64,000 nt of DNA from a virus. This document shows positions 1 to 64,000 of the stretch, piece after piece (the stretch's first letter is position 1; every line of letters begins with the position of its first letter). The notes below the pieces were generated by a model. That model saw only the letters and a program-made list of their open reading frames with translations. It was not told the origin of the DNA and ran no database searches. The translations under genes and the position numbers were made by a program. Where the stretch lies: IMG/VR virus record IMGVR_UViG_3300031521_000011, positions 104,245 through 168,244 of that record. One strand, 5' to 3'.

Positions 1-1
1 T

Positions 2-2434
2 ATGCAGGTACTCAAAAATGGCGCTGATAAGAATCCAAATGGAACTCTTGGATTTATAACGAATTTATATAATAATACCGAAGGCAGCACGGACGCAGAA
101 AAACTGAGCAATCTTACAGTAAGGGCAAACCGAACCATGCAGGAAGTCATGGGAAATCAAACCTTCCAATCAGCATATTCCGGATTGTTCAATTATAATG
201 ATGCCAGTGGTAAGTTTGAGCTTGACCAGAGTGCATATGATAGGTTTACTAGCGGGAATATGTCATATGCCGACATAATGGGTGAATCATCAAAGAAGAT
301 GACTGCATGGAGCGCGGATGGAAAGCATACCGGATTCCAGTGGCAGCAAATGGCTAACGATACCTTTATGGATCTTACGGATGTACAGAAAGGAAAACTT
401 CAAGGAACATTCTTTTCCACTGTTGGCCGTGATACGATGTTTGGTGAGACTGACCAATCTACAATCATGGCAGGCCTTGGCATAGGCTCAACTGACGCTG
501 ATAGGAAATTGTTCACTCAACTTTACGGTACCCTTGGATCTAAAGGCAATATTTATCAGAATGAGATGTCTCAAGAGGGATTCAATCAGACTATGCAGGC
601 GAAAATAGATTCTGAATCTGAAGGTCTGTGGCAGTCAATCAAAAAAGTCTTTAACACCATGTCTGATAAAATCGGAGATGCGGTTGAGCCTATGCGCAAA
701 AGCATGGAAGAGGCTGGTGTTACATGGAAAGATATTTGGAACGGAACGCATCCAACAAATCGCGTACAGTTTCAGGATCCATTAAATTTCACTGACTCAG
801 GCGCTACCGGATCAGCAGAATCGATATCCAAGTCGATGAATGCATATATCTCAGACTATCAAAAGTATGGTGGTACGACTAAGGATCTCGAATTGCTTGA
901 CCCTAAAGGACAACTCAGTGTGACTGGCGGAGGCGTTGATCAATATGGATCAAAGATGACCGGTATCATGAAAATAGAAGATATCGACTATCTTAATAAC
1001 GTCATGAACTCGAAAGCTAAAAGTACCTTCGAGCAGCATGGTGCCCTTATCCCAGCGCTTACTGTTGATGATATTGCCGCCTCAATGAATTTAACTTTCA
1101 ATGAAGGGGACGACAAGCAGTCAATAACTCAAGAGGCGATGCTCCGTAAATATTCAAAAATGATACAACAGCTTCAGGGCGGAAAGGCCAGTGGCCTCAA
1201 TGACTATGAGATCGTTGCAGGTAATCAGGCCCTTTCCACTATGTCGGATGCGCTTAAATGGATGGGCGTTGATGTGGCGCCTGTTAATAATCTAGGATAC
1301 TCTAAAGAAATGCTTGCAACACTCCAAAATCAATATGGTGGAAAGACCACAGATTACTATGGAGCCCTTAAAACACAAGCGGAGAAGTCTGCTAAATTAG
1401 ATCTTACGAATAATGGATCAGATGCTACACGAAATGCAATAAATAGCCTAACGGCCGATGTAGCTGCGACAGGAGTAGCTCAAAGTAAAGCTGAATCTGA
1501 TATTATGGCGGCCATGTCTGGATATTCAGATGCTGATTCGATTGCTGCCAGGGATCAGATTTCTAAACTTATGGACTCTATTCGCTCCGGAGATTTGGCT
1601 CCTGAAGATGCCAGAGCTCAATTTAATGCATTAAAATCATCAGGAAAAGCCAGTAGTCTTTATAGTGAAGTGTCAGACAAGTTCAACTTAGTAGCAGACA
1701 AAGCTATGGCAAAATCTTCAGGTGAAGCAATTCTCAAGACACGTAGTGAGGATAGTAGCAGGATTCTCGGGGCAATTAAAGCAGGAGGAAGTGTTGCCAG
1801 CCTCATTGGTGGAGATGCTGCATATAATAAATTACTGAGTGGTGCTACAGTTTCAACAGATAGAAACCTTGGTGATATAGCAAAGGATACTACTCAGGGT
1901 TGGTGGATGCTTGGTGGAGGTCTTGGCTATATTGCTGGAGCAATCTTCAATTCAAACACAAAGAAGACCAAAAAACTAAATGAACTGAGTCAAGAGCAGC
2001 TTTCTGCTCTCACCGATAAGGACATGAGTGGACTTGGCGGGGAAGATCTTATCGAAAATCTAAGGAGCGGTCTTCGTAATCAATTTATTGGCAATACTGT
2101 TAATCCCACAGCATGGCTACAGGACGATAAAATCAAGGCCCTACTACCAAACGCAAATGAGTTATTGAATATTGCTAACGGCGATGGTAATAAAGCCTGG
2201 TCCACCTCAGAAATAGATTCACTCGTTTCAAAAATAATGGAAGATATCTCTGCTGGCGGCGCCGGCAAAGCAGAAGACGAAAAGCAAAAAGTAGACAGTG
2301 GATCTGTAAAATCCCAAGATGATGCAATGGTTACTCTTGGACAAGAGCATCAGAAGGCACTGAGCAAATACATGGATACAGTACGTCAAGAGTTCACTGA
2401 CATACAGGGACAGATAAGCATACTTTCAAAATAA
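2..2434 (+). CDS. Probable tail tape measure protein, C-terminal part
   Basis: The reading frame is open from the left edge, so the first Met is probably internal and the gene starts outside the window. The visible 810 residues are polar, helical and rich in Ser, Asp, Lys and Gln, with one Gly-rich hydrophobic stretch near residues 635-650 (WWMLGGGLGYIAGAIF). A very long protein with a hydrophobic patch just upstream of hub and baseplate genes fits a tape measure protein, which sets tail length and occupies the tube lumen. I see no enzymatic motif. Another large virion protein is possible; the call rests on position and composition. Confidence 0.5.
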   Translation: MQVLKNGADKNPNGTLGFITNLYNNTEGSTDAEKLSNLTVRANRTMQEVMGNQTFQSAYSGLFNYNDASGKFELDQSAYDRFTSGNMSYADIMGESSKKMTAWSADGKHTGFQWQQMANDTFMDLTDVQKGKLQGTFFSTVGRDTMFGETDQSTIMAGLGIGSTDADRKLFTQLYGTLGSKGNIYQNEMSQEGFNQTMQAKIDSESEGLWQSIKKVFNTMSDKIGDAVEPMRKSMEEAGVTWKDIWNGTHPTNRVQFQDPLNFTDSGATGSAESISKSMNAYISDYQKYGGTTKDLELLDPKGQLSVTGGGVDQYGSKMTGIMKIEDIDYLNNVMNSKAKSTFEQHGALIPALTVDDIAASMNLTFNEGDDKQSITQEAMLRKYSKMIQQLQGGKASGLNDYEIVAGNQALSTMSDALKWMGVDVAPVNNLGYSKEMLATLQNQYGGKTTDYYGALKTQAEKSAKLDLTNNGSDATRNAINSLTADVAATGVAQSKAESDIMAAMSGYSDADSIAARDQISKLMDSIRSGDLAPEDARAQFNALKSSGKASSLYSEVSDKFNLVADKAMAKSSGEAILKTRSEDSSRILGAIKAGGSVASLIGGDAAYNKLLSGATVSTDRNLGDIAKDTTQGWWMLGGGLGYIAGAIFNSNTKKTKKLNELSQEQLSALTDKDMSGLGGEDLIENLRSGLRNQFIGNTVNPTAWLQDDKIKALLPNANELLNIANGDGNKAWSTSEIDSLVSKIMEDISAGGAGKAEDEKQKVDSGSVKSQDDAMVTLGQEHQKALSKYMDTVRQEFTDIQGQISILSK

Positions 2435-2450
2435 GCCGAGGTGATATAAT

Positions 2451-2783
2451 ATGACACCGGAAAGAATAATGGTCAGTCTCGCTAAATTATCAGCAGAATC
2501 CGAATCTTACAATGATGAGATACAGGGTCTGCTGAATTCAGCATACGCAAATACTAATCGGAATACTATTTCAGATCCAGTTTCCGGAGCAAAGGTGTTG
2601 TCGGAAGAGTACATCTTTACAGTATCAAATCAGGATTTCCTAAACAATATTGATAGAATAGAGTATCTGCAGTCGAAAGTACTGGAAAACTGTGCCACAG
2701 TGAAGCAGCTAATTGCTTCACTGTCAGTAACACAGTTTACGCCGGTTCAGGCTGCCGCACTATATACTTCAATCGGCGCATAG
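2451..2783 (+). CDS. Small virion-associated protein, unknown function
   Basis: 110 residues, ATG preceded by GAGGTGATAAT. It starts 17 bases after the tape-measure-like gene and ends 15 bases before the hub gene, so it is part of the same late operon. Mostly alpha-helical by composition, no cysteine cluster or membrane segment. Position suggests a tail/baseplate accessory component; I do not recognise a family. Confidence 0.7.
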   Translation: MTPERIMVSLAKLSAESESYNDEIQGLLNSAYANTNRNTISDPVSGAKVLSEEYIFTVSNQDFLNNIDRIEYLQSKVLENCATVKQLIASLSVTQFTPVQAAALYTSIGA

Positions 2784-2797
2784 CATGGAGGTATGAC

Positions 2798-4720
2798 ATG
2801 ATTTCCTATACAACGGATGTTGATGGAGCTAAATTAGAAGCCAGAATCGTAAACGGAGAACTTATAATCGTGCAAATGCTCGGATCGGTTGAAACTCCAT
2901 TCACGAACCCAAATGCATATGCAATGATAACACCTATACCAGGATGTTCGACCTTGACATGGGGTGATTTTGCAAGCCCGGCATGTATCAAGGGATGTCT
3001 CAAGACACCCGTTTCCACAAACGCCGGCATTCGGGCCAATATAACAATATTGGCTCAATCGATTGAGGCTCTCGGTAAGAAGTTGGGAGCTACTCCAGTT
3101 ATTGTTCTTGGGTGGATTACTACTGCTCATTCAAAGCACATATCATCTGATAGCGCCCAGCTGAATGATCACTTTAATGGTCTGGCTGCGGATGTGAGAT
3201 TTCTTGATTCAACCGGTAAAGATGTTGATATTAGGATGTTTTATGGTGCAGCCGTAACAATAGGTCACTACGACACCTCATCTATAGTGCCAAGTGAACC
3301 AGGTACTTTCGTAAGGCCATTCTCGGCAATACTAATTCAGTCATCATTTGTGCATTTGTCAATAAGCAGCACGGCATCAAGTCAAGCTCCAGTTGCACCT
3401 CAATACAAAGGGAGCTTTGCATCCGATTGGGCTGAAGCCATTAACGGTAAATTACTCTCCGTACCATCTGGAGTGGCAATCCCGACTTCTACAAATGCTA
3501 ATGTCTCGAAGTTGGATACCCTTGGTAGATTTGGAACATTGGGTGATATTTCAAAATATCTCAAGGTAGATGCTGCAACGTTGTATTATATGAATTTCGG
3601 ACATGCTTGCCCCATAGATACTGATCCAGCTACAGTGTCTGCAGTGCCTCTAACATCTGTTTATTATCCGAATACACCAGCCAATGCGTTCTTGCTTGGT
3701 GCAGAGACTCACCAGGCTCTTGCAGCAAACAGTGATACTATAAAGGGTGGAATTATCGCAGAGTATGCTGCTTCAAAAAGCGCCATGATGGTCATAAGTA
3801 GTGATATGGATAAATATGTTGCAGATGGCATGACATTGGCACAAGCAGCAAATGCAGAGGCTATAGCTGAAGTTTCTTCATTGAAAGGAACAGATGATAG
3901 CTATAAATCCGCAAGGACATATGTTCGCACACATGCACTGAAGTCTGTACCATATGAGCGTGCCTGTTTGGTTGTGACTACCCAAACAAAAACTACATAC
4001 ATAGATTTTGTGCTTAATCCAAACTCGCTCAATATTGGATACTCCAATGTCGTTACCCCACAAAAGACTAGCGCTGGTTGGTTTCTGTCAAGACAAGGAG
4101 GAAATCTTATCAGCATCTCATTTACCGGAAATCTATTTGATGCAGTGAATATTGAAGAAAAGCATCTATTCTTAGAGGCGTACAAGCAAAATTGTGTTGA
4201 CCAGAAAACAATGAGCGACGAGTATGTAAACGAATCTATTGTATATCTGTATATCGAAGGCGTGAAGTATACAGGATATGTTAGTTCCATAAATCTAGTG
4301 AAATCTACACAGCAGCAGGTTACCTATTCCTATTCTCTTTCCTTTATCGGTGTAGATGACACATATATGCAGTATAAAATGAAAAATGGAGATTCTACTT
4401 CTAGTGATTCTTACTTTACTGGGGATAAGAATACAGATGATGATACTGATCCGTCGCCATCTGGACATTCCACGGGGGATGTAATTATCAATCCGCCTCC
4501 GCCGTCCCATAATCCAGATCCTGTAGTTAAATTCAAAACAGCCAAGGTTACAGCTTCTTCGCTAAATGTGAGATCTGGTCCCGGGACGAATTATAAAGTC
4601 GTAAGTAGCAAGCGCAAAAATGACTCAATAACCATATACGGCACAAAAAAGCCGTGGCTTAAGATTGACAAAACAAAGAATTTGTGGCTACATGGTTCCT
4701 ATACGACTTATAAATTCTGA
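2798..4720 (+). CDS. Tail hub/lysin with M15-like peptidase motif, LysM-like and SH3b domains
   Basis: 640 residues; ATG follows a GGAGG site. Around residues 110-130 lies HSKHISS followed by DHFNGLAADVRF, which resembles the S-x-H...H-x-x-G-x-A-x-D zinc-ligand pattern of M15/VanY-type D,D-carboxypeptidases. A LysM-like segment lies near 237-270 (LGRFGTLGDISKYLKVDAATLYYMN, abbreviated here to its key span). Residues about 580-640 form a bacterial SH3 domain (VTASSLNVRSGPGTNYKVV). Known for the families: peptidoglycan cleavage and cell-wall binding. Inference: a tail-tip protein that locally opens the wall during injection. The M15 assignment is less sure than the SH3b. Confidence 0.7.
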   Translation: MISYTTDVDGAKLEARIVNGELIIVQMLGSVETPFTNPNAYAMITPIPGCSTLTWGDFASPACIKGCLKTPVSTNAGIRANITILAQSIEALGKKLGATPVIVLGWITTAHSKHISSDSAQLNDHFNGLAADVRFLDSTGKDVDIRMFYGAAVTIGHYDTSSIVPSEPGTFVRPFSAILIQSSFVHLSISSTASSQAPVAPQYKGSFASDWAEAINGKLLSVPSGVAIPTSTNANVSKLDTLGRFGTLGDISKYLKVDAATLYYMNFGHACPIDTDPATVSAVPLTSVYYPNTPANAFLLGAETHQALAANSDTIKGGIIAEYAASKSAMMVISSDMDKYVADGMTLAQAANAEAIAEVSSLKGTDDSYKSARTYVRTHALKSVPYERACLVVTTQTKTTYIDFVLNPNSLNIGYSNVVTPQKTSAGWFLSRQGGNLISISFTGNLFDAVNIEEKHLFLEAYKQNCVDQKTMSDEYVNESIVYLYIEGVKYTGYVSSINLVKSTQQQVTYSYSLSFIGVDDTYMQYKMKNGDSTSSDSYFTGDKNTDDDTDPSPSGHSTGDVIINPPPPSHNPDPVVKFKTAKVTASSLNVRSGPGTNYKVVSSKRKNDSITIYGTKKPWLKIDKTKNLWLHGSYTTYKF

Positions 4721-4734
4721 TAGGAGATTTGTCA

Positions 4735-7700
4735 ATGAGAACCATCGAGGCAATTCCTGGATACTTAATCTTCTTTGACGATATTAGGGTGGACCAGTTC
4801 GTTAAAAGCTTCAGTGTGAATTTATCTACTGATGGCGCAATGGGACAGGCCAGTTTTGATATGCTCTATTTGCCAGATCTAGCGTCGCAAGATTTTCGCG
4901 GTGTGGATGATGAGCTTTATAAAGTAATTGACACCATAGACAATATGACAAATGCGAAGGTGTTTATTAAAAATATCTTTTCAAACAAATATATGCAAGT
5001 ATTTGACGGCAATATAAAGGGAAAGTCAGTAACTCGGTCACCGAATGGAAACACATTGGTGTATAGCGCCATTGACTACATGGGGTGGCTTAATCGTACA
5101 ATCGTTCCACTCCAAATACCAGTGGCGCAGAGAAAATTCAACCTGGATACTCTGCGTTGGAACGCAAATGGTGTGGACATCAATAAGGTGTGGTTGATGT
5201 CTAATGATGCAACTCTTGGATTTAAGGGCAAGAATGTTAAGCAGATGATGGCGATTATCTCCAATCAGGCTCTTGCCAGCAACAAACTTTATTCACAAGA
5301 CGGAAGTGTTGCGGTATGGGATAATGCCATTGGCCGTATTGATATAATGGGTGATATTGATGCGCGTTGGCGCAATCCTGGCATTTTGGATTTCGTTATT
5401 AATCCACAACTTCAGAGCGTTCAGTCTTTCTATGTTTTTGCCAACGACCTGGTAAGCAAATTAATGTTTGAATTCTATCAGGATCGAGATGGAAAAATTC
5501 GCATCAAGCCTCCATTCTGGAATCAGCCAGTAATGAAAAGCCATATCATAGATGCCTCCATGATATTTGAAATATCTGAAAGATGTGATTGGACTCAGGG
5601 CAAAACCAGGGTCATTACCACCGGTGGAATTGAGGACATATATACTACAACAGGAAATGTTGCCGCTCAAACAATCGTTACTCCAATCAATGTGTATGTT
5701 GGCGGAGGTTTTGGTGGTAAGGCATACACTATGTCTAATGTATTTCAGGAAAATCTGTTTTCAACAGATGGTGGTACTAAGGTTATAGATGGCGGTGGAG
5801 ATTCTGTTTTCAAGAGTGTCAAGGAAAGCTTTTCATCATTAACCCTTGGTGCGCGAGCTCATGTTCAAAGGCTTGCGCTCTATAGTCGCGGAAAAATATT
5901 GAGCAGCGCTAAAATCGTTGATAATGGATATGCTGCCATCAAGAATAGCCCAACCGCAGGTCAGACAAAAAAATGGTCTGACATAAATAGTATATGGTTC
6001 TCAGATGGCGGAGTCGATACTGGAGCCAATGGACAATATTCAAAGAATATTGTCGATACATTTAACTCCATGAAGTTAATTTCGTATATAGCTGGACAAA
6101 CCGGGCCTTATGACTCAGTCGATACAACTCCATCCGGATATGATGTTGAAATTATTCCAGCCTCCGGAGACTTTACTAGCAATGGTGCGACTACACAGCA
6201 GATCGTTCAATATATTAGAAATAAGACTAATGGATTTGAGTCCATTAGTCTACCTCGTGTTGATGGAAAGAATCCGTGGTCCACCAAAGAGGCATTTGTG
6301 ACGGATTTTGTTTCACAGTATATAATTGAGGCTATAGCGGAAAAAATGACACCGGGACTCGTTATCGCCCAGGCTCTCGTATCCACCATGACCTTAACGA
6401 GTATCGATGTAACGGGTGGTCTTAAGATTATGGGAGACAGCAAGGTTGGTAGTCAACCAGAGAGAAAGCTTATCGATGGCGATATGAACTTTGCTTTCCT
6501 ATATTATATAGTAGAAAATAAAACCGGGGATACTGGCGATACTGGCGATACTGGCAATACTGGCGATACCGGAAATACAACCCCAAACAACACCAATAAA
6601 GATGTATTCACAAGCGACGGTAGCCCGAGTTCCGCCGGAGCAATGCTTGGAGCTATAATAAAATCAAGAGTTGGTGGCGGATATGTATATGCGACAGGAT
6701 ATAATGCAGTCAAGGGTAGAGCTGGAACAATTTGTACTGAATCAGTTATCCAGACGGCTGCACATAATCATCCCGTGGCATTTGCTGAAGTAATAAAGAA
6801 AGGAAAATGGAAAGGCAAGACGATCTTAGAGGTTGCTAGACAGTGGCTTGGATATGAAACATGGGATTGTTCTGGCTTGGTTACATGGGCTTGCGTACAG
6901 ATTGGTATACCCAGATCACTCGTTGGGAATTGCAATGCCATATTCCACGTAAATGGAAAGCATCCTGGTGTTTTAAAAATAATGAAGAATGCCGGTATGG
7001 GTGGGCGTATTTCAAATACTGAGCCCGTACAGGTGGGAGACTTACTGTTCTGTCTTAGTTCTAGTAGTGAATCTCACCACATTGGTATGGTTTCAGATAT
7101 ACAAGGATCCGTTAAATATGTTACTGAGGCATCCAGTACTACGTCCGGAGTTGTTCATGGTCCAATGAAGTCTACAAAATGGAGGGTATGGGCCAGATGG
7201 GACTTTACCCATACTGCAATGCGTGGCGATGCTGGAAGAGCGTATGCCCCCCCAACCAGGCTTGAAATTCCCGCGCTTACAAAGGGCGGTAAAACTGGTA
7301 CTGGCAATTCGACAGATATAGGTGATACTGGAGATACTGGAGATACAACTCCTGATGAAGAAGATGTTAGCAATGTTGCCAATCTCAGTCAATTATTGAA
7401 GTGTTCACAAGAAGAACTTCGATATGGCGCTAACGTACTTGAGGTATCTCAGCCGCTTATTCGGTTCAGTACAATGAATGCTACAGCAGTCAGTGTACAG
7501 GGAGCAGATAGTAAATCCATGAGTGCGCTTGCTGCGTATAGTAGGTTTATGTATTTTTTATCAAATTCAATGACGAGAACTGCATCAGTTAGTATGATTG
7601 GTGCTCCATGGTTGCGCCCTGGGTTTAATGCCTGGGTGGATCCAACTCATACTGATAAAATCTATTACATAAATACTGTTTCTCATAGTGGAAACCCACA

Positions 7701-8961
7701 CAGCGGAGTGACAACATCACTCGGCTTAGTAATGGGCAGAACGAGAAATGATTTCGTTAGCGATAATGCCGATGTGTTTGGGCGTTTGTCTAAGGATAAA
7801 ACCGACATTGTATTTGTTAATGAAATTTCTAAAACCGCATCAGAATTCGGCCCTGTTATAGACTCGGCTGCTGCATTCGAGTCTGTAAGGAAAAATCTGG
7901 TATCATTTCACAAGGGTGATTCTGCTGTTATAAAGGCGGATAGATGCTCAATCGCATCTTTATACATCAATGATAATAATGACTCGACTATCGATAACCA
8001 GAACACCAATGGTTACGTTGCCGATATAAGAGGAGTATCTGGAACATTGGAATCTGGAGATTATTACATTCCGGACTTTACGTCATTAAAGAGGGGCAAC
8101 TCGGGTGCGTCCGTGAAGTGGGTGCAAGAGGTTCTATCGAAAACAGGATATGATATTGGAACCATTGATGGGGTGTTCGATGAGCAGTTAGAGAAGGCAG
8201 TAAAAAGTTTCCAGAAAACATTCTCCGTAGGCACATATACTGGAATCGTTGATACAAAAACAAAAAATGCCCTACTTGGACAGTTGGCTACATACGCTAT
8301 GCTCGCATTTCCTGAACTTGGAAATGTTTATAATGTTTTCTCTAAAGACTTAAAACTTGGCGATTATCTTATTGCCGTAACAACTCTGTGCAGAATAATC
8401 AATAGGTATTTCTATAATCTATGGGGCGGCGCCAGTGAAGAAGACTCTAGTTGGCCAGATCCAGATCCCAAATACCCAAGTGCGAGACTGCCATTACCAA
8501 TGCCTGATGTACCAAATCCTAATGGCCCACCAAATTCAAAGACAGGCGAAGTACCAAGTGTTTTTGATGCTATAGTAGGAGATACCTTGAGTCATTATAT
8601 TCAAGATTTCTTCCTAAATATTCCAATAACAGGGAAACTTGATTATAAAACAAGGGCCGCTATGTTGGTGGCTATATGTTATATTGGAAATCTCGATATA
8701 AGCCGCAGGATATCAAATGAAACCGTAGATCCCAATGTGGCACCTGAGAAGATATCGGTTCCTACCGGCGCAAAGGTTACGGCAGCATACCTCGGCGGCA
8801 TGCATTCCCTGGATGATATCCAGAAGACATTGACGGCAATCTATAAGCAATCAGGCATGGGTAAGGTTATTAAGGATCGAGGTACCATTATTCGCGCCGG
8901 TTTAAGCCTCTGCAAGAAGAATGCATACAAGTATTACATCATGTCATTGAAGGGAGGATAA
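4735..8961 (+). CDS. Giant baseplate hub protein with NlpC/P60 and peptidoglycan-binding domains
   Basis: 1408 residues. A TTG six bases upstream lies only 2 bases from the AGGAG site, so ATG 4735 (8-base spacing) is the start. The first ~590 residues look like a tail hub structural domain. Residues ~640-800 contain an NlpC/P60 peptidase core: Cys712 in WDCSGLVTW and His782 in SHHIGMVSD. Runs of Gly-Asp-Thr near 598 and 861 bracket this domain like flexible linkers. Residues ~1115-1185 match a PG_binding_1 domain (LKRGNSGASVKWVQEVL). The C-terminus is unassigned. NlpC/P60 enzymes cleave gamma-D-Glu-diamino-acid bonds; here it is presumably the cell-wall drill of the baseplate. Confidence 0.8.
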   Translation: MRTIEAIPGYLIFFDDIRVDQFVKSFSVNLSTDGAMGQASFDMLYLPDLASQDFRGVDDELYKVIDTIDNMTNAKVFIKNIFSNKYMQVFDGNIKGKSVTRSPNGNTLVYSAIDYMGWLNRTIVPLQIPVAQRKFNLDTLRWNANGVDINKVWLMSNDATLGFKGKNVKQMMAIISNQALASNKLYSQDGSVAVWDNAIGRIDIMGDIDARWRNPGILDFVINPQLQSVQSFYVFANDLVSKLMFEFYQDRDGKIRIKPPFWNQPVMKSHIIDASMIFEISERCDWTQGKTRVITTGGIEDIYTTTGNVAAQTIVTPINVYVGGGFGGKAYTMSNVFQENLFSTDGGTKVIDGGGDSVFKSVKESFSSLTLGARAHVQRLALYSRGKILSSAKIVDNGYAAIKNSPTAGQTKKWSDINSIWFSDGGVDTGANGQYSKNIVDTFNSMKLISYIAGQTGPYDSVDTTPSGYDVEIIPASGDFTSNGATTQQIVQYIRNKTNGFESISLPRVDGKNPWSTKEAFVTDFVSQYIIEAIAEKMTPGLVIAQALVSTMTLTSIDVTGGLKIMGDSKVGSQPERKLIDGDMNFAFLYYIVENKTGDTGDTGDTGNTGDTGNTTPNNTNKDVFTSDGSPSSAGAMLGAIIKSRVGGGYVYATGYNAVKGRAGTICTESVIQTAAHNHPVAFAEVIKKGKWKGKTILEVARQWLGYETWDCSGLVTWACVQIGIPRSLVGNCNAIFHVNGKHPGVLKIMKNAGMGGRISNTEPVQVGDLLFCLSSSSESHHIGMVSDIQGSVKYVTEASSTTSGVVHGPMKSTKWRVWARWDFTHTAMRGDAGRAYAPPTRLEIPALTKGGKTGTGNSTDIGDTGDTGDTTPDEEDVSNVANLSQLLKCSQEELRYGANVLEVSQPLIRFSTMNATAVSVQGADSKSMSALAAYSRFMYFLSNSMTRTASVSMIGAPWLRPGFNAWVDPTHTDKIYYINTVSHSGNPHSGVTTSLGLVMGRTRNDFVSDNADVFGRLSKDKTDIVFVNEISKTASEFGPVIDSAAAFESVRKNLVSFHKGDSAVIKADRCSIASLYINDNNDSTIDNQNTNGYVADIRGVSGTLESGDYYIPDFTSLKRGNSGASVKWVQEVLSKTGYDIGTIDGVFDEQLEKAVKSFQKTFSVGTYTGIVDTKTKNALLGQLATYAMLAFPELGNVYNVFSKDLKLGDYLIAVTTLCRIINRYFYNLWGGASEEDSSWPDPDPKYPSARLPLPMPDVPNPNGPPNSKTGEVPSVFDAIVGDTLSHYIQDFFLNIPITGKLDYKTRAAMLVAICYIGNLDISRRISNETVDPNVAPEKISVPTGAKVTAAYLGGMHSLDDIQKTLTAIYKQSGMGKVIKDRGTIIRAGLSLCKKNAYKYYIMSLKGG

Positions 8962-8965
8962 ATTA

Positions 8966-9880
8966 TTGGGTATATATAATAAGCAACAATTTGAGAATAC
9001 CCAAAGGATTCGGAATATTGAAGGAACAACATTTGTTGATCTGGAGATTTGTCGGGTTGAGGAAATTGATTCTGAAGCTATGACACTTACCGTATCTCGT
9101 CTCTCTAACAGCACGATGCTTCGCAATATACGATTCTGTACTCCAATGAGATACCTGGATAACGGAATATTTATCATGCCCGAGGTAGGTACATTATGTG
9201 TATTGGCAACAACACGCCGGCAAGAGCTGTTTGTCATCAGTTTTTTATCGTACTCCACTCTAAAGGATACAGGTGAGGTCCTTGAACCCGGCGAGATAAT
9301 GCTTCAGTCAGTCGGAGAGGGATTCATCAAACTTGATGGATCGGGGAGAGTCGTCATTTCCTCCAGTTCTGGTAGCTTCATTCGATTCGATAAAGATGTC
9401 ATAGTCGAGGATAGCCTTGCTTTGACATCCAGAACAGCCGCGCGTGAAATACTCAGCGGCAGCATCGATGGCGTCATCCAGGACATTGAAAAATATTACA
9501 ATGCCAGCGTCTCGAGCGATGTCAGCCTGGACCAACTCGTTGGAAAAATTCTCTCCGGATATGATGTTGATGTGGATGTACCCACCCCGGTGCTCATTAT
9601 TAAGAAGGGAAATGTGCTAAAGGATAATGGGGATCCGGACAGTTTGACGTCTCCGGCGCTGCCGGCTCCCGTAAATGCATGCTGGTCTTTGGAGGTTTTC
9701 AATACAAGCACAGGAATTAGTGCATGTAAATTAATGATTGGCGTAGATGGCTCTATCCAATTGGTCGCAAATCGAGTATTATTGAAGTGTAATGAAATGG
9801 ACCTTACGGAAGTTGTGGCTATGAAGCCGGATTTCTCTAAGTGGGATTCTTACGACGATACTTATGAGGGCACCCATTAA
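8966..9880 (+). CDS. Baseplate spike/assembly protein (gpV/gp5-like OB-fold)
   Basis: 304 residues starting at TTG, chosen because AGGGAGG lies 8 bases upstream and no ATG follows in suitable spacing. Residues ~20-95 have the alternating hydrophobic pattern of a small OB barrel (VDLEICRVEEID, then PMRYLDNGIFIMPEVG, then VCVLATTRRQELFVISF), as in phage gpV/gp5 N-terminal domains. The rest is beta-rich. Its place between the hub and the wedge genes supports a central membrane-piercing spike. Family assignment is by pattern and synteny, not by sequence search. Confidence 0.6.
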   Translation: MGIYNKQQFENTQRIRNIEGTTFVDLEICRVEEIDSEAMTLTVSRLSNSTMLRNIRFCTPMRYLDNGIFIMPEVGTLCVLATTRRQELFVISFLSYSTLKDTGEVLEPGEIMLQSVGEGFIKLDGSGRVVISSSSGSFIRFDKDVIVEDSLALTSRTAAREILSGSIDGVIQDIEKYYNASVSSDVSLDQLVGKILSGYDVDVDVPTPVLIIKKGNVLKDNGDPDSLTSPALPAPVNACWSLEVFNTSTGISACKLMIGVDGSIQLVANRVLLKCNEMDLTEVVAMKPDFSKWDSYDDTYEGTH

Positions 9881-9892
9881 GGAGGATTAGCT

Positions 9893-10735
9893 ATGCACTA
9901 CAAAGAATATGAGATCGAAAAATTGGCATTGGCCAAAAAAAAATACGACACAGATAAGGAAAAGGATCTAATAAAGAGATACAAGGATACTAAGGATCCT
10001 TTTCTTTTTACTAAAATTCTCTATGAATTCAAGCCTGTAATAGACACGGCCATTCGCAAGTCTGGAAATCAGGATGTTGGGGATTCTGCTGCAGTTAGAG
10101 GCCGGGCATATGAGGCCGTGAAGAGCGCGGTTGAGAGTTATAATCCCAATATGAACCGCAAGCCAAGCAGTCACATTCATGATACGATCTACTATGCCCT
10201 TAAGAAGGCTGGATATCGTGCACAGAACGAAGCTCGTATGGGCGAGCAGGACACAATTGACAGTGGGTATATAAACATCGCAGAAAATGTTCTGAAAAGA
10301 GAACACACTCCGATCAATACTGTCTCAATTTTAAATGAAGTCACGAAAATGAAGGGCAGCAAGGGCTTAAAGAAGATTACCACAGACCAGATCGAGAGAG
10401 TAAAGGGCATGCAGCGCCGCAGCCTATCTGGGGGAAGAATTGTCTCTGGAGAAGGAGAAGATATTCGGCTTGAGGATATTTTCAACACCGGTGGAACACG
10501 CACTACGGATATCGTCGAGGATGAATACGACAAGGACATTGTGCAGGGATTCCTTGCCAGACTCTCTCCTACAGAACGCGGTGTTGTCAAAGATAGACAT
10601 GGCCTTGGGCCAAATACTCAGCCTGAGATGTCATGGAACTATGTTGCGCTGAATAATAATCTGTCAAGTTCCTACATGGCGAAGAGGGTCTATGCAGATG
10701 CAATTCGCAAACTTAAAGATATGAGGCGTACATAA
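9893..10735 (+). CDS. Sigma-70-family-like factor
   Basis: 280 residues, ATG after TAAGGAGG. Region-2-like helices occupy ~35-110 (KPVIDTAIRKSG, YEAVKSAVESYNPN, HDTIYYALKKAGYR), a spacer follows, and residues ~220-278 look like region 4 with a helix-turn-helix (LSPTERGVVKDRHGLG, then SWNYVALNNNLSSSYMAKRV). Family knowledge: such proteins direct host RNA polymerase to phage promoters, often late ones. It is embedded between two baseplate genes with 12-base and 0-base spacing. It could be a transcription factor, or a structural protein that has kept this fold; the first is more likely. Confidence 0.65.
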   Translation: MHYKEYEIEKLALAKKKYDTDKEKDLIKRYKDTKDPFLFTKILYEFKPVIDTAIRKSGNQDVGDSAAVRGRAYEAVKSAVESYNPNMNRKPSSHIHDTIYYALKKAGYRAQNEARMGEQDTIDSGYINIAENVLKREHTPINTVSILNEVTKMKGSKGLKKITTDQIERVKGMQRRSLSGGRIVSGEGEDIRLEDIFNTGGTRTTDIVEDEYDKDIVQGFLARLSPTERGVVKDRHGLGPNTQPEMSWNYVALNNNLSSSYMAKRVYADAIRKLKDMRRT

Positions 10736-11518
10736 ATGAGTTATCCAGGTTTGGAGGCCGGGGAAGTAGCCCCAAATTCTGTCGTTTTTAATATTGCAAG
10801 CACGCTGAATAATCAGAATATTCAGTCGGCTTTGTCTTTACTAAATACATGGAATCCTTCAGACATGGCAAAGCAGAGAGCCGTATTGGCAAGCTACATT
10901 GCATCAATTGATACTGAGCTCCAGGGTAAAAAGGAAATCTTACTGCGAATGATATATGTACAACATTTGGAGAAAGATTCGTTTGGGACAGTTAATCAGT
11001 GGGTGCCGGCTATCTTGCCGCAACTCCAGCAGCAATTTGCCAAAGTAGCATCAAATGCTGAGGAGCAGAGATTGCAGCTCGTTCAGATGGGTATGAATAT
11101 ATCACCTGGAAAGACTCCAGATCAATCAGTGACCACATCTACACTCCAGGCGAGGGAAGTTCTAAATCGCTACACCTTTACTATGAATTACTACAAGGAA
11201 TTTTCTGTATTCATAACAGACTGCGCCAGTATTATGAAAGAGGTAAACACCCAACGGGAGTCAAATAGTGCGATTCTGTCCAAGATCAATAAATTAACAG
11301 CGTCCACAGCGCAAGCGATAAAAAATATTTTAGATAATCGCTCCAAAGTGGACAATAAATTAGCTATAATATCTATGTGCAATGCGATTATCTCAAGACT
11401 AAGTGTAGACGGCAAAACAACGCAGTGGCTATGTGAAAAAAGTTTGGATGAAGCGAAGGTGTGGCTCGATGGCGCAAACATTAAAGTTGATTCATTCCTG
11501 TCCCCATATGCAGGCTAA
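10736..11518 (+). CDS. Tail/baseplate structural protein, unknown
   Basis: 260 residues. The ATG abuts the stop codon of the sigma-like gene, so it is probably translated by coupling. Strongly helical and Gln-rich (residues ~90-110, LPQLQQQFAKVASNAEEQRLQ) with repeated amphipathic segments. No recognised domain. Its location within the baseplate operon is the only functional clue. Confidence 0.7.
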   Translation: MSYPGLEAGEVAPNSVVFNIASTLNNQNIQSALSLLNTWNPSDMAKQRAVLASYIASIDTELQGKKEILLRMIYVQHLEKDSFGTVNQWVPAILPQLQQQFAKVASNAEEQRLQLVQMGMNISPGKTPDQSVTTSTLQAREVLNRYTFTMNYYKEFSVFITDCASIMKEVNTQRESNSAILSKINKLTASTAQAIKNILDNRSKVDNKLAIISMCNAIISRLSVDGKTTQWLCEKSLDEAKVWLDGANIKVDSFLSPYAG

Positions 11519-12197
11519 GACTACAGATACATGGGTGGAGAAGCTTGTGACCAGGGGAAATTTGGAATATGACATAATTGACAGCAGGAGGGTTTCTAAA
11601 ATCCTCTTGGTATGTCAGAATCCAATACCCAGCACGATTCATATATATGAGAGCGGACCCGACTTTATGCTTTACACGCACAACAAGATACGCTGGATTG
11701 GAAATGATAAGCCGACGGAATCAAGCCAGTATAGTATCATATATATTGTTCAGGACGTTTCTAACCAGCAGTATAATATAGATAACTGTCCTGTATGTGG
11801 CGGCAATGGGTGGTATGCAGGGATCATAGATGAGGTTACTGGCAAGTTTGAAATTGTTTCAGGAATTGATAAACTGACTCAAGATGTAATTAAGTTTATC
11901 CTTACAGTCCAAAAGGGAAACTATGGAACAACGCTTAAGTCTATCATAGGAAAAAATATGTCTAATGAAAGTGCGCTGCGAGAGCAAATTACATCTACCA
12001 TCTCCATAATGGAGCAACAATACAAAGAGACTCAGGCAAGCGCCATCATGGAAGGCATGGAGGTTTCAGACAGCGAACTTCTTGATTATATTTATGTCTC
12101 GGAGCTGGAAATCGACAGTGAAGCGGCATCGGTGTATATAACAATACATGCATATAGCGTGTCTCGAGAGAGCGCAAAAGTAACGTTAAAGGTATGA
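11508..12197 (+). CDS. Baseplate wedge protein, gp25/XkdS-like
   Basis: 229 residues from ATG 11508, which overlaps the previous gene by 11 bases; an earlier in-frame ATG at 11433 would overlap 86 bases and gives unlikely residues. Residues ~85-90 hold a CPVCGGNGW knuckle. The last ~130 residues (TQDVIKFILTVQKGNYGT and onward, ending in two beta strands) follow the pattern of gp25/W-type wedge proteins. Directly upstream of baseplate J, the usual neighbour order. No clear ribosome site, suggesting translational coupling. Confidence 0.55.
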   Translation: MQAKTTDTWVEKLVTRGNLEYDIIDSRRVSKILLVCQNPIPSTIHIYESGPDFMLYTHNKIRWIGNDKPTESSQYSIIYIVQDVSNQQYNIDNCPVCGGNGWYAGIIDEVTGKFEIVSGIDKLTQDVIKFILTVQKGNYGTTLKSIIGKNMSNESALREQITSTISIMEQQYKETQASAIMEGMEVSDSELLDYIYVSELEIDSEAASVYITIHAYSVSRESAKVTLKV

Positions 12198-12208
12198 GGT
12201 GATAGATC

Positions 12209-13987
12209 ATGGCAGATGTTTCGTTGAGAATTACCGATGTCATTGAGATGATGGCAGGTTATATGAGAAGTAGGGTCAGGGCTGAGTATCCCGATATTGA
12301 TGTATCGGATGGCAGTCCATTCGACGATATCTTCATAGCTCCTATGAAAGAAATCTTTTCCCCATTTGTGACTATCGTTAATGAGATTGAAATTCGTAAC
12401 GATACTCCGAATGCTGCCGCATTGCCAAAGGCGATGCTTGATGAGCTTGGACAAGGAAGTTACTTTATGGTGCGCAGGGCCGGATCAAAGGCCACCGGTG
12501 AGGTAATATTTTCTTTCAAATCCATATCAGACACTCTCAACCTGATAATCCCAAAGGGGGTTATGCTCAGCACGAATGATGGATACTCCTATCAGGTATT
12601 TACTAGATTAGAGCTCTCACCGTTAGAGCTGTATGCGATGTATAACACCACAACCTTTATGTATGATATTCCCGTGCCAGTCGAAGCTCTCGATTTTGGC
12701 GAAGAATACAACGTAAATGCATACAGAGTTACCACCGTCGACACTGTATTTAGCACAAGTCTTGCTTATGTTAAAAACATATCTCCAATGACCGGAGGAG
12801 CTTCAGAGGAATCCAATGAAGAATATTGGGATAGAATCAAATCCTTTTATATCTCCAGGCAACTTGGTACGATCCCGGGGTATAAACAGTTCATTTTTGA
12901 AAACTTCCCAGAGATTGATGAGATATATGTATCCGGCCTCGGTGATAAGTATATGACCAGAGACACTATTGAATATACAGATGATGGCGTAAATAAGACC
13001 GTGACTGCTGGCGGTAAAATTGATATATATTTAAGGGGTGGTTCCTATAGCTCAGTAAAGAGTCAGGGCATAGCTAGAAACCTGAATCTACTGATTCAGG
13101 GAGCTATATATAGTACCATCGATATTACAGGAATTTCCGTATACAGGCTTGCTGATGGACCTGGACATCCAAAAGGGCGCACCGTAACTGAGTTCAGTCC
13201 GGGGACCGGACTTTCAACGCAGGCGCTTGTTGTTGTTGCAAGCACAGGCATATCTGTAGGAGATACTCTATGTGTTAGCTATTCCTATAGTCTTGATGGC
13301 GGCACTACCACGCTTACATCAACAGAAACATTTCCAATAAAGCTGTTAACGATACCGCTCTCTTGTCCTTTTGAGGATATTATATCGATTCGTAATCTGA
13401 CCCAGAATTACTACGTTGACATCTCCAACAATGCAAACTACAACATTACCACTATCAGTGATTTAGATTATGAGAATACTTCCAAGGAAGAAAAGACCAT
13501 CACGATAACTGATGCCGGCAGGCATAATGGGGATGTTATGGAGGTTGTCTATTCCTACAACCAGACAATAAACGTTCTAAATAACTTCTTCAACATAGAA
13601 GAGAATAGGATCGTAACAACAGACATTCTGCTCAAAGAAGCGCTTATTAAGTATATTAACATCTCCATGGTAATACACATGGGACCCGATTATACATATA
13701 CCTCTGACATTGCCACAAGCCTCAGAAACTCAGCAGAGCAATATTTTGGACAATTGACCATGGGGCAATCTGTACAAGAGCCTGACTTGATCAACGCACT
13801 ATATACCAATGAAAATGTTGGCGGAGCGATCGCCTACATCAACTTCCCATTGCAGGCTATGTATGTGGCAGTAGATCCTGATGCAGAGATTAGCTATAGT
13901 GCCAGGGTAGGCACATCACCAATAATCATTACGACTGAAGAAAGACAGTACGCACTGCTGAATAAAGTCGAAATTGAGGTTGTGTAA
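12209..13987 (+). CDS. Baseplate J-like protein
   Basis: 592 residues, ATG after TGAGGTGATAGATC. The N-terminus (YMRSRVRAEYPDIDVSDGSP, then IVNEIEIRNDTPNAAALPKA) and the central block GGASEESNEEYWDRIKSF with QLGTIPGYKQFIFENFPEI are typical of the baseplate J / gp6-type wedge family. This protein forms the ring that triggers sheath contraction, so the phage is contractile-tailed. Followed with a 1-base gap by the next baseplate gene. Confidence 0.88.
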   Translation: MADVSLRITDVIEMMAGYMRSRVRAEYPDIDVSDGSPFDDIFIAPMKEIFSPFVTIVNEIEIRNDTPNAAALPKAMLDELGQGSYFMVRRAGSKATGEVIFSFKSISDTLNLIIPKGVMLSTNDGYSYQVFTRLELSPLELYAMYNTTTFMYDIPVPVEALDFGEEYNVNAYRVTTVDTVFSTSLAYVKNISPMTGGASEESNEEYWDRIKSFYISRQLGTIPGYKQFIFENFPEIDEIYVSGLGDKYMTRDTIEYTDDGVNKTVTAGGKIDIYLRGGSYSSVKSQGIARNLNLLIQGAIYSTIDITGISVYRLADGPGHPKGRTVTEFSPGTGLSTQALVVVASTGISVGDTLCVSYSYSLDGGTTTLTSTETFPIKLLTIPLSCPFEDIISIRNLTQNYYVDISNNANYNITTISDLDYENTSKEEKTITITDAGRHNGDVMEVVYSYNQTINVLNNFFNIEENRIVTTDILLKEALIKYINISMVIHMGPDYTYTSDIATSLRNSAEQYFGQLTMGQSVQEPDLINALYTNENVGGAIAYINFPLQAMYVAVDPDAEISYSARVGTSPIIITTEERQYALLNKVEIEVV

Positions 13988-13988
13988 T

Positions 13989-15545
13989 ATGGACATAAAG
14001 GCGGTTTCAGATCAGTTATCCAATTTCTACAAAGACTATAGTGGAAATCCAGAAACCATGAATAGGTTTTTTGAGATATTCGCCGGAGCTGTAGATGTTG
14101 GATGCTCCTATATGAAGGGTATCAAGAGGAACAGTATACTGAGCACCATCGAGACATATCGCAAGGTGCCTTATTTCGCTATGAATATCTCTTCGATATC
14201 CTATTCTCTAACCAGCCTTTTAGCGAATCCATACACGGAAAAAGGTTTAGGATTAACTCGGTCTACATTATCCTCGAGGATTGAGCATTGGAATGCGACA
14301 GCAACAGTAGATCAAAAAGTAACGATATTAGATCAGGCATGGCTATACTGCACATTAAGGTTAGATCTTGAAGATGACGTTCAGGATGAGGGCCAGAAAA
14401 TATATGGATCTGACGGCGTAATTATTGATTTAAAGGTGGAAACCGTTGGTGGGATCGTTCTGCATCCTGAAAAGGACTATGTTCTCAGGGACCATAGATT
14501 CTATTTACTGAATGATATCGGAAAAATAGATGATGCTAAAGACATGATTGTACTTAAGGATATTTTGATTGACTACAATATTTCATATAATAGGCTTGGC
14601 CTGTTTCTCAATGCCCCGTATCAAAATATAATTTCAAAGCCTGAATACACAGCAATCAATAAGGTATTTTTGCAAGCTGCGCTGAAGGGTTCTACAATTA
14701 AAAATATCAAGGAAGCGATTGCTGCAGCGTTCGGTTGGAAATCCGCGCAGGTATACGACATGGAATCTAACCTTACTGCCGTGCAGCAGGCATACTGGAC
14801 ATCTGGGGCTTACAGTCCGTATCACTTCATTATCAGCATGCCGGTTGAGTATTATTCAGATAGCGCAAAAATTGCAATGCTGGACTTCTATCTGTCGGTA
14901 ATTACGCCGGCATATACAAAGCATGTCATCCAGTGGTCGGATTTGGCGTTTGAGACTATGGGCATTGCGGAAACTCAATCATTCAAGTTGACGCATCCGC
15001 CAGTCAATGATACTATGATACTTAGAGATGCAGTAGTTCCAAAAGCGTATGCTTTGGTGGAAAAAATAGAAACTGTAATATATCAGGAATTATCTGGATT
15101 TGACTCCAATGTCATTATCGGTGTTGATGGAGCCGTTCAGTCAGATCAAGATGAGCCGGTGCATGTCCTTCTTGAAGGGGAGACGACCGATCCGGGTCCT
15201 GGTATTATCGAAGCGGGAGAGTGGACAGATACGGTTGGGGTTAACCTAATCACTTTTCCTCAGATACCTCTCTTGGTTTCATGTACGGTAAATGGTACCA
15301 TCGCAAGCATAAAATTCAAGAATATATGTGTTGGAATTGCCTACTACCAAATCTTAAAAAATGGTATTGAGACAGGCAGAGTAACCCCAGATATCCCTGG
15401 ATCAGGTGAACAACTTGAGTATCAAGAGTCTCCAGGTCATGGAACATTCAGATATTCCATTAGGGCGGCGTGGATACCATTCCCAACAAGGCCTACCGAT
15501 GTACAATATTCGCTTGAGTGCCCAAAAACAACACTTACATTATAA
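13989..15545 (+). CDS. Baseplate/tail protein downstream of J (gpI-position)
   Basis: 518 residues from ATG 13989; a TTG at 13974 also reads in frame but itself forms part of the ribosome site TTGAGG. The N-terminal 300 residues are mixed helix and strand with hydrophobic cores; the last ~120 residues look like a beta-sandwich of the fibronectin type (GVAYYQILKNG region). Synteny with phage gpI-type proteins suggests it links baseplate to tail fibres. I do not recognise a specific family. Confidence 0.6.
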   Translation: MDIKAVSDQLSNFYKDYSGNPETMNRFFEIFAGAVDVGCSYMKGIKRNSILSTIETYRKVPYFAMNISSISYSLTSLLANPYTEKGLGLTRSTLSSRIEHWNATATVDQKVTILDQAWLYCTLRLDLEDDVQDEGQKIYGSDGVIIDLKVETVGGIVLHPEKDYVLRDHRFYLLNDIGKIDDAKDMIVLKDILIDYNISYNRLGLFLNAPYQNIISKPEYTAINKVFLQAALKGSTIKNIKEAIAAAFGWKSAQVYDMESNLTAVQQAYWTSGAYSPYHFIISMPVEYYSDSAKIAMLDFYLSVITPAYTKHVIQWSDLAFETMGIAETQSFKLTHPPVNDTMILRDAVVPKAYALVEKIETVIYQELSGFDSNVIIGVDGAVQSDQDEPVHVLLEGETTDPGPGIIEAGEWTDTVGVNLITFPQIPLLVSCTVNGTIASIKFKNICVGIAYYQILKNGIETGRVTPDIPGSGEQLEYQESPGHGTFRYSIRAAWIPFPTRPTDVQYSLECPKTTLTL

Positions 15546-15557
15546 GGAGAAAGATGT

Positions 15558-16064
15558 ATGAATACTTTTGAAGAAACATTCCCGATGAGGGGCAGCGTAT
15601 CAAAAATTCTAAGGGATAGAGACTGGAACGTTGTTGAGCAACATATTGAGCATAACGTTATTCTCAATATTGGAAAAAACTTTATCCTGAAAGTTTTGAC
15701 GGGAGAAATGGCTGGTAGGTTTATCGCAACGATGGAGGTCGGCACCGGCGGTGTTGATCCAGCTCATCCATTTGTTGCCCTTGAAGCAAACTCCACCAAT
15801 ATCGGATTAGCCATTCCAATAGCTGGCGGTAAAGGAGAAAAGTCCATCGATTCCTTTACCTATAATGGTACATCTCCGGAGCAATCAGTAACATTTCGCG
15901 CTGTGTTTCTCAGTTCCACTGTGGATGCAACCGTATCGGAAGTTATTTTGAAATTCAATTCTGCAGGCAGCACGCCAGCAGCGCGACATACATTCCCCTC
16001 CATGTACATGGAGGATATTTCAGGATATTCACTCGAGATTTCATGGACATTAACATTTGCATAA
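15558..16064 (+). CDS. Small tail-fibre-region structural protein
   Basis: 168 residues, ATG 15558 with AAGGAG 8 bases upstream. Beta-rich with a GKNFILKVLTGEMAG motif followed by a probable beta-sandwich, reminiscent of fibre-attachment or receptor-region proteins. It sits between the baseplate and the fibre genes. No family recognised. Confidence 0.65.
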   Translation: MNTFEETFPMRGSVSKILRDRDWNVVEQHIEHNVILNIGKNFILKVLTGEMAGRFIATMEVGTGGVDPAHPFVALEANSTNIGLAIPIAGGKGEKSIDSFTYNGTSPEQSVTFRAVFLSSTVDATVSEVILKFNSAGSTPAARHTFPSMYMEDISGYSLEISWTLTFA

Positions 16065-16088
16065 TGTATCTACAGGGAGGACTTGACG

Positions 16089-17513
16089 ATGTCAGCTATA
16101 ATTGATGTAAAATATAAGGCACAAATCACCAGCCTTACTTTCAACAGTAAGCTGGATGCGCTATACGGTGCATCCGGTATCGTGGAAGGTATGGCTGTTA
16201 CTCCCGATACTGGATTAAGAGTCGTAATTGGCGCCGGCCACTATATTATCGGTGGAGTTTCCTTATATGAAAATGGGACGATTAGTCCTGGAAACCCATT
16301 TCTTTTGGCGAGTTCACCGCCACTCGTTACGACGGTATATTACGTCATTGCTACTTATGACCATCTGCTCTCCACTGTAGAATATGCTATAACAACCAAT
16401 GCTGGCCTACTTGGCAATCCTAAAATAATCAAACTGGCTACTGTGACGTTGGCGCCCGGCGCTGCCTCTGTGACCAGCGGGAACATCGTCAAAGGATACG
16501 TCTTACTGAGAATTAAGGAACTGTCAGATCGCATGTACAATAAGCTGGATGCCATCGCTGCGAGTGATGACACATCAAGCGATACGGCGCTGACGAAATT
16601 GGTGTCCGATGCTCAGATGAAAAAATTGACCACCCTATCTCCGCATCCGGTATTCGCGGCATATTCCCAGGTAGATGATGGTACCGGTATCACGTTCTAT
16701 ACGGATATCAATGTAAATACGAACGGACATGTTATTGGCGGGCACCGGAAAACAATCACAAAGCTGGATATTACAAATCTAGGCATTCCAGGTAGTAATA
16801 CCACATATGCCGGATTTACTGACGACTCCACTAATGCTACCAGAAGCAAACTAGTCAGTGATCTTGAGATGAAGAATCTGGCTGACTTAATGAATGACGC
16901 GCTCACCTCAGTTCCGATAGCTTCAGCCAGCGACGTTGGCGGTGTGAAAATAGCTGCGCCTATGGCAATTGCCAATGGTATATTGAGCTTGGCCGGCTAT
17001 AGCTCAGCAACAAAGGTTGTAGATAGCGCCACTGGCCACAAGCATTTGCTGGCAGAGTCAGACATTACCAATCTGGTTAACGACCTATCGGCGAAAGCAA
17101 CAACCGCCTATGTTGACCAGAAGGTCGGTGAAATCTCCAGCGGCCTGGTATGGAAAGATCCAGTCACAAACTACGCCAACATTGCTACGACATACCCATC
17201 ACCTCAGGATGGATGGGTTGTTTCCGTAACAAGCACGGGTAACACCTATAGGTACAGCGGAACGACTTCGACATGGGTGTTATTTAACCTGGTAAGCATC
17301 CCACTTTCCTCCGCCACGGTAGATGGATTGATGGCGAAAGCACACTATACCGCGATGACCGAACTGATCAGTGGATTGAATTTGAACGCAGCCCGATTCC
17401 ATAAACACAGCTGGGATCAGCTTACATCGGTTCCAACGACATTTACACCGGCAGCCCATGGACATTCTGATCCTGACACGGCTGGCAGGTTGGTATATGC
17501 TGTTTATGCGTAA
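16089..17513 (+). CDS. Tail fibre protein
   Basis: 474 residues. ATG 16089 has GGGAGG 8 bases upstream; a TTG at 16083 is too close. Residues 1-130 share a layout with the next protein: xKYKxxI...GIVEGMAVTPDTGLRVVIGAGHYIIGG, a probable baseplate-attachment domain. Repeated segments of the type DDS(T/N)ATxxKLVSDxEMKxL (near 160-175 and 243-265) and a histidine-rich C-terminus (HKHSW, AAHGHSD) fit trimeric fibres with metal-binding His motifs. Probable receptor-binding fibre or its stalk. Confidence 0.75.
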   Translation: MSAIIDVKYKAQITSLTFNSKLDALYGASGIVEGMAVTPDTGLRVVIGAGHYIIGGVSLYENGTISPGNPFLLASSPPLVTTVYYVIATYDHLLSTVEYAITTNAGLLGNPKIIKLATVTLAPGAASVTSGNIVKGYVLLRIKELSDRMYNKLDAIAASDDTSSDTALTKLVSDAQMKKLTTLSPHPVFAAYSQVDDGTGITFYTDINVNTNGHVIGGHRKTITKLDITNLGIPGSNTTYAGFTDDSTNATRSKLVSDLEMKNLADLMNDALTSVPIASASDVGGVKIAAPMAIANGILSLAGYSSATKVVDSATGHKHLLAESDITNLVNDLSAKATTAYVDQKVGEISSGLVWKDPVTNYANIATTYPSPQDGWVVSVTSTGNTYRYSGTTSTWVLFNLVSIPLSSATVDGLMAKAHYTAMTELISGLNLNAARFHKHSWDQLTSVPTTFTPAAHGHSDPDTAGRLVYAVYA

Positions 17514-17531
17514 ATCTGGAGAGGTATAGGT

Positions 17532-20480
<2,949 letters not shown>

Positions 20481-20517
20481 TATATCGAATATCAAAGAAT
20501 TAAATGGGGAGGAAATA

Positions 20518-21099
20518 ATGAAATCTGAATGGGAACAAGCAACAGATTGGGAAAGGGAATGGCACGGAAACTGTGTCAACTCATACCAAGAGGAGACTAA
20601 ACAGATTGAATACGCAAAACGAATGGGTCTGGTTATCGAAGGTAGAGATGGAAGATACCCTATTATCGATTTCCATGACAAATCTGTTATCGACGTTGGA
20701 GGTGGACCATATTCATTGCTACTCAAGGGAATCAATCTGCATGGAACCGTGCTTGATCCTTGTAAATACCCTCAATGGGTATACCAAAGATATGCGGCGG
20801 CCGGAATCCATATCATCGAGATGAAGGCTGAGGACTACTGCAATCCACGCTATGACATTGGGCTTCTGTATAACTGTCTGCAGCATACAGAAAATCCAAA
20901 GAAGATCATTGAAAATATGAAAAAGATGTGCGACTTGATTTATATCCATGAATGGCTAGATACACCAATATCGGATGGCCACATACAGACAATCCGGGAA
21001 GCGGATCTTAATGAGTGGTTAGAAGGAATTGGAATGATTGGATATGAACGCTGGAGCGACACTGTTGTAACGCCGTACTACTACGGATTGTTTATATAG
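20518..21099 (+). CDS. Class I SAM-dependent methyltransferase
   Basis: 193 residues from ATG 20518 (GGGGAGG 6 bases before). Motif I VIDVGGGPYSLL near residues 59-70 is the SAM-binding Gly-rich loop; an acidic residue ends strand 2 (GTVLDPCKYP), and YDIGLLYNCLQHTENP corresponds to the post-motif strand. Known chemistry of the fold: methyl transfer from SAM. It sits between the fibre and a glycosyltransferase, so a role in modifying a surface glycan or fibre sugar is plausible, but the substrate cannot be read from sequence. Confidence 0.8.
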   Translation: MKSEWEQATDWEREWHGNCVNSYQEETKQIEYAKRMGLVIEGRDGRYPIIDFHDKSVIDVGGGPYSLLLKGINLHGTVLDPCKYPQWVYQRYAAAGIHIIEMKAEDYCNPRYDIGLLYNCLQHTENPKKIIENMKKMCDLIYIHEWLDTPISDGHIQTIREADLNEWLEGIGMIGYERWSDTVVTPYYYGLFI

Positions 21100-21117
21100 A
21101 AAGAAGGAGTAAGCAGA

Positions 21118-22233
21118 ATGGAGAAACCAACAATTCATGTTATAGGGATGCCGCATATTCAAACCTCAAAAGCATATTGCAGAGATGCTTATGGAATGAA
21201 GATACTTCATTTTTGCCAAATGATGCATAAAGAAGGATACAAAATCATGCTTTATGCCAGTGAGGATAATGAGACGCCTGCCGAATTATTCACATGCATC
21301 ACTAAAGCTCAGCAAGCCAAGCTGGGTTTTGAAGGCCCTGAAGACTATCTGAACATACAGTTCGATGTCACCAAGCCTATCTGGCAGATATTTCAGTCCA
21401 GAGTGACTTATTTTCTGAATAAAAATGTAAGTCCCGGAGACATCATTGGTACATTCTCTGGGCTTTGCGACAAATCCATTGCTGACGCCTTTCCGCAATG
21501 CTATTTTGTAGAACTCGGGATCGGGTATTCTGGCGTATTTTCTGGCTTCCGCATCTTTGAATCTTATGCCTGGATGCATACGATTTACGGAGCATCCACC
21601 GGAAACGCATCTGCAACAGACGGCAAATTCTACGATACTGTGATCCCGAATTATTTTAATCCCGATGATTTTCCATTTAAAAGCGAAAAGGAAGATTATT
21701 TCCTATTCGTCGGGAGAATGATCTATCGGAAAGGAATTGTCATCATCAACGACATGGCTAAGCGTATGCCAAATACTAAATTTATCTTTGCAGGACAAGG
21801 CGCCGTTCAGTATAAAAACAAAATAGGTTGTAGCGATGGAACTGTTCTTGAGGGGGATAACCTGGAGTATATCGGAACTATCAATATAGAGCAGCGTGGT
21901 AAGCTGATGAGCGGAGCAAAAGCTCTCATTGTGCCTACTATTTACATCGGACCTTTTGAGGGCGTTCATGCAGAGGCTATGTTTTGCGGAACGCCCGTAA
22001 TAACCACGAACTTTGGTTGCTTTACAGAGACGAATATCGATGGTGTTACTGGATACCGATGCTCTACGATCAAACAATTCGTTGAAGCTGCAAGCAAGGT
22101 ATCATCCCTCGATCCTATGAAGATACGGGCTCATGCCCTGTCAAAATTTTCTATGGATAGTGTTGCTCCTCAATATACGAAATATTTTGAGCAAATTCAG
22201 GGTTTAGCTAACGGCGGATTCTATGAAATGTAG
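21118..22233 (+). CDS. Family 4-type (GT-B) glycosyltransferase
   Basis: 371 residues. The C-terminal half has the GT1/GT4 nucleotide-sugar site: DYFLFVGRMIYRKG near 198-211, KFIFAGQG, LEYIGTINIEQRGKLMSGAK, and GPFEGVHAEAMFCGTPVITT with the E-x7-E-like retaining motif near 280-295. The N-terminal half is a plausible acceptor domain. Co-located with the fibres, methyltransferase and cysteine-rich protein, it may glycosylate a virion protein or alter host wall sugars. Confidence 0.85.
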   Translation: MEKPTIHVIGMPHIQTSKAYCRDAYGMKILHFCQMMHKEGYKIMLYASEDNETPAELFTCITKAQQAKLGFEGPEDYLNIQFDVTKPIWQIFQSRVTYFLNKNVSPGDIIGTFSGLCDKSIADAFPQCYFVELGIGYSGVFSGFRIFESYAWMHTIYGASTGNASATDGKFYDTVIPNYFNPDDFPFKSEKEDYFLFVGRMIYRKGIVIINDMAKRMPNTKFIFAGQGAVQYKNKIGCSDGTVLEGDNLEYIGTINIEQRGKLMSGAKALIVPTIYIGPFEGVHAEAMFCGTPVITTNFGCFTETNIDGVTGYRCSTIKQFVEAASKVSSLDPMKIRAHALSKFSMDSVAPQYTKYFEQIQGLANGGFYEM

Positions 22234-22289
22234 TTGAAAACTGGCGCACTGAAAGATTATTAGGTATACTTAGATTCGGGGTGATAATT

Positions 22290-23864
22290 ATGGCTTTCGT
22301 AACGGCTGGCGTTAAAATCTACGCCACCAACTATAATAGAGTAAAGGGCAGAATAGCAGCTGAGTTAGCTCGGCGTGGATTGACATCCACATTGAGAAGC
22401 AATGTTACCGCTGGAATAAAGATGCTGGCAACTGATATGTCTAGCCTTCAAACCAATATTAATAAGATTGCCACGCACTATTCTTCGCTTATGGCGGCTG
22501 GTACTAAAATCAGAGCTTCTGACTATAATAACCTGGATGACCAAGTGCAGGCGCATGTCAACTTTGATATTTATTCGCTGGTCGCCACGGATTGCGCCTC
22601 AAGCTGTACCGGTGGATGCTATACCGCCTGCTCAGCAAGCTGTAAAAATACGTGTACCGGTAACTGCTCAACGTCCTGTAGCGGAGCGTGTGGTGTTGTC
22701 TGCACCGCTTCATGTGGTGGCTGTGGCGCAGGCTGTTGGAGTACCTGCGCGGCGGGATGCGCTGGCTGTAGCGGCACCTGCAATGGATGCACTGGACAAT
22801 GCTCATCAACATGCAAAACGGCATGCGCCGGCTGTGGAACGAGTTGCGTGACGGCATGCAGCACCGGATGCAATGGATGCACCGGGCACTGTAATGGATG
22901 CACTGGTCAATGTTCCGCCAAATGCGCTACTGTATGCGCAAGCTGCTCTGGACAGTGTAGCAGCGCATGCGCCGGTGGATGTCATGGATGCTCAGGACAG
23001 TGCGATACAGACTGCACAGGGGCCTGTACCGGGCGTTGTCTTACCGTATGCGGTGTATGTGCCTCTAGCTGCTCAAGCGCTTGTAAGGGCTGCAGTGGGT
23101 GTTCTACGTCATGCGGATCTAACTGCTCGACGAACTGTGGTACAGATTGTGCTGGTGGATGCAATACCAACTGCACTGGCTCATGTACTTCGACCTGTTC
23201 TATAGCGTGCTATAGTGTTTGCGGGGGCTGCTCTAACGGATGCGCCAGCTGTACTGGAGGATGTCAGGGTGCCTGTAAGGGATGCGATACGACGTGTAGC
23301 ACAGGATGCAGTGGGGCCTGTAAGGGGTCATGCAACAACGGCTGCACTGGTTGTGATACAGTATGTACAGGCGGCTGTAAGGGATGCAGTGCATGTGGAA
23401 ATGGAAGCTGCTCTCAATCATGCGGAATCGCGTGTTCGTCCTGCAAGGGTGCATGCACTGGTTGCTCAACCGGATGTTCTACAAGTTGTAATGCCGCATG
23501 CACTACTGGTTGCGGAAGTACCTGTGATAATAACTGCGCCAGTGATTGTGAAGGTGGATGCACCGGTACCTGTAATGGCTGTTCTACCACATGCACCGGC
23601 GGATGTTCAACCGCCTGTACGGCTTGTGGTGGAAATTGCGATAATAACTGCGCCAGTAATTGCGAGGGTGGATGCACCGGTGGATGCACGGCATGCAATA
23701 CTACATGCAGCAGTGGGTGTAAGGCAACCTGTAAAGATGCATGCGGCGGATGTGCGGCCGCATGCCTGGGTGGCTGCACTGGATGCGCCGCATTATGTAC
23801 AGGTGGCTGCACTGGATGCAGCTCCAACTGTATGGGTTCATGCAAAACGGGTGCTACTACCTGA
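22290..23864 (+). CDS. Giant cysteine-repeat (CXXX/CXX) protein, candidate radical SAM substrate
   Basis: 524 residues from ATG 22290 (GGGGTG 6 bases upstream; a GTG at 22281 overlaps that site). Residues 1-95 resemble phage tail proteins, with repeats of the form AGxKIxAxDYNxL (AGVKIYATNYN, AGTKIRASDYN). From about residue 97 to the end I count 111 cysteines, separated by three residues or two (once four); spacers are almost only Gly, Ser, Thr, Ala and Asn. No signal peptide or membrane span. CXXX-repeat peptides are known substrates of some radical SAM maturases, and one is encoded next door. Likely a crosslinked or metal/disulfide-rich virion appendage; this is inference. Confidence 0.8.
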   Translation: MAFVTAGVKIYATNYNRVKGRIAAELARRGLTSTLRSNVTAGIKMLATDMSSLQTNINKIATHYSSLMAAGTKIRASDYNNLDDQVQAHVNFDIYSLVATDCASSCTGGCYTACSASCKNTCTGNCSTSCSGACGVVCTASCGGCGAGCWSTCAAGCAGCSGTCNGCTGQCSSTCKTACAGCGTSCVTACSTGCNGCTGHCNGCTGQCSAKCATVCASCSGQCSSACAGGCHGCSGQCDTDCTGACTGRCLTVCGVCASSCSSACKGCSGCSTSCGSNCSTNCGTDCAGGCNTNCTGSCTSTCSIACYSVCGGCSNGCASCTGGCQGACKGCDTTCSTGCSGACKGSCNNGCTGCDTVCTGGCKGCSACGNGSCSQSCGIACSSCKGACTGCSTGCSTSCNAACTTGCGSTCDNNCASDCEGGCTGTCNGCSTTCTGGCSTACTACGGNCDNNCASNCEGGCTGGCTACNTTCSSGCKATCKDACGGCAAACLGGCTGCAALCTGGCTGCSSNCMGSCKTGATT

Positions 23865-23887
23865 TCTGAATGGTCCGAACACACTAC

Positions 23888-23926
23888 AATATCTGCCCGA
23901 ATCAGTTCGAGCAGATATTTTTTTCT
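23888..23926 (+). terminator. Rho-independent terminator after the cysteine-repeat gene
   Basis: A hairpin pairing AATATCTGC with GCAGATATT, with an inner CGAA/TTCG stem, is followed by a run of Ts. It lies 24 bases after the stop codon and just ahead of a promoter, so it separates the cysteine-repeat gene from the radical SAM gene. Confidence 0.85.
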
Positions 23927-23954
23927 TGTCAACCTATCTGTCCTGAGGTATAAT
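23926..23954 (+). promoter_or_regulatory. Consensus sigma-A promoter for the radical SAM gene
   Basis: TTGTCA (23926-23931), a 17-base spacer and TATAAT (23949-23954), 31 bases before the ATG at 23986. It is one of the best host-type promoters in the window and the only one seen inside the late region. Confidence 0.75.
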
Positions 23955-23985
23955 ACGACCAGAATCAAAAAATAGCGAGGTAACT

Positions 23986-26328
23986 ATGTTAAGGAAGCAA
24001 GGATATCGCTCACAGTATCAGGACCTTTTCGTTCGCATGTATCCAGAACTGTGCGAAACTGGACATCAAATACTTGCAACTAAAACAATTACATTCGTGC
24101 TTACAGAGGCTTGTCCTCTGAGGTGTTCGTACTGTGTTACAGCGGGAACAATGCTTCTTGATGGAAATTTTCAGGAAGTGCCTATTGAGAAAGTTAAAAT
24201 TGGAGATACAATCATGGGATTCGATGAAAATAATCCAATGAATAGAAAGCAGAGAAAAGTATTTCCATCTAAAGTTACAGCAATATTTGAAAGGGATGCT
24301 GAAGTTATTCGCATTTCCTTTGATAATGGGGAAAGCTTAGAAATCACAGAAGAGCATCCGCTACTTACAGATAGAGGCTGGAAACTTGCTGGTAAAGTAT
24401 CCTGTGCAAATCTCGTAAAAAGCTTAACACCCAATATAAAAAATACCATACCAGTAGACATTGATAGTCTTTCATACAAGACTGGGTATGTAGTTGCCTC
24501 TTGGAAGGGCGATGGTAGTGTCAAAAGATATACACGGACAGTTGGAAATACAGAAGGTCTTGATATGTTCAAAATTCGCCTTGCGGTGAAAGATGATGAA
24601 ATAATAGACCGCACGGAAAGATTTAGCAGAAATATAGGTATTGAATTTTATAGAAAACTATATCTAGTCTCTAAAAAATATAATATGAAAAAAGAAGCTT
24701 TGTTTGCTAATACTCGAAAAGTCTATAATCAGCTAAATAATTTGTTCACAGAAAATATTGGTAGAAATGAATCTGTGGAGTATGCAAGTGGATTTTTAGC
24801 TGGAATTTATGATACAGAGGGTAGTATAAGCCCTAAGGGAATTATACGCATCTCACAACTAGAGGGTGAAGTACTGAACGAGATACAACGTTGCCTGTCT
24901 ATTCTGAAAATACCATTCGTAAACGAGGTATTTTCAGGTAGGGGTGCACACAATATTCGTATTATCGAACCCTCTTGTGAGCATACTCGAACACTCAATG
25001 CGCTACGCTTTATTAGGCAAGTACGTCCTTCTGTTGCGCGAAAAGGTGTAAGCGTTTTCTATAATAGATCCTTACTTCTTGAGACTCGCATAGTCAAAAT
25101 AGAAAAGGTAGGTAATAGAAAAGTATACAATGTTGAAACCGACTCCCATACCTACATTGCAAACTATATGGCAGTTCATAATTGCTATCAGTGCAATAAA
25201 GATCACTCAGCCATCATGAGTAAGGAAGTGGCTGATAAAGCCATCGATACAATCCTATCCAATGAGGCTATGCATGGATATATGGACTCAAATCAATCCC
25301 CATCCGTCATCCTTGACTTTATTGGCGGTGAGCCTCTGCTGGAGGCAGAGCTCATGGATTATATCGTCCAACAGTTCAGGAAGAAAGCCTACCTTCTCAA
25401 TCATCCATGGGCCAAGTACCATATGATAAGCATCTCATCCAACGGAATCCCGATTATATCGAATCCGAAGGCTGTAGAGTTTATTAAGAAATACAAAAAT
25501 AAATTGAGTCTCACCATCACAATCGATGGCAACAAGGAGCTCCATGATGCCTGCCGGGTGTATCCTTCAGGGGCTGGCTCCTATGACGACGTTCGCAAGG
25601 CCATAGACATTGCTCGGCAGTATGTCACAATGACAAACACCAAGGTGACTCTGGCACCTGAAAACGTACAGTACCTGACTGAGTCAGTCACCCACCTGTT
25701 TGATCTTGGGTTCACAGATGTGCACGCAAATTGCGTATTTGAAAACGTTTGGAAGATTGAAAATGCCCAGGAGCTATATCGACAGATGATAAAGCTTGCA
25801 GACATTATGATTGATGGAAAACTCTATGAAAAGTATGAGTGTTCCTTGTTCGATGACTTTATTGGTCACCCCATGCTCGATAGCGATACACAAAATTGGT
25901 GCGGAGGCTCAGGTCAAATGTTGGCTATTGGCACAGATGGCCGATTATTCCCATGTATTCGCTTTATGAAGTATAGCTATAGTAATCAAATTCGTGAAGA
26001 ATACGAGGTTGGCGACGTTGATCGTGGCATCGACAGGAAAGAAGATAATAAGTATCTGCAGATTCTTGGAACAATCACGCGCCAGGCTCAATCTACAGAT
26101 GAGTGCTTGACCTGCCCGGTAGCCAGCGGATGCTCCTGGTGCACAGGTTACAACTACGATTACTTCGGCACGCCGAATCACCGGGCTACATTCATCTGCT
26201 GGCCGCATAAGGCGAGGGTGTTGGCCAACCATTACTACTGGTCAAAGCTGGCTGAAGCTGGTATCATAGATACCGTTCCTGTTCTTCATTTAACTGATGA
26301 AGATATTAAGATAGTCAGGGGCGAATGA
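23986..26328 (+). CDS. Radical SAM/SPASM peptide maturase interrupted by an intein
   Basis: 780 residues as translated; 430 after removal of a 350-residue intein (residues 50-399). The spliced extein reads CPLRCSY joined to CYQC, giving the canonical CxxxCxxC cluster motif followed by a radical SAM barrel (FIGGEPLL is the GGEP SAM motif). The C-terminus is SPASM-like: CGGSGQMLAIGTDGRLFPC near 639-657, then CLTCPVASGCSWC near 707-720 and a final Cys near 737. SPASM enzymes commonly modify ribosomal peptides, including thioether formation at cysteines. Flanked by two CXXX-repeat proteins, which are the obvious substrate candidates. Confidence 0.88.
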   Translation: MLRKQGYRSQYQDLFVRMYPELCETGHQILATKTITFVLTEACPLRCSYCVTAGTMLLDGNFQEVPIEKVKIGDTIMGFDENNPMNRKQRKVFPSKVTAIFERDAEVIRISFDNGESLEITEEHPLLTDRGWKLAGKVSCANLVKSLTPNIKNTIPVDIDSLSYKTGYVVASWKGDGSVKRYTRTVGNTEGLDMFKIRLAVKDDEIIDRTERFSRNIGIEFYRKLYLVSKKYNMKKEALFANTRKVYNQLNNLFTENIGRNESVEYASGFLAGIYDTEGSISPKGIIRISQLEGEVLNEIQRCLSILKIPFVNEVFSGRGAHNIRIIEPSCEHTRTLNALRFIRQVRPSVARKGVSVFYNRSLLLETRIVKIEKVGNRKVYNVETDSHTYIANYMAVHNCYQCNKDHSAIMSKEVADKAIDTILSNEAMHGYMDSNQSPSVILDFIGGEPLLEAELMDYIVQQFRKKAYLLNHPWAKYHMISISSNGIPIISNPKAVEFIKKYKNKLSLTITIDGNKELHDACRVYPSGAGSYDDVRKAIDIARQYVTMTNTKVTLAPENVQYLTESVTHLFDLGFTDVHANCVFENVWKIENAQELYRQMIKLADIMIDGKLYEKYECSLFDDFIGHPMLDSDTQNWCGGSGQMLAIGTDGRLFPCIRFMKYSYSNQIREEYEVGDVDRGIDRKEDNKYLQILGTITRQAQSTDECLTCPVASGCSWCTGYNYDYFGTPNHRATFICWPHKARVLANHYYWSKLAEAGIIDTVPVLHLTDEDIKIVRGE
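24133..25182 (+). mobile_element. Intein with LAGLIDADG homing endonuclease domain
   Basis: In-frame insertion of 350 codons. It begins with Cys (CVTAGTMLLDGNFQEV, splicing block A, then KIGDTIMG) and ends with HTYIANYMAVHN followed by Cys+1, the classical C-terminal block with His-Asn and a cysteine nucleophile. Two LAGLIDADG-like helices are visible: GYVVASWKGDGS near intein residue 120 and ASGFLAGIYDTEGS near 216. Codon and base use is more AT-rich than the extein, a sign of separate origin. It inserts exactly before the third cysteine of the radical SAM motif. Confidence 0.92.
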
Positions 26329-27152
26329 GAATGAAATATAAACCGTTTTTTGGCGTTACAGAAAAGATTGATGACGATATTGCGGATATAAAGAAGGAAT
26401 CTGCAAAGATTCGTGAACCCGAAATTGGATGTTCAGTAGGCTGCTTTGGCTGTGGAACTACATGTATTGGAGCATGCTTTGCTGCATGCGTCGGTGCATG
26501 CATAGGTAACTGCGCTGGTAGCTCCATGGGGAATATGAAGCCCCCTGTCGTATGTAATCAGCCAAAATGCATGAGCTGCAGCAGCGAAGAGGTATTAATG
26601 TCATTTCCTGTTACGGAGGATTTGAGCTTATATCTTGAAAAACTCCTTACCGAGAGGATATCGCTGCAAGAGATTATTATATCGGTAGGGAATGACCCAA
26701 CCATCGAGAATGACGAAAAATTTCAAGAACTTATGCAGCAATATAAAGATGCATTCGTGGCGTGGGACTACTGCTACATAATGCTGGCAAAGGAATATGT
26801 TCCTGCAGAATATATGGGCGGTATTTCATTTTCATTCAACGAAAAAACATTCGTATATAAAGGAGAGGTAAAAAACATGAGCAATGCAAAAGTACTCACA
26901 GAAGCCATCGAGTCAGAGGAAAAGGATACCCTTCAGAACAGCTGGTACGACAGAGAGGCACTCCATGAGCTGATCAAGGAAGGCTCCACATCCATCGAAG
27001 TAATGAGGGAATTCAAGGAAGCCAACCGTATCTATCAAAAGACATGGAACGATCTGCTGAAGAAGTATTTCCCCAGCGTGGATACATCAACCAACGGCAC
27101 GGCATCGTGGACTTGCGACTTCGAGGCCAACACGGTCACGGTCACCATGTAG
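26325..27152 (+). CDS. CXXX-repeat-containing protein, possible second substrate or partner of the maturase
   Basis: 275 residues; ATG overlaps the maturase stop codon (ATGA), indicating translational coupling. Residues ~36-65 carry eight cysteines in CXXX/CXX spacing (GCSVGCFGCGTTCIGAC and on). Residues ~90-180 and ~205-275 appear to be two copies of one small domain: compare AWDYCYIMLAKEYVP...SFSFNEKTF with TWNDLLKKYFP...SWTCDFEANTV. A strong internal ribosome site precedes Met185. A leader or partner role for the maturase is inferred from coupling and the shared cysteine motif. Confidence 0.75.
   Translation: MRMKYKPFFGVTEKIDDDIADIKKESAKIREPEIGCSVGCFGCGTTCIGACFAACVGACIGNCAGSSMGNMKPPVVCNQPKCMSCSSEEVLMSFPVTEDLSLYLEKLLTERISLQEIIISVGNDPTIENDEKFQELMQQYKDAFVAWDYCYIMLAKEYVPAEYMGGISFSFNEKTFVYKGEVKNMSNAKVLTEAIESEEKDTLQNSWYDREALHELIKEGSTSIEVMREFKEANRIYQKTWNDLLKKYFPSVDTSTNGTASWTCDFEANTVTVTM
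26877..27152 (+). CDS. Possible internal-start product (91 residues) of the CXXX gene
   Basis: AGGAGAGG at 26861-26868 lies 8 bases before an in-frame ATG, better than the site of the full-length gene. Translation from here would give only the second of the two repeated small domains, without the cysteine segment. It may be a separately made subunit, or the trace of a fusion between two genes. Confidence 0.5.
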   Translation: MSNAKVLTEAIESEEKDTLQNSWYDREALHELIKEGSTSIEVMREFKEANRIYQKTWNDLLKKYFPSVDTSTNGTASWTCDFEANTVTVTM

Positions 27153-27165
27153 GGAGGTTCTGATA

Positions 27166-27597
27166 ATGAAAATATCTCTAAAGAATCTCCAGAGCCTATA
27201 TCTAGCTCATCAGAATCTTCTCAGTTTCGAGTTGAGTGGCCGGTTTGGATATATGGCTGCCATAAATCTACAGGTTCTGGAACCGGCCTGGGAGGAATAT
27301 GTCAAGCGCAGACAAATCCTCGAAATGTCCTACGCTCATAAAGAAGATGGGCAAATTATGCGCGACTTAACCGGCGGTATCATCTTTGATGATGAAGAAA
27401 AATACCAATCAGAACTGGATAAACTCCAGCGCACAATCTCTAATGTCCCCCTATATGTATTCGAGAGAGAAGATGTTGTAGAACATGGAAGAATACTGGG
27501 GGCCATCATGTACAACCTTCTACCCGTCATGCCGGATCTGGCGTGGCCAATTGTGCCCGTAATGGCAGAAAGCGAGGATGCATCATGTCAGCAGTAA
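27166..27597 (+). CDS. Conserved-type phage protein, unknown function
   Basis: 143 residues, ATG after AGGGAGG. Helical, charged, two long amphipathic stretches; no cysteine cluster. The length and position between a tail-region gene and the endolysin recall DUF1617-like phage proteins, but I cannot confirm that. It overlaps the endolysin start by 13 bases. Confidence 0.65.
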   Translation: MKISLKNLQSLYLAHQNLLSFELSGRFGYMAAINLQVLEPAWEEYVKRRQILEMSYAHKEDGQIMRDLTGGIIFDDEEKYQSELDKLQRTISNVPLYVFEREDVVEHGRILGAIMYNLLPVMPDLAWPIVPVMAESEDASCQQ

Positions 27598-28484
27598 TTG
27601 GGAGAAAGCCAAAGGTAGCTCTGACCAGGGGGCATGACCCCAGCACGCCCGGGAAGCGCTCGTTCGATGGAAAGCTCAGGGAGTGGGCCTTCAACGATGA
27701 CATGGCCGCGCGCCTTAATAAGCATCTGCTGTTCAATGGGATCGACGTCCTATTGACGATCCCTACCGGAGGAGCGGATGCGCTGCCGGACATCAACACC
27801 CACAATGGATATCTTAACCGCAAGGCGCGTATCGCCAAGATCAACGCCTGGAAGCCGGATCTGGAGATCGAGTTCCACGCCAATGCCTGTGGTACCAACT
27901 GGAATAGCGGCCGTGGGCAAATCCTCTATATCGCAGCGTCAAAGAGGGGAACGGACTCCGAAAAATTCATCAATGTGCTTCGCAAATACATGCGCTCTGT
28001 GGCCGGCACTGGCTCTATCACGCCGGATCGTGGATTCGGCTATAAGAACTTTGATATCGTGAATGGCGTCAAAGCTCCATGCTGCCTGATCGAGCATGCT
28101 TTCATGACGAATCACGAAGACGTTGCATTGCTATTGAGTGATGTGCAGCGCGATAAATGGGCCGAGGCAGAGGCCCGGGCCGTCTGCGAGTGGTTCGCTA
28201 TTCCGTTTAAAAACTACAAAAATGTTGTTACGCCGCCAAAGCCGCCAAAGCCACCGGTTCCGAAAATGCCCACCCTCAAGCGCGGCATGGTGAATAATGA
28301 TGATGTTCGTAAGCTGCAGAATGCCATCAATAAGTTCATCGCAGACAAAAAGAATTGGCTTGATGTGGATGGAGACTTCGGAGAACTGACAGAACAGGCC
28401 CTTATAGCTGTCCAGAAGGCATTACTGCCCTCTTCCCCCTTGGGAGTTGCCGATCAAGCAACCTGGGACAAGCTACTGGCATAA
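27585..28484 (+). CDS. Endolysin: N-acetylmuramoyl-L-alanine amidase with C-terminal wall-binding domain
   Basis: 299 residues from ATG 27585 (GCGAGGA 6-7 bases upstream). Amidase_3 pattern: GHDPSTPGKRS with first zinc His, a Glu in REWAFND, EFHANAC with second His, and LIEHAFMTNHED with catalytic Glu. A Pro/Lys-rich linker near 212-225 leads to a PG_binding_1-like domain (NDDVRKLQNAINKF, DGDFGELTEQALIAVQ). It cleaves the bond between MurNAc and L-Ala to release progeny. No signal peptide, so it needs the nearby holin-like proteins. Confidence 0.9.
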   Translation: MSAVIGRKPKVALTRGHDPSTPGKRSFDGKLREWAFNDDMAARLNKHLLFNGIDVLLTIPTGGADALPDINTHNGYLNRKARIAKINAWKPDLEIEFHANACGTNWNSGRGQILYIAASKRGTDSEKFINVLRKYMRSVAGTGSITPDRGFGYKNFDIVNGVKAPCCLIEHAFMTNHEDVALLLSDVQRDKWAEAEARAVCEWFAIPFKNYKNVVTPPKPPKPPVPKMPTLKRGMVNNDDVRKLQNAINKFIADKKNWLDVDGDFGELTEQALIAVQKALLPSSPLGVADQATWDKLLA

Positions 28485-28499
28485 CATGAGCCCAGCATC

Positions 28500-28526
28500 A
28501 GAGAGCGCGTCATGCGCTCTCTTTTG
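28500..28526 (+). terminator. Terminator after the endolysin gene
   Basis: GAGAGCGC and GCGCTCTC form an 8-bp stem with a 5-base loop, followed by TTTT. It lies 16 bases past the endolysin stop codon. Confidence 0.8.
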
Positions 28527-28619
28527 CTATGATAAACTTTTGTATCGCTCTGGCATCTGACCACCATATGTGGTATCATTTTTATTGAACTAAAAAAAGG
28601 AATATGGAGGTGCCTAACC
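28527..28619 (+). promoter_or_regulatory. Intergenic leader of the lysis membrane genes
   Basis: Between the terminator and the ATG at 28620. TATCAT at 28573-28578 could serve as a -10 but no good -35 is seen. GGAGG at 28606-28610 is the ribosome site. Some promoter must exist here if the upstream terminator is efficient. Confidence 0.35.
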
Positions 28620-29123
28620 ATGGCTGAGACACCTAAAGGCGTATGCCCGGCCCATGAATATTTCGAGAAAAATATAACCGATGGGCTCAACAATATATTA
28701 AGGGTTGTTGAAGAAATGAAGTCTGATCAACGATCTGAGATAGACAGTATCAAGAACAGGCTTGACCGGGTTGAGACAACGCAGAGGGATTCAGCAATTG
28801 TTAATGAACGTATAAAAATCATTTCAGAAGAAAATGGAAGAAAATACGATCAAATACAAACAACCCTCAGTAGTGTCGTCGATAAATTGGATAAGACATG
28901 CACTGCGGTTGCCAGGACTCAAGGCGCCGAAGAAGCAAGAAAGCAGATGACAAGTCAATCTGCTAGTCAAAAAAAAAATTCGGAAACCGCCCCATCGTCG
29001 AGCGCAAAGCCGGATTCTAATATTAGTCGGGCACTTCTTATCTCAGTTATCGCACTGGCTATCGTAATTTTAGTCTTGATTGGTGTGAAGATTGAGGATA
29101 TAATAAAGATCGTAAAGCCATAG
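28620..29123 (+). CDS. XhlA-like coiled-coil protein with C-terminal membrane anchor
   Basis: 167 residues. Residues ~20-100 form a coiled coil (SEIDSIKNRLDRVETTQRDS and following heptads); a Ser/Lys linker leads to one transmembrane helix (ISRALLISVIALAIVILVLI) near 140-160. This is the topology of haemolysin XhlA-type proteins, which cooperate with holin and endolysin in Bacillota phages. Lies in the lysis cassette. Confidence 0.75.
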   Translation: MAETPKGVCPAHEYFEKNITDGLNNILRVVEEMKSDQRSEIDSIKNRLDRVETTQRDSAIVNERIKIISEENGRKYDQIQTTLSSVVDKLDKTCTAVARTQGAEEARKQMTSQSASQKKNSETAPSSSAKPDSNISRALLISVIALAIVILVLIGVKIEDIIKIVKP

Positions 29124-29146
29124 CGCTTACAGTAGGAGGTACAATC

Positions 29147-29635
29147 ATGTTCTTTCATAACATTGGAACTTTTATAGCAACTAACTGGACACTGCTTCTG
29201 GCGCTTGTCCTGGTTGTTGCCCTCTTGGCCGTACTCTTGATCGGCAAAAAGAACAAACTCGTGCTGCAGTTCATGCTGTTGGCTGAAAAGAAAGCTGACG
29301 ACTATTGCCTGCGCACAGGGGAGGATAAAATCTCATTTGTAGCAGATTTTGTCCTATCTCAGCTTAGAAGGCTGCCATTCGGAAACATACTCGCCATATT
29401 TATACCTCGAACTGCGGTTATTAAAGCCGTCGACTATCTATTATATCAGGCATATGACTATGTTGATGACGGAAAATTTGATGATAGCTGGACCCCTGAA
29501 GAGGAAGAGAAGCTGAAACAAGAATTATTGGACAATTATAATGAATCAAAATCCCAGTTGCCTGAATCAGTTACTGCTGTAGTTTCGGACACTGCGCCAC
29601 CCGCCGGCGAGGAAAGCATTGCTCCTGGAGAGTAG
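29147..29635 (+). CDS. Putative holin (LLH-type topology)
   Basis: 162 residues, ATG after GTAGGAGGTACAATC. One strong N-terminal transmembrane helix (WTLLLALVLVVALLAVLLIG, residues ~14-34), then an amphipathic region and an acidic Pro/Ala-rich tail. A single N-terminal span followed by a soluble domain is seen in LLH-family phage holins. Last gene of the rightward late operon. Confidence 0.65.
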   Translation: MFFHNIGTFIATNWTLLLALVLVVALLAVLLIGKKNKLVLQFMLLAEKKADDYCLRTGEDKISFVADFVLSQLRRLPFGNILAIFIPRTAVIKAVDYLLYQAYDYVDDGKFDDSWTPEEEEKLKQELLDNYNESKSQLPESVTAVVSDTAPPAGEESIAPGE

Positions 29636-29654
29636 TGCAAAAGAGAGAAGAGAA

Positions 29655-29682
29655 GGGCGGGGATTTCTCCCCGCCCTATTTC
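29655..29682. terminator. Bidirectional terminator between convergent operons
   Basis: GGGCGGGG (29655-29662) pairs with CCCCGCCC (29669-29676); T-rich tracts follow on both strands. It closes the rightward late operon and the leftward operon whose last stop codon begins inside the hairpin. Confidence 0.85.
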
Positions 29683-29885
29683 TTTGTATTGGTGGCTATG
29701 ACTCCTGATAACATAACACCGCCATCTTCCATAAGTTCATACACCTCGACTCCGCCCGCTTTCACTTTGAATTCGATAGAGCACCAACTGCAAAAGAACC
29801 TATTATGTCCGCAGTCACCGACAGAATTAGGTAAGTTACATATTGGGCATATTTCTTTTTTCGGAGCGGAGTCGGGGTGATTCAT
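29676..29885 (-). CDS. Small zinc-ribbon protein
   Basis: 69 residues, ATG with GGAGGG 6 bases upstream. ICPICNLP and FFCSWCS are two CxxC knuckles 17-18 residues apart, a zinc-ribbon pattern; the C-terminus ends VIATNTKK. Function unknown; last gene of the leftward operon starting with the helicase. Confidence 0.75.
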   Translation of the reverse strand: MNHPDSAPKKEICPICNLPNSVGDCGHNRFFCSWCSIEFKVKAGGVEVYELMEDGGVMLSGVIATNTKK

Positions 29886-29897
29886 ATTGCGCCCTCC

Positions 29898-31874
29898 TTA
29901 TTTCTTAGCAAAGGCGCTAAAGATATTTTGCTGTGCATCATTACGGGCTTCGGTTTTCACACGCTCAGCATTACCGAAGAATTCCTTAAGAATTGCCACC
30001 TGGGCAGAATGTTGATCAATCTGATTTTCCAGTTTTATAGTATCACGACTCTTACGCCGTGCCCGGGCCGCCATGCCGCCAACAACCTTCACTCGACTCT
30101 TTTCAAATTCTTCCCTGGCTGTATAGAATCGATTCGTAGCCTGCTGCGCAAAGAACTTCACATGCTCGTCCAGTACATCAATCACTTCAGTCACCTTCCT
30201 TGCTGCCTCCAGCATAAATTCTGGAAGATAACCAATTTCTTTCTCGTAATCGACATTTCGAGCTCCACGGCCAATCCTCTGAACGAGTGTGATTTCAGAG
30301 TTGCCAGCGCTGCCAATGACGACGCCACTGATTGATGGGATATTCACGCCGGCATCAAAAATTGTGCTACCAATGAGGATTTTGAACTTGCCCTTCCTGA
30401 ATTCTTTAATGGCCATCACCCGGGCGGCGTCAGCCGTTTCACCGTAGATATATCGCACATCATCTTCAGGAATACCTTGCTCTACAAACATATTCTTCAA
30501 GATGAACCCATGCTCAATGCGGGTAATCAAAACCAGGACAAATCTGCCATCATTTACCATTCTCAAAGTATGCTCTACAATCAATTCATTGCGAAGTTGA
30601 TTATTTACAATCCACTCCGTATAGGCTTCCGCATACTCAATACTGGTATCTTTTTCATTGTATAATCCGTGGTTAAAGGGGATGTACTTAATATCCAGTT
30701 CGCATAGGCGGCCTTTATCAATTTGCTCACCTGCCGATGTGGTAAAGATTGCCGGACCGGATTGTGCATTGATTTTTAATGAAGCGCCGTCGGTGCGCTT
30801 TGGAGTAGCTGAAAAAGTAAAACGAAGAGGAGCAAGGCACTTATCCAGCACATGATCCCATGTTGGAGTGCCTACTGCCTGACATTCATCTACGAGCAAT
30901 AACTTACACACATTCTCCAGCCATTCTTTCATTTGCTTTTTAGTTCTTGGATCTTTGAGTCGTGCATCAATGCTTTGTATTGTAGCAACTATTATCCTAG
31001 AGTTCAAGGGTGGAATGTTTTTAGCTGTCATTTCAGGTTTAAGTTTCGTTTTTCCAAAGACTCCATCCTTGATTTGATCTACATCCTCCGGATTCACACC
31101 CACCAAGAAATCTAAGAAAGCGTCTCTGGCGTCGTCCAGGAGCGCCTTTTTGTTGGCCAAAAAAAGTACCGGAACGCCAAATGCGCCAACGATCTTAACC
31201 ATCAGTATAGCTGTCTTTCCAAATCCGGTGGGAGCCTTTAGTATTCCTCGAAGATTTTCAACAGAGAGTCGCACTGCCTCATCTTGATCCGGGTCCGCCA
31301 CGATGCCAGCCTTGTTGTTTTCATTCCACTTCCATGGAAACTGCCGGGGAGGAAGCGCCTCATATGAAGTAGATACCGTATATGGCATATGCATCTCATC
31401 CAGCTTGGCCTTTACCAAATAAAGAAGACCTGATGGAAAAGTATGCTTTGTTTTATTGTACATTTCCACGTAGCCATCCCAATTGCCATTTGCGTAAGCT
31501 TTCTGATTCACAGCTGCTTTGAAGAAGTACCTGCATGCCTCATTGATGGGATTGTTGATCTTCGCAAACGTCTCTTCCGATGTATCAATTGTGCTATCGA
31601 GAATCTCGCAATTAATGGCAATGGGGCGGTTTGCTTTATATTCCTGTTCCCATTTTATGAACTCCTGACTGTACAGAAATTCTGCTCCAGACTTCTTTTG
31701 GTTGGCGATCCTTAAATTTTCAAAAAGGGTTATCTGCGCTTCTGGTATCCACCACCTGGGTGGATCATATCTCGCCCCGGGAACATGCTGCATGATGTCA
31801 ATCAATACATCGTTCTCAGTGATATTCTGCGCGCGGAGGGATACTTCTCCATGATAATGATGCACGCCGATCAT
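29898..31874 (-). CDS. Superfamily 2 DNA helicase, UvsW-like
   Basis: 658 residues. Walker A APTGFGKTA near residue 215, DExx-type motif LLLVDECQ near 330, motif III FTFSATP near 355, and C-terminal motifs GSTIFDAGVNIP and QRIGRGAR near 515-550 define an SF2 helicase. The ~200-residue N-terminal extension and overall layout recall T4 UvsW, which remodels branched DNA and helps switch from origin to recombination-dependent replication. Fits with the SbcC/SbcD pair in this genome. Confidence 0.85.
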   Translation of the reverse strand: MIGVHHYHGEVSLRAQNITENDVLIDIMQHVPGARYDPPRWWIPEAQITLFENLRIANQKKSGAEFLYSQEFIKWEQEYKANRPIAINCEILDSTIDTSEETFAKINNPINEACRYFFKAAVNQKAYANGNWDGYVEMYNKTKHTFPSGLLYLVKAKLDEMHMPYTVSTSYEALPPRQFPWKWNENNKAGIVADPDQDEAVRLSVENLRGILKAPTGFGKTAILMVKIVGAFGVPVLFLANKKALLDDARDAFLDFLVGVNPEDVDQIKDGVFGKTKLKPEMTAKNIPPLNSRIIVATIQSIDARLKDPRTKKQMKEWLENVCKLLLVDECQAVGTPTWDHVLDKCLAPLRFTFSATPKRTDGASLKINAQSGPAIFTTSAGEQIDKGRLCELDIKYIPFNHGLYNEKDTSIEYAEAYTEWIVNNQLRNELIVEHTLRMVNDGRFVLVLITRIEHGFILKNMFVEQGIPEDDVRYIYGETADAARVMAIKEFRKGKFKILIGSTIFDAGVNIPSISGVVIGSAGNSEITLVQRIGRGARNVDYEKEIGYLPEFMLEAARKVTEVIDVLDEHVKFFAQQATNRFYTAREEFEKSRVKVVGGMAARARRKSRDTIKLENQIDQHSAQVAILKEFFGNAERVKTEARNDAQQNIFSAFAKK

Positions 31875-31908
31875 TTATATTCACCTTTCTTCCCACAAAT
31901 ATGAAAAC

Positions 31909-31932
31909 AGGCCAAGCGCAATGCTTGGCCTG
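31909..31932 (-). terminator. Terminator for the small membrane gene at 31950
   Basis: On the minus strand CAGGCCAAGC pairs with GCTTGGCCTG around a 4-base loop and is followed by TTTTC. Confidence 0.8.
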
Positions 31933-31949
31933 AGGGTTAGGCCTACGGA

Positions 31950-32141
31950 CTATTCCTGCGAATCATTGATGGGCAGGATGCTCTGAGGTGTTACCGTTAT
32001 GACGATTCCGGTGCCGAGGTTGCTTTTCGCTTGCTCGACAATCATCGTGCCGGCTACCACCACAGCAGTCAATGCCGCGCATTTGACAACAGGGTTGGCC
32101 CATACCTTTTTACAAAATATTTTGAATTTTTCGCCAGCCAT
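31950..32141 (-). CDS. Small single-span membrane protein A
   Basis: 63 residues from ATG 32141; GAGGAG lies 8 bases upstream, and the GTG at 32150 overlaps that site. A basic N-terminus (KFKIFCKKVWANPVVK) precedes one transmembrane helix (AALTAVVVAGTMIVEQ). One of several look-alike tiny proteins in this genome, each short, basic at the start and with one Gly/Ala/Val-rich span. Has its own promoter and terminator. Confidence 0.75.
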   Translation of the reverse strand: MAGEKFKIFCKKVWANPVVKCAALTAVVVAGTMIVEQAKSNLGTGIVITVTPQSILPINDSQE

Positions 32142-32145
32142 AATG

Positions 32146-32197
32146 ATCACTCCTCTGACTTTTATTGACCCGATTGTAGCACAGTCAGAGGAGTGAT
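32146..32197. promoter_or_regulatory. 15-bp inverted repeat spanning the promoter of gene 31950
   Basis: ATCACTCCTCTGACT (32146-32160) and its perfect reverse complement (32183-32197) flank a 22-base centre that contains the -10 box. One arm lies in the promoter spacer, the other covers the ribosome binding site. Possible operator for a repressor. Confidence 0.6.
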
Positions 32198-32202
32198 GTC
32201 AA
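32173..32202 (-). promoter_or_regulatory. Consensus promoter for gene 31950
   Basis: TTGACA (32202-32197), 18-base spacer, TGC-TACAAT extended -10 (32178-32173), minus strand. Reads into the small membrane gene. Confidence 0.75.
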
Positions 32203-32242
32203 CAGACTTATTTCAGTATGTGTACTCCAAAAAGAAAAGGAA

Positions 32243-32260
32243 GGCGGGGTTTCCCCCGCC
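32243..32260 (-). terminator. Terminator after gene 32265
   Basis: GGCGGGG/CCCCGCC hairpin followed on the minus strand by a T-rich tract (TTCCTTTTCTTTTT). Confidence 0.8.
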
Positions 32261-32264
32261 GATT

Positions 32265-32402
32265 TTAGATATCGAGATTGCATCCGGTTTCCTTCAGACC
32301 TTTATAGAGCCCGAACGCCAGGGTTTCGCATAATGCGATCCCTGCCAGCACCAATGATGCCTTTATGATTGGATTCTTCAATAGGCTTGATAAGAAATTC
32401 AT
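32265..32402 (-). CDS. Small single-span membrane protein B
   Basis: 45 residues, ATG with AGGAGGT 6 bases upstream. Starts MNFLSSLLKNPIIK, then one hydrophobic helix (ASLVLAGIALCETLAFGLY), and ends near a GCNLDI tail. Resembles protein A in layout. Function unknown. Confidence 0.75.
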   Translation of the reverse strand: MNFLSSLLKNPIIKASLVLAGIALCETLAFGLYKGLKETGCNLDI

Positions 32403-32411
32403 GTTTACCTC

Positions 32412-33008
32412 CTACTTCTTGTCTGCTGTGAAAATGGATCTATACTGATCATTCAGAATCGAAGTTACAGCCTTTAAGCCAATGATTCCAGTAATGATTG
32501 CAGCCTGCTTCAGCGTGTTGCTTGACAGGGCATTCTTCACTTTAATGGCTATCTGGTTGGTCTTCTTATTACGATTTCTGATATAATCCAGGTGTGGATT
32601 TTGACTTACCGGCTTGCCTGCCGGCTTTGTGACTGCGAGTTCCTTCTCGGCCTCAGCAAAGGCTTTCTTTCGGATATCAGAGAACCTATTGTTGGTCCGC
32701 TCGAACTCTCCTTTTGTGCTTGTATCTGTGGTTGTTTTATAGTAATTGGATCCAAATCCGGAGGACGGTGCAGAGGATGCTGCCGAGGTACCTCCGAATC
32801 CCCCGGAAGATGTTGATGACTTTGCCGCTGCAGGGATTGCTGCCTCGAACTTCTTGACGTCGTTGGCCATAGGGGTTACATCCTTGATTCGCTTCGTAAA
32901 GCCTTCACCGAGGTCTTTCTTTGCAGCCTCTACGACAATGGGATCGGGAGCGTAGTAATCTCTGATAACCAGACTATTGAGGGCATCAACCTCATTAAAT
33001 TCTTCCAT
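32412..33008 (-). CDS. Unknown protein with Ser/Gly-rich middle and C-terminal hydrophobic helix
   Basis: 198 residues. N-terminal ~60 residues are charged; residues ~63-90 are low-complexity Ser/Gly/Ala; the C-terminus (TLKQAAIITGIIGLKAVTSIL) is a hydrophobic segment preceded by basic residues, like the small membrane proteins around it. Ends 10 bases before gene 32265. Possibly a membrane-tethered version of the same family. No known domain. Confidence 0.6.
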   Translation of the reverse strand: MEEFNEVDALNSLVIRDYYAPDPIVVEAAKKDLGEGFTKRIKDVTPMANDVKKFEAAIPAAAKSSTSSGGFGGTSAASSAPSSGFGSNYYKTTTDTSTKGEFERTNNRFSDIRKKAFAEAEKELAVTKPAGKPVSQNPHLDYIRNRNKKTNQIAIKVKNALSSNTLKQAAIITGIIGLKAVTSILNDQYRSIFTADKK

Positions 33009-33018
33009 ACTCCCTTCC

Positions 33019-33171
33019 TCACTTCTTGATTATTTCGACGTCCTGGATTTTTCCCTGTATTCCCAGGATTCCCTCCTTTATCGTCTGTGCTCCAAGTATC
33101 ACACCAGTGATACCGATCCCGGCTACAAGAGCCCCTCCAACCGTCTTAAGAATCGCCTCGCCCTTACCCAT
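33019..33171 (-). CDS. Probable internal-start small membrane protein C (50 residues)
   Basis: In-frame ATG 33171 has AGGAGG 7 bases upstream (ATAGGAGGAAGAAAG), much stronger than the site for the full-length gene. The product would begin MGKGEAILKTVGG and hold one Gly-rich span, matching the size and layout of the neighbouring small membrane proteins. Confidence 0.6.
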   Translation of the reverse strand: MGKGEAILKTVGGALVAGIGITGVILGAQTIKEGILGIQGKIQDVEIIKK

Positions 33172-33699
33172 CTTTCTTCCTCCTATTATCATAACTGATT
33201 TTACACTTTTGAATCTACGATACTCGTCGGGCGTTATCATCTCAACCGCATCATAGGCAGTAAGATATGGCTTTACGATCTTATAGAGCTTATCCGTGAC
33301 CTGATCTACCGGCAATACCTTGTCATCGATGCGAATTTCGATGATAGATGTGAGCCTTGTATTGTCAAAAATCGAGGATAAGAACTCTATTTCATCGCTA
33401 TCGAAAAAAATAGATTCCCTCTTTTCATCAAATCGTCTTTGAACCCTGGCTTTCCGATGTGGCTCAAATTCACCAACTCTTTTGTCAAACTCCACACAGT
33501 TTAAATCTTCAGCGCATTCCAAACTGTATTTTAAATCGAATACTGATTCACTTGCCGTAGCCCACACATCGCGAAATAACAAAGAAATCCTTGGGTGGAT
33601 GTACATTGCTATATCGTAATTTTCACTATCTTCCCTCTGCACAGGCACTGCATACGTGAAGTCTATCAGTATCCTCTCCGCAAAATATGGAACTATCAC
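33019..33699 (-). CDS. Unknown protein with C-terminal membrane helix
   Basis: 226 residues from GTG 33699 (GTAGGAG 4 bases upstream; a weak choice, but no better start is seen). The first 175 residues are soluble, charged and unassigned. The last 50 (GGALVAGIGITGVILGAQTI) form a membrane helix and are preceded in frame by a strong internal ribosome site, so a short product may also be made. Confidence 0.6.
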   Translation of the reverse strand: MIVPYFAERILIDFTYAVPVQREDSENYDIAMYIHPRISLLFRDVWATASESVFDLKYSLECAEDLNCVEFDKRVGEFEPHRKARVQRRFDEKRESIFFDSDEIEFLSSIFDNTRLTSIIEIRIDDKVLPVDQVTDKLYKIVKPYLTAYDAVEMITPDEYRRFKSVKSVMIIGGRKMGKGEAILKTVGGALVAGIGITGVILGAQTIKEGILGIQGKIQDVEIIKK

Positions 33700-33731
33700 A
33701 CCACTCCTACCCCTTTCCTATGCCAAACAAA

Positions 33732-33751
33732 GGGGCGGATTAATCCGCCCC
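33732..33751 (-). terminator. Terminator after gene 33757
   Basis: Perfect 20-base palindrome GGGGCGGATTAATCCGCCCC followed on the minus strand by TTTGTTT. Confidence 0.75.
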
Positions 33752-33756
33752 ACTGC

Positions 33757-33933
33757 TCATTTTTTTGTGATTTTATATTTGCCAAGCCTGGCCATACGCA
33801 TGACCTCTTCGCCCTCTACCTGGGCGGATTTTCGCGAAAAATCCATTAGGAGCGTCGCTCCCACGAATGTAATGCCTATCAGGAAAACATTACCTACGTG
33901 TTTACCGACTTGCTTGAGAACATCGTTAAACAT
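33757..33933 (-). CDS. Small single-span membrane protein D
   Basis: 58 residues, ATG after AAAGGAGGG with 9-10 base spacing. MFNDVLKQVGKHVG leads into one hydrophobic helix (NVFLIGITFVGATLLM), then a charged tail ending KITKK. Own upstream 18-bp promoter-like repeat and own terminator. Confidence 0.75.
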   Translation of the reverse strand: MFNDVLKQVGKHVGNVFLIGITFVGATLLMDFSRKSAQVEGEEVMRMARLGKYKITKK

Positions 33934-33955
33934 TGTCTGAATCCCTCCTTTGTAC

Positions 33956-33973
33956 TTTTATTACTTATACCAA
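33956..33973 (-). promoter_or_regulatory. 18-bp promoter-like repeat, copy 1
   Basis: TTGGTATAAGTAATAAAA on the minus strand, 22 bases upstream of the start codon of gene 33757. Identical to the copy at 40930-40947. TGG-TATAAG looks like an extended -10; no -35 is evident. Confidence 0.6.
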
Positions 33974-34009
33974 TTTTTTTGGTATTTAAGGTACAAAAAA
34001 GAAAAGGAA

Positions 34010-34033
34010 GGGGAGGGGCCGAAGCCCCTCCCC
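34010..34033 (-). terminator. Terminator after gene 34042
   Basis: GGGGAGGGGC/GCCCCTCCCC stem with a 4-base loop; minus strand continues TTCCTTTTCTTTTTT. Confidence 0.85.
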
Positions 34034-34041
34034 GTTTGTGA

Positions 34042-34233
34042 TTACTCAGCTGCCGGAACTGCCGGAACTATGGGCTGGTCTTCCTCGACCACGGGAACCA
34101 AGTTGACCCTGTCTTCAACGACAAGGAGGGCGGTTGCACCAACCGCCACTACACCAGCGCCGATAGCTACGCCCGTTGTGAGTTTGCGGTGTCTCTTGAT
34201 GGCCAGCAGAATCTTGGCGAAAAAGTTTTCCAT
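34042..34233 (-). CDS. Small single-span membrane protein E
   Basis: 63 residues, ATG after TGGAGGTATTGACAC. Basic N-terminus (MENFFAKILLAIKRHRK), one Gly/Ala/Val-rich helix (TGVAIGAGVVAVGATALLVV) and an acidic, Pro/Val-rich tail. Flanked by its own promoter-like repeat and terminator. Confidence 0.75.
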   Translation of the reverse strand: MENFFAKILLAIKRHRKLTTGVAIGAGVVAVGATALLVVEDRVNLVPVVEEDQPIVPAVPAAE

Positions 34234-34254
34234 GTGTCAATACCTCCAGGTTTA

Positions 34255-34272
34255 TTTTATATCTTATACCAA
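34255..34272 (-). promoter_or_regulatory. 18-bp promoter-like repeat, diverged copy 3
   Basis: TTGGTATAAGATATAAAA, 14-15 of 18 bases shared with the two identical copies, 21 bases upstream of gene 34042. Confidence 0.5.
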
Positions 34273-34303
34273 CGATATGGAAATATATGAAATTATTGAT
34301 GCC

Positions 34304-37300
34304 TCAGAATAACGTCGATAATGAGGCTGCGGAACTGGGTTTTTCTACTTTGGTGATTTCGCTGGAGCTTCCGTCGTTGACAAAGTCCTTGATATAGAAC
34401 CTGTAAAAATTAACTCTAGGATGCTCATTCCCGTTATTCTCCTTTATCAGGTCATCATTCTTAAGCTGAATCACCTTCCTGACTGGCGGCGGGGTATTGA
34501 ATGCGAGCTGCACCCATTTCGTTACGTTGCGTGGGTAGATTCTTTCACCGGTCATATGTTCCTCTATGAAGCACTTGAGGTGAATCAGATTGATATCAAA
34601 CCAACCTTCTTTCTCGTTGTACTCTATGGGTTCCTGGTACTTATGGTTAAGTGGCATAGTATATGACCTGTCCTTGTAAGAAATCCTGCCAATAAATTCA
34701 TAGGCTATCTGTGTTACCACAAATTTCATGATGCCTTCTGGGGTTGAATCGTCTGCAGTCCTTCTCGCACCCACTATGATTGTGTCGTGATACTCTGTCA
34801 AAGCGGCCTCGTATGGACCATTGATTTCATCATATTTCATATTCGGATCACTGACTTTACCAGTAATGAAAGCATCTACGAACCGGGCAACGGTCAGTAG
34901 AGGATTAATCAACTGAGAGGCTCTGGGTGAATTTGTTTTGATTTTGTCGACTTTGCTGTCAAAAATATCATGCAGCAGTTTAAAATGAGTCAAGGCCGAA
35001 ATGCAGCACCGGCTGGTGAGATTGCGCATGATATCCATTCGTTCGCTGACATATGTCTTAGGGTCTTCCATCGATATGCCATCATCTGGCTTTATGCGAT
35101 AGCTCTTGACCTCAATGCACCTGTCTCCGATGATGTCCTCAATACCCAAAATGTTTAGGATAATCTTCGGCCCATACGGACAGAATGATTCTGTGAGATT
35201 GAGTTCAGTGTTGAACCGATAGACCAATCCGGCCTTTGTGTATCCGCCTTTAAGAACGGAGGCCATAACCGAATCCGCCGCCTTGGTTCGAGATGTAAGA
35301 TTCTCCATTTCATCCAGAATCATTGTGCCGCCTTCAACGGCAATTAGGCGGAATAGGCTGGCGTCAGTGATATTGATGGCGTGCTTTGCATCGAAAGCGA
35401 GTAGATACAGAACAGTGCCCAGTGTGGATTTTCCAGAACCCTTTTCACCATTAAGGTACAGATATGGGTATTCCATGAAAAGGTCATAGAAGTACGTCCC
35501 ATAGATATACAAAGCCAGCAGTTTATAGGTGAGCGTATCTTTGGAGAAATAGAATTTCCGAACCCAGCTCTCGATTTCCCTGATGATATTGCCGGGATCA
35601 AGCTGGTCATTCGTAAGCCCCTTATTCTTCCATTGATCCACCACAGATTGCCACAAGCTACACTCATGGGAGTCCATGATTGGCGCTGGCACTTCTTCAC
35701 GAAGCTCATACTTGTTATCCACCAGCAGCATACATTGAGGGTCTTTCCGTTTCAGGAGGTCGAGCCGAATTTCTATTCCATCATTACGAAGCAGGTATGG
35801 GATTCGCCGACACACATCTCCGTCACGCATTTCGCGTGTGAAGTACATGTAGGCATCGCCATTCCTCGTGTTGAAATATTGAGATATCTTCATCTTAGGG
35901 ATGTACTCCAGGTTTCCAATGACAGCGTCATTTTGCATGTCATTTAGTTCTTTTAGAATATTGTCAAAGACGTCATTGCTGAACTTTCTCTTCAGCTTAT
36001 CCACAAGGTTATTCGTATCAGTCCCCTTTGATCGGAAGAGATATCCAGCCAGCAGTTTCAGAACCTCGGTTTTATGGGTTGTGAATGCATACACCTCTAT
36101 CAATTCATCAAATGTATGCTTATCAAGATCCTTATTGAAGAACCTATCAATCTCCTCACCGAGGTAATAATGGAACGGCTTTATTTTGTTTTTACACCGA
36201 CTCAGTATTTGATTCGGATTTTGTTCCTCGATGCGTTCCTTGCCATTCTCATCCACCAGGAAAAACTCCATCTTCCCGATTACTTCCAGATTCCTATCAC
36301 GGTCCTTGATCTCGAAGTTGAGTATCTTGTGGCGATTTTTTACAGACCAGTTATTCACGCCGTCTCTGACGATGTGGAAGTTCTCCGTTAGAACAAACGG
36401 AGCTATCTTCATTAATTCGGTTACCGGCTTCGCATCGGAATTGTCGCGGTAATAGTCGTCAATGTCGTTGAAGACTTCACCAAAGTCCAACTTTCGGACA
36501 TCTTTATGTGGAAACCTTTCCTGTATCATCCTGTAGTATTTCCGGCCAGAATCGTCATTGTCGGTGGCCACAAAAATCTGAGCATCAACCTTCTCTAAAC
36601 CATCAAGCTGATTCTCTCCCTCTTCACGGACCATGCCGCCAAGCCAGATGACATTCTCCCAGCCGTTCTCAAATATAGACTCTGCATCGTTCTCACCCTC
36701 AACGACAACCGTTGATTTCTTGAAGGAATAGCCCGGAGCATAACCCAGAACTTTTGCGCCGGTAGAGTAACCCGGGGTGGGGGTTGTCTCGTTTGGCATA
36801 CAAGCGCCGAATGGATTCTTGATATTGAACCTCATTACATCGCCGGTGGACGGATGGAAATACGGATACACGTAGGACCCCTGCGGGAACCATACCTTTG
36901 CTTCCTTAATTTCATCCTTTGTATACCCATCTTTTTCCAAGATGTTGATGAGGCCCATATAGTCCACAGAAAACATAACCCTGAATTTAATCAGGGTTTC
37001 CTGCTTATGTTTTCTGACCTTGAGCTGATACTCAAGGGGTGTGTATTTTCGGTCTCGTCCCTTCACCTCTACTTTATACAGCTCCTCCATCGTCAGAAGC
37101 TTATTGTGATAGAAATCGACAGCCCTCATCCGCATATCTTGGATTCGGATACTATGCTCTGCTGCCTTGATCTCCTCTTCCGTACCAACCACAGGATATG
37201 GTATACCACTCCATTTTTCGAGATCGCGGATGATTTCATGACGAGTCTTGCGCAGTTTTTCACGCCCATAATTGATGTATGACGTGATGTGTGTGCCATG

Positions 37301-37507
37301 CCATCCGCATCCACCGGAAAAACAATTAACGTTATTAAGATTACCAACTGTTGCGCAGTCACTATGCCCGCACATTGGGCACGGCTCAAGTCTATATCCG
37401 TTCCCAACAGGCACAACTTTAATGCCGCCATACATAACATTGTAAAAATCCTCGACGGAGCCATTGATTTTACCGGCGACGATATCATACCAGCCTAGTC
37501 TGTCCAC
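34304..37507 (-). CDS. DNA primase-helicase (zinc finger, TOPRIM, P-loop ATPase)
   Basis: 1067 residues from GTG 37507 (AAGGGGT 4-9 bases upstream). A zinc-binding segment near 41-65 (CPMCGHSDC...CFSGGCGWHG), a TOPRIM core near 267-310 (VVVEGENDAES, then IFVATDNDDSG) and a P-loop ATPase near 687-735 (NGEKGSGKST, Walker B MILDEMEN) make a bifunctional primase-helicase. It synthesises RNA primers and unwinds the fork for the phage replicase. The helicase half looks closer to SF3/AAA-type phage helicases than to DnaB. A TACAAT box lies just upstream. Confidence 0.85.
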   Translation of the reverse strand: MDRLGWYDIVAGKINGSVEDFYNVMYGGIKVVPVGNGYRLEPCPMCGHSDCATVGNLNNVNCFSGGCGWHGTHITSYINYGREKLRKTRHEIIRDLEKWSGIPYPVVGTEEEIKAAEHSIRIQDMRMRAVDFYHNKLLTMEELYKVEVKGRDRKYTPLEYQLKVRKHKQETLIKFRVMFSVDYMGLINILEKDGYTKDEIKEAKVWFPQGSYVYPYFHPSTGDVMRFNIKNPFGACMPNETTPTPGYSTGAKVLGYAPGYSFKKSTVVVEGENDAESIFENGWENVIWLGGMVREEGENQLDGLEKVDAQIFVATDNDDSGRKYYRMIQERFPHKDVRKLDFGEVFNDIDDYYRDNSDAKPVTELMKIAPFVLTENFHIVRDGVNNWSVKNRHKILNFEIKDRDRNLEVIGKMEFFLVDENGKERIEEQNPNQILSRCKNKIKPFHYYLGEEIDRFFNKDLDKHTFDELIEVYAFTTHKTEVLKLLAGYLFRSKGTDTNNLVDKLKRKFSNDVFDNILKELNDMQNDAVIGNLEYIPKMKISQYFNTRNGDAYMYFTREMRDGDVCRRIPYLLRNDGIEIRLDLLKRKDPQCMLLVDNKYELREEVPAPIMDSHECSLWQSVVDQWKNKGLTNDQLDPGNIIREIESWVRKFYFSKDTLTYKLLALYIYGTYFYDLFMEYPYLYLNGEKGSGKSTLGTVLYLLAFDAKHAINITDASLFRLIAVEGGTMILDEMENLTSRTKAADSVMASVLKGGYTKAGLVYRFNTELNLTESFCPYGPKIILNILGIEDIIGDRCIEVKSYRIKPDDGISMEDPKTYVSERMDIMRNLTSRCCISALTHFKLLHDIFDSKVDKIKTNSPRASQLINPLLTVARFVDAFITGKVSDPNMKYDEINGPYEAALTEYHDTIIVGARRTADDSTPEGIMKFVVTQIAYEFIGRISYKDRSYTMPLNHKYQEPIEYNEKEGWFDINLIHLKCFIEEHMTGERIYPRNVTKWVQLAFNTPPPVRKVIQLKNDDLIKENNGNEHPRVNFYRFYIKDFVNDGSSSEITKVEKPSSAASLSTLF

Positions 37508-37542
37508 CGTACCCCTTCTTTCCTCGTTTGGCGAGTGTTCCT

Positions 37543-37571
37543 ATTGTAGCACCTTTTTTAGGTAAAATAAA
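37543..37571 (-). promoter_or_regulatory. Possible promoter of the primase-helicase gene
   Basis: Minus-strand TGC-TACAAT extended -10 (37548-37543); TTTATT at 17-base spacing is a weak -35. It shares the TGC-TAnAAT core with promoters at 32173 and 62729. Confidence 0.5.
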
Positions 37572-37640
37572 TACAAACTCCTCCTCATTATGAGTAGGGT
37601 TTTATCCCTTATTCAGCTCGCCCCTGACATTTTTTTCCTG

Positions 37641-38492
37641 CTAAAAGACGATGGTATATGGCTGAACGATTAAGCCAAGGGCTACAGAAATATCTCCGTT
37701 GGTCCACCCTGTAGTTGGATCATACATCTTCATCGTCACAGATCCTGGATTATCCGGATCCGTGACAGTATTATAATGCATGGAGACAAAATCGCTTTGA
37801 CCCTCGAATGCAGCCATCAACTCATACAGATAAAAGCTTTGCAATAGTATCGGTTCCTTGTCGTTAAGGGAAGGATTCATGATATTCTTTGCTGGCAGTA
37901 TTAACTTTATAGCGAATGATCGTTCTTTTTCCTTTGCTTCTTTGGTCATATTGTAGAATTTGAATTCCAGACTCATATTGGATATGTCTGGAATTATTGC
38001 CACAAATTTCCGCATTTTCTCCGCCCAGCTATTTTTGAAGATTAAATCCATCTGATCAATGAACTCCTTACGGTTAAAGACAAACATCTGGTCCTTCCAG
38101 TCCATAAAAAATCCATGGAACATATGGATATTGAGTCGTTCCGGCTGGGTGAAGGTTACGGTATCCCAAAGATCATCTTCATATCTGTAAAAAATATGAG
38201 TTAATCCGCCGGCAGCTTTCTCCCTGGAGATTACTTGCAGCAGAACATCTTCAGATTGCGTGATGCTTTCACCCTTCAGCTCGAAGAGTACCGTGCCGCC
38301 CGGCTGCCGGTCCGGTATCCTGACCCGTATAAAGAAGTGGCCGTTGGTGGCATAGGCCCATTGGCCTGCGAATACGACCCCACAAAGGTCGTATTCGTCT
38401 GTATTCTTGAAAAATCCGTATCCCTTCACCCGGCGCTGAATATCGCTGATAAAACTAAGATGCCTGACGACATCAGACTTTGCATTGAACAT
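37641..38492 (-). CDS. Unknown replication-region protein, possibly sliding-clamp-like
   Basis: 283 residues, ATG after CGGAGGG. Segments VVFAGQWAYATNGHFFIRVRIPD (near 37-60) and QSFYLYELMAAFEGQ...PGSVTMKMYD at the C-terminus recall, loosely, the strand patterns of DNA polymerase beta clamps. No diagnostic motif exists for that fold, so this is a guess from layout and from its location near the polymerase III alpha gene. Otherwise unassigned. Confidence 0.6.
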   Translation of the reverse strand: MFNAKSDVVRHLSFISDIQRRVKGYGFFKNTDEYDLCGVVFAGQWAYATNGHFFIRVRIPDRQPGGTVLFELKGESITQSEDVLLQVISREKAAGGLTHIFYRYEDDLWDTVTFTQPERLNIHMFHGFFMDWKDQMFVFNRKEFIDQMDLIFKNSWAEKMRKFVAIIPDISNMSLEFKFYNMTKEAKEKERSFAIKLILPAKNIMNPSLNDKEPILLQSFYLYELMAAFEGQSDFVSMHYNTVTDPDNPGSVTMKMYDPTTGWTNGDISVALGLIVQPYTIVF

Positions 38493-38761
38493 TACATTCC
38501 CTCCGTCAATTTTATTTGGGCAGCATTATAGATTTCATTCTCGTAGGCATATGCGAATTTATTTGCATCCAAGTATTTGATGATTTCGTCAATGCTGACA
38601 TCATCCTTTTTCATTTCATAGAGAATATCGTAGCATTTTGCTATAATATCCCCTACGATTTCACTATAGAGGAGACGGACATTGACAATAACACCATGCT
38701 TTCTTATAAGTCTGGACATGGTTTCTGTTACGATTTTCTCGAAATCCTGAGTGCGTATCAA
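38492..38761 (-). CDS. Small unknown protein
   Basis: 89 residues from TTG 38761, with GGAG about 10 bases upstream and the start overlapping the upstream stop (TTGA). Helical and acidic (DILYEMKKDDVSIDEIIKYL). Part of a tightly overlapping four-gene set from 40672 down to 38492. The next gene upstream has a similar C-terminal pattern (YLDANKFAYAYENE...AAQIKL versus TLDSYRFTYQRDE...SSQISL), suggesting tandem duplication. Confidence 0.65.
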   Translation of the reverse strand: MIRTQDFEKIVTETMSRLIRKHGVIVNVRLLYSEIVGDIIAKCYDILYEMKKDDVSIDEIIKYLDANKFAYAYENEIYNAAQIKLTEGM

Positions 38762-39054
38762 TGTATCCGTCTCCTTTCTTCAAATAAAGATATTTGCGAT
38801 GAGTTAACAATCCGACCATCCTCATCTCGCTGATACGTGAACCTATATGAGTCCAATGTGGACTCTATATTACTGGGGGAGACCTCCTCCATCAGTATTG
38901 CGCATTCATAGTCGGACGCTTCAAAGTCTAATCCCTTGCTGTAGATATAGGAGCATACCAGTATCTGGGCACACTCCATCACCACGCTTACCTTCGGTAT
39001 CCTGCCTTCCAGTTCCCAAGCCTCTCGATATGCAGACACCAATATCTCATCCAC
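38758..39054 (-). CDS. Small unknown protein, possible paralogue of its downstream neighbour
   Basis: 98 residues, ATG overlapping the preceding gene by 8 bases. Ends with RFTYQRDEDGRIVNSSQISLFEER, comparable with the end of the 89-residue neighbour and with the last ~60 residues of the 221-residue protein upstream (CYLRFECKTVAIDGIKMN...AAQTLLIE). No known domain. Confidence 0.65.
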   Translation of the reverse strand: MDEILVSAYREAWELEGRIPKVSVVMECAQILVCSYIYSKGLDFEASDYECAILMEEVSPSNIESTLDSYRFTYQRDEDGRIVNSSQISLFEERRRIH

Positions 39055-39712
39055 TCTTGGACAACTCCATTCGATCTACGCTTAATATGTTGCTGTATGG
39101 CATTTCTATCAGCAGGGTCTGTGCTGCATTATCCACATATTCCTCTGTAAAAACATTCATCTTAATTCCATCGATGGCCACCGTCTTACACTCGAATCTC
39201 AGATAACATAATTTATGGTAATCAAGGACATCCTGTATAGAGCACTCCATTGCGCCACCCATGGAGGAATACATCTCCGTCAGCATTTCCTCGTATTCGA
39301 TGATAAATTCATGAACGTCTTCAGCTTCAGTTTCGCCTTTAGACAGCGCTTCCTCGAAGCATACAATAATGGCCTCCATATCCTCTCCAAGCTCAGACAT
39401 TGCAATATTATGTATTATTTCCTCAAACTTTCCATAGACATCGCAATCCATTTCCTCGAGAGATGGCGGTTTGAGATCCTGAACATCGTCAAGGATACCT
39501 TTCTGTCTCCACAGTGTCTCATAAGACATAATGGTTTCCCTCTCGAACCAATCGTTGACCCCGCCCCGGCCCAGCTTCCATCCCGGATACGCCATCTGTT
39601 GCAGATCCCAAATACATTCTGGATCCAGTGCATCAAACAGCGCATCCGGTACGAGAGACCACCTTCTTGCGGGTTCGTCAGAACCCGTATTTGCATAATA
39701 GTCTCCGCTCAT
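39047..39712 (-). CDS. Unknown protein with acidic helical C-terminal half
   Basis: 221 residues, ATG after ATGTAAGGTAA, starting right at the stop of the 319-residue gene. Trp-rich N-terminal part (RRWSLVPDALFDALDPECIW) and an acidic helical C-terminal part. The C-terminal ~60 residues resemble the two small genes downstream. No function assigned. Confidence 0.65.
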   Translation of the reverse strand: MSGDYYANTGSDEPARRWSLVPDALFDALDPECIWDLQQMAYPGWKLGRGGVNDWFERETIMSYETLWRQKGILDDVQDLKPPSLEEMDCDVYGKFEEIIHNIAMSELGEDMEAIIVCFEEALSKGETEAEDVHEFIIEYEEMLTEMYSSMGGAMECSIQDVLDYHKLCYLRFECKTVAIDGIKMNVFTEEYVDNAAQTLLIEMPYSNILSVDRMELSKSG

Positions 39713-40672
39713 TTACCTTACATCCCCCTTGTTCTTTATCCTAAGTGGACCAAGAGCGATCTGAACGAGCGGATAGGAGTCATCCTCCTTCTTACCAACT
39801 AGGAGTATTGGCTTCTCCGGGTCATCATTAATGAACATGTCGATGTAGTTAAATCCTTTCATTGCCCCTAACACATTGATGAAGACAGAGCAATCCAAAT
39901 GGATTGGATGAAAATCGTGATCAAGCGGCAGGACAAATGGAATCTGAACCTTATGCCTGTCTTCATAATGCATCGACTCATACAGCTCTTCATCACTCTC
40001 TGGCATAAACCCAGCCGGCGAGATATGCATCAGGAACTCGATACCCTGGAAGAACCTGGACTTGGCGTTGACGAATGTGATTCCGTTTTTCTCCTCAACG
40101 ATTCCGCACTGATACACCTTTTCACTTTTCAGGTGCTCTGCAGATAGATCACTATACTTATCGAGGAGAAACACCCGGCTGCGGTCACTTGGATGATAGA
40201 ACCCCATCTGTTCGTGCTCTGGAATGTACTTTGCGATCAGCAATGCCATGCGTGGAGAGGGCTTTACTGTTGCCCTTACGATTATACGGACCTTTGATCT
40301 CTCCAGGTTCGTCTGGAATGCATCTGTAATTGAATTGTAGACGTTACCAACCGGTATTCTTATGACCTGGTTGTATTCCACTTTAGCCATTCTGGCCCTG
40401 AGCTCATCGGCTGACAGAGGGAACTTGTTCGTTCTCCACATATCATCTTCGATCACAAGAAAAGGTTCCTCATTCTTATAAGAGAACCTGCCGAACTCAC
40501 TCCACCGAGCGATGAAGGACTCTCCCACAGCCCACGCCTCATCGGTAACACGAGTCCCATCTGAAAATAAGTTGAATAGAATTCCCCAATTCCTTGGATT
40601 GCCCTTATTGCAATCAACTGCCAGAGGTGCAAACTCCCCAATGACTTTAATGGTATTCTCAGTATAATCCAT
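39713..40672 (-). CDS. Unknown protein, possibly sliding-clamp-like
   Basis: 319 residues, ATG after AAAGGAGACAGAAT. Mixed alpha/beta; the C-terminal segment FVLPLDHDFHPIHLDCSVF then INVLGAMKGFNYIDMFIND...PLVQIALGPLRI recalls the last domain of processivity clamps in strand order. This is a weak structural impression. First gene of an overlapping operon that runs to 38492. Confidence 0.6.
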   Translation of the reverse strand: MDYTENTIKVIGEFAPLAVDCNKGNPRNWGILFNLFSDGTRVTDEAWAVGESFIARWSEFGRFSYKNEEPFLVIEDDMWRTNKFPLSADELRARMAKVEYNQVIRIPVGNVYNSITDAFQTNLERSKVRIIVRATVKPSPRMALLIAKYIPEHEQMGFYHPSDRSRVFLLDKYSDLSAEHLKSEKVYQCGIVEEKNGITFVNAKSRFFQGIEFLMHISPAGFMPESDEELYESMHYEDRHKVQIPFVLPLDHDFHPIHLDCSVFINVLGAMKGFNYIDMFINDDPEKPILLVGKKEDDSYPLVQIALGPLRIKNKGDVR

Positions 40673-40699
40673 ATTCTGTCTCCTTTCAGCGCAAAAAAG

Positions 40700-40720
40700 A
40701 ACGGCGCCTAAGGCGCCGTT
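40700..40720 (-). terminator. Terminator after gene 40727
   Basis: AACGGCGCC/GGCGCCGTT hairpin followed on the minus strand by CTTTTTTG. Confidence 0.85.
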
Positions 40721-40726
40721 AAAGTT

Positions 40727-40909
40727 TTATTGAAGGTCCGCCGGTGGCGTGCTGTTGCCGATTTCCCGGGCTGTCTTAGATAACCCTGTGGTTGCTATTG
40801 TTGAGATGACAAGGCCACCGATAGTGAGCAGCGCGCCAAACAAGCCTATGCCGGTATTCTTCGCAAGACTCTCACTGTTGTTAAATAGTTTTTCCAAAAA
40901 ATGATCCAT
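40727..40909 (-). CDS. Small single-span membrane protein F
   Basis: 60 residues, ATG after AAGGAGGGAAAATT. MDHFLEKLFNNSESLAK then a Gly/Leu/Ile-rich helix (GIGLFGALLTIGGLVISTIA) and a polar Pro-rich tail. Own promoter-like repeat upstream and terminator downstream. Confidence 0.75.
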   Translation of the reverse strand: MDHFLEKLFNNSESLAKNTGIGLFGALLTIGGLVISTIATTGLSKTAREIGNSTPPADLQ

Positions 40910-40929
40910 AATTTTCCCTCCTTGAATTG

Positions 40930-40947
40930 TTTTATTACTTATACCAA
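40930..40947 (-). promoter_or_regulatory. 18-bp promoter-like repeat, copy 2
   Basis: TTGGTATAAGTAATAAAA, identical to the copy before gene 33757, located 20 bases upstream of gene 40727. Confidence 0.6.
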
Positions 40948-40965
40948 AAATAGAGTGAAAAAAAA

Positions 40966-40983
40966 GAGGCCCGTTAGGGCCTC
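40966..40983 (-). terminator. Terminator overlapping the end of gene 40974
   Basis: GAGGCCC/GGGCCTC hairpin followed on the minus strand by eight Ts. Includes the stop codon of the tiny upstream gene. Confidence 0.8.
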
Positions 40984-41072
40984 ATTCTGTTGCACATCTT
41001 CTCGAAGGCAAAGAAAGCAAATGCAAGGAATCTTTTCATAAACAATGTAAGCAGTGATTCATCTTTTGGCAC
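40974..41072 (-). CDS. Possible 32-residue amphipathic protein
   Basis: GTG 41072 with GGGGAGG 9 bases upstream; overlaps the previous gene by 14 bases and ends inside the terminator. Sequence is Phe/Ala/Lys-rich (FMKRFLAFAFFAFEKM). Short, so coding status is uncertain. Confidence 0.45.
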   Translation of the reverse strand: MPKDESLLTLFMKRFLAFAFFAFEKMCNRMRP

Positions 41073-41577
41073 GTTGCTCAACCTCCCCAAACAAGTCTTG
41101 ATTCTTATCTGAGGAGATGAATTCAATGTTTCCAATACTGACATCGAAGGTTTTCATGGCCAGCCTTACCGCCCACAATTCTTCCACCGTGAGCTCCAGG
41201 CGCTCTTCACCTTTAATGGTGTGCCATGGAACAACATAAACTTCTTGAGATGACTGCTCCTCTTCCAGGCTGTTTAGCCTATGGTCCGCAGTTTTTATTT
41301 TGAAGGCGACTCTGGCGACTTTTGCCTCAAGAATAGATACAATTCTCTGCTCAAGCAAATCAATCTCATCATCGATTCTTGAAATCTCATCAATGATTTC
41401 CCGCATAAGCTGAAGCCCTCTGCCATAGTCTTCATGACTCTGCTGATCAGAAAAGAAGACTTTGCCTTTAAAATTGCGTGCTACATATTCCTGACGCTGC
41501 ATCCTAAGCCTATTTTTCTCTATGATAGCGTTTTTGACTTCGTCAATGAATTTAGGAATGCGATAGGTATCACTCAT
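41059..41577 (-). CDS. Coiled-coil protein, unknown
   Basis: 172 residues, ATG after CAGGAGGCGCTAA. Residues ~50-100 are coiled coil (MREIIDEISRIDDEIDLLEQ and heptads around it). Sits downstream of the SbcC C-terminal half and a zinc protein. No known domain; a structural partner in the recombination complex is possible but unproven. Confidence 0.65.
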   Translation of the reverse strand: MSDTYRIPKFIDEVKNAIIEKNRLRMQRQEYVARNFKGKVFFSDQQSHEDYGRGLQLMREIIDEISRIDDEIDLLEQRIVSILEAKVARVAFKIKTADHRLNSLEEEQSSQEVYVVPWHTIKGEERLELTVEELWAVRLAMKTFDVSIGNIEFISSDKNQDLFGEVEQRAKR

Positions 41578-41589
41578 TTAGCGCCTCCT

Positions 41590-41620
41590 GGAGGGGTCAG
41601 TTAAACTGACCCCTTTGGAT
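41590..41620 (-). promoter_or_regulatory. Hairpin over the stop of gene 41601 and before gene 41577
   Basis: AGGGGTCAGTT/AACTGACCCCT is a perfect inverted repeat ending beside the ribosome site of the next gene. Lacks a T-run on the minus strand, so it is more likely an RNA stability or translation-control hairpin than a terminator. Confidence 0.5.
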
Positions 41621-41912
41621 TATCGTAGATGGAGCCTTTTGGCTCCTCTTTGGCCTGTACTTCAGGATCCAAAATGCATTCATCGCAAGGGAATACATAG
41701 TATCCATTTTCAGACTTGACCTTGGCGGCCATAATGCACCGGTTGTTGCCGCACAACATATGAGGACAGTCGAGCGGCGGACCGAATTTCTCACAGTCAA
41801 ACAGTAGTCCATTACTTCCAGTATACCTCATTGGCGTTGCTGGACATATTTCCATCTTCTCCCTGTTACATCCCGGGCACTTCACGCGTCTTTTGCCTTT
41901 GATTGTCTCCAT
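41601..41912 (-). CDS. Cysteine-rich zinc-binding protein
   Basis: 103 residues. Nine cysteines, including KCPGCNREKMEICP at the start and FPCDEC near residue 75, consistent with two zinc sites. Immediately downstream of the SbcC C-terminal half (3-base gap). Function unknown. Confidence 0.65.
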   Translation of the reverse strand: METIKGKRRVKCPGCNREKMEICPATPMRYTGSNGLLFDCEKFGPPLDCPHMLCGNNRCIMAAKVKSENGYYVFPCDECILDPEVQAKEEPKGSIYDNPKGSV

Positions 41913-41915
41913 AGT

Positions 41916-42623
41916 TCAGCCTCCATTTTTCGTTGTTGCGATTTTACTGACACCATTTTCAATCTTGATCTCGATGCGCTTATCGGCGCTTTGAGCCATG
42001 TAGTATGAGTGGGTGACCATGATGATCTGCCGGTCAAGCTGCCTGGAAATCGCCTTAATGAATTCCGAGAAGGCAACGATGAAATCCTCGCTGACATGCT
42101 TGCCCGGTTCATCCAATATGATTGGTCCGTTGATTGGCGGGTCCACAGCCTCTATCATGGCTATCCTGAGGGCCATACTCACGATATCCACGACTCCGCC
42201 GCCTCTTGAGTCTTGCGGTCTGTTCCTTATCTCCTGCCCGTTCTCGATGTTGACGATGTAAATTTCTGCCTCGGGCCGCCTTCTGGTGTCAGTTTGAAAT
42301 GCTTTCTTTTCATCATCTCCCCGGCGGATATCCTTCAGGTCAACTTCGAGGCGGAAATCCGGTCCCATAATAAATTGCAGGGCAGATGTGCCGATGGATT
42401 CGATCTGCTTACAACTCTGGCGCCTCTGATAGTCGCTTGTCTTCTGCAGTAGAATATTGGTTTGCCGAAGAACATCTGAATACTCAATTTGAGCCTGTAA
42501 TTCGATTTGCTTCTCTGCCAAATCGTTTTCTATCGTGCTCTTCAGGCTCTTCTTGATTTCATAGTTGGTTCTGGCTTTGTAAAGGGCATCTCCCAATGCC
42601 TGCATCTGAGTACTGGAAAACAT
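41916..42623 (-). CDS. sbcC: SbcC/Rad50 C-terminal ATPase half
   Basis: 235 residues from ATG 42623 (AAAGGAGTGACGCCA upstream). Begins with coiled coil (~1-95). Residues ~138-150 are the ABC signature region (SRGGGVVDIVSMALR), followed by Walker B (GPIILDEPGKHVS, near 165-177) and the H-loop (MVTHSYY, near 200). There is no Walker A, which lies in the separate gene at 46439-47755. The two products must assemble to make the ATPase that works with the SbcD-like nuclease at 63087. Confidence 0.85.
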   Translation of the reverse strand: MFSSTQMQALGDALYKARTNYEIKKSLKSTIENDLAEKQIELQAQIEYSDVLRQTNILLQKTSDYQRRQSCKQIESIGTSALQFIMGPDFRLEVDLKDIRRGDDEKKAFQTDTRRRPEAEIYIVNIENGQEIRNRPQDSRGGGVVDIVSMALRIAMIEAVDPPINGPIILDEPGKHVSEDFIVAFSEFIKAISRQLDRQIIMVTHSYYMAQSADKRIEIKIENGVSKIATTKNGG

Positions 42624-42672
42624 TGGCGTCACTCCTTTGTGGCGGGGGATTCGCTCCCCCGCCAGCCTATAA

Positions 42673-42912
42673 TTACTTCGGAATTTTTGCGAGGAGTTCA
42701 TTGTATGCCTTGGTGATCTCCTCTTCCTTGTTCAACAGCCACTGTGCGGCCTGGTCGGGCTCAACACCCAGAGCCTTCAGCTCTTCATTGAGCGAGTCGA
42801 CAGAGCGGGTAAGCTCTGTCAGAGTTGCTTGCGCTGCCGTTAACTTGTCTTTGCCGTCCTGTACTGCCCTCTTCAGCCTCAGTAGATCGGATTCACTGAC
42901 GTTCATTGCCAT
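42673..42912 (-). CDS. Small coiled-coil protein
   Basis: 79 residues, ATG after GAAGGAGGAATAGAATC. Nearly all heptad-like (ESDLLRLKRAVQDGKDKL, TELTRSVDSLNEELKAL). Between polymerase III alpha and the SbcC C-terminal half; could be a missing piece of the SbcC coiled coil or a polymerase accessory. Confidence 0.65.
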   Translation of the reverse strand: MAMNVSESDLLRLKRAVQDGKDKLTAAQATLTELTRSVDSLNEELKALGVEPDQAAQWLLNKEEEITKAYNELLAKIPK

Positions 42913-42916
42913 GATT

Positions 42917-45900
42917 CTATTCCTCCTTCACAGATATTATTAAATCGCTATACTCCAATGACTGCATGCCTTGAACGTTTACCCAGAATTGCTCACTTAT
43001 GAGCATCTGAGTATTGTCTATGCAAATGAAAACTGGTATGTCTCCGTGACAGCCGGCGGTGCGCACGATACTCATTATAAGCTTGGTATCTTCCTCTACA
43101 TTCTTCAGCTTAATGTAGATGCGCTTTGAGAACCGGTCTTCCATATACTCCAGCTTCTCAACAATGATGTTGGGTGGGTCGTCATCACGATACCCTACAA
43201 AGCCGGATACGCACACGATTGCATCGTCAACCAGATACTGCTTGAACTTTGCATACTCCCTTGGAAAGATGACCAGTGGGATGTTGCCAAGCTCGTCCTC
43301 AAGATTGGCGAACCCCATCAGTTCCTTGTTCTTTTTAGTTGAAGTCTCACGGATGCTGTTTAGGATTCCAACCACCTTTACCTTCCGGCCCGGCGCAGCG
43401 CCGAATGTTCCGGTGGGAACTCCGTCATCACCGAGCTCTTCAGCAAACTCCGTACTGGAGATGTTGCTGACCTTGCGGATGTATGCCTTCACCACATCGA
43501 GGGGGTGTCCGGTCACATAAACCCCCATAGAACCTCTCTCAGCCTTCAGGAGTGCCTTCTTGGGCAACTCCAGTATATCTGGCAGTACATCGGTAGCTTC
43601 GATCACAGGCTCAAATAGGCGCGTCTGGATCGCTTTAAAGGTGGTCTTCTCATATAATTTCTTAGCTCCTCCAAGAATGTCGTACATCATACTGAGAAGC
43701 TGTGATCTCTTCACACCAAACTCATCAAATGCCCCACACCGGATTAGCCCCTCCACTACGTCTGAACTTATGTCTTTGCCGGTGCACCGATAAACGAAGT
43801 CTGTGAAGTTGCGGAATGGTGCACGCTTCCGCTCTTCCATGATTTGCCTCACCGGATTGATGCCAACACCTTTGGCGGCGACCAATGAGAATCGTATCTT
43901 CCCACTTTTAAGAGGAAGAAACTCCAGGCCGCCTTCATTGATTGATGGCGGAAGCAACTCGATACCAAGGTCATTTTCGCAGTGTGCGATATATATTGGC
44001 ATCTTATCGGCTTTTCCTGAGTTCATTGTCAGCAGTGCCGCCATGAACTCAGAAGGATAGTGTAACTTTAGCCAGCTTGTCCACGCTGCTACATAGGCAT
44101 AGGACGCCGCATGGGATTTGTTGAATGAATACTCACCGAACTTCTCGATGTCGTTATAGAATTCATTGAGACTCCGCTCATCATACCCAAGCGATAGCGC
44201 CCCGGGGATTGCAACGTATTTTCCGCTGGCTTCTCTGCCATGGATGAAGTACTGACGATGGTCATCGATTATCTTTTGAATTTTCTTGCCAGTTCCTTTA
44301 CGGATCTCATCAGCGGCAGACATTGGATATCCAGCGAGAATTTGCACTGCAAACATAACCTGTTCCTGATAAACAATAACACCGTAGGTTTCCTTTAAGA
44401 TTTCCCTTAAAGCCTCAAAGCGAAGTTTGATATGCTCCGGATCTCGCTTCCCGGCGATATACTGTGGGATGTAATCCATCGGGCCTGGACGGTATAGGGA
44501 TATAAGGGCTGTGACTTCCTCAACGTTTTGTGGTTGCATCTCCTTGGCGGTTGCAGTCATACCAGCGCCTTCGAGCTGGAATATACCCTGCGTCCTACCT
44601 TGAGCAATCAATTTATAGGAATCTGGATCGTCGACCATCTTCATCAGGTCGTCGTTCGAGATATGAACACCGTAATTTAATGCGATGTTCTTGATAGTGT
44701 TGGATACGACAGTGAGTGTCTTTAGTCCGAGCAAGTCAGCCTTCAGAAGCCCGAGGGTCTCAAGCGTATTCATGTCGTACTGAGCAACAATGCCATCCTT
44801 TGTTTTCCATACCGGAACATAATCCGTTGTTGGACCTGGCGTGATCAGTATGCCGGCAGCATGCGTGCTTGCGTTGGAAGGCAATCCTTCGATAGCCATG
44901 GCGACGTCCAGCAATTCTTTCCTCTCAGGGTCCGTATCATACCACCGTCTTAGGTCTGGCGACAAATCCAATGCTTTGGCGATTGTCATCTTAAGTTCCT
45001 TCGGAATTGCCTTAGAAACTTCATCACCAACACGATATGCGAGTCCAAGAGCCCTTGCTGATGCCCTTACAGCATTCCTTGCAGCGTAGGTACCGAATGT
45101 AATAATTTGAGAAATGTGATCGCGCCCGTACCTGCGAACCATGTACTCAATAAGCTGTTGCCGTAGGTCATCCTGAATGTCCCAATCAATATCAGGCGGA
45201 GAGAACCGGTCAGGATTCAGGAAGCGCTCAAAGATCAGATTGTATCTTATTGGGTCAACGTGCGTGATATATAGGGAATACGAGAGTAGCGAGCCGGCCC
45301 CGGAGCCACGCCCGGGGGATGGTATTGCTCCTAGAGTTGCGGCAAAGCTGACATAATCCCAGACGATCAGGAAATAATTCACGTATCCCATCCTGGAAAC
45401 AATACCAAGTTCATATTCCAGGCGATTCTTATAAAACTCCTCCCTCTCATGGTAGTCTGCAAACCTTTGCGGCAAACCTTTATATGCCAGATGCCTCAGA
45501 AACTCCTCTGAATCCTTGAACCCAAATGGAGGTTTGAAGTCCGGCAGAAGGAACTTGCCTGTCTGAAGCTCTACGTTGCAGCGCTCAGCAATAACATTAG
45601 TGTTTTCAATAGCGCTCTCCGGTAAGCAACTATCCCACATTTCCTTCGGTGACTTGAGGTAAAGGTCATTGGTACCGTAAACCTTTCTGTGTTTACTGGA
45701 GATGGCTGTTTTTGCGCCGATAGCCATGAGCGCATCGTGATACCGGGCACCTTCAGGCTCAATATAATGGACGTCATTTGTGGCCACCATGGGGATGCCG
45801 GTTTCCTCGGATAACTGAATCAGTAGCTTATTGAGCTCATACTGCTCAGGAATCTTGTTGTCCTGCAGCTCGATGTATACATTATCCCGACCAAAAATGT

Positions 45901-46423
45901 CGATGTATACATCGAGCTTTGACTTTGCCGCCTCAAGTCCATGAGCCATGATATCGCGGGGAACGTCTCCAGCCAAGCATGCCGTCAGCGCAATTAGTCC
46001 CTCACTATACTTGCGAAGGATACTGAAGTCCGTTCTTGGAGAGTAATAGAAGCCATTAAGGGAAGCATCGCTGATGATTTTCATTAGGTTTTGATAGCCG
46101 GTCATGTTTTTTGCCAACAGAACAAGATGCCGATTGTGCCTATCGTTGTCTGAAGCACCATCTTCATCGGCTGCCTTGCCCGGCCGGAAGGATTGTCCCT
46201 CTGGGCAGATGTAAGCCTCGCAGCCAAGAATTGGCTTTATACCTGCCTTCTTAGCTGCGAGGTAGAACTCTACCAGAGAGAACATGTTGCCGTGATCTGT
46301 AGATGCGATGGCGGTCATTCCAAACTCTTTTGCTTTTTTAACAAGATCATTAATCTTGCACATAGCATCGCCAATGCTATATTTAGTATGAACGTGGAGG
46401 TGAGAGAATTGATTGCTCCCCAT
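42917..46423 (-). CDS. dnaE: DNA polymerase III alpha subunit
   Basis: 1168 residues, close to bacterial DnaE length. PHP domain at the N-terminus (HLHVHTKYSIGD and STDHGNM), catalytic aspartates in PDIDWDIQD near residues 408-416, and helix-hairpin-helix (RCGAFDEFG) and OB-fold regions near the C-terminus. It is the phage replicase, replacing host polymerase. The strong match to DnaE and intact acidic triad suggest an active enzyme. Start ATG follows AGGGGATGG. Confidence 0.92.
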   Translation of the reverse strand: MGSNQFSHLHVHTKYSIGDAMCKINDLVKKAKEFGMTAIASTDHGNMFSLVEFYLAAKKAGIKPILGCEAYICPEGQSFRPGKAADEDGASDNDRHNRHLVLLAKNMTGYQNLMKIISDASLNGFYYSPRTDFSILRKYSEGLIALTACLAGDVPRDIMAHGLEAAKSKLDVYIDIFGRDNVYIELQDNKIPEQYELNKLLIQLSEETGIPMVATNDVHYIEPEGARYHDALMAIGAKTAISSKHRKVYGTNDLYLKSPKEMWDSCLPESAIENTNVIAERCNVELQTGKFLLPDFKPPFGFKDSEEFLRHLAYKGLPQRFADYHEREEFYKNRLEYELGIVSRMGYVNYFLIVWDYVSFAATLGAIPSPGRGSGAGSLLSYSLYITHVDPIRYNLIFERFLNPDRFSPPDIDWDIQDDLRQQLIEYMVRRYGRDHISQIITFGTYAARNAVRASARALGLAYRVGDEVSKAIPKELKMTIAKALDLSPDLRRWYDTDPERKELLDVAMAIEGLPSNASTHAAGILITPGPTTDYVPVWKTKDGIVAQYDMNTLETLGLLKADLLGLKTLTVVSNTIKNIALNYGVHISNDDLMKMVDDPDSYKLIAQGRTQGIFQLEGAGMTATAKEMQPQNVEEVTALISLYRPGPMDYIPQYIAGKRDPEHIKLRFEALREILKETYGVIVYQEQVMFAVQILAGYPMSAADEIRKGTGKKIQKIIDDHRQYFIHGREASGKYVAIPGALSLGYDERSLNEFYNDIEKFGEYSFNKSHAASYAYVAAWTSWLKLHYPSEFMAALLTMNSGKADKMPIYIAHCENDLGIELLPPSINEGGLEFLPLKSGKIRFSLVAAKGVGINPVRQIMEERKRAPFRNFTDFVYRCTGKDISSDVVEGLIRCGAFDEFGVKRSQLLSMMYDILGGAKKLYEKTTFKAIQTRLFEPVIEATDVLPDILELPKKALLKAERGSMGVYVTGHPLDVVKAYIRKVSNISSTEFAEELGDDGVPTGTFGAAPGRKVKVVGILNSIRETSTKKNKELMGFANLEDELGNIPLVIFPREYAKFKQYLVDDAIVCVSGFVGYRDDDPPNIIVEKLEYMEDRFSKRIYIKLKNVEEDTKLIMSIVRTAGCHGDIPVFICIDNTQMLISEQFWVNVQGMQSLEYSDLIISVKEE

Positions 46424-46438
46424 TCAGGAACCATCCCC

Positions 46439-47755
46439 TTACACTAGATTTTGCTTGATACGCTCGAGGTCATCCTTACCGATTTCACCGAAGCACACCG
46501 GGCACTTGCCGGCGGCAGCCACTGCATCCTGGTATCCACTTACACTTTCGTCAAAGGCATACTGTATGTTCTTGATAGTATTCGATGTGGTGCGCTGCCT
46601 CAGCTCCGTATTGATGAGCCTTGTTTGAATATCGAATACCTTCCCATGCCCCCTGACAATTGTCTGCAGATTATCAAATAGCAGTGAAGCCTCACCCATT
46701 CCATTGTAAGTATCGACAACAGTCTGATTTGTGTCAACCTTTTTCTTAGCCTCGGATAGGGCGCTTGTTTTATTTCTTATATTTCCATAGATTGCCAGTT
46801 TCTGCATAAGTTCATCAAGCTGGACAAGGAGTGTACCACAATCCTTGTATTTTTCTAGGGTAATATTTGCTGCATTCAGCCTACCCTGCTCATTTTCCCT
46901 TTTATTATAGACAGACAGGACGGCCTTGTAATTCATGAGTATGTCGGCCAGCTTGCTTACGTCGTCAGCCATGGTGTCAAATACCTGATAGGATTTGATG
47001 CGAGCTTCCTGGGCAGCCTGCTCTTGAGTTGCCTTCTGCCACCGGCTATCAAGAGCAAATACTGTCGTGAAATCATCGAATTCAAGTTCTAGCGCACTCA
47101 TCGCCAGCTTGACTTCACTGAGTACTTGCCCAATCGCATCAAGCCCGTCATACGCCTTTAACGACTCTTCCAGCTTGATGATATCCTTATCAAGGTCCGT
47201 CGTCTTGATTTTGTTGACTCTGACGTCGGAGTTCACATCCTTAATGGCGGCATCCAGGATTCCCGTGTGGGCTACAGCGCCAATCATATCAGCTCTGGTT
47301 CCGGAGCTCTCCTGCAGCATGAAGGGCCCGTCTAGCTGATCAGCCATGTTGAGTGAAACCACAGAGGAACCTATATTCACCTGTATCATCCCGTGGGCGA
47401 CCAGCACTTCCTCCGGCGGATTTACACCAAAAGATTCAAAATGCTGAGTCCTGCCATCAGGGTATGTGATGTCATATGCATTTGGCGACGTGACACCTCT
47501 GGTGCGGGTGATGATTGTTCCATCGCTGAACTCAGCGATTACGATACACTTGGTAGCGCCGTTGCGGATGTATTCGGTGCCGGACGGCTTGTTGTACAGC
47601 ACCCACTTGATAGCACGCACGATAGCGCTTTTGCCATTATCTGTGGGGCCAACGATGGCGTTCATAAAGTCATCAAAAAGGACCGTCGTCGATTCGTGGC
47701 TTTGGAAATTGATCAGAGCCAGTTTGACCAGGCGCTTGGGTTGGAATTTCCTCAT
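46439..47755 (-). CDS. sbcC: SbcC/Rad50 N-terminal half ending at the zinc hook
   Basis: 438 residues, ATG after GAGGAGGTAGGTAATT. Walker A GPTDNGKSA near 35 within an ABC N-lobe (KLALINFQSHESTTVLFDDF), then ~300 residues of coiled coil, and a CPVCFGE hook near 418; the protein stops 20 residues later. It has no signature or Walker B, which are encoded by 41916-42623. The gene is thus split exactly at the hook, with the polymerase gene in between. Overlaps the upstream gene by 83 bases. Confidence 0.85.
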   Translation of the reverse strand: MRKFQPKRLVKLALINFQSHESTTVLFDDFMNAIVGPTDNGKSAIVRAIKWVLYNKPSGTEYIRNGATKCIVIAEFSDGTIITRTRGVTSPNAYDITYPDGRTQHFESFGVNPPEEVLVAHGMIQVNIGSSVVSLNMADQLDGPFMLQESSGTRADMIGAVAHTGILDAAIKDVNSDVRVNKIKTTDLDKDIIKLEESLKAYDGLDAIGQVLSEVKLAMSALELEFDDFTTVFALDSRWQKATQEQAAQEARIKSYQVFDTMADDVSKLADILMNYKAVLSVYNKRENEQGRLNAANITLEKYKDCGTLLVQLDELMQKLAIYGNIRNKTSALSEAKKKVDTNQTVVDTYNGMGEASLLFDNLQTIVRGHGKVFDIQTRLINTELRQRTTSNTIKNIQYAFDESVSGYQDAVAAAGKCPVCFGEIGKDDLERIKQNLV

Positions 47756-48023
47756 AATTACCTACCTCCTCACGATATTTTTTCTCAAATTCAATGAGAG
47801 TCTTAATTTGGGCATCTATGTGTTTGCGAGCAGCGTCTGAATAGCGGTAAGAATATCCAATTATACATCCGCCAATAGCAATTTGAGTGTCACCATAAAG
47901 GAACTCATATGAATAGCAGTTATTCGGACACACTTGCTGTTCTTCGCATACACCGAAATTCTCAGTATACACCGAGACCTTCATGTCGGCACCACATATC
48001 GGGCATGGGTGACCATCATTCAT
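47673..48023 (-). CDS. Zinc-ribbon protein
   Basis: 116 residues, ATG after AAGGAGGATTCTAAAAA. HPCPICGAD and CEEQQVCPNNC give a probable zinc site; a helical basic segment follows and the tail is Pro-rich. The last 27 codons overlap the SbcC N-half in another frame. Confidence 0.65.
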   Translation of the reverse strand: MNDGHPCPICGADMKVSVYTENFGVCEEQQVCPNNCYSYEFLYGDTQIAIGGCIIGYSYRYSDAARKHIDAQIKTLIEFEKKYREEVGNYEEIPTQAPGQTGSDQFPKPRIDDGPF

Positions 48024-48751
48024 TTTTTAGAATCCTCCTTCACTTTGATAGCCCTGTGTACTATGTCGAAAATCGGCTCATCATTCATATTTCCGACAGA
48101 TTGTTCTTTCTGGCTTTCGTAGGAATAGTCACATCCGAACATCACATCTCCGATAGCGCTGATATATAACACATCAACATTAACTTCCTGATCAGTGAAG
48201 GTGTTCATGGAATACTGGTCTTGCGCCATAGAATCACCGAGTCCCCACTCGATTGCATTGCCTTCCTCGATGAGGTGCTCTCCCTCTATATTGACTTTAT
48301 CGTACGGCCTATAAAACACCAGCGCTTTATATTTTGATTGCGCAACCATGTCGCACTGCTCATGAAATGGATCCTCAGAAACAGCAAGACCACAGTAAGC
48401 GTCTTCAAGTGTTCTAATCATCACCATATGCCCATAGAGACTAATGAGAGAATCTACCATTTCTTCACTGTACACTTTGGCATTTGTGACGATGTAAAAT
48501 CCATCCACATCAATTTTTCTATAAATGATGCGATCCACAAAATACTTGATAACATTGGATGCAAGGCTAGGTTCTCCGCCAGTAAATGCGATGCTGGAAA
48601 ATGTAACCTGGTCCAGTATACTGTCGATCATTTCAAATCCCATATCGCGAGGCTCTGCTGGACCACGCAGGCAATGCCGACATTCCATATTGCAGCGCCG
48701 GGTCACTTCCACAACCAGGTTGCTACAGAGTGTTCTGCGATCCCTAGTCAT
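48020..48751 (-). CDS. Second radical SAM protein
   Basis: 243 residues. RRCNMECRHCLRG (near 18-30) is the CxxxCxxC cluster motif and FTGGEPSLAS near 55 the GGEP SAM site. The C-terminal part (SAIGDVMFGCDYS) looks like a reduced SPASM-type segment with a single cysteine. Length is short for the family. Lies among small zinc proteins; substrate unknown. It could act on a peptide or on a nucleotide. Confidence 0.8.
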   Translation of the reverse strand: MTRDRRTLCSNLVVEVTRRCNMECRHCLRGPAEPRDMGFEMIDSILDQVTFSSIAFTGGEPSLASNVIKYFVDRIIYRKIDVDGFYIVTNAKVYSEEMVDSLISLYGHMVMIRTLEDAYCGLAVSEDPFHEQCDMVAQSKYKALVFYRPYDKVNIEGEHLIEEGNAIEWGLGDSMAQDQYSMNTFTDQEVNVDVLYISAIGDVMFGCDYSYESQKEQSVGNMNDEPIFDIVHRAIKVKEDSKK

Positions 48752-48982
48752 TTACTTGAATCTCTCCCTTCTAACCCCATGTTCGATACCTTTTTCATAC
48801 CAACGCTTGTAGATATCACCAACTTCGCCGAGGCAGTTTTTACACTGCCATTTCTTGTCGTATGGTTTTTGCGGAGTGATGTCCGTCACGAACTCATGAT
48901 ATTTGCAGGAATCAAGCTTTCTATGGTTTGCCTGAACCTGTTCCCATATTTTTCTACTATCCACGTTCACCATTTGTCCCAT
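48752..48982 (-). CDS. Small zinc-knuckle protein
   Basis: 76 residues from ATG 48982 (GGGAGG 4-5 bases upstream; ATG 48973 is an alternative). SCKYHEF and WQCKNCLGE could bind one zinc. Directly upstream of the radical SAM gene with no gap. Confidence 0.6.
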   Translation of the reverse strand: MGQMVNVDSRKIWEQVQANHRKLDSCKYHEFVTDITPQKPYDKKWQCKNCLGEVGDIYKRWYEKGIEHGVRRERFK

Positions 48983-49209
48983 TCATCCTCCCGGCCAGCG
49001 TTATATATTCGTTCACAGTGAATTTCCATCCATTTACAGGTCCATATTGGAGATGTTTTGTTTGGCCACTCCAGTTTTCCTTTTCCCGTACCGAACGCAT
49101 AGCAATCAATGCATTTCGGTACGGGCGGATTTTTTAAACTGCAGTCATCGCAGCTTCTTTTTTTGAAGATAGGGCATTCGTCATTGCATAACCTTTGCCT
49201 CAGATCCAT
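48967..49209 (-). CDS. Small cysteine-rich zinc protein
   Basis: 80 residues, ATG after GAGGTATTACG. Eight cysteines in a pattern C-x3-C...C-x2-C...C-x2-C (CNDECPIF, CDDCSL, KCIDCYA, TCKWMEIHC). Function unknown; same operon as the radical SAM gene. Confidence 0.65.
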   Translation of the reverse strand: MDLRQRLCNDECPIFKKRSCDDCSLKNPPVPKCIDCYAFGTGKGKLEWPNKTSPIWTCKWMEIHCERIYNAGREDEWDKW

Positions 49210-49241
49210 CGTAATACCTCACTACACGCTCCAGGAGCGCC

Positions 49242-50240
49242 TCAGATACGCTCCATTGCCCCTAGTATGCTTATTATGCTGAAGTCTATCCCTGCTGTAG
49301 CGTCGTTCGCCTGAGCGCATCCAGCGATCTTAGCGTCTATAGCATCACTAAAGTGCAAAAGCGTGTCCTCCAGCGTCTTTGGCCGCGGCACTCCCCAAAT
49401 ACCATGATGGGATAGAACGCTCTGCTGAAGGTCACGAAGCTGCTCGGCATCCAAGCCGTCAGCACCAAGGCTGTCGTTGATGTCGTCAGAGAAGCTGATA
49501 AAGGTGAATCTATGGTCCATCAGCACGTTTTTGCGATAGATACCTGTCTTGAACTCATATTCTTTAGTCTTGCAGATATCATGAAGGATTGCTTTGGCGC
49601 GCAGCCGGCTGGGGTTGATGACGGATGATGCGTCAGTGCAGCCGATCAGCGCAGAGTCGCAGTAGCAGTAATTCTGAATTATGCAATCAATCATTGTCAG
49701 CACGCCAAAGGTATGTACGAACAGGCCGCCCTGCTTGTTCTGATGATGTTTACTGGCAGCTACGCAGGTTGTGAAGTCTTTCCAGCGTTCTCTCTCTTCT
49801 GCGCTTTGATAGACTTCTCCACCATCCTGGTAGCCTATCGCCGCTCGTACAAAGCGCTGGTACGGCTGATCCAATGCGGCAACAATCCTGCCAAAACACT
49901 CCCACATGCTTTCAGGTATGTCGTATTTTGCGATGTATAGCGACATATCCTCTTTCATCGGATCCAGAACTTCAAAACCCTCAGGATTAATTTGTCTCTT
50001 TCCTTGATACTCACCCACCGCCCCGATGACGCGAATGAGATCGCCTTGCTTGAGTTTCTCATTGCGCTCTTCGACCTTTTTCCATACAGGAAACTCTATG
50101 ACAGCATCCGAGTCGCCAAGTAGGATTGTGAGGTACTGGGTGCTATTCGCCCCATATGACCTAAGAGACTTGCTTTGAATAACTCCATTAACATCACAGT
50201 AGGAGTTCAGTGGTGCATCGAATATTTCACTTATTCGCAT
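49242..50240 (-). CDS. OB-fold/HD-domain nuclease, YhaM-like
   Basis: 332 residues from ATG 50240 (TTGGAGGATACAT). Residues ~30-90 look like an OB-fold nucleic-acid binding domain (LTILLGDSDAVIEFPVWKK, GDLIRVIGAVGEYQGK), followed by an HD domain: KHHQNKQGGLFVHTFGV near 170, AILHDICKT near 223 and SHHGIWG near 285 supply His/Asp ligands. This is the architecture of Bacillus YhaM 3'-5' exonuclease. Probable role in RNA or ssDNA turnover. Confidence 0.75.
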   Translation of the reverse strand: MRISEIFDAPLNSYCDVNGVIQSKSLRSYGANSTQYLTILLGDSDAVIEFPVWKKVEERNEKLKQGDLIRVIGAVGEYQGKRQINPEGFEVLDPMKEDMSLYIAKYDIPESMWECFGRIVAALDQPYQRFVRAAIGYQDGGEVYQSAEERERWKDFTTCVAASKHHQNKQGGLFVHTFGVLTMIDCIIQNYCYCDSALIGCTDASSVINPSRLRAKAILHDICKTKEYEFKTGIYRKNVLMDHRFTFISFSDDINDSLGADGLDAEQLRDLQQSVLSHHGIWGVPRPKTLEDTLLHFSDAIDAKIAGCAQANDATAGIDFSIISILGAMERI

Positions 50241-50264
50241 ATGTATCCTCCAAAAAATAGAATT

Positions 50265-50292
50265 TGCCGGGTACGATAGGTTCGTACCCGGC
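50265..50292 (-). terminator. Terminator or attenuator between the DUF932-like and YhaM-like genes
   Basis: GCCGGGTACGA/TCGTACCCGGC stem, 5-6 base loop, then AAATTCTATTTTTT on the minus strand. Confidence 0.75.
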
Positions 50293-50299
50293 AATGTTA

Positions 50300-51352
50300 T
50301 CAGGCTGCGAGCTTCAATTCAAGTATTGTTCCGGCGAATCTTTCCATGTCCAGTCTGGTTTCGTAGGGATATGCCTGGGCGGCTGCCGTAATGGCCGAGA
50401 TTATGCCATACTTGGATGTATCGGGATTCATGGCATATTTTTCCATTATTTTATTTCTGATACCTTCGGTGAAATTGTTGTTTTTCTTCTCGATGAGGTT
50501 GATGAGAATGCCTGTGGGGTTCACAAGAATCTCATTGCGGCTATCAGCAAACAGCTGAACCTGGCGGCCGCCTTCAGCCAGAGCTATCTGGGTGGCTGCT
50601 TTGAATTCCGCCATCAGATCAGCAGGGTCGCCGAGATGGCGCTTATTGAAGAGAGGCTTGCCGCCAATAGGACGGAAGCAACCATTCCGGCACCACTGGT
50701 CATGAACGATAAGCTCCAGGCGAGCATTGAAGTTTCCGGTTTCGCCGTTGGCGCAGTGCAGCCCGGCGAAGAAGATGTTCGGCTTGCCGTCCGGAGTTTG
50801 GCCAGCATCAAGATATATCTTATCAAGCAGCAGGCGGGCATTGAACATATCTTCACTGAAGCTGTAATCATCAATCAGATAGCTCGTGCCGGCGATGGCT
50901 TCATTGAAGGCTGGGACAACATCCTTATTGTCCATAATGCCATACTTGCTCGAAAGGAAAGCCCGGGCCACCTGGTTGTCTCCTTCAGTGCGCGCGCGAA
51001 TCAACACCTCACTATTGCCGCCCTCGTTCATATACTGCTCTTTCCAGTAATCGAAATGGGGCTGCAGAAGCTCAACAGGGCACTTCTTGGCATACTGGGC
51101 CGGTATGCCAACCTTTGACATGAGCTGGGTGAAGGAATGGGGCGTTGTATCCATTACCCTCTTGCCGGTGAGGTCCACGATTTCAATGGCGCCCGTTATG
51201 CCATTATTGGATAACTGGAGGCCGCTGATATCTGTTTTGAAGTCATACTTGCCAGCGTCATCGGCGGCGACTCTCTCAATCACCTTGTCGAACTTCTCCT
51301 GCTTGGCTGCCCTCTCCCCTGGGGTCATTGCATTGATGTTTTTGATATTCAT
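50300..51352 (-). CDS. DUF932-like phage protein
   Basis: 350 residues. The central segment (VARAFLSSKYGIMDNKDVVPAF) resembles the DUF932 family of phage/plasmid proteins, whose members occur beside recombination and replication genes; biochemical role is not established. Start ATG overlaps the preceding gene by four bases (ATGA). Confidence 0.65.
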   Translation of the reverse strand: MNIKNINAMTPGERAAKQEKFDKVIERVAADDAGKYDFKTDISGLQLSNNGITGAIEIVDLTGKRVMDTTPHSFTQLMSKVGIPAQYAKKCPVELLQPHFDYWKEQYMNEGGNSEVLIRARTEGDNQVARAFLSSKYGIMDNKDVVPAFNEAIAGTSYLIDDYSFSEDMFNARLLLDKIYLDAGQTPDGKPNIFFAGLHCANGETGNFNARLELIVHDQWCRNGCFRPIGGKPLFNKRHLGDPADLMAEFKAATQIALAEGGRQVQLFADSRNEILVNPTGILINLIEKKNNNFTEGIRNKIMEKYAMNPDTSKYGIISAITAAAQAYPYETRLDMERFAGTILELKLAA

Positions 51353-51723
51353 CTGAGAATTCTCCTCCTGATTTCGATTTTTTCTTTAATTTCCTTGGTG
51401 TAAGGTACAACCTTGAAGTTTACGCCGGGATAGATGATTGCCAAGATCCTGAATGTGGCCACAACATCCTGAGGACCATCAAGAATAAGGGGACCATACT
51501 TCGGAATCATCAGTGGATCGCTGGTGGCCATGACCACAATTAAAGACATGGCATGGATATCCACCTGCTCTTTACTGGCAACAATGTACTGGCCGTCACC
51601 CTTCTTGAAGACATAAGCCATGCCCTCCTTTTCCACAAGGTCATTGATAAGGGTGGCAAGCTTCTCTGACGGCTTTGACTCAGTAGAGTCCGTCGCGCCG
51701 GTATCTGTGTTCTCGCTGCTCAT
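51349..51723 (-). CDS. Unknown protein
   Basis: 124 residues from ATG 51723 (GGAGGAAACAG upstream; an earlier in-frame start lacks a site). Ser/Thr-rich start, then an alpha/beta body (GMAYVFKKGDGQYIVASKEQ). Overlaps both neighbours; probable small operon 52003-50300. Function unknown. Confidence 0.65.
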   Translation of the reverse strand: MSSENTDTGATDSTESKPSEKLATLINDLVEKEGMAYVFKKGDGQYIVASKEQVDIHAMSLIVVMATSDPLMIPKYGPLILDGPQDVVATFRILAIIYPGVNFKVVPYTKEIKEKIEIRRRILR

Positions 51724-52003
51724 CTGTTTCCTCCGTTCCGCCTTCAATCTGAAGGCGCCTTATCAGATCGTCTATCTCAATGCGATTCATATGAGACGGA
51801 TGCCAGTCATGGACCTGGTCGCTATCGTAACCAACTAAGCCGCCAAGCATGTAGACGTACTGCACTTGTTTTCTGGTTGCCGGCTTAAGGAACCAAAGAT
51901 CGGGATCCAGCTTGTCTGGATCAATCTTTAACCCATCTGCCTTAAGCTTTTGAATAGATGGTGCGAGGTCCTTTCTGTTGAGCTTCTCAAGGTCTGAAAT
52001 CAA
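51680..52003 (-). CDS. Unknown protein, TTG start
   Basis: 107 residues from TTG 52003 (AAGGAGGG 9-10 bases upstream). Contains a helical motif FLKPATRKQVQYVYMLGGLVG that resembles the terminal helix-bundle motif attached to several phage nucleases and SSB-type proteins. Function unknown. Confidence 0.6.
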   Translation of the reverse strand: MISDLEKLNRKDLAPSIQKLKADGLKIDPDKLDPDLWFLKPATRKQVQYVYMLGGLVGYDSDQVHDWHPSHMNRIEIDDLIRRLQIEGGTEETDEQREHRYRRDGLY

Positions 52004-52029
52004 CTATGTATTCCCTCCTTAATAAAATA

Positions 52030-52049
52030 AGCTGCAGTATACTGCAGCT
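52030..52049. terminator. Hairpin between tRNA-Leu(CAA) and gene 52003
   Basis: Perfect 20-base palindrome AGCTGCAGTATACTGCAGCT; minus strand continues TTATTTTATT, plus strand TTAATTTTT. Likely terminates the tRNA transcript at least in part. Confidence 0.6.
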
Positions 52050-52057
52050 TTAATTTT

Positions 52058-52133
52058 TGGTGCGGGTGGTGGGACTCGAACCCACGGATAGCCGCTTTTG
52101 AGGCGGCCGCGTCTGCCGTTGCGCCACACCCGC
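52058..52133 (-). tRNA. tRNA-Leu (CAA), short variable arm
   Basis: 76 bases with CCA encoded. Acceptor GCGGGTG/CACCCGC, anticodon stem GCCGC/GCGGC, loop CTCAAAA (anticodon CAA), T-arm GTGGG-TTCGAGT-CCCAC. The variable region is only TATCC, although leucine tRNAs normally carry a long variable arm. Confidence 0.85.
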
Positions 52134-52134
52134 A

Positions 52135-52221
52135 TGGTAGGGGATGCGGGATTTGAACCCGCACGACCTCTCAGTCAGTGGATTTTAAGTCCCCTGCGTC
52201 TGCCAATTTCGCCAATCCCCC
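52135..52221 (-). tRNA. tRNA-Leu (UAA)
   Basis: 87 bases with CCA. Loop CTTAAAA gives anticodon UAA, and a long variable arm is present as expected for leucine. One base from the previous tRNA. Confidence 0.9.
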
Positions 52222-52225
52222 TTAT

Positions 52226-52669
52226 CTACTTCAAATACCTTTGCTTGCACTTCAGTTTAGGATATTGTTCAAATAAATCCCAAATGGGAATCCTATTTGA
52301 TAGCAATGCTTTATCAATCTCACTCTTTGTGCAAACCGCGATCTCAATTGTACTACCTGTTGGCACATCATGTCCGGAGGATATGAACTTAATACCTTCT
52401 TCGCTGACGTATAATCGAGTACTGCCCAAATGATGACCGTCCATAACTCGGTTAGCCATGTCATTAATGCAGCCGCAAACCAGATACCCAGTATCTCCGG
52501 TATAATCACAGTTTAAGGCCCGCATAATATACCTGGTGCCCTTCTTTTTATCTGCTCGATATATCATCTGTTCAAGCACTGGGGTAATTGGATTTTCCCA
52601 AGCCCTCTTTCCTTGAGACCATTCAGCGAAATTAATTTCAGAATCAAATTCGGCAATCAATTTTTCCAT
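52226..52669 (-). CDS. Unknown protein
   Basis: 147 residues from ATG 52669 (AAAGGAGAATGAT). An acidic N-terminus, then CDYTGDTGYLVCGC with three cysteines near 55-70, and a C-terminal part with an EIAVCTKSEIDKALLSNRIP motif. No family recognised. Lies between tRNA genes. Confidence 0.6.
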   Translation of the reverse strand: MEKLIAEFDSEINFAEWSQGKRAWENPITPVLEQMIYRADKKKGTRYIMRALNCDYTGDTGYLVCGCINDMANRVMDGHHLGSTRLYVSEEGIKFISSGHDVPTGSTIEIAVCTKSEIDKALLSNRIPIWDLFEQYPKLKCKQRYLK

Positions 52670-52686
52670 ATCATTCTCCTTTATCC

Positions 52687-52863
52687 TCATAGCAGGTACC
52701 ACCACCATTCCTCTTCAAACCACTTATTCACAAGTTCCTTGTCAGCCTTATCTTGCTTCACCAATTCTTTTAGAAATGCGATACCTTCCTCTTCACTTAC
52801 CTCTACACCGAAGAGCGTCCAGGGTCGTGGATTCTCGACTATTTTAGGATTGTCATTTTCCAT
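52687..52863 (-). CDS. Small acidic protein
   Basis: 58 residues, ATG after TTAGGAGGCAATGA. Glu/Lys-rich with a Trp cluster at the end (FEEEWWWYLL). Function unknown. Confidence 0.65.
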   Translation of the reverse strand: MENDNPKIVENPRPWTLFGVEVSEEEGIAFLKELVKQDKADKELVNKWFEEEWWWYLL

Positions 52864-52891
52864 TCATTGCCTCCTAAAAACAAACAATTAT

Positions 52892-52969
52892 AGGACCCGG
52901 AGGAATTCGGACCCTCGACTTCCTGCCCCGTACGTTAGGCTGGCACTCTATCCACTGAGCTACGGGCCC
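52892..52969 (-). tRNA. tRNA-like gene, anticodon not determinable
   Basis: 78 bases. Acceptor GGGCCCG/CGGGTCC and T-arm GAGGG/TCCTC pair, and a D-arm is present, but the segment between D- and T-arms is 28 bases rather than 23 and forms no proper 5-bp anticodon stem. No CCA encoded. Confidence 0.55.
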
Positions 52970-52982
52970 GAGGGGAGCCCGA

Positions 52983-53948
52983 TTACTCGGGCGCCTTTGT
53001 GTTTGAATTTGATAATTTAACCAACGCCTGAAGATTGTCTGTATGACAAAGTATTCTTGACTTATCCTCATGGCTAAGATTTTTTCTGGTAAGTGCATCC
53101 GAACATAGGCAGGCGATGGCGAACAGGATTGATTGCCTGGTATCCTCATCCTCAACAATTGGTATGATCTTGCTTTGCTTCTGGATAGTGGGTGCCATAT
53201 TCGCTTTGAGAACATTTATGGTGTTCATGATATCGGGTACCGATTCAAGCATGAGCTCCTTGTAGAATCCCTCATAGTCATAGGTGATCTTATCCAGCGG
53301 CTTAGATTCGATATCCTCCACATACTTGGTAAGCAGTTCGTAGCTCATCCTGTATGCATGGAAGCTGTGAGCAGTGTGAGTATAGCTACCAACTGGATAT
53401 CCCATCTCTTCCGCCACCCGGCGCTGCAGGGCAATGAATCCGACTGCATTCATGTAGGTGGCCCTGACGGCATCGTTGCTTCTCATCATTACCTGCATAT
53501 TCAGCCTTCCATCCCTATAAAGGAATTGGATGCTCTGCAGGCAGGCCGGATCTTTGTTTATGGAGTCAACTGCAAAATCCCTGATGCCCATTACCGCGCG
53601 CCGGGTATCCGCATTGCGCCTGAGTTCACTGTAAAGCCATGGGAGCTGTTTTTCAAAGCGGTTATGATAGGTATACTCCCAGCAGAGGCCGTCGCCAATC
53701 TTGAAATCCAGCACGCCATCCACAATTTCCATTGTGTACTGCTGCAGCTCCCGGTGACCTCCCGGGAACAGCCTGCTGATGAATGGCTCTGCCGTGGCAT
53801 TCTCCACAAACATTGTCATTCCGATTTCCTTGATATCCGTATTATAGTCGGGACACGGATAAATTGGACCCTCCCTCTCCAGTACCACGAGCGCTTTGTG
53901 GTATGCCTCAGGTAGATTTGGCGCTTCGACGAAGTGATGTCTGTACAT
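52983..53948 (-). CDS. Thymidylate synthase family protein
   Basis: 321 residues. RRNADTRRAVMGIRD, then DPACLQSIQF (catalytic Cys), RDGRLNMQVMMRSNDA, MNAVGFIALQRRV and SYTHTAHSFHAY follow the order of thymidylate synthase / dCMP hydroxymethylase motifs. Asn in YMNAVGF sits where thymidylate synthases have Asn and dCMP hydroxymethylases Asp, hinting at a dUMP-type substrate. Could supply dTMP or a hydroxymethylated uracil for modified phage DNA. C-terminal ~70 residues are extra. Confidence 0.75.
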   Translation of the reverse strand: MYRHHFVEAPNLPEAYHKALVVLEREGPIYPCPDYNTDIKEIGMTMFVENATAEPFISRLFPGGHRELQQYTMEIVDGVLDFKIGDGLCWEYTYHNRFEKQLPWLYSELRRNADTRRAVMGIRDFAVDSINKDPACLQSIQFLYRDGRLNMQVMMRSNDAVRATYMNAVGFIALQRRVAEEMGYPVGSYTHTAHSFHAYRMSYELLTKYVEDIESKPLDKITYDYEGFYKELMLESVPDIMNTINVLKANMAPTIQKQSKIIPIVEDEDTRQSILFAIACLCSDALTRKNLSHEDKSRILCHTDNLQALVKLSNSNTKAPE

Positions 53949-53969
53949 TAGATCGCTCCTTTCTTATTT

Positions 53970-54120
53970 TAAATAGGGTATACGGTAGTCTGGCTCTCAA
54001 CGGGGTTCGGACCCGTACTCAACGACAATGCGTCAGTCCTTCCAATTGGGCTATGAGATAAATTGAGTCTCTGTTCTTGATGCAGAAACCACAATCCCAG
54101 ACTACCGTATACCCTATTTA
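53970..54120. repeat. Perfect 24-bp inverted repeat enclosing a tRNA-like sequence
   Basis: Arms 53970-53993 and 54097-54120 are exact reverse complements (key bases TAGGGTATACGGTAGTCTGG). The 103-base centre holds a tRNA-like sequence. The arms are outside the tRNA fold itself. Confidence 0.9.
53994..54060 (-). tRNA. tRNA-like sequence inside the 24-bp inverted repeat
   Basis: T-arm ACGGG-TCCGAAC-CCCGT pairs perfectly, and a partial acceptor (TCTCA/TGAGA) and D-arm are present. Only 19 bases separate D- and T-arms; GAC-GCATT-GTC forms a 3-4 bp mini-stem with a 5-base loop. No standard anticodon loop. Confidence 0.45.
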
Positions 54121-54128
54121 TTTTTAAA

Positions 54129-54217
54129 TGGCGGAAGTAGTAGGACTCGAACCCACAGGCCCTTTCGGGCTCACCGGTTTTCAAGACCGGCTCCTTAACC
54201 AATTCGGACATACTTCC
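54129..54217 (-). tRNA. tRNA-Ser (UGA)
   Basis: 89 bases with CCA; acceptor GGAAGTA/TACTTCC, loop CTTGAAA gives anticodon UGA, long variable arm (GAGCCCGAAAGGGCCT) as expected for serine. Confidence 0.92.
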
Positions 54218-54228
54218 AAAAAGCAAAA

Positions 54229-54316
54229 TGGTGCGCCGGGAAGGATTTGAACCTCCGTACCCCGAAGGGAGCAGGTTTACAGCCTGCCGCCATTGACCAG
54301 ACTCGGCCACCGACGC
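54229..54316 (-). tRNA. tRNA-Tyr (GUA)
   Basis: 88 bases with CCA; acceptor GCGTCGG/CCGGCGC, anticodon stem GCAGG/CCTGC, loop CTGTAAA, long variable arm typical of bacterial Tyr. Confidence 0.92.
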
Positions 54317-54319
54317 ATA

Positions 54320-54405
54320 TGGTGCGAGAGATGGGACTTGAACCCACACGGCCTTTCGGTCACCAGCCCCTCAAACTGGCGCGGCTGCCATTACGCCACC
54401 CTCGC
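54320..54405 (-). tRNA. tRNA-Leu (GAG)
   Basis: 86 bases with CCA; stem CCAGT/GCTGG, loop TTGAGGG gives GAG, long variable arm. Confidence 0.9.
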
Positions 54406-54409
54406 AAAC

Positions 54410-54486
54410 TGGCGGCTCCAGGGAGACTCGAACTCCCGACCTCTGCCGTGACAGGGCAGCGCGATAACCAACTTCGCTATGGAGTC
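54410..54486 (-). tRNA. tRNA-Asp (GUC)
   Basis: 77 bases with CCA; acceptor GACTCCA/TGGAGCC, stem CTGCC/GGCAG, loop CTGTCAC. Confidence 0.92.
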
Positions 54487-54489
54487 AAA

Positions 54490-54729
54490 TTACTGATTGG
54501 GTTTTCGTGACCACTTAAAGATACCTTCAAAGTTTAAATAGATGAAGAAGAGGATTCCAACGCCCTGTGCCCAGTTCCGGGTTGCGACGTCAAAAGCTAT
54601 TGTACATGCATTTGCGATTAAAAACAAGTAGAAGCCCTTTGAATTTTTTCTGTTGATGAAAATTGAACCTGCGATGCTGAAAATGGTGGAAACCCATAGT
54701 GCTACCTGGAGAATGTCTTGTGTTGTCAT
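54490..54729 (-). CDS. Small multi-span membrane protein, PnuC-like topology
   Basis: 79 residues from ATG 54729, which overlaps the upstream stop by four bases; AGGATGG lies 5-7 bases before it. About three hydrophobic segments (LQVALWVSTIFSIAGSIFI, GFYLFLIANACTIAFDV, GVGILFFIYLNFEGIF). Phages often carry such short membrane proteins resembling part of the nicotinamide riboside transporter PnuC, but I cannot assign transport here. Confidence 0.65.
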   Translation of the reverse strand: MTTQDILQVALWVSTIFSIAGSIFINRKNSKGFYLFLIANACTIAFDVATRNWAQGVGILFFIYLNFEGIFKWSRKPNQ

Positions 54730-54881
54730 TTCTTCCATCCTACCCCACTTTTTCTATTCTTTTTTCTTTTTATATTGACAATAATACAGGCTCCAAGAAG
54801 AGCAGCAATTAGCGCAACAATAACACCAATATCAATGATGACCAAGAATAAGAGTTGATCCACAATTTTAACCAAATGCAT
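54726..54881 (-). CDS. Small single-span membrane protein G
   Basis: 51 residues, ATG after ATAGGAGGTAAAAAG. One N-terminal helix (LLFLVIIDIGVIVALIAALLGACIIV) followed by a strongly basic tail (IKRKKNRKSG). Translationally coupled to the next gene. Confidence 0.7.
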   Translation of the reverse strand: MHLVKIVDQLLFLVIIDIGVIVALIAALLGACIIVNIKRKKNRKSGVGWKK

Positions 54882-54911
54882 CTTTTTACCTCCTATTTGA
54901 TTTTAGAATGC

Positions 54912-55003
54912 ACCCAGCTGCCGGGCTCGAACCGACATACTCCCGTATCCACGATGATCAGTCATGAGTCGTTGGAGTTCTAGGCCAATTGATTTAAACT
55001 GGG
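54912..55003 (-). tRNA. tRNA-like gene with expanded arms
   Basis: Acceptor CCCAGTT/AGCTGGG and T-arm GTCGG-TTCGAGC-CCGGC pair well. The D region is about 28 bases and a stem CATGA/TCGTG with loop CTGATCA (would read GAU) is followed by a 13-base variable region. Ends TGCA rather than CCA. Confidence 0.45.
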
Positions 55004-55009
55004 ATAAAT

Positions 55010-55085
55010 TGGAGCTCCGGATAGGAATCGAACCTACAACCTCCTGATTACAAATCAGGCGCTCTGCCAGTTGAGCTACCGGAGC
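55010..55085 (-). tRNA. tRNA-Thr (UGU)
   Basis: 76 bases with CCA; acceptor GCTCCGG/CCGGAGC, stem CCTGA/TCAGG, loop TTTGTAA. Confidence 0.92.
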
Positions 55086-55315
55086 ATGGTACCGGGTGTT
55101 GTCGCACATCCGGCAAATCGCCTTTTCTATATACGAGCCGGCCGGCTGCATACACAGAAGGGCTGCATCACCATACTTACTGCATTAGCCGGCCGGCCTA
55201 CAGGTTTTCTGGATCGCGGTTGCCCTGTTGGTGCCACCCGAGTAGACGCCGAGCCACTCTTTCCGATGGTATTTTCTTACCACCACCCCTACGCTTGGGC
55301 TAGGATGACATGTAA
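55086..55315. other. tRNA-cluster spacer with two GC palindromes
   Basis: 230 bases without a supported gene. GCCGGCCGGC occurs at 55137-55146 and 55188-55197, each self-complementary and able to pair with the other across a 41-base loop. Nothing else recognised. Confidence 0.6.
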
Positions 55316-55392
55316 TGGTGCTACCTGATGGGATCGAACCAACGACCTCTCGCGTATCAGGCGAGCGCTCTAACCAGCTGAGCTACAGTAGC
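55316..55392 (-). tRNA. tRNA-Ile (GAU)
   Basis: 77 bases with CCA; acceptor GCTACTG/AGGTAGC, stem CTCGC/GCGAG, loop CTGATAC. Confidence 0.9.
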
Positions 55393-55474
55393 ATATTTGG
55401 CGAGGCATGCTTGGGGAGAAAGCACACCCCGCCGGCGCTTGGGAAAGAGGAGAATACTGCCTCACAGAGGAGGC

Positions 55475-55552
55475 TGGTGGATCTTCTCCGATTCGGACGG
55501 AGGACCTATCGGTTATGAGCCGACTGCTCTGACCAGGCTGAGCTAAAGATCC
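55475..55552 (-). tRNA. tRNA-Met or Ile2 (CAU)
   Basis: 78 bases with CCA; acceptor GGATCTT/AAGATCC, stem GTCGG/CCGAT, loop CTCATAA. T-loop starts TCC instead of TTC. Whether elongator Met or lysidine-modified Ile cannot be told. Confidence 0.85.
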
Positions 55553-55891
55553 ATGTTGTAAATGCATTGTGGCTCGAATCGTGCTCTTATTGTACACTGT
55601 TCGAGGAATGTATTCAAGATAGAAATAGAGTCTGTCAATAACATTGCAAACTTTTCCTTCAAGGTGCTCTTCATCAATGGTCGTAGGTTAAAACCATCAA
55701 TTTACTTTTTCACCCTGCTCTATACCTCGCCATATGTACGAGATATAATGCGTTCGCAAGAGGCCATCGACAGAACTCTATAACCCGGTCTGTTCCCGGA
55801 GCCAGAGATATTTTGCAGCACGTTTCGGCAGTACAAGTACCGGTGCGCGGGAGTCTGCGTCCTTTTAGCAAACGCAGAGTCTCTACCCAAC
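55553..55891. other. Spacer between tRNA-Met and tRNA-Gly
   Basis: 339 bases with no supported gene. It holds a good minus-strand promoter (55589-55617) and an imperfect hairpin near 55851-55885 (GAGTCTGCGT/ACGCAGAGTC). No other signal seen. Confidence 0.6.
55589..55617 (-). promoter_or_regulatory. Promoter of the tRNA cluster
   Basis: TTGAAT, exactly 17 bases, TACAAT on the minus strand, 36 bases upstream of tRNA-Met. Reads into the leftward tRNA array. Confidence 0.7.
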
Positions 55892-55966
55892 TGGAGCGGG
55901 TGATGGGACTCGAACCCACACAACCAGCTTGGAGGGCTGGTCTTCTAGCCGTTGAATTACGCCCGC
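55892..55966 (-). tRNA. tRNA-Gly (UCC)
   Basis: 75 bases with CCA; stem CCAGC/GCTGG, loop CCTCCAA gives UCC; one C-A mismatch in the acceptor stem (GCGGGCG/CACCCGC). Confidence 0.88.
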
Positions 55967-55969
55967 GTG

Positions 55970-56662
55970 TTACTGTTTAATATACTCAAGATAGCTCTTC
56001 GAGTCAATACCCCTTGGCCCTTTTGTTCCACGGGTACCTACCGGGCAGCCGGGATATTTTGCATCGCACTCTCGGCAGACATCTTTCTCACCACGAGGAT
56101 AAGAATCACGCAGTGGTATCGTCCTTCCGCAGTCCGAGCATTCCACAACAAGCCCCATAGGTTCGTCGTCATCATCCAGGTCGCAATCCATTTCCTCCGC
56201 AGCCATCGTGTATGGGCAGACGTTACTGTTTTCGTTCATAGGCCTCTCGTCAACTATTTCCTTTAACCGCCTGAGTTCACATTTGTCCTGATCTCCCAGG
56301 CAGCCCAGGCAGCGCATGGCTGATGCCTCTAGCAATTCTTTCACCAAAGGCTTCGATATAACCATATTCTGTCCCTTGTTTTCGATATAGTTTACGCCTG
56401 GAACGAACATCTGAATTTCAACCTTTTGACTATCCTTCATCATTTGAGCGGCAAATCCCTTTTGATTCTCCTCCATGCGTTTCAGGATTGCCTCAAGAAC
56501 TATGGAAACATTCGCCTCTGCAGACACCAGGAGATCGTGTTCCGATTCAGGAACAATTCGATTTTTCCATTGCTGAATAATATCATGAGCTTGGCCCATA
56601 AAGCCGACCATGAATAGGAAATTATTACGATCTTGCCGATTTAAATAGGATTTCAATTTCAT
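55970..56662 (-). CDS. Unknown protein with zinc ribbons, DUF5651-like start
   Basis: 230 residues. The start (KSYLNRQDRNNFLFMVGFMGQAHDIIQQW) resembles a phage family annotated as DUF5651 in my memory; unverified. C-terminal part has RCLGCLGDQDKC near 118 and CSDCGRTIP...CRECDAKYPGC near 180-210, two probable zinc sites. Function unknown. Confidence 0.65.
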   Translation of the reverse strand: MKLKSYLNRQDRNNFLFMVGFMGQAHDIIQQWKNRIVPESEHDLLVSAEANVSIVLEAILKRMEENQKGFAAQMMKDSQKVEIQMFVPGVNYIENKGQNMVISKPLVKELLEASAMRCLGCLGDQDKCELRRLKEIVDERPMNENSNVCPYTMAAEEMDCDLDDDDEPMGLVVECSDCGRTIPLRDSYPRGEKDVCRECDAKYPGCPVGTRGTKGPRGIDSKSYLEYIKQ

Positions 56663-56687
56663 GTCAGAATCACTCCCCTTGTTGTTT

Positions 56688-56720
56688 AAAAATCCCCGGG
56701 CGCAGCAGACGCCCGGGGAT
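56688..56720 (-). terminator. Terminator after gene 56808
   Basis: ATCCCCGGGCG/CGCCCGGGGAT 11-bp stem followed by TTTTT on the minus strand. Confidence 0.88.
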
Positions 56721-56807
56721 ATGCATTACACACTTAGTTTTTAAAAAATCATAAGGTCCGGCATATTCGCACAGCAGCTCCCTTGCCGGGCCATAAATTG
56801 AGTGTAC

Positions 56808-56984
56808 TTACCCATACGAAGATGGCGGCTGAGCAACCAGAGCTTGGCGCAACAGCGGCCGAACGTCGTAGTACTCGACTTGTGTTCGAGCATTATATTG
56901 AAGGACATGCTCGCCGCCCTTGCTGCGCAATACAAAGGCGCCAGGATTAAAAAGATGTTCGGTAATTAATAACCAATAGAACAA
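56808..56984 (-). CDS. Small protein with TTG start
   Basis: 58 residues. TTG 56984 has AAAGGAGG with 8-base spacing, and the frame stays open to a TAA at 56808. A competing ATG-started frame (64 residues) on the same strand has no ribosome site. No motif recognised; ends with a Pro/Ser-rich PPSSYG. Fills the otherwise empty 56663-57003 interval. Confidence 0.5.
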   Translation of the reverse strand: MFYWLLITEHLFNPGAFVLRSKGGEHVLQYNARTQVEYYDVRPLLRQALVAQPPSSYG

Positions 56985-57003
56985 CTCTGACGCCTCCTTT
57001 AAG

Positions 57004-57342
57004 TTATATCCTTGTAATTCGATCTACCAGTGACGGGTCCGGTATCTTATAGAGTGGGGTTTCGGGGATAATCTTGATCGAGATCATCTTCATTATTTCC
57101 TGGGCGAGAGCTATCTTGAGTTGTTCTTGCCCGTTCCCACGCCAGCCATTTCCATTATCCTCAAACCACTGCAGCGCGGCCTTGTTCATCATGGCCTGCA
57201 ATGTCGATTCGGAGAAGTGGTGAGCGATATAATCCTTCGCCACGGTGGCCACAGATTCCTTCGTCCATTCCTCGATATCTGCTTTCGTGATACCAAGCTC
57301 GTTGGCCATGTAGTTCTTGAACATTGTGTATCTCTCTGACAT
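57004..57342 (-). CDS. Unknown helical protein
   Basis: 112 residues, ATG after AAAGGAGCCGTCAGAG. Helical N-terminus with an ADIEEWTKESVATVAKDYI segment; the pattern suggests a small helical-bundle protein. Followed by the TTG gene in the same direction. Function unknown. Confidence 0.65.
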   Translation of the reverse strand: MSERYTMFKNYMANELGITKADIEEWTKESVATVAKDYIAHHFSESTLQAMMNKAALQWFEDNGNGWRGNGQEQLKIALAQEIMKMISIKIIPETPLYKIPDPSLVDRITRI

Positions 57343-57356
57343 CTCTGACGGCTCCT

Positions 57357-57602
57357 TTACTGTTTAGATTCTTTTTCCAGCTCTTCAGCATTCTCCATCA
57401 TGTAGGTACTGACATCTATATATCCTTTAACGGTTTGCTCTTCGGCAAAGCCTCTGAACTTTACTCTTGCTGGAAATGCACTGACTGCGATACCGTCTTT
57501 CACCTGAATAACAATGGCCCATCCAAATGTATGGAGGATCATATTTATCCACCACAGCATCCCGCATTCCTTGAATTCCTGCCATGTCTTTTCCTTTATC
57601 AT
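57357..57602 (-). CDS. Unknown small protein
   Basis: 81 residues; ATG overlaps the phosphatase stop codon by four bases, with AGGGAGG upstream. Mixed alpha/beta, ends in a charged helix (NAEELEKESKQ). Same operon as the phosphatase. Confidence 0.65.
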   Translation of the reverse strand: MIKEKTWQEFKECGMLWWINMILHTFGWAIVIQVKDGIAVSAFPARVKFRGFAEEQTVKGYIDVSTYMMENAEELEKESKQ

Positions 57603-58204
57603 CGCTTTTCCTCCCTCATATTTGTTTCGAGATATGGAATTGTTGGGATGTATTCCTCGGTATACTCACTATATTGGGTCATATTGATTGCATGGCCATC
57701 GGATTCAATGAATCCAAATATGCCATACAGATTATCTAACATAACTCTGTACACGAGCATATTGGGGCTATAAAGTTTACTCTTGAAGATGATCATATCG
57801 GATCCGCTGTAAAATTTGTGTAGCGCTGCGGCCACGGCGGCGGAGCGGCTGATACCAGCCCAGCAATGAATGAGGATATAATCGACGTCATTCGTCTTGA
57901 TGTGCTTATCTACAAACTCAATGATACGCCGGGCCATCAGGCAATTAAAGAGAACGTAGTTGAGGTGGAGGCCTTCTGTTCGGCCTGTCCTCTCACATCT
58001 TTCGACCATCTCCTGGTCGACGTCGCTGAAGAGCTCGGTGATGACATCTACACAGACGTCATTTGGTGTAAATATGAATCCATTTCCTATATCGGGTTCC
58101 TGGATGGAGATGAGGGCATATTTCTTCCCGGCAAATTCCGGGAACTGCTCCGGATGCGTGTAGAAGCATTTTGCCTGAATAAAACCGAATACTGCTGTTT
58201 GCAT
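57599..58204 (-). CDS. Dual-specificity/tyrosine phosphatase-like protein
   Basis: 201 residues, ATG after GTGAGGTATT. HCWAGISRS near residue 112 is the HCx5R signature of cysteine-based phosphatases; an upstream region (DVCVDVITELFSDVDQE) could supply the general-acid loop. It would dephosphorylate phosphoproteins or other phosphate monoesters, possibly host signalling or defence molecules. Target unknown. Confidence 0.82.
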   Translation of the reverse strand: MQTAVFGFIQAKCFYTHPEQFPEFAGKKYALISIQEPDIGNGFIFTPNDVCVDVITELFSDVDQEMVERCERTGRTEGLHLNYVLFNCLMARRIIEFVDKHIKTNDVDYILIHCWAGISRSAAVAAALHKFYSGSDMIIFKSKLYSPNMLVYRVMLDNLYGIFGFIESDGHAINMTQYSEYTEEYIPTIPYLETNMREEKR

Positions 58205-58210
58205 AATACC

Positions 58211-58324
58211 TCACCAGAATAAATTTCCACCATCATCGGGAGGATCGAATTTGATGTTATATCTGTCGTCCAGACCTCTCCACCATTTAGCAATCTTCTT
58301 AAGCAAGTTAATGATTTTCTTCAT
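58211..58324 (-). CDS. 37-residue basic amphipathic protein
   Basis: ATG 58324 after GAAGGAGGTAGCC. Begins MKKIINLLKKIAKWWRGLDD, an amphipathic basic helix, then a polar tail (PPDDGGNLFW). Strong ribosome site supports coding despite the size. Possible membrane-active peptide. Confidence 0.6.
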   Translation of the reverse strand: MKKIINLLKKIAKWWRGLDDRYNIKFDPPDDGGNLFW

Positions 58325-58348
58325 GGCTACCTCCTTCGTAAATATGTC

Positions 58349-58424
58349 AGGGGAATGCGGTGTCGAACCGCTTATCACCTCCCAGGGATGCATACTCCTG
58401 GGCGCTTTCCGTCAGCTACTCCCC
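58349..58424 (-). tRNA. tRNA-like gene, anticodon not determinable
   Basis: Acceptor GGGGAGT/ATTCCCC and T-loop TTCGACA are present. The anticodon region pairs CCCAGG with CCTGGG but leaves a 10-base loop, and the D-arm is short. Confidence 0.45.
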
Positions 58425-58618
58425 TATGTGAGCCGACCTATTGTCGGCAGTCACTGCGTTATGACATGACCCATGCGATTGATCGCAGCCAACCCGTAGC
58501 TACGGCCCATGTCTGCCGTCCGCACCTTCTCCGAACTTCTTGCGGTGTTTGCCGTTCACATATCGTCCTGCGTTTATATTTGCATCTCTGCATCGACGCA
58601 AGCTCGGTTGGCAAAGAG
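58425..58618. other. Spacer with no recognised gene
   Basis: About 190 bases between two tRNA-like genes. I see no supported reading frame, promoter or strong hairpin. Confidence 0.5.
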
Positions 58619-58696
58619 TGGTGGAGGGAGTGGAGATCGAATCCGCGACTTCCCGGGTTTCTGGCCCGGTTGCTCTACCAGCTGAGCTATCCCTCT
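58619..58696 (-). tRNA. tRNA-like gene with non-standard anticodon loop
   Basis: CCA encoded; D-arm GCTCAGCTGGTAGAGC is canonical and stem CCGGG/CCCGG is strong, but the loop is CCAGAAA, with C instead of the invariant U33. One mismatch each in acceptor and T-stem. Confidence 0.6.
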
Positions 58697-58865
58697 ACGA
58701 AAGCCGGTCTTTCCCGGCAGCATAGCTAACATCCTTAACGTACTTCCTGCTCATGCATAGCGGCATTACGAGCAATCAACCGCGTGTACGCCTGCGGGGC
58801 CTCCTTTATGTGCCTTCGTAAGCCATTCCAGATCTTTGATACTACAGCGATCGGCACCGGAATTG

Positions 58866-58939
58866 TGGTGGAAGGTGCAAGAACACGAACTTGCTTCTAC
58901 GAATATTATCCGTATGTCTTCCCGCTAAACGACCCCTCC
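58866..58939 (-). tRNA. tRNA-like gene, possible anticodon AAU
   Basis: CCA encoded; stem TACGG/TCGTA with loop ATAATAT would place AAU at 34-36. Variable region has only 3 bases and the T-loop is 8 bases. Its 5' end overlaps the stop region of gene 58925. Confidence 0.45.
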
Positions 58940-59206
58940 ACGATGAATACCAACACATACGACATCTATCTTATCTGTCTCTGGATTATAGGGTTTTAGG
59001 AAACATTTCTTTGGCCAGCCTTGCTCACCCCTTTCTATCCTATAGTCATATATGTCTCCACCTCCGGATACTGGACAACTGAACCAATTTTCGCAATACC
59101 CGCCTCCATCATTCTTTGTTGCATTCGGGCATTCAATGCATGAGGTAACTATTTGAGGTGGCCTTCTCGTGATTTGTTCAGGGCAATACTTCGGCTTTCT
59201 GTCCAT
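58925..59206 (-). CDS. Small zinc-binding protein
   Basis: 93 residues from ATG 59206 (AGAGGTAAGTGCTC). Cysteines in TSCIECPNATK, GGYCENWFSCP and KKCFLKP suggest a zinc site. Its end overlaps a tRNA-like gene by 15 bases. Function unknown. Confidence 0.6.
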   Translation of the reverse strand: MDRKPKYCPEQITRRPPQIVTSCIECPNATKNDGGGYCENWFSCPVSGGGDIYDYRIERGEQGWPKKCFLKPYNPETDKIDVVCVGIHRGGVV

Positions 59207-59220
59207 GAGCACTTACCTCT

Positions 59221-59493
59221 CTATATAATTTCCGGGAAACAAGGTGGAAGAGCCACGGTCTTTTTAACAACGATTGTTGTTTGCTTGCTGCCAGACTCAT
59301 AACGACGCCATTCTTCACCCACTCTAGTAGTTTCAACTAGATCAGATACCGAAGATACGAACAGCAGGTCCGTGGATTCCTGGATCATCCTACACAGCAG
59401 GTCTTTCATGCTCTGGTCTAACTCTGTGTTCGGGGGCATCGATGCTATACTTCTGCTTATAGCCAATTCATTCTGATCAATTTTGATTTTCAT
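59221..59493 (-). CDS. Unknown small protein
   Basis: 90 residues, ATG after GGGAGGTGAATAC. Residues ~20-45 form an amphipathic helix (NTELDQSMKDLLCRMIQEST), then a basic strand-rich part (SKQTTIVVKKTVALP). No family recognised. Confidence 0.65.
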   Translation of the reverse strand: MKIKIDQNELAISRSIASMPPNTELDQSMKDLLCRMIQESTDLLFVSSVSDLVETTRVGEEWRRYESGSKQTTIVVKKTVALPPCFPEII

Positions 59494-59516
59494 GTATTCA
59501 CCTCCCTCTTATAGTT

Positions 59517-59735
59517 TTAAAGCACACGTGAATCTTTGGATTTTTTCTTAAGGCGGATAATTGTATACATATTACCTGCAACAGGTTTTCCGCCAGGCTC
59601 TCCATCCATAACGAACAAATCACGCCAAGAGCTGAATTCTATCTCATCTGCTTCTTGAGTAAGCTCACACACCATATTCTTGCAGTGTTGGAGTCTTTCC
59701 TGATTTTCCTTTTCACTGAGTTCGCCTTCAGGCAT
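59517..59735 (-). CDS. Unknown small protein
   Basis: 72 residues, ATG after AAGGAGGAATTTGAT. Acidic helical start, then a beta-rich half (EPGGKPVAGNMYTIIRLKKK). Similar in order of secondary structure to the downstream 90-residue protein. No function assigned. Confidence 0.65.
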   Translation of the reverse strand: MPEGELSEKENQERLQHCKNMVCELTQEADEIEFSSWRDLFVMDGEPGGKPVAGNMYTIIRLKKKSKDSRVL

Positions 59736-59771
59736 ATCAAATTCCTCCTTATAATTTTAAAGGTTGATGCA

Positions 59772-59886
59772 GTGGAGTGGCCGGACTTGAACCGGCGACC
59801 TCCGGGGTGATGGGTGCCGCGCGTGCACACCCACCGGCCCGGTGCTCTAACCATCACAAGGACTTCCAATACTGAGCTACACTCCT
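59772..59886 (-). tRNA. tRNA-like RNA with insertions in D-loop and anticodon arm
   Basis: 115 bases. Acceptor GGAGTG/CACTCC, D-stem GCTC/GAGC and T-arm GCCGG-TTCAAGT-CCGGC are intact. The D-loop carries about 17 extra bases; the anticodon stem CCGGG/CCCGG opens into a 31-base hairpin (GGTGGGTG/CACCCATCACC). No CCA. Confidence 0.55.
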
Positions 59887-59894
59887 CCACACTA

Positions 59895-59964
59895 GGGCGG
59901 TAGATGGAATTGAACCACCGACTCGGCTTTCGCGGCCCGCTCTACCAAACTGAGCTATACCACC
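59895..59964 (-). tRNA. tRNA-like RNA with shortened anticodon arm
   Basis: 70 bases. Acceptor GGTGGTA/TACCGCC, D-arm and T-arm are canonical. Only 19 bases lie between D- and T-arms; the anticodon arm is a 3-bp stem GGC/GCC with loop CGCGAAA. No CCA. Confidence 0.55.
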
Positions 59965-59976
59965 CATAAAAGGATT

Positions 59977-60046
59977 GGGCGAGAGAGGGCCTCGAACCCT
60001 CGACTGACGGCTATACCGTTTGCTCTACCAACTGAGCTATCTCGCC
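59977..60046 (-). tRNA. tRNA-like RNA with shortened anticodon arm
   Basis: 70 bases. Perfect acceptor GGCGAGA/TCTCGCC, D-arm and T-arm GAGGG/CCCTC. Twenty bases separate the arms; ACGG-TATAG-CCGT gives a 4-bp stem with a 5-base loop. No CCA. Confidence 0.6.
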
Positions 60047-60051
60047 CATGC

Positions 60052-60092
60052 GCTCCTGCCGTCAACTCACATAAGTGCGTGTCGGCAGGAGC
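60052..60092. other. Strong hairpin between tRNA-like genes
   Basis: GCTCCTGCCG (60052-60061) and CGGCAGGAGC (60083-60092) are perfect complements. No T-run on either strand, so an RNA processing or stability element is more likely than a terminator. Confidence 0.55.
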
Positions 60093-60221
60093 CATTGCCG
60101 CTGTTTCCCGGCTGCCAGGCCCGGCTACTGGGATTAAAGGTCATACCAGCCACGGAGCCATTGAGCAGGTTACTTTCTCTTTGACCGCCTTCCAAAGAAC
60201 CTTGCATAAAGAATGTCAGAC

Positions 60222-60298
60222 TGGAGCCGAGGGATGGAATCGAACCACCAACCTTCAGTTACGCGCCGCTGCTCTACCATTGAGCTACCGTTTGGAGC
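60222..60298 (-). tRNA. tRNA-like RNA, degenerate acceptor and anticodon
   Basis: CCA and T-arm GGTGG-TTCGATT-CCATC and D-arm GCTCAATGGTAGAGC are clear. The 5' acceptor strand hardly pairs, and the 21-base middle has no usable anticodon stem. Confidence 0.45.
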
Positions 60299-60305
60299 TT
60301 TACGC

Positions 60306-60381
60306 ACCGCACGAGCGGGACTCGAACCCGCAACCGACGGTTTCACTGACGCTCTACCATTGAGCTACCCAAGCATGTGCC
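60306..60381 (-). tRNA. tRNA-like RNA, shortened middle
   Basis: Perfect T-arm GCGGG-TTCGAGT-CCCGC and canonical D-arm; 19 bases in between without a clear stem. Acceptor pairing is broken. Confidence 0.45.
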
Positions 60382-60410
60382 GGTCTATTTCCCGGCTGCC
60401 AGTAACCTAT

Positions 60411-60734
60411 CTATCTCCACCCCTGACCATTCTTTCCCTGTATTCCTGGGCTTTCGCCTGATTCGGTCTGGTGGAAATAGAAATTAGCATCGGATGGAAG
60501 CATGAATTCGATCATGCAAAAGTTAGCAACGTCGAGCAAGAATTCTAAATTACCAGTTTCCCTGAACTTGGCCAAATACTTATCAATGCTTTTATCAGCG
60601 CTAAACGGCTTGTCCTGCCCGTAATTATCAGCTAACTTTCCGTATTTATAGAATGAAAACTGCATCCTATTCTTTCGTAATTGGTCAAACTCTTCAGAAT
60701 ATTCTGTAGATAAAATTCGTTCAGTCTCCGTCAT
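60411..60734 (-). CDS. Widespread phage protein of unknown function
   Basis: 107 residues, ATG after GTGGAGGCAGAAC. Pattern FDQLRKNRMQFSFYKYG...KYLAKFRETGNLEFLLDVANFCMIEFMLP is familiar from many phages of Gram-positive hosts, always as an uncharacterised protein. Downstream of the Tad2-like gene in the same operon. Confidence 0.7.
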   Translation of the reverse strand: MTETERILSTEYSEEFDQLRKNRMQFSFYKYGKLADNYGQDKPFSADKSIDKYLAKFRETGNLEFLLDVANFCMIEFMLPSDANFYFHQTESGESPGIQGKNGQGWR

Positions 60735-60752
60735 GTTCTGCCTCCACGTAAA

Positions 60753-61055
60753 CTATTTGACGATCATCCAATCCAGGCCGAAGATATCCTCGGCCGTGAA
60801 TAGAACTCCTGGATGCCACTTGCCGTCCGATGTGAACATTGCAAGATATGGTTGGCTATCCAGCGGCGTATCTTCGCCGATATGCTTTGCTGTTCTGTCG
60901 TTTACTTTGGGACCCGGCTCCTGACGACTATGTGGCGGAAGTTGAAGCGCCGGCATCACGACTATGAATTTCATTCTGGCATCCCATCCAGATCGAGCGA
61001 GTTTGTGGCCATCCTTCAGGAATGCAATGGCCACTTCGAGACCGAATCCTTCCAT
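60753..61055 (-). CDS. DUF2829 protein, Tad2-type anti-Thoeris candidate
   Basis: 100 residues from ATG 61055 (GAAGGAGGTCTAAGC). Family hallmarks: AIAFLKDGHKLARSGWDARM at the start, KVNDRTAKHIGEDTPLDSQP in the middle and PYLAMFTSDGKWHPG...EDIFGLDWMIV at the end. DUF2829 includes Tad2, shown in other phages to bind and sequester the Thoeris signalling molecule. Function here is inferred from family. Leader RNA and promoter lie upstream. Confidence 0.82.
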   Translation of the reverse strand: MEGFGLEVAIAFLKDGHKLARSGWDARMKFIVVMPALQLPPHSRQEPGPKVNDRTAKHIGEDTPLDSQPYLAMFTSDGKWHPGVLFTAEDIFGLDWMIVK

Positions 61056-61076
61056 GCTTAGACCTCCTTCACTGTG

Positions 61077-61150
61077 TGTCATGTTTGACATTGCTTTGTC
61101 ATGTTGATAGTATTAACTTGCTGACGAAGGTGAATTTTGACTTCGTCAGC
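61077..61150 (-). promoter_or_regulatory. Leader of the Tad2-like operon with hairpin and direct repeats
   Basis: GCTGACGAAG (61120-61129) pairs with CTTCGTCAGC (61141-61150). TGTCATGTT is repeated 20 bases apart at 61077 and 61097. These could be a regulator site or an RNA element controlling the operon. Confidence 0.5.
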
Positions 61151-61180
61151 CTTCAATACGTCGTTTCGAGTCACTACCCC

Positions 61181-61210
61181 ATTATAGTACATAGGAGGGG
61201 CGATATTCAA
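61181..61210 (-). promoter_or_regulatory. Promoter of the Tad2-like operon
   Basis: TTGAAT, 18-base spacer, TATAAT on the minus strand. It overlaps the ribosome site of the divergent HNH gene, so the two may interfere. Confidence 0.65.
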
Positions 61211-61212
61211 GT

Positions 61213-61926
61213 ATGAATAAATCTATTGAGACACCAGATGGCATTATAGTCACTAATATCAGTAGAGCCAATTCCATAGAGGAGTATTATAAGAATCCAA
61301 ACAAATGCCGACACTGTGGATCTGTTATTAGGGTGAAAGAGAACCGAAAGGTATCAGAAGCCAGGAGAAAGGTGTTTTGTGGTTATTCATGCTCTGCATC
61401 TTACAACAATACATCGTCTCCAAAGAGGAAAGCGAAGAAATCTGGCAAATGTCTTGAATGCGGTATTGTCATCACGTACACACAAGCGCCAAATGGTAAG
61501 TACAATCGACCAAAATATTGTGCTAAATGCTGCCATAAAGTAGGGCTTAGAAACAGATATAGCTCTCAAAATTACAAATGCATCACTACGAATGAAACCA
61601 CTAAAGGTGATATGCGCCTTGCGCTGAAACACGGAAGCCTATTCAAACCTTACATCGTAAAGAATGCCTCTAAGGCTTATCGCGATGCTGGGAAGCCTAA
61701 TATGTGCCTCATTTGCGGATATCCGCGCATTGAAGTTTGTCATATTCAATCCGTTGCGTCTTTTTCAGACACAACTCCGATTTCCGTGATAAATAATCCA
61801 GATAATTTAGTTGGCCTCTGTCCAAACCATCACAAGGAATACGACAGAGGCCAACTCACACTACCTATAGCTGTAGAATATTCAGTGGTAGATATGGCAG
61901 ATGTGAATCAGCCTGGGGCACAGTGA
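61213..61926 (+). CDS. HNH endonuclease
   Basis: 237 residues, the only rightward gene in this region; AGGAGGGG lies 12 bases before the ATG. N-terminal half has several CxxC knuckles (KCRHCGS, KCLECGI, YCAKCC). The C-terminal half is an HNH nuclease: CLICGYP, EVCHIQSV, then NPDNLVGLCPNHHKEYDRG. Such genes are common free-standing homing endonucleases in phages, which matches its reversed orientation among tRNAs. Its last 15 codons overlap the convergent gene 61882. Confidence 0.82.
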   Translation: MNKSIETPDGIIVTNISRANSIEEYYKNPNKCRHCGSVIRVKENRKVSEARRKVFCGYSCSASYNNTSSPKRKAKKSGKCLECGIVITYTQAPNGKYNRPKYCAKCCHKVGLRNRYSSQNYKCITTNETTKGDMRLALKHGSLFKPYIVKNASKAYRDAGKPNMCLICGYPRIEVCHIQSVASFSDTTPISVINNPDNLVGLCPNHHKEYDRGQLTLPIAVEYSVVDMADVNQPGAQ

Positions 61927-62421
61927 TTTGGATGGCCTCATCTTCAGCAAGAAAGCCTCGAGGCTTTTGTGATAATAAGGAGTATTTTGGGTGGCTGTGG
62001 GGAAATCATATACCCATAATGAACCATCCTCATTGAATTTGGCTGCAACAGTATGGAATACCATTCCTCCGAAGTGGAATGTGATAATGCTAACCAGTGG
62101 AATTTGACTTTCCACGGTATGCAGAACGCGATATCCACGGTGTTTAAAGTAATCATCAATACCGGTAGGGCTAACTCCAATTACAATGGGCTCTCCCTGC
62201 TTTTCGTAATACTCCACCAGCTGCCTAAAGTCTGAGAAGTATACACTTCCAATTACTTGTTCGGCGTTCCATGTTGCCGTCACGCCACACCCGCGATCTG
62301 AGATGTTAAGTCCAACTGGAGATTTTTTACCGAAGAAACCAAGGAAAGCATCAATACCGATATAAAAGCTTCCAAATGGAATTGAACTGATACTTGGGTC
62401 GTTCTGAAATAGTAATTTCAT
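61882..62421 (-). CDS. Putative C39/papain-like cysteine peptidase fold protein
   Basis: 179 residues from ATG 62421 (CTGGAGGAAGAA); upstream in-frame codons run through a tRNA and are not coding. DRGCGVTATWNAEQVIG near 38-54 recalls the Cys block of C39-type peptidases, and FHFGGMVFHTVAAKF...WVYDFPT supplies candidate His and Asp. If active it could cut a leader peptide; this is speculative. Confidence 0.5.
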   Translation of the reverse strand: MKLLFQNDPSISSIPFGSFYIGIDAFLGFFGKKSPVGLNISDRGCGVTATWNAEQVIGSVYFSDFRQLVEYYEKQGEPIVIGVSPTGIDDYFKHRGYRVLHTVESQIPLVSIITFHFGGMVFHTVAAKFNEDGSLWVYDFPTATQNTPYYHKSLEAFLLKMRPSKSLCPRLIHICHIYH

Positions 62422-62443
62422 TTCTTCCTCCAGATAAAGGATA

Positions 62444-62520
62444 TGGTCGGGATGATAGGATTTGAACCTACGGCCCCGCGCTCCCAAAGTGCGTGCGCTA
62501 CCAGACTGCGCTACATCCCG
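62444..62520 (-). tRNA. tRNA-Pro (UGG)
   Basis: 77 bases with CCA; acceptor CGGGATG/CATCCCG, loop TTTGGGA; one mismatch in the anticodon stem. Confidence 0.9.
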
Positions 62521-62547
62521 ACGGCCCACATTGCTGTGGGCAATGGT

Positions 62548-62709
62548 TTAGGATTGTTTCTCGAAATTATCAATGGCTTCTTGAGCGGTTTTCATGCTCT
62601 TCAAGCACTCCTGGGGATAGCGCTTCCCGTAAAGCTCAATGAGTTTTCTTACCTGAGCGTCCGTGGCTGGAATATTATCCGTATCCACGCCGTACTTTTC
62701 CATAGACAT
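62548..62709 (-). CDS. Small unknown protein
   Basis: 53 residues, ATG after GAGGTGATTAATC. Helical (DAQVRKLIELYGKRYPQECL). Followed by a GCCCACA/TGTGGGC hairpin and the Pro tRNA; preceded by an extended -10 promoter. Confidence 0.65.
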   Translation of the reverse strand: MSMEKYGVDTDNIPATDAQVRKLIELYGKRYPQECLKSMKTAQEAIDNFEKQS

Positions 62710-62728
62710 GATTAATCACCTCATTGAT

Positions 62729-62740
62729 ATTATAGCACAA
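62729..62740 (-). promoter_or_regulatory. Extended -10 promoter for gene 62548 and tRNA-Pro
   Basis: TTGTGC-TATAAT on the minus strand; no convincing -35. Confidence 0.5.
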
Positions 62741-63085
62741 TTATGCATAGGGAGTAGTATTTTCACGGATCACCTTTTCCATCTGTCGCTTGATTTCAAT
62801 TTTTTCCCTAAGAGCCGCCTCATACATCTCTTTCCTTGCAGGACATGGCTCACAGAGAAATTTGTAGTATGGATCAATGGCCAGGAAATCTAAGTACAGC
62901 TTCAGAAGAACATAATCAGATGTCCCCTTTGTCGGGTCAAGCTTCTTACAGAATGTATTAAATAACCTCTCTACATCAAGACCGACCAGTTCAAGGTTTT
63001 TTTGCATTTCTGTTATGGCAGCTGTCTCCTTAAGGATTGATTCGGCGCGCCGGCTAAGATCTATAGTCATGAGCATCTCTGGCAT
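62741..63085 (-). CDS. Unknown helical protein
   Basis: 114 residues from ATG 63085 (GGAGGTGATTAAT). Mostly helical, with LCEPCPARKEM near 83-93 providing two cysteines. Directly downstream of the SbcD-like gene (1-base gap). Confidence 0.65.
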   Translation of the reverse strand: MPEMLMTIDLSRRAESILKETAAITEMQKNLELVGLDVERLFNTFCKKLDPTKGTSDYVLLKLYLDFLAIDPYYKFLCEPCPARKEMYEAALREKIEIKRQMEKVIRENTTPYA

Positions 63086-63086
63086 A

Positions 63087-63992
63087 TTAATCACCTCCAT
63101 CAATGTTCCCGCCCACTGCTATGTGGGCCTTCTCGATGCGCCGCCGGGCTTCATTTACCACAGCCGTGCTCATGCGGATATCGCCATGCTGCTTGTTCTC
63201 CTCATCTGCAATTAACTGCATGATCTCGAGAATGTCTGTGGTTTTGACCTCGAAATCTGAGATAGATTGAGCAAACACAGCCATCTGCTCTTGCTGCTCT
63301 TTCTCCTTCTCCAGCTGCTCCCTATCCAGCACTTCGTCGGCCGGCTTGGCGCATTTCAATGGAATCAGCCGGATATCGAAGTCGCCCGGGCCGTTGACAA
63401 TGACCAGCGCTACCCGTACATCACGATTGATCTCACCAACTGCTGCAGACACGCGGCCTAGAGCCCCGGGGTTACAGAATAGCTTATTGTTACGCTTAAT
63501 GACACCGAATCCCTCATGCTCATGGCCGGCCAGTACGATATCAGCCTTGGTATCGAGTATGTCATCAATCATCGTGTGAGGGATCGTCTCAAGGCGCTTC
63601 TTGGCGGACAGGTACCCATGCACGATATGAATTTTAACACTCCCCATTGGATTGTTGGGGGAATAATCCTCAGTGCGCCCGCCTTTATCAAGACCGTAGT
63701 AGCTATCACATCCGCTGATACCGACGGTAAAATCATTATCATTGAAGTCGTCGCAGTTTGCGAATTCAACCCAATTATCATCGCCGAGCGGATTATACAG
63801 CCCAGAGCTCATCAGCACGCCAAGCATGGTCCGGCCCACGGTCTCCGGATTGAATCCAAAGATATCATGATTACCGATAACTCCATACAGAGGAACGTCC
63901 CATGCCTTGATGATTCGGAAGATGTCAATTACCACAGAGGGGCTGGGATCGGGACGGTTGAAGATATCCCCACCGCACAGTATGGCGGACAC
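63087..63992 (-). CDS. sbcD: SbcD/Mre11-like metallophosphoesterase nuclease, N-terminus outside the window
   Basis: 301 visible residues. CGGDIFNRP, GVIGNHDIFG, IHIVHGYLSAKKR and LAGHEHEGFG are the calcineurin-like metal-binding motifs; NPGALGRVS follows as in SbcD/Mre11. The first motif (DxH) should lie upstream of the window edge, so the GTG at 63992 is not the real start. A Gln/Glu coiled region near 225-245 follows the catalytic domain. Partner of the split SbcC. Confidence 0.85.
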   Translation of the reverse strand: MSAILCGGDIFNRPDPSPSVVIDIFRIIKAWDVPLYGVIGNHDIFGFNPETVGRTMLGVLMSSGLYNPLGDDNWVEFANCDDFNDNDFTVGISGCDSYYGLDKGGRTEDYSPNNPMGSVKIHIVHGYLSAKKRLETIPHTMIDDILDTKADIVLAGHEHEGFGVIKRNNKLFCNPGALGRVSAAVGEINRDVRVALVIVNGPGDFDIRLIPLKCAKPADEVLDREQLEKEKEQQEQMAVFAQSISDFEVKTTDILEIMQLIADEENKQHGDIRMSTAVVNEARRRIEKAHIAVGGNIDGGD

Positions 63993-64000
63993 CTTGTTCG

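Follow-up and report, generated by a model that had tools for sequence, protein, structure and literature searches.

Large cysteine-repeat (CXXX) proteins paired with radical SAM maturases in phage tail loci are candidate crosslinked tail appendages

The window analyzed here (64,000 nucleotides, bases 104245 to 168244 of a 168,244-base virus record) carries, among genes for the tail and for lysis, a cassette of three genes that we call ORF A, ORF B, and ORF C. The features on which the argument rests, all on the plus strand, are as follows.

12209 to 13987, plus strand: baseplate wedge subunit (phrog_6), in the tail locus
17532 to 20480, plus strand: collagen-like tail fiber with a Collar domain, in the tail locus
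21118 to 22233, plus strand: glycosyltransferase (phrog_3408), in the tail locus, directly upstream of ORF A
22290 to 23864, plus strand: ORF A, CXXX-repeat protein of 524 aa, candidate substrate and tail appendage
22290 to 22592, plus strand: N-terminal helical domain of ORF A, common to most phage CXXX proteins
22593 to 23843, plus strand: CXXX tract of ORF A, 111 Cys
23888 to 23919, plus strand: hairpin followed by a T run between ORF A and ORF B, putative intrinsic terminator
23926 to 23954, plus strand: promoter-like TTGTCA-17-TATAAT upstream of ORF B, 11/12 bases, a consensus match only
23986 to 26328, plus strand: ORF B, radical SAM/SPASM maturase (TIGR04115) with intein, 780 aa (430 aa when spliced)
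24133 to 25182, plus strand: intein with a LAGLIDADG domain, 350 aa, CVTAGT...VHN and then Cys
26325 to 27152, plus strand: ORF C, accessory protein or second substrate, 275 aa, translationally coupled to ORF B
26430 to 26513, plus strand: short CXXX segment of ORF C, 8 Cys, aa 36 to 63
26598 to 27149, plus strand: accessory-like part of ORF C, similar to small ORFs of two related loci (L301 and L118)
27543 to 28484, plus strand: N-acetylmuramoyl-L-alanine amidase (endolysin), in the tail/lysis locus

The baseplate wedge, the collagen-like/Collar fiber, and the amidase around the cassette agree with the placement in a phage tail locus that an earlier note on this DNA had proposed, and the same setting recurs in relatives. 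One or more methyltransferase-like genes also lie around the cassette, no protease gene adjoins the ORF A/ORF B pair, and elsewhere the record encodes a terminase, helicases, a ligase, and further tail-fiber families. The window also holds a second radical SAM gene (48020 to 48751, minus strand; PF04055 match) and an array of 14 predicted tRNA genes (52058 to 62520, minus strand), and the start of the record encodes a phage nicotinamide phosphoribosyltransferase and a ribose-phosphate pyrophosphokinase, which points to NAD salvage.

The ATG of ORF A at position 22290 is preceded by a Shine-Dalgarno sequence, GGGGTGAT. The first ~100 residues of the protein are free of cysteine, and all 111 cysteines fall within residues 102 to 518. 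The cysteine count given in the earlier note is thereby confirmed, whereas the tract is 417 rather than ~430 residues long and the spacing of “3 or 4” holds for 109 of the 110 gaps (84 gaps of 4 and 25 of 3, with a single gap of 5). When the tract was shuffled 10,000 times, the fraction of gaps of 3 or 4 averaged 0.25 and reached 0.42 at most, compared to 0.99 in the tract itself. The tract is not a simple DNA repeat: its 111 cysteines are embedded in 80 distinct C-xxx words, the longest exact repeat is 18 bp, and there is a single tandem pair, which is 114 bp long and diverged. In composition it is rich in Cys, Gly, Ser, and Thr. AlphaFold2 predicted three helices at the N terminus (pLDDT about 90 over residues 10 to 95) and no fold for the tract (pLDDT about 40), a result that is uninformative about any crosslinked state. 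ORF A had no significant match in Pfam, PHROGs, PDB, or BFVD, known tail proteins included, and a Foldseek search with the model gave no significant structural match; against TIGR04117, the model for CXXX targets, it scored 19.2 bits (E value, 9.8e-4), under the 50-bit cut-off. The best, weak structural match was BFVD entry A0A8S5VD55, a siphovirus “TNFR-Cys domain-containing” protein that is likely a misnamed CXXX protein. The N terminus, which had been described as resembling a tail protein, is instead a conserved helical domain of this family, and since it has no match in Pfam, NCBIfam, PDB, or BFVD, the identification of ORF A as a tail protein rests on gene context and on fusions in relatives.

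Between ORF A and ORF B, the hairpin at 23888 to 23919 (−16.7 kcal/mol over a 71-base stretch; z score, −3.56; none of 200 shuffles folded as well) is likely an intrinsic terminator, and the promoter-like element downstream of it was the best of 25 matches. Together these elements suggest that the substrate and enzyme genes may be transcribed separately.

ORF B substantiates the claim that a SPASM radical SAM enzyme lies beside the repeat protein. It scored 403.6 bits against NCBIfam model TIGR04115 (“radical SAM peptide maturase, CXXX-repeat target family”; curated cut-off, 350 bits) with the 350-aa intein still in place. The second-best model was that for the ranthipeptide maturase PapB, at 173.5 bits, which did not reach its cut-off of 340; a QhpD-type profile matched at 5.6e-23. 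Once the intein was removed in silico, ORF B was recognizable as a radical SAM/SPASM enzyme by its CX3CX2C motif, its GGEP motif, and its SPASM cysteines, and in the spliced protein C43, C47, C50, E99-P100, and C289...C388 were invariant across nine relatives. The solved structure nearest to the enzyme of locus L118, a close relative of ORF B, was 5WGG, a SCIFF-type, thioether-forming maturase.

The earlier note had assumed that the maturase is spliced, and the intein signatures support this. The intein lies just before the third Cys of CX3CX2C, an Fe-S cysteine, and has the splice residues Cys1, a terminal HN, and Cys+1. A LAGLIDADG_3 match was above its cut-off, and Intein_splicing scored 30.7 bits, under the cut-off of 35.8; the intein of locus L301 matched Intein_splicing above the cut-off. 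Seven other phage loci of this enzyme family carry inteins (L301, L297, L481, L308, L317, L482, and L483). The position before the third Cys is shared by the window, L301, L297, and L481, and L483 has one intein at the second Cys of CX3CX2C and another at a SPASM Cys. The intein sites resolved in TIGR04115-like phage enzymes are thus Fe-S cysteines.

The start of ORF C overlaps the stop of ORF B (ATGA). We recovered in it the second, shorter CXXX segment previously reported in the enzyme-coupled gene. Its residues 92 to 177 matched, at 33%, a separate small ORF in L301 (5305 to 5601), and residues 185 to 275 matched, at 40%, a small ORF of L118 (6468 to 6740) that lies directly downstream of the L118 enzyme. 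Residues 224 to 272 weakly resembled TIGR04116, the model for the partner protein in CXXX systems (17.1 bits; E value, 0.0045; under the 50-bit cut-off), and the L118 small ORF had no TIGR04116 match.

A search of viral contigs with the spliced ORF B sequence alone found no relative, but a search of IMG/VR with an alignment of seven enzymes returned 303 related stretches, of which the best 80 were kept. With the enzyme as bait, a CXXX ORF was present in 76 of the 79 loci examined among these best 80 of 303. Clustering of enzyme loci from the same set at 90% identity left 65 distinct viral TIGR04115-like loci, 62 of which had a CXXX ORF no more than 4 kb away (median gap, 330 bp); in the three without one (L270, L273, and L305) the enzyme lies near a contig end. 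The substrate was also used as bait. Plain CXXX DNA patterns returned mostly simple-repeat artifacts, and a pattern of mixed CXXX spacing with Gly positions performed better: of the 80 stretches it returned, 27 hold a genuine in-frame CXXX ORF. The enzyme lay in the same slice in 20 of these and elsewhere in the record in 4; the remaining 3 are fragments of 5.4 to 7.3 kb. Two further pattern-found loci (L042 and L058) likewise have the enzyme in their records. Among 43 control loci of more distant SPASM enzymes (L360 to L402), a CXXX ORF was found in one (L374). The earlier note had named homologues lacking the maturase as evidence against its proposal; this check did not refute it, as all of the CXXX-bearing viral records checked that exceed 8 kb encode the enzyme. 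As judged from gene content, the pairing of a CXXX protein with a TIGR04115-like enzyme is near obligate.

The homologous CXXX proteins share the spacing of ORF A (74% of gaps are 4 and 22% are 3; n = 3,355 gaps in 78 proteins), have Gly before the second Cys of CxxC in 69% of cases, and have Gly, Ser, Thr, or Asn at the other positions. A profile of the N-terminal domain matched 60 of 100 CXXX-bearing loci, a few of the matches being doubtful since the seed alignment held some Cys sequence. The nearest relative, L301 (57% identity between the enzymes), has the same intein site and a CXXX protein of 513 aa; that of L118 has 277 aa. On the viral contigs L297 and L308, a single intein-bearing enzyme is accompanied by at least five consecutive CXXX proteins, and one of the proteins in these arrays has 968 aa and 104 Cys.

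The pair also occurs in other phages, including cultured ones. Salmonella phage SPN3US encodes two CXXX proteins, one of 130 aa with 21 Cys and one of 134 aa with 20 Cys (locus L322, 13417 to 13818 and 13832 to 14221; in record NC_027402, complement of 143416 to 143817 and of 143831 to 144220), between gp167 and the radical SAM pair gp163/gp164. Their tracts contain few K/R. TIGR04115 was the best model for gp163, at 125.6 bits, under the cut-off. As deposited, gp166 was called in the wrong frame, and the second CXXX ORF is unannotated; the same region is also miscalled in Erwinia phage phiEaH2, and in Escherichia phage EC001 both ORFs are annotated in the right frame, as hypothetical proteins. 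In total, 33 phage records carry the region (SPN3US itself twice). Between SPN3US and phiEaH2, 41 of 41 aligned cysteines were conserved, compared to 139 of 218 other residues (64%), and this conservation, together with the same spacing in homologues, indicates selection on the cysteines. The SPN3US CXXX ORFs adjoin gp167/gp168, and gp168 to gp170 are virion baseplate/tail-fiber candidates by mass spectrometry (PMC5694885). Published studies of the SPN3US virion leave the CXXX proteins unmentioned in their main texts, although the gene as deposited is in the wrong frame.

Tail genes also surround the cassette in other relatives. Neighbors in 27 viral loci include tail fiber, tail collar, baseplate, Baseplate_J, Mu gp48, Tail_P2_I, and endolysin families; many other neighbors on the viral contigs have no assigned function, and some of these contigs could represent prophages or tail-like particles. 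The cassette of locus L488 consists of a CXXX protein, a radical SAM gene, an unknown gene, and another radical SAM gene. It is embedded in a P2-like tail operon, preceded by genes read from their sequences as spike, baseplate J, gpI, and collar fiber and followed by genes read as sheath and tube. Its CXXX protein is a 401-aa collagen-like fiber with a CXXX end. The 513-aa CXXX protein of L301 carries a CBM96 carbohydrate-binding module (E value, 2.6e-14), with a collagen-like gene upstream, and in L066 a weak F5/8-type-C domain precedes the tract. These fiber-like and sugar-binding fusions, together with the tail-locus position, argue for a tail appendage.

The history of the enzyme family was examined in a tree of 109 enzymes, in which a Bacteroidota clade stands apart from the phage groups and many deep forks are weakly supported. 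Firmicutes genome rows, which are probable prophages, were scattered among the phage groups. Enzymes over the TIGR04115 cut-off were found in 2 of 196 genomes of the class that includes Neglectibacter timonensis, a rarity in bacteria that fits a mobile gene. Termite-gut contigs of Candidatus Termititenax and other Margulisiibacteriota (L351 to L354) encode CXXX proteins of 495 to 667 aa, with up to 122 Cys and a phage-like N terminus, beside a distant enzyme.

We infer that the tract is the enzyme’s substrate, that its cysteines become joined to carbon, and that the product is a stiff part of the virion. Specifically, we think it rather likely that ORF A forms a tail appendage and that many cysteines of its tract are modified, probably through thioether crosslinks. 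The N-terminal helical domain would probably serve in docking or in enzyme recognition. Protein splicing would restore the Fe-S site of ORF B, and the spliced enzyme, aided by ORF C, would modify many tract cysteines in the host cytoplasm before tail assembly. Most likely, bonds would form between the sulfur of a cysteine and a carbon atom in a residue close by, giving thioether macrocycles, and a flexible tract could thereby become a stiff spike or fiber resistant to reduction and protease. Cys-Asp/Glu linkage of the PapB type was ruled out as the sole reaction, and cannot be the principal one, because the tract has 111 Cys and just 11 acidic residues (9 D and 2 E). Given the Gly, Ser, Thr, and Asn around the cysteines, acceptors of another kind, as in sactipeptides, are the likelier guess.

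The scarcity of acidic acceptors could also be read differently: the cysteines might stay in the fiber as thiols, disulfides, or metal ligands, with the enzyme making a different or minor change, such as epimerization or formylglycine formation. ORF B does match sulfatase maturases weakly. Yet the CxPxR/CxAxR sulfatase motif is absent from the tract, the enzyme is present wherever its presence could be checked, and its closest characterized relatives, by NCBIfam models and solved structures, are the thioether formers PapB and the SCIFF maturase; we therefore regard a thiol, disulfide, or metal-bound fiber as unlikely. It is also quite improbable that the cassette is phage-borne RiPP cargo (a “moron”) in which cleavage of the CXXX protein releases an antibacterial or signaling peptide, with its place near tail genes reflecting where such cargo gathers. 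The annotation of TIGR04115 to TIGR04117 as peptide maturation systems would fit such a role, as would the related Bacteroidota clade, in which the targets are short CXXX peptides that are exported and bear a twin-arginine-like leader. The phage substrates, in contrast, mostly have 130 to 524 aa (one has 968) and lack a leader of the Bacteroidota twin-arginine type, some tracts are fused to collagen-like fiber or CBM domains, and the cassette lies within tail operons rather than in separate cargo loci. Moreover, the most frequent neighbor families of the phage loci include neither a recurrent protease nor a recurrent exporter. Finally, although many hits of plain DNA pattern scans are indeed simple-repeat artifacts, the chance that the CXXX ORF is a functionless low-complexity or simple-repeat artifact is negligible, and chance or low complexity is refuted by the nonrepetitive tract DNA, the conserved N-terminal domain, the retention of 41/41 cysteines against 64% of other residues, and the co-occurrence with the enzyme.

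The phage CXXX cassette is therefore real, recurrent, and more general than the earlier note thought. That note knew of no described example; TIGR04115 is in fact already an NCBI family and the pair is present in many phages, while our literature search found no paper describing the CXXX/radical SAM pair in phages. As assigned by profile and gene context, the enzyme family is known and what is new is large tail-locus proteins as its targets. The likely substrates are large structural tail proteins, each offering as many as 111 cysteines for modification, and they are spread over dozens of unrelated phages. A wider proposal, which we put forward tentatively as a serious possibility, is that undescribed phage tail appendages of this kind are widespread, SPN3US included, and consist of CXXX tracts stitched into continuous carbon-sulfur rods through an acceptor other than Asp/Glu. 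If true, this would give virion assembly a covalent crosslinking route and would add both a new class of hard protein fiber and new enzyme chemistry with acceptors other than Asp/Glu. The presence of the system in SPN3US, for which amber genetics and virion proteomics exist, makes a direct test feasible.

Small peptides with Cys-rich sequences are already known to be matured by radical SAM enzymes, and the phage cassette resembles the NCBIfam CXXX-repeat RiPP system (TIGR04115/TIGR04116/TIGR04114/TIGR04117) in enzyme family, Cys spacing, and a coupled small partner. Our literature search found no published chemistry for the TIGR04115 CXXX-repeat family. Unlike the targets of that system, the phage targets are large, lie in tail loci, have their own N-terminal domain, and lack an exported leader; they also fall under the cut-offs of the target models, and the phage enzymes group apart from the Bacteroidota clade. 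SPN3US-type jumbo phages likewise have CXXX proteins beside radical SAM genes in a baseplate/tail-fiber locus but differ in having two radical SAM genes and a protein of roughly 295 aa, shorter CXXX proteins, and another N terminus. A precedent for thioethers made by a radical SAM enzyme within a full-size protein subunit is the QhpD-type maturation of quinohemoprotein amine dehydrogenase, where a few Cys-Asp/Glu bonds are formed in an enzyme subunit, compared to the 111-Cys repeat of the phage protein. By profile and solved structure, the closest SPASM maturases are those of the ranthipeptides PapA/PapB (freyrasin) and SCIFF/CteB. PapB forms six Cys-Asp/Glu thioethers on one chain at CX3D motifs and tolerates other spacings (PMC9413430). 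PapA shares with ORF A the repeated Cys-X3 motif; in contrast to CX3D, position 4 in ORF A is Cys again and acidic residues are rare.
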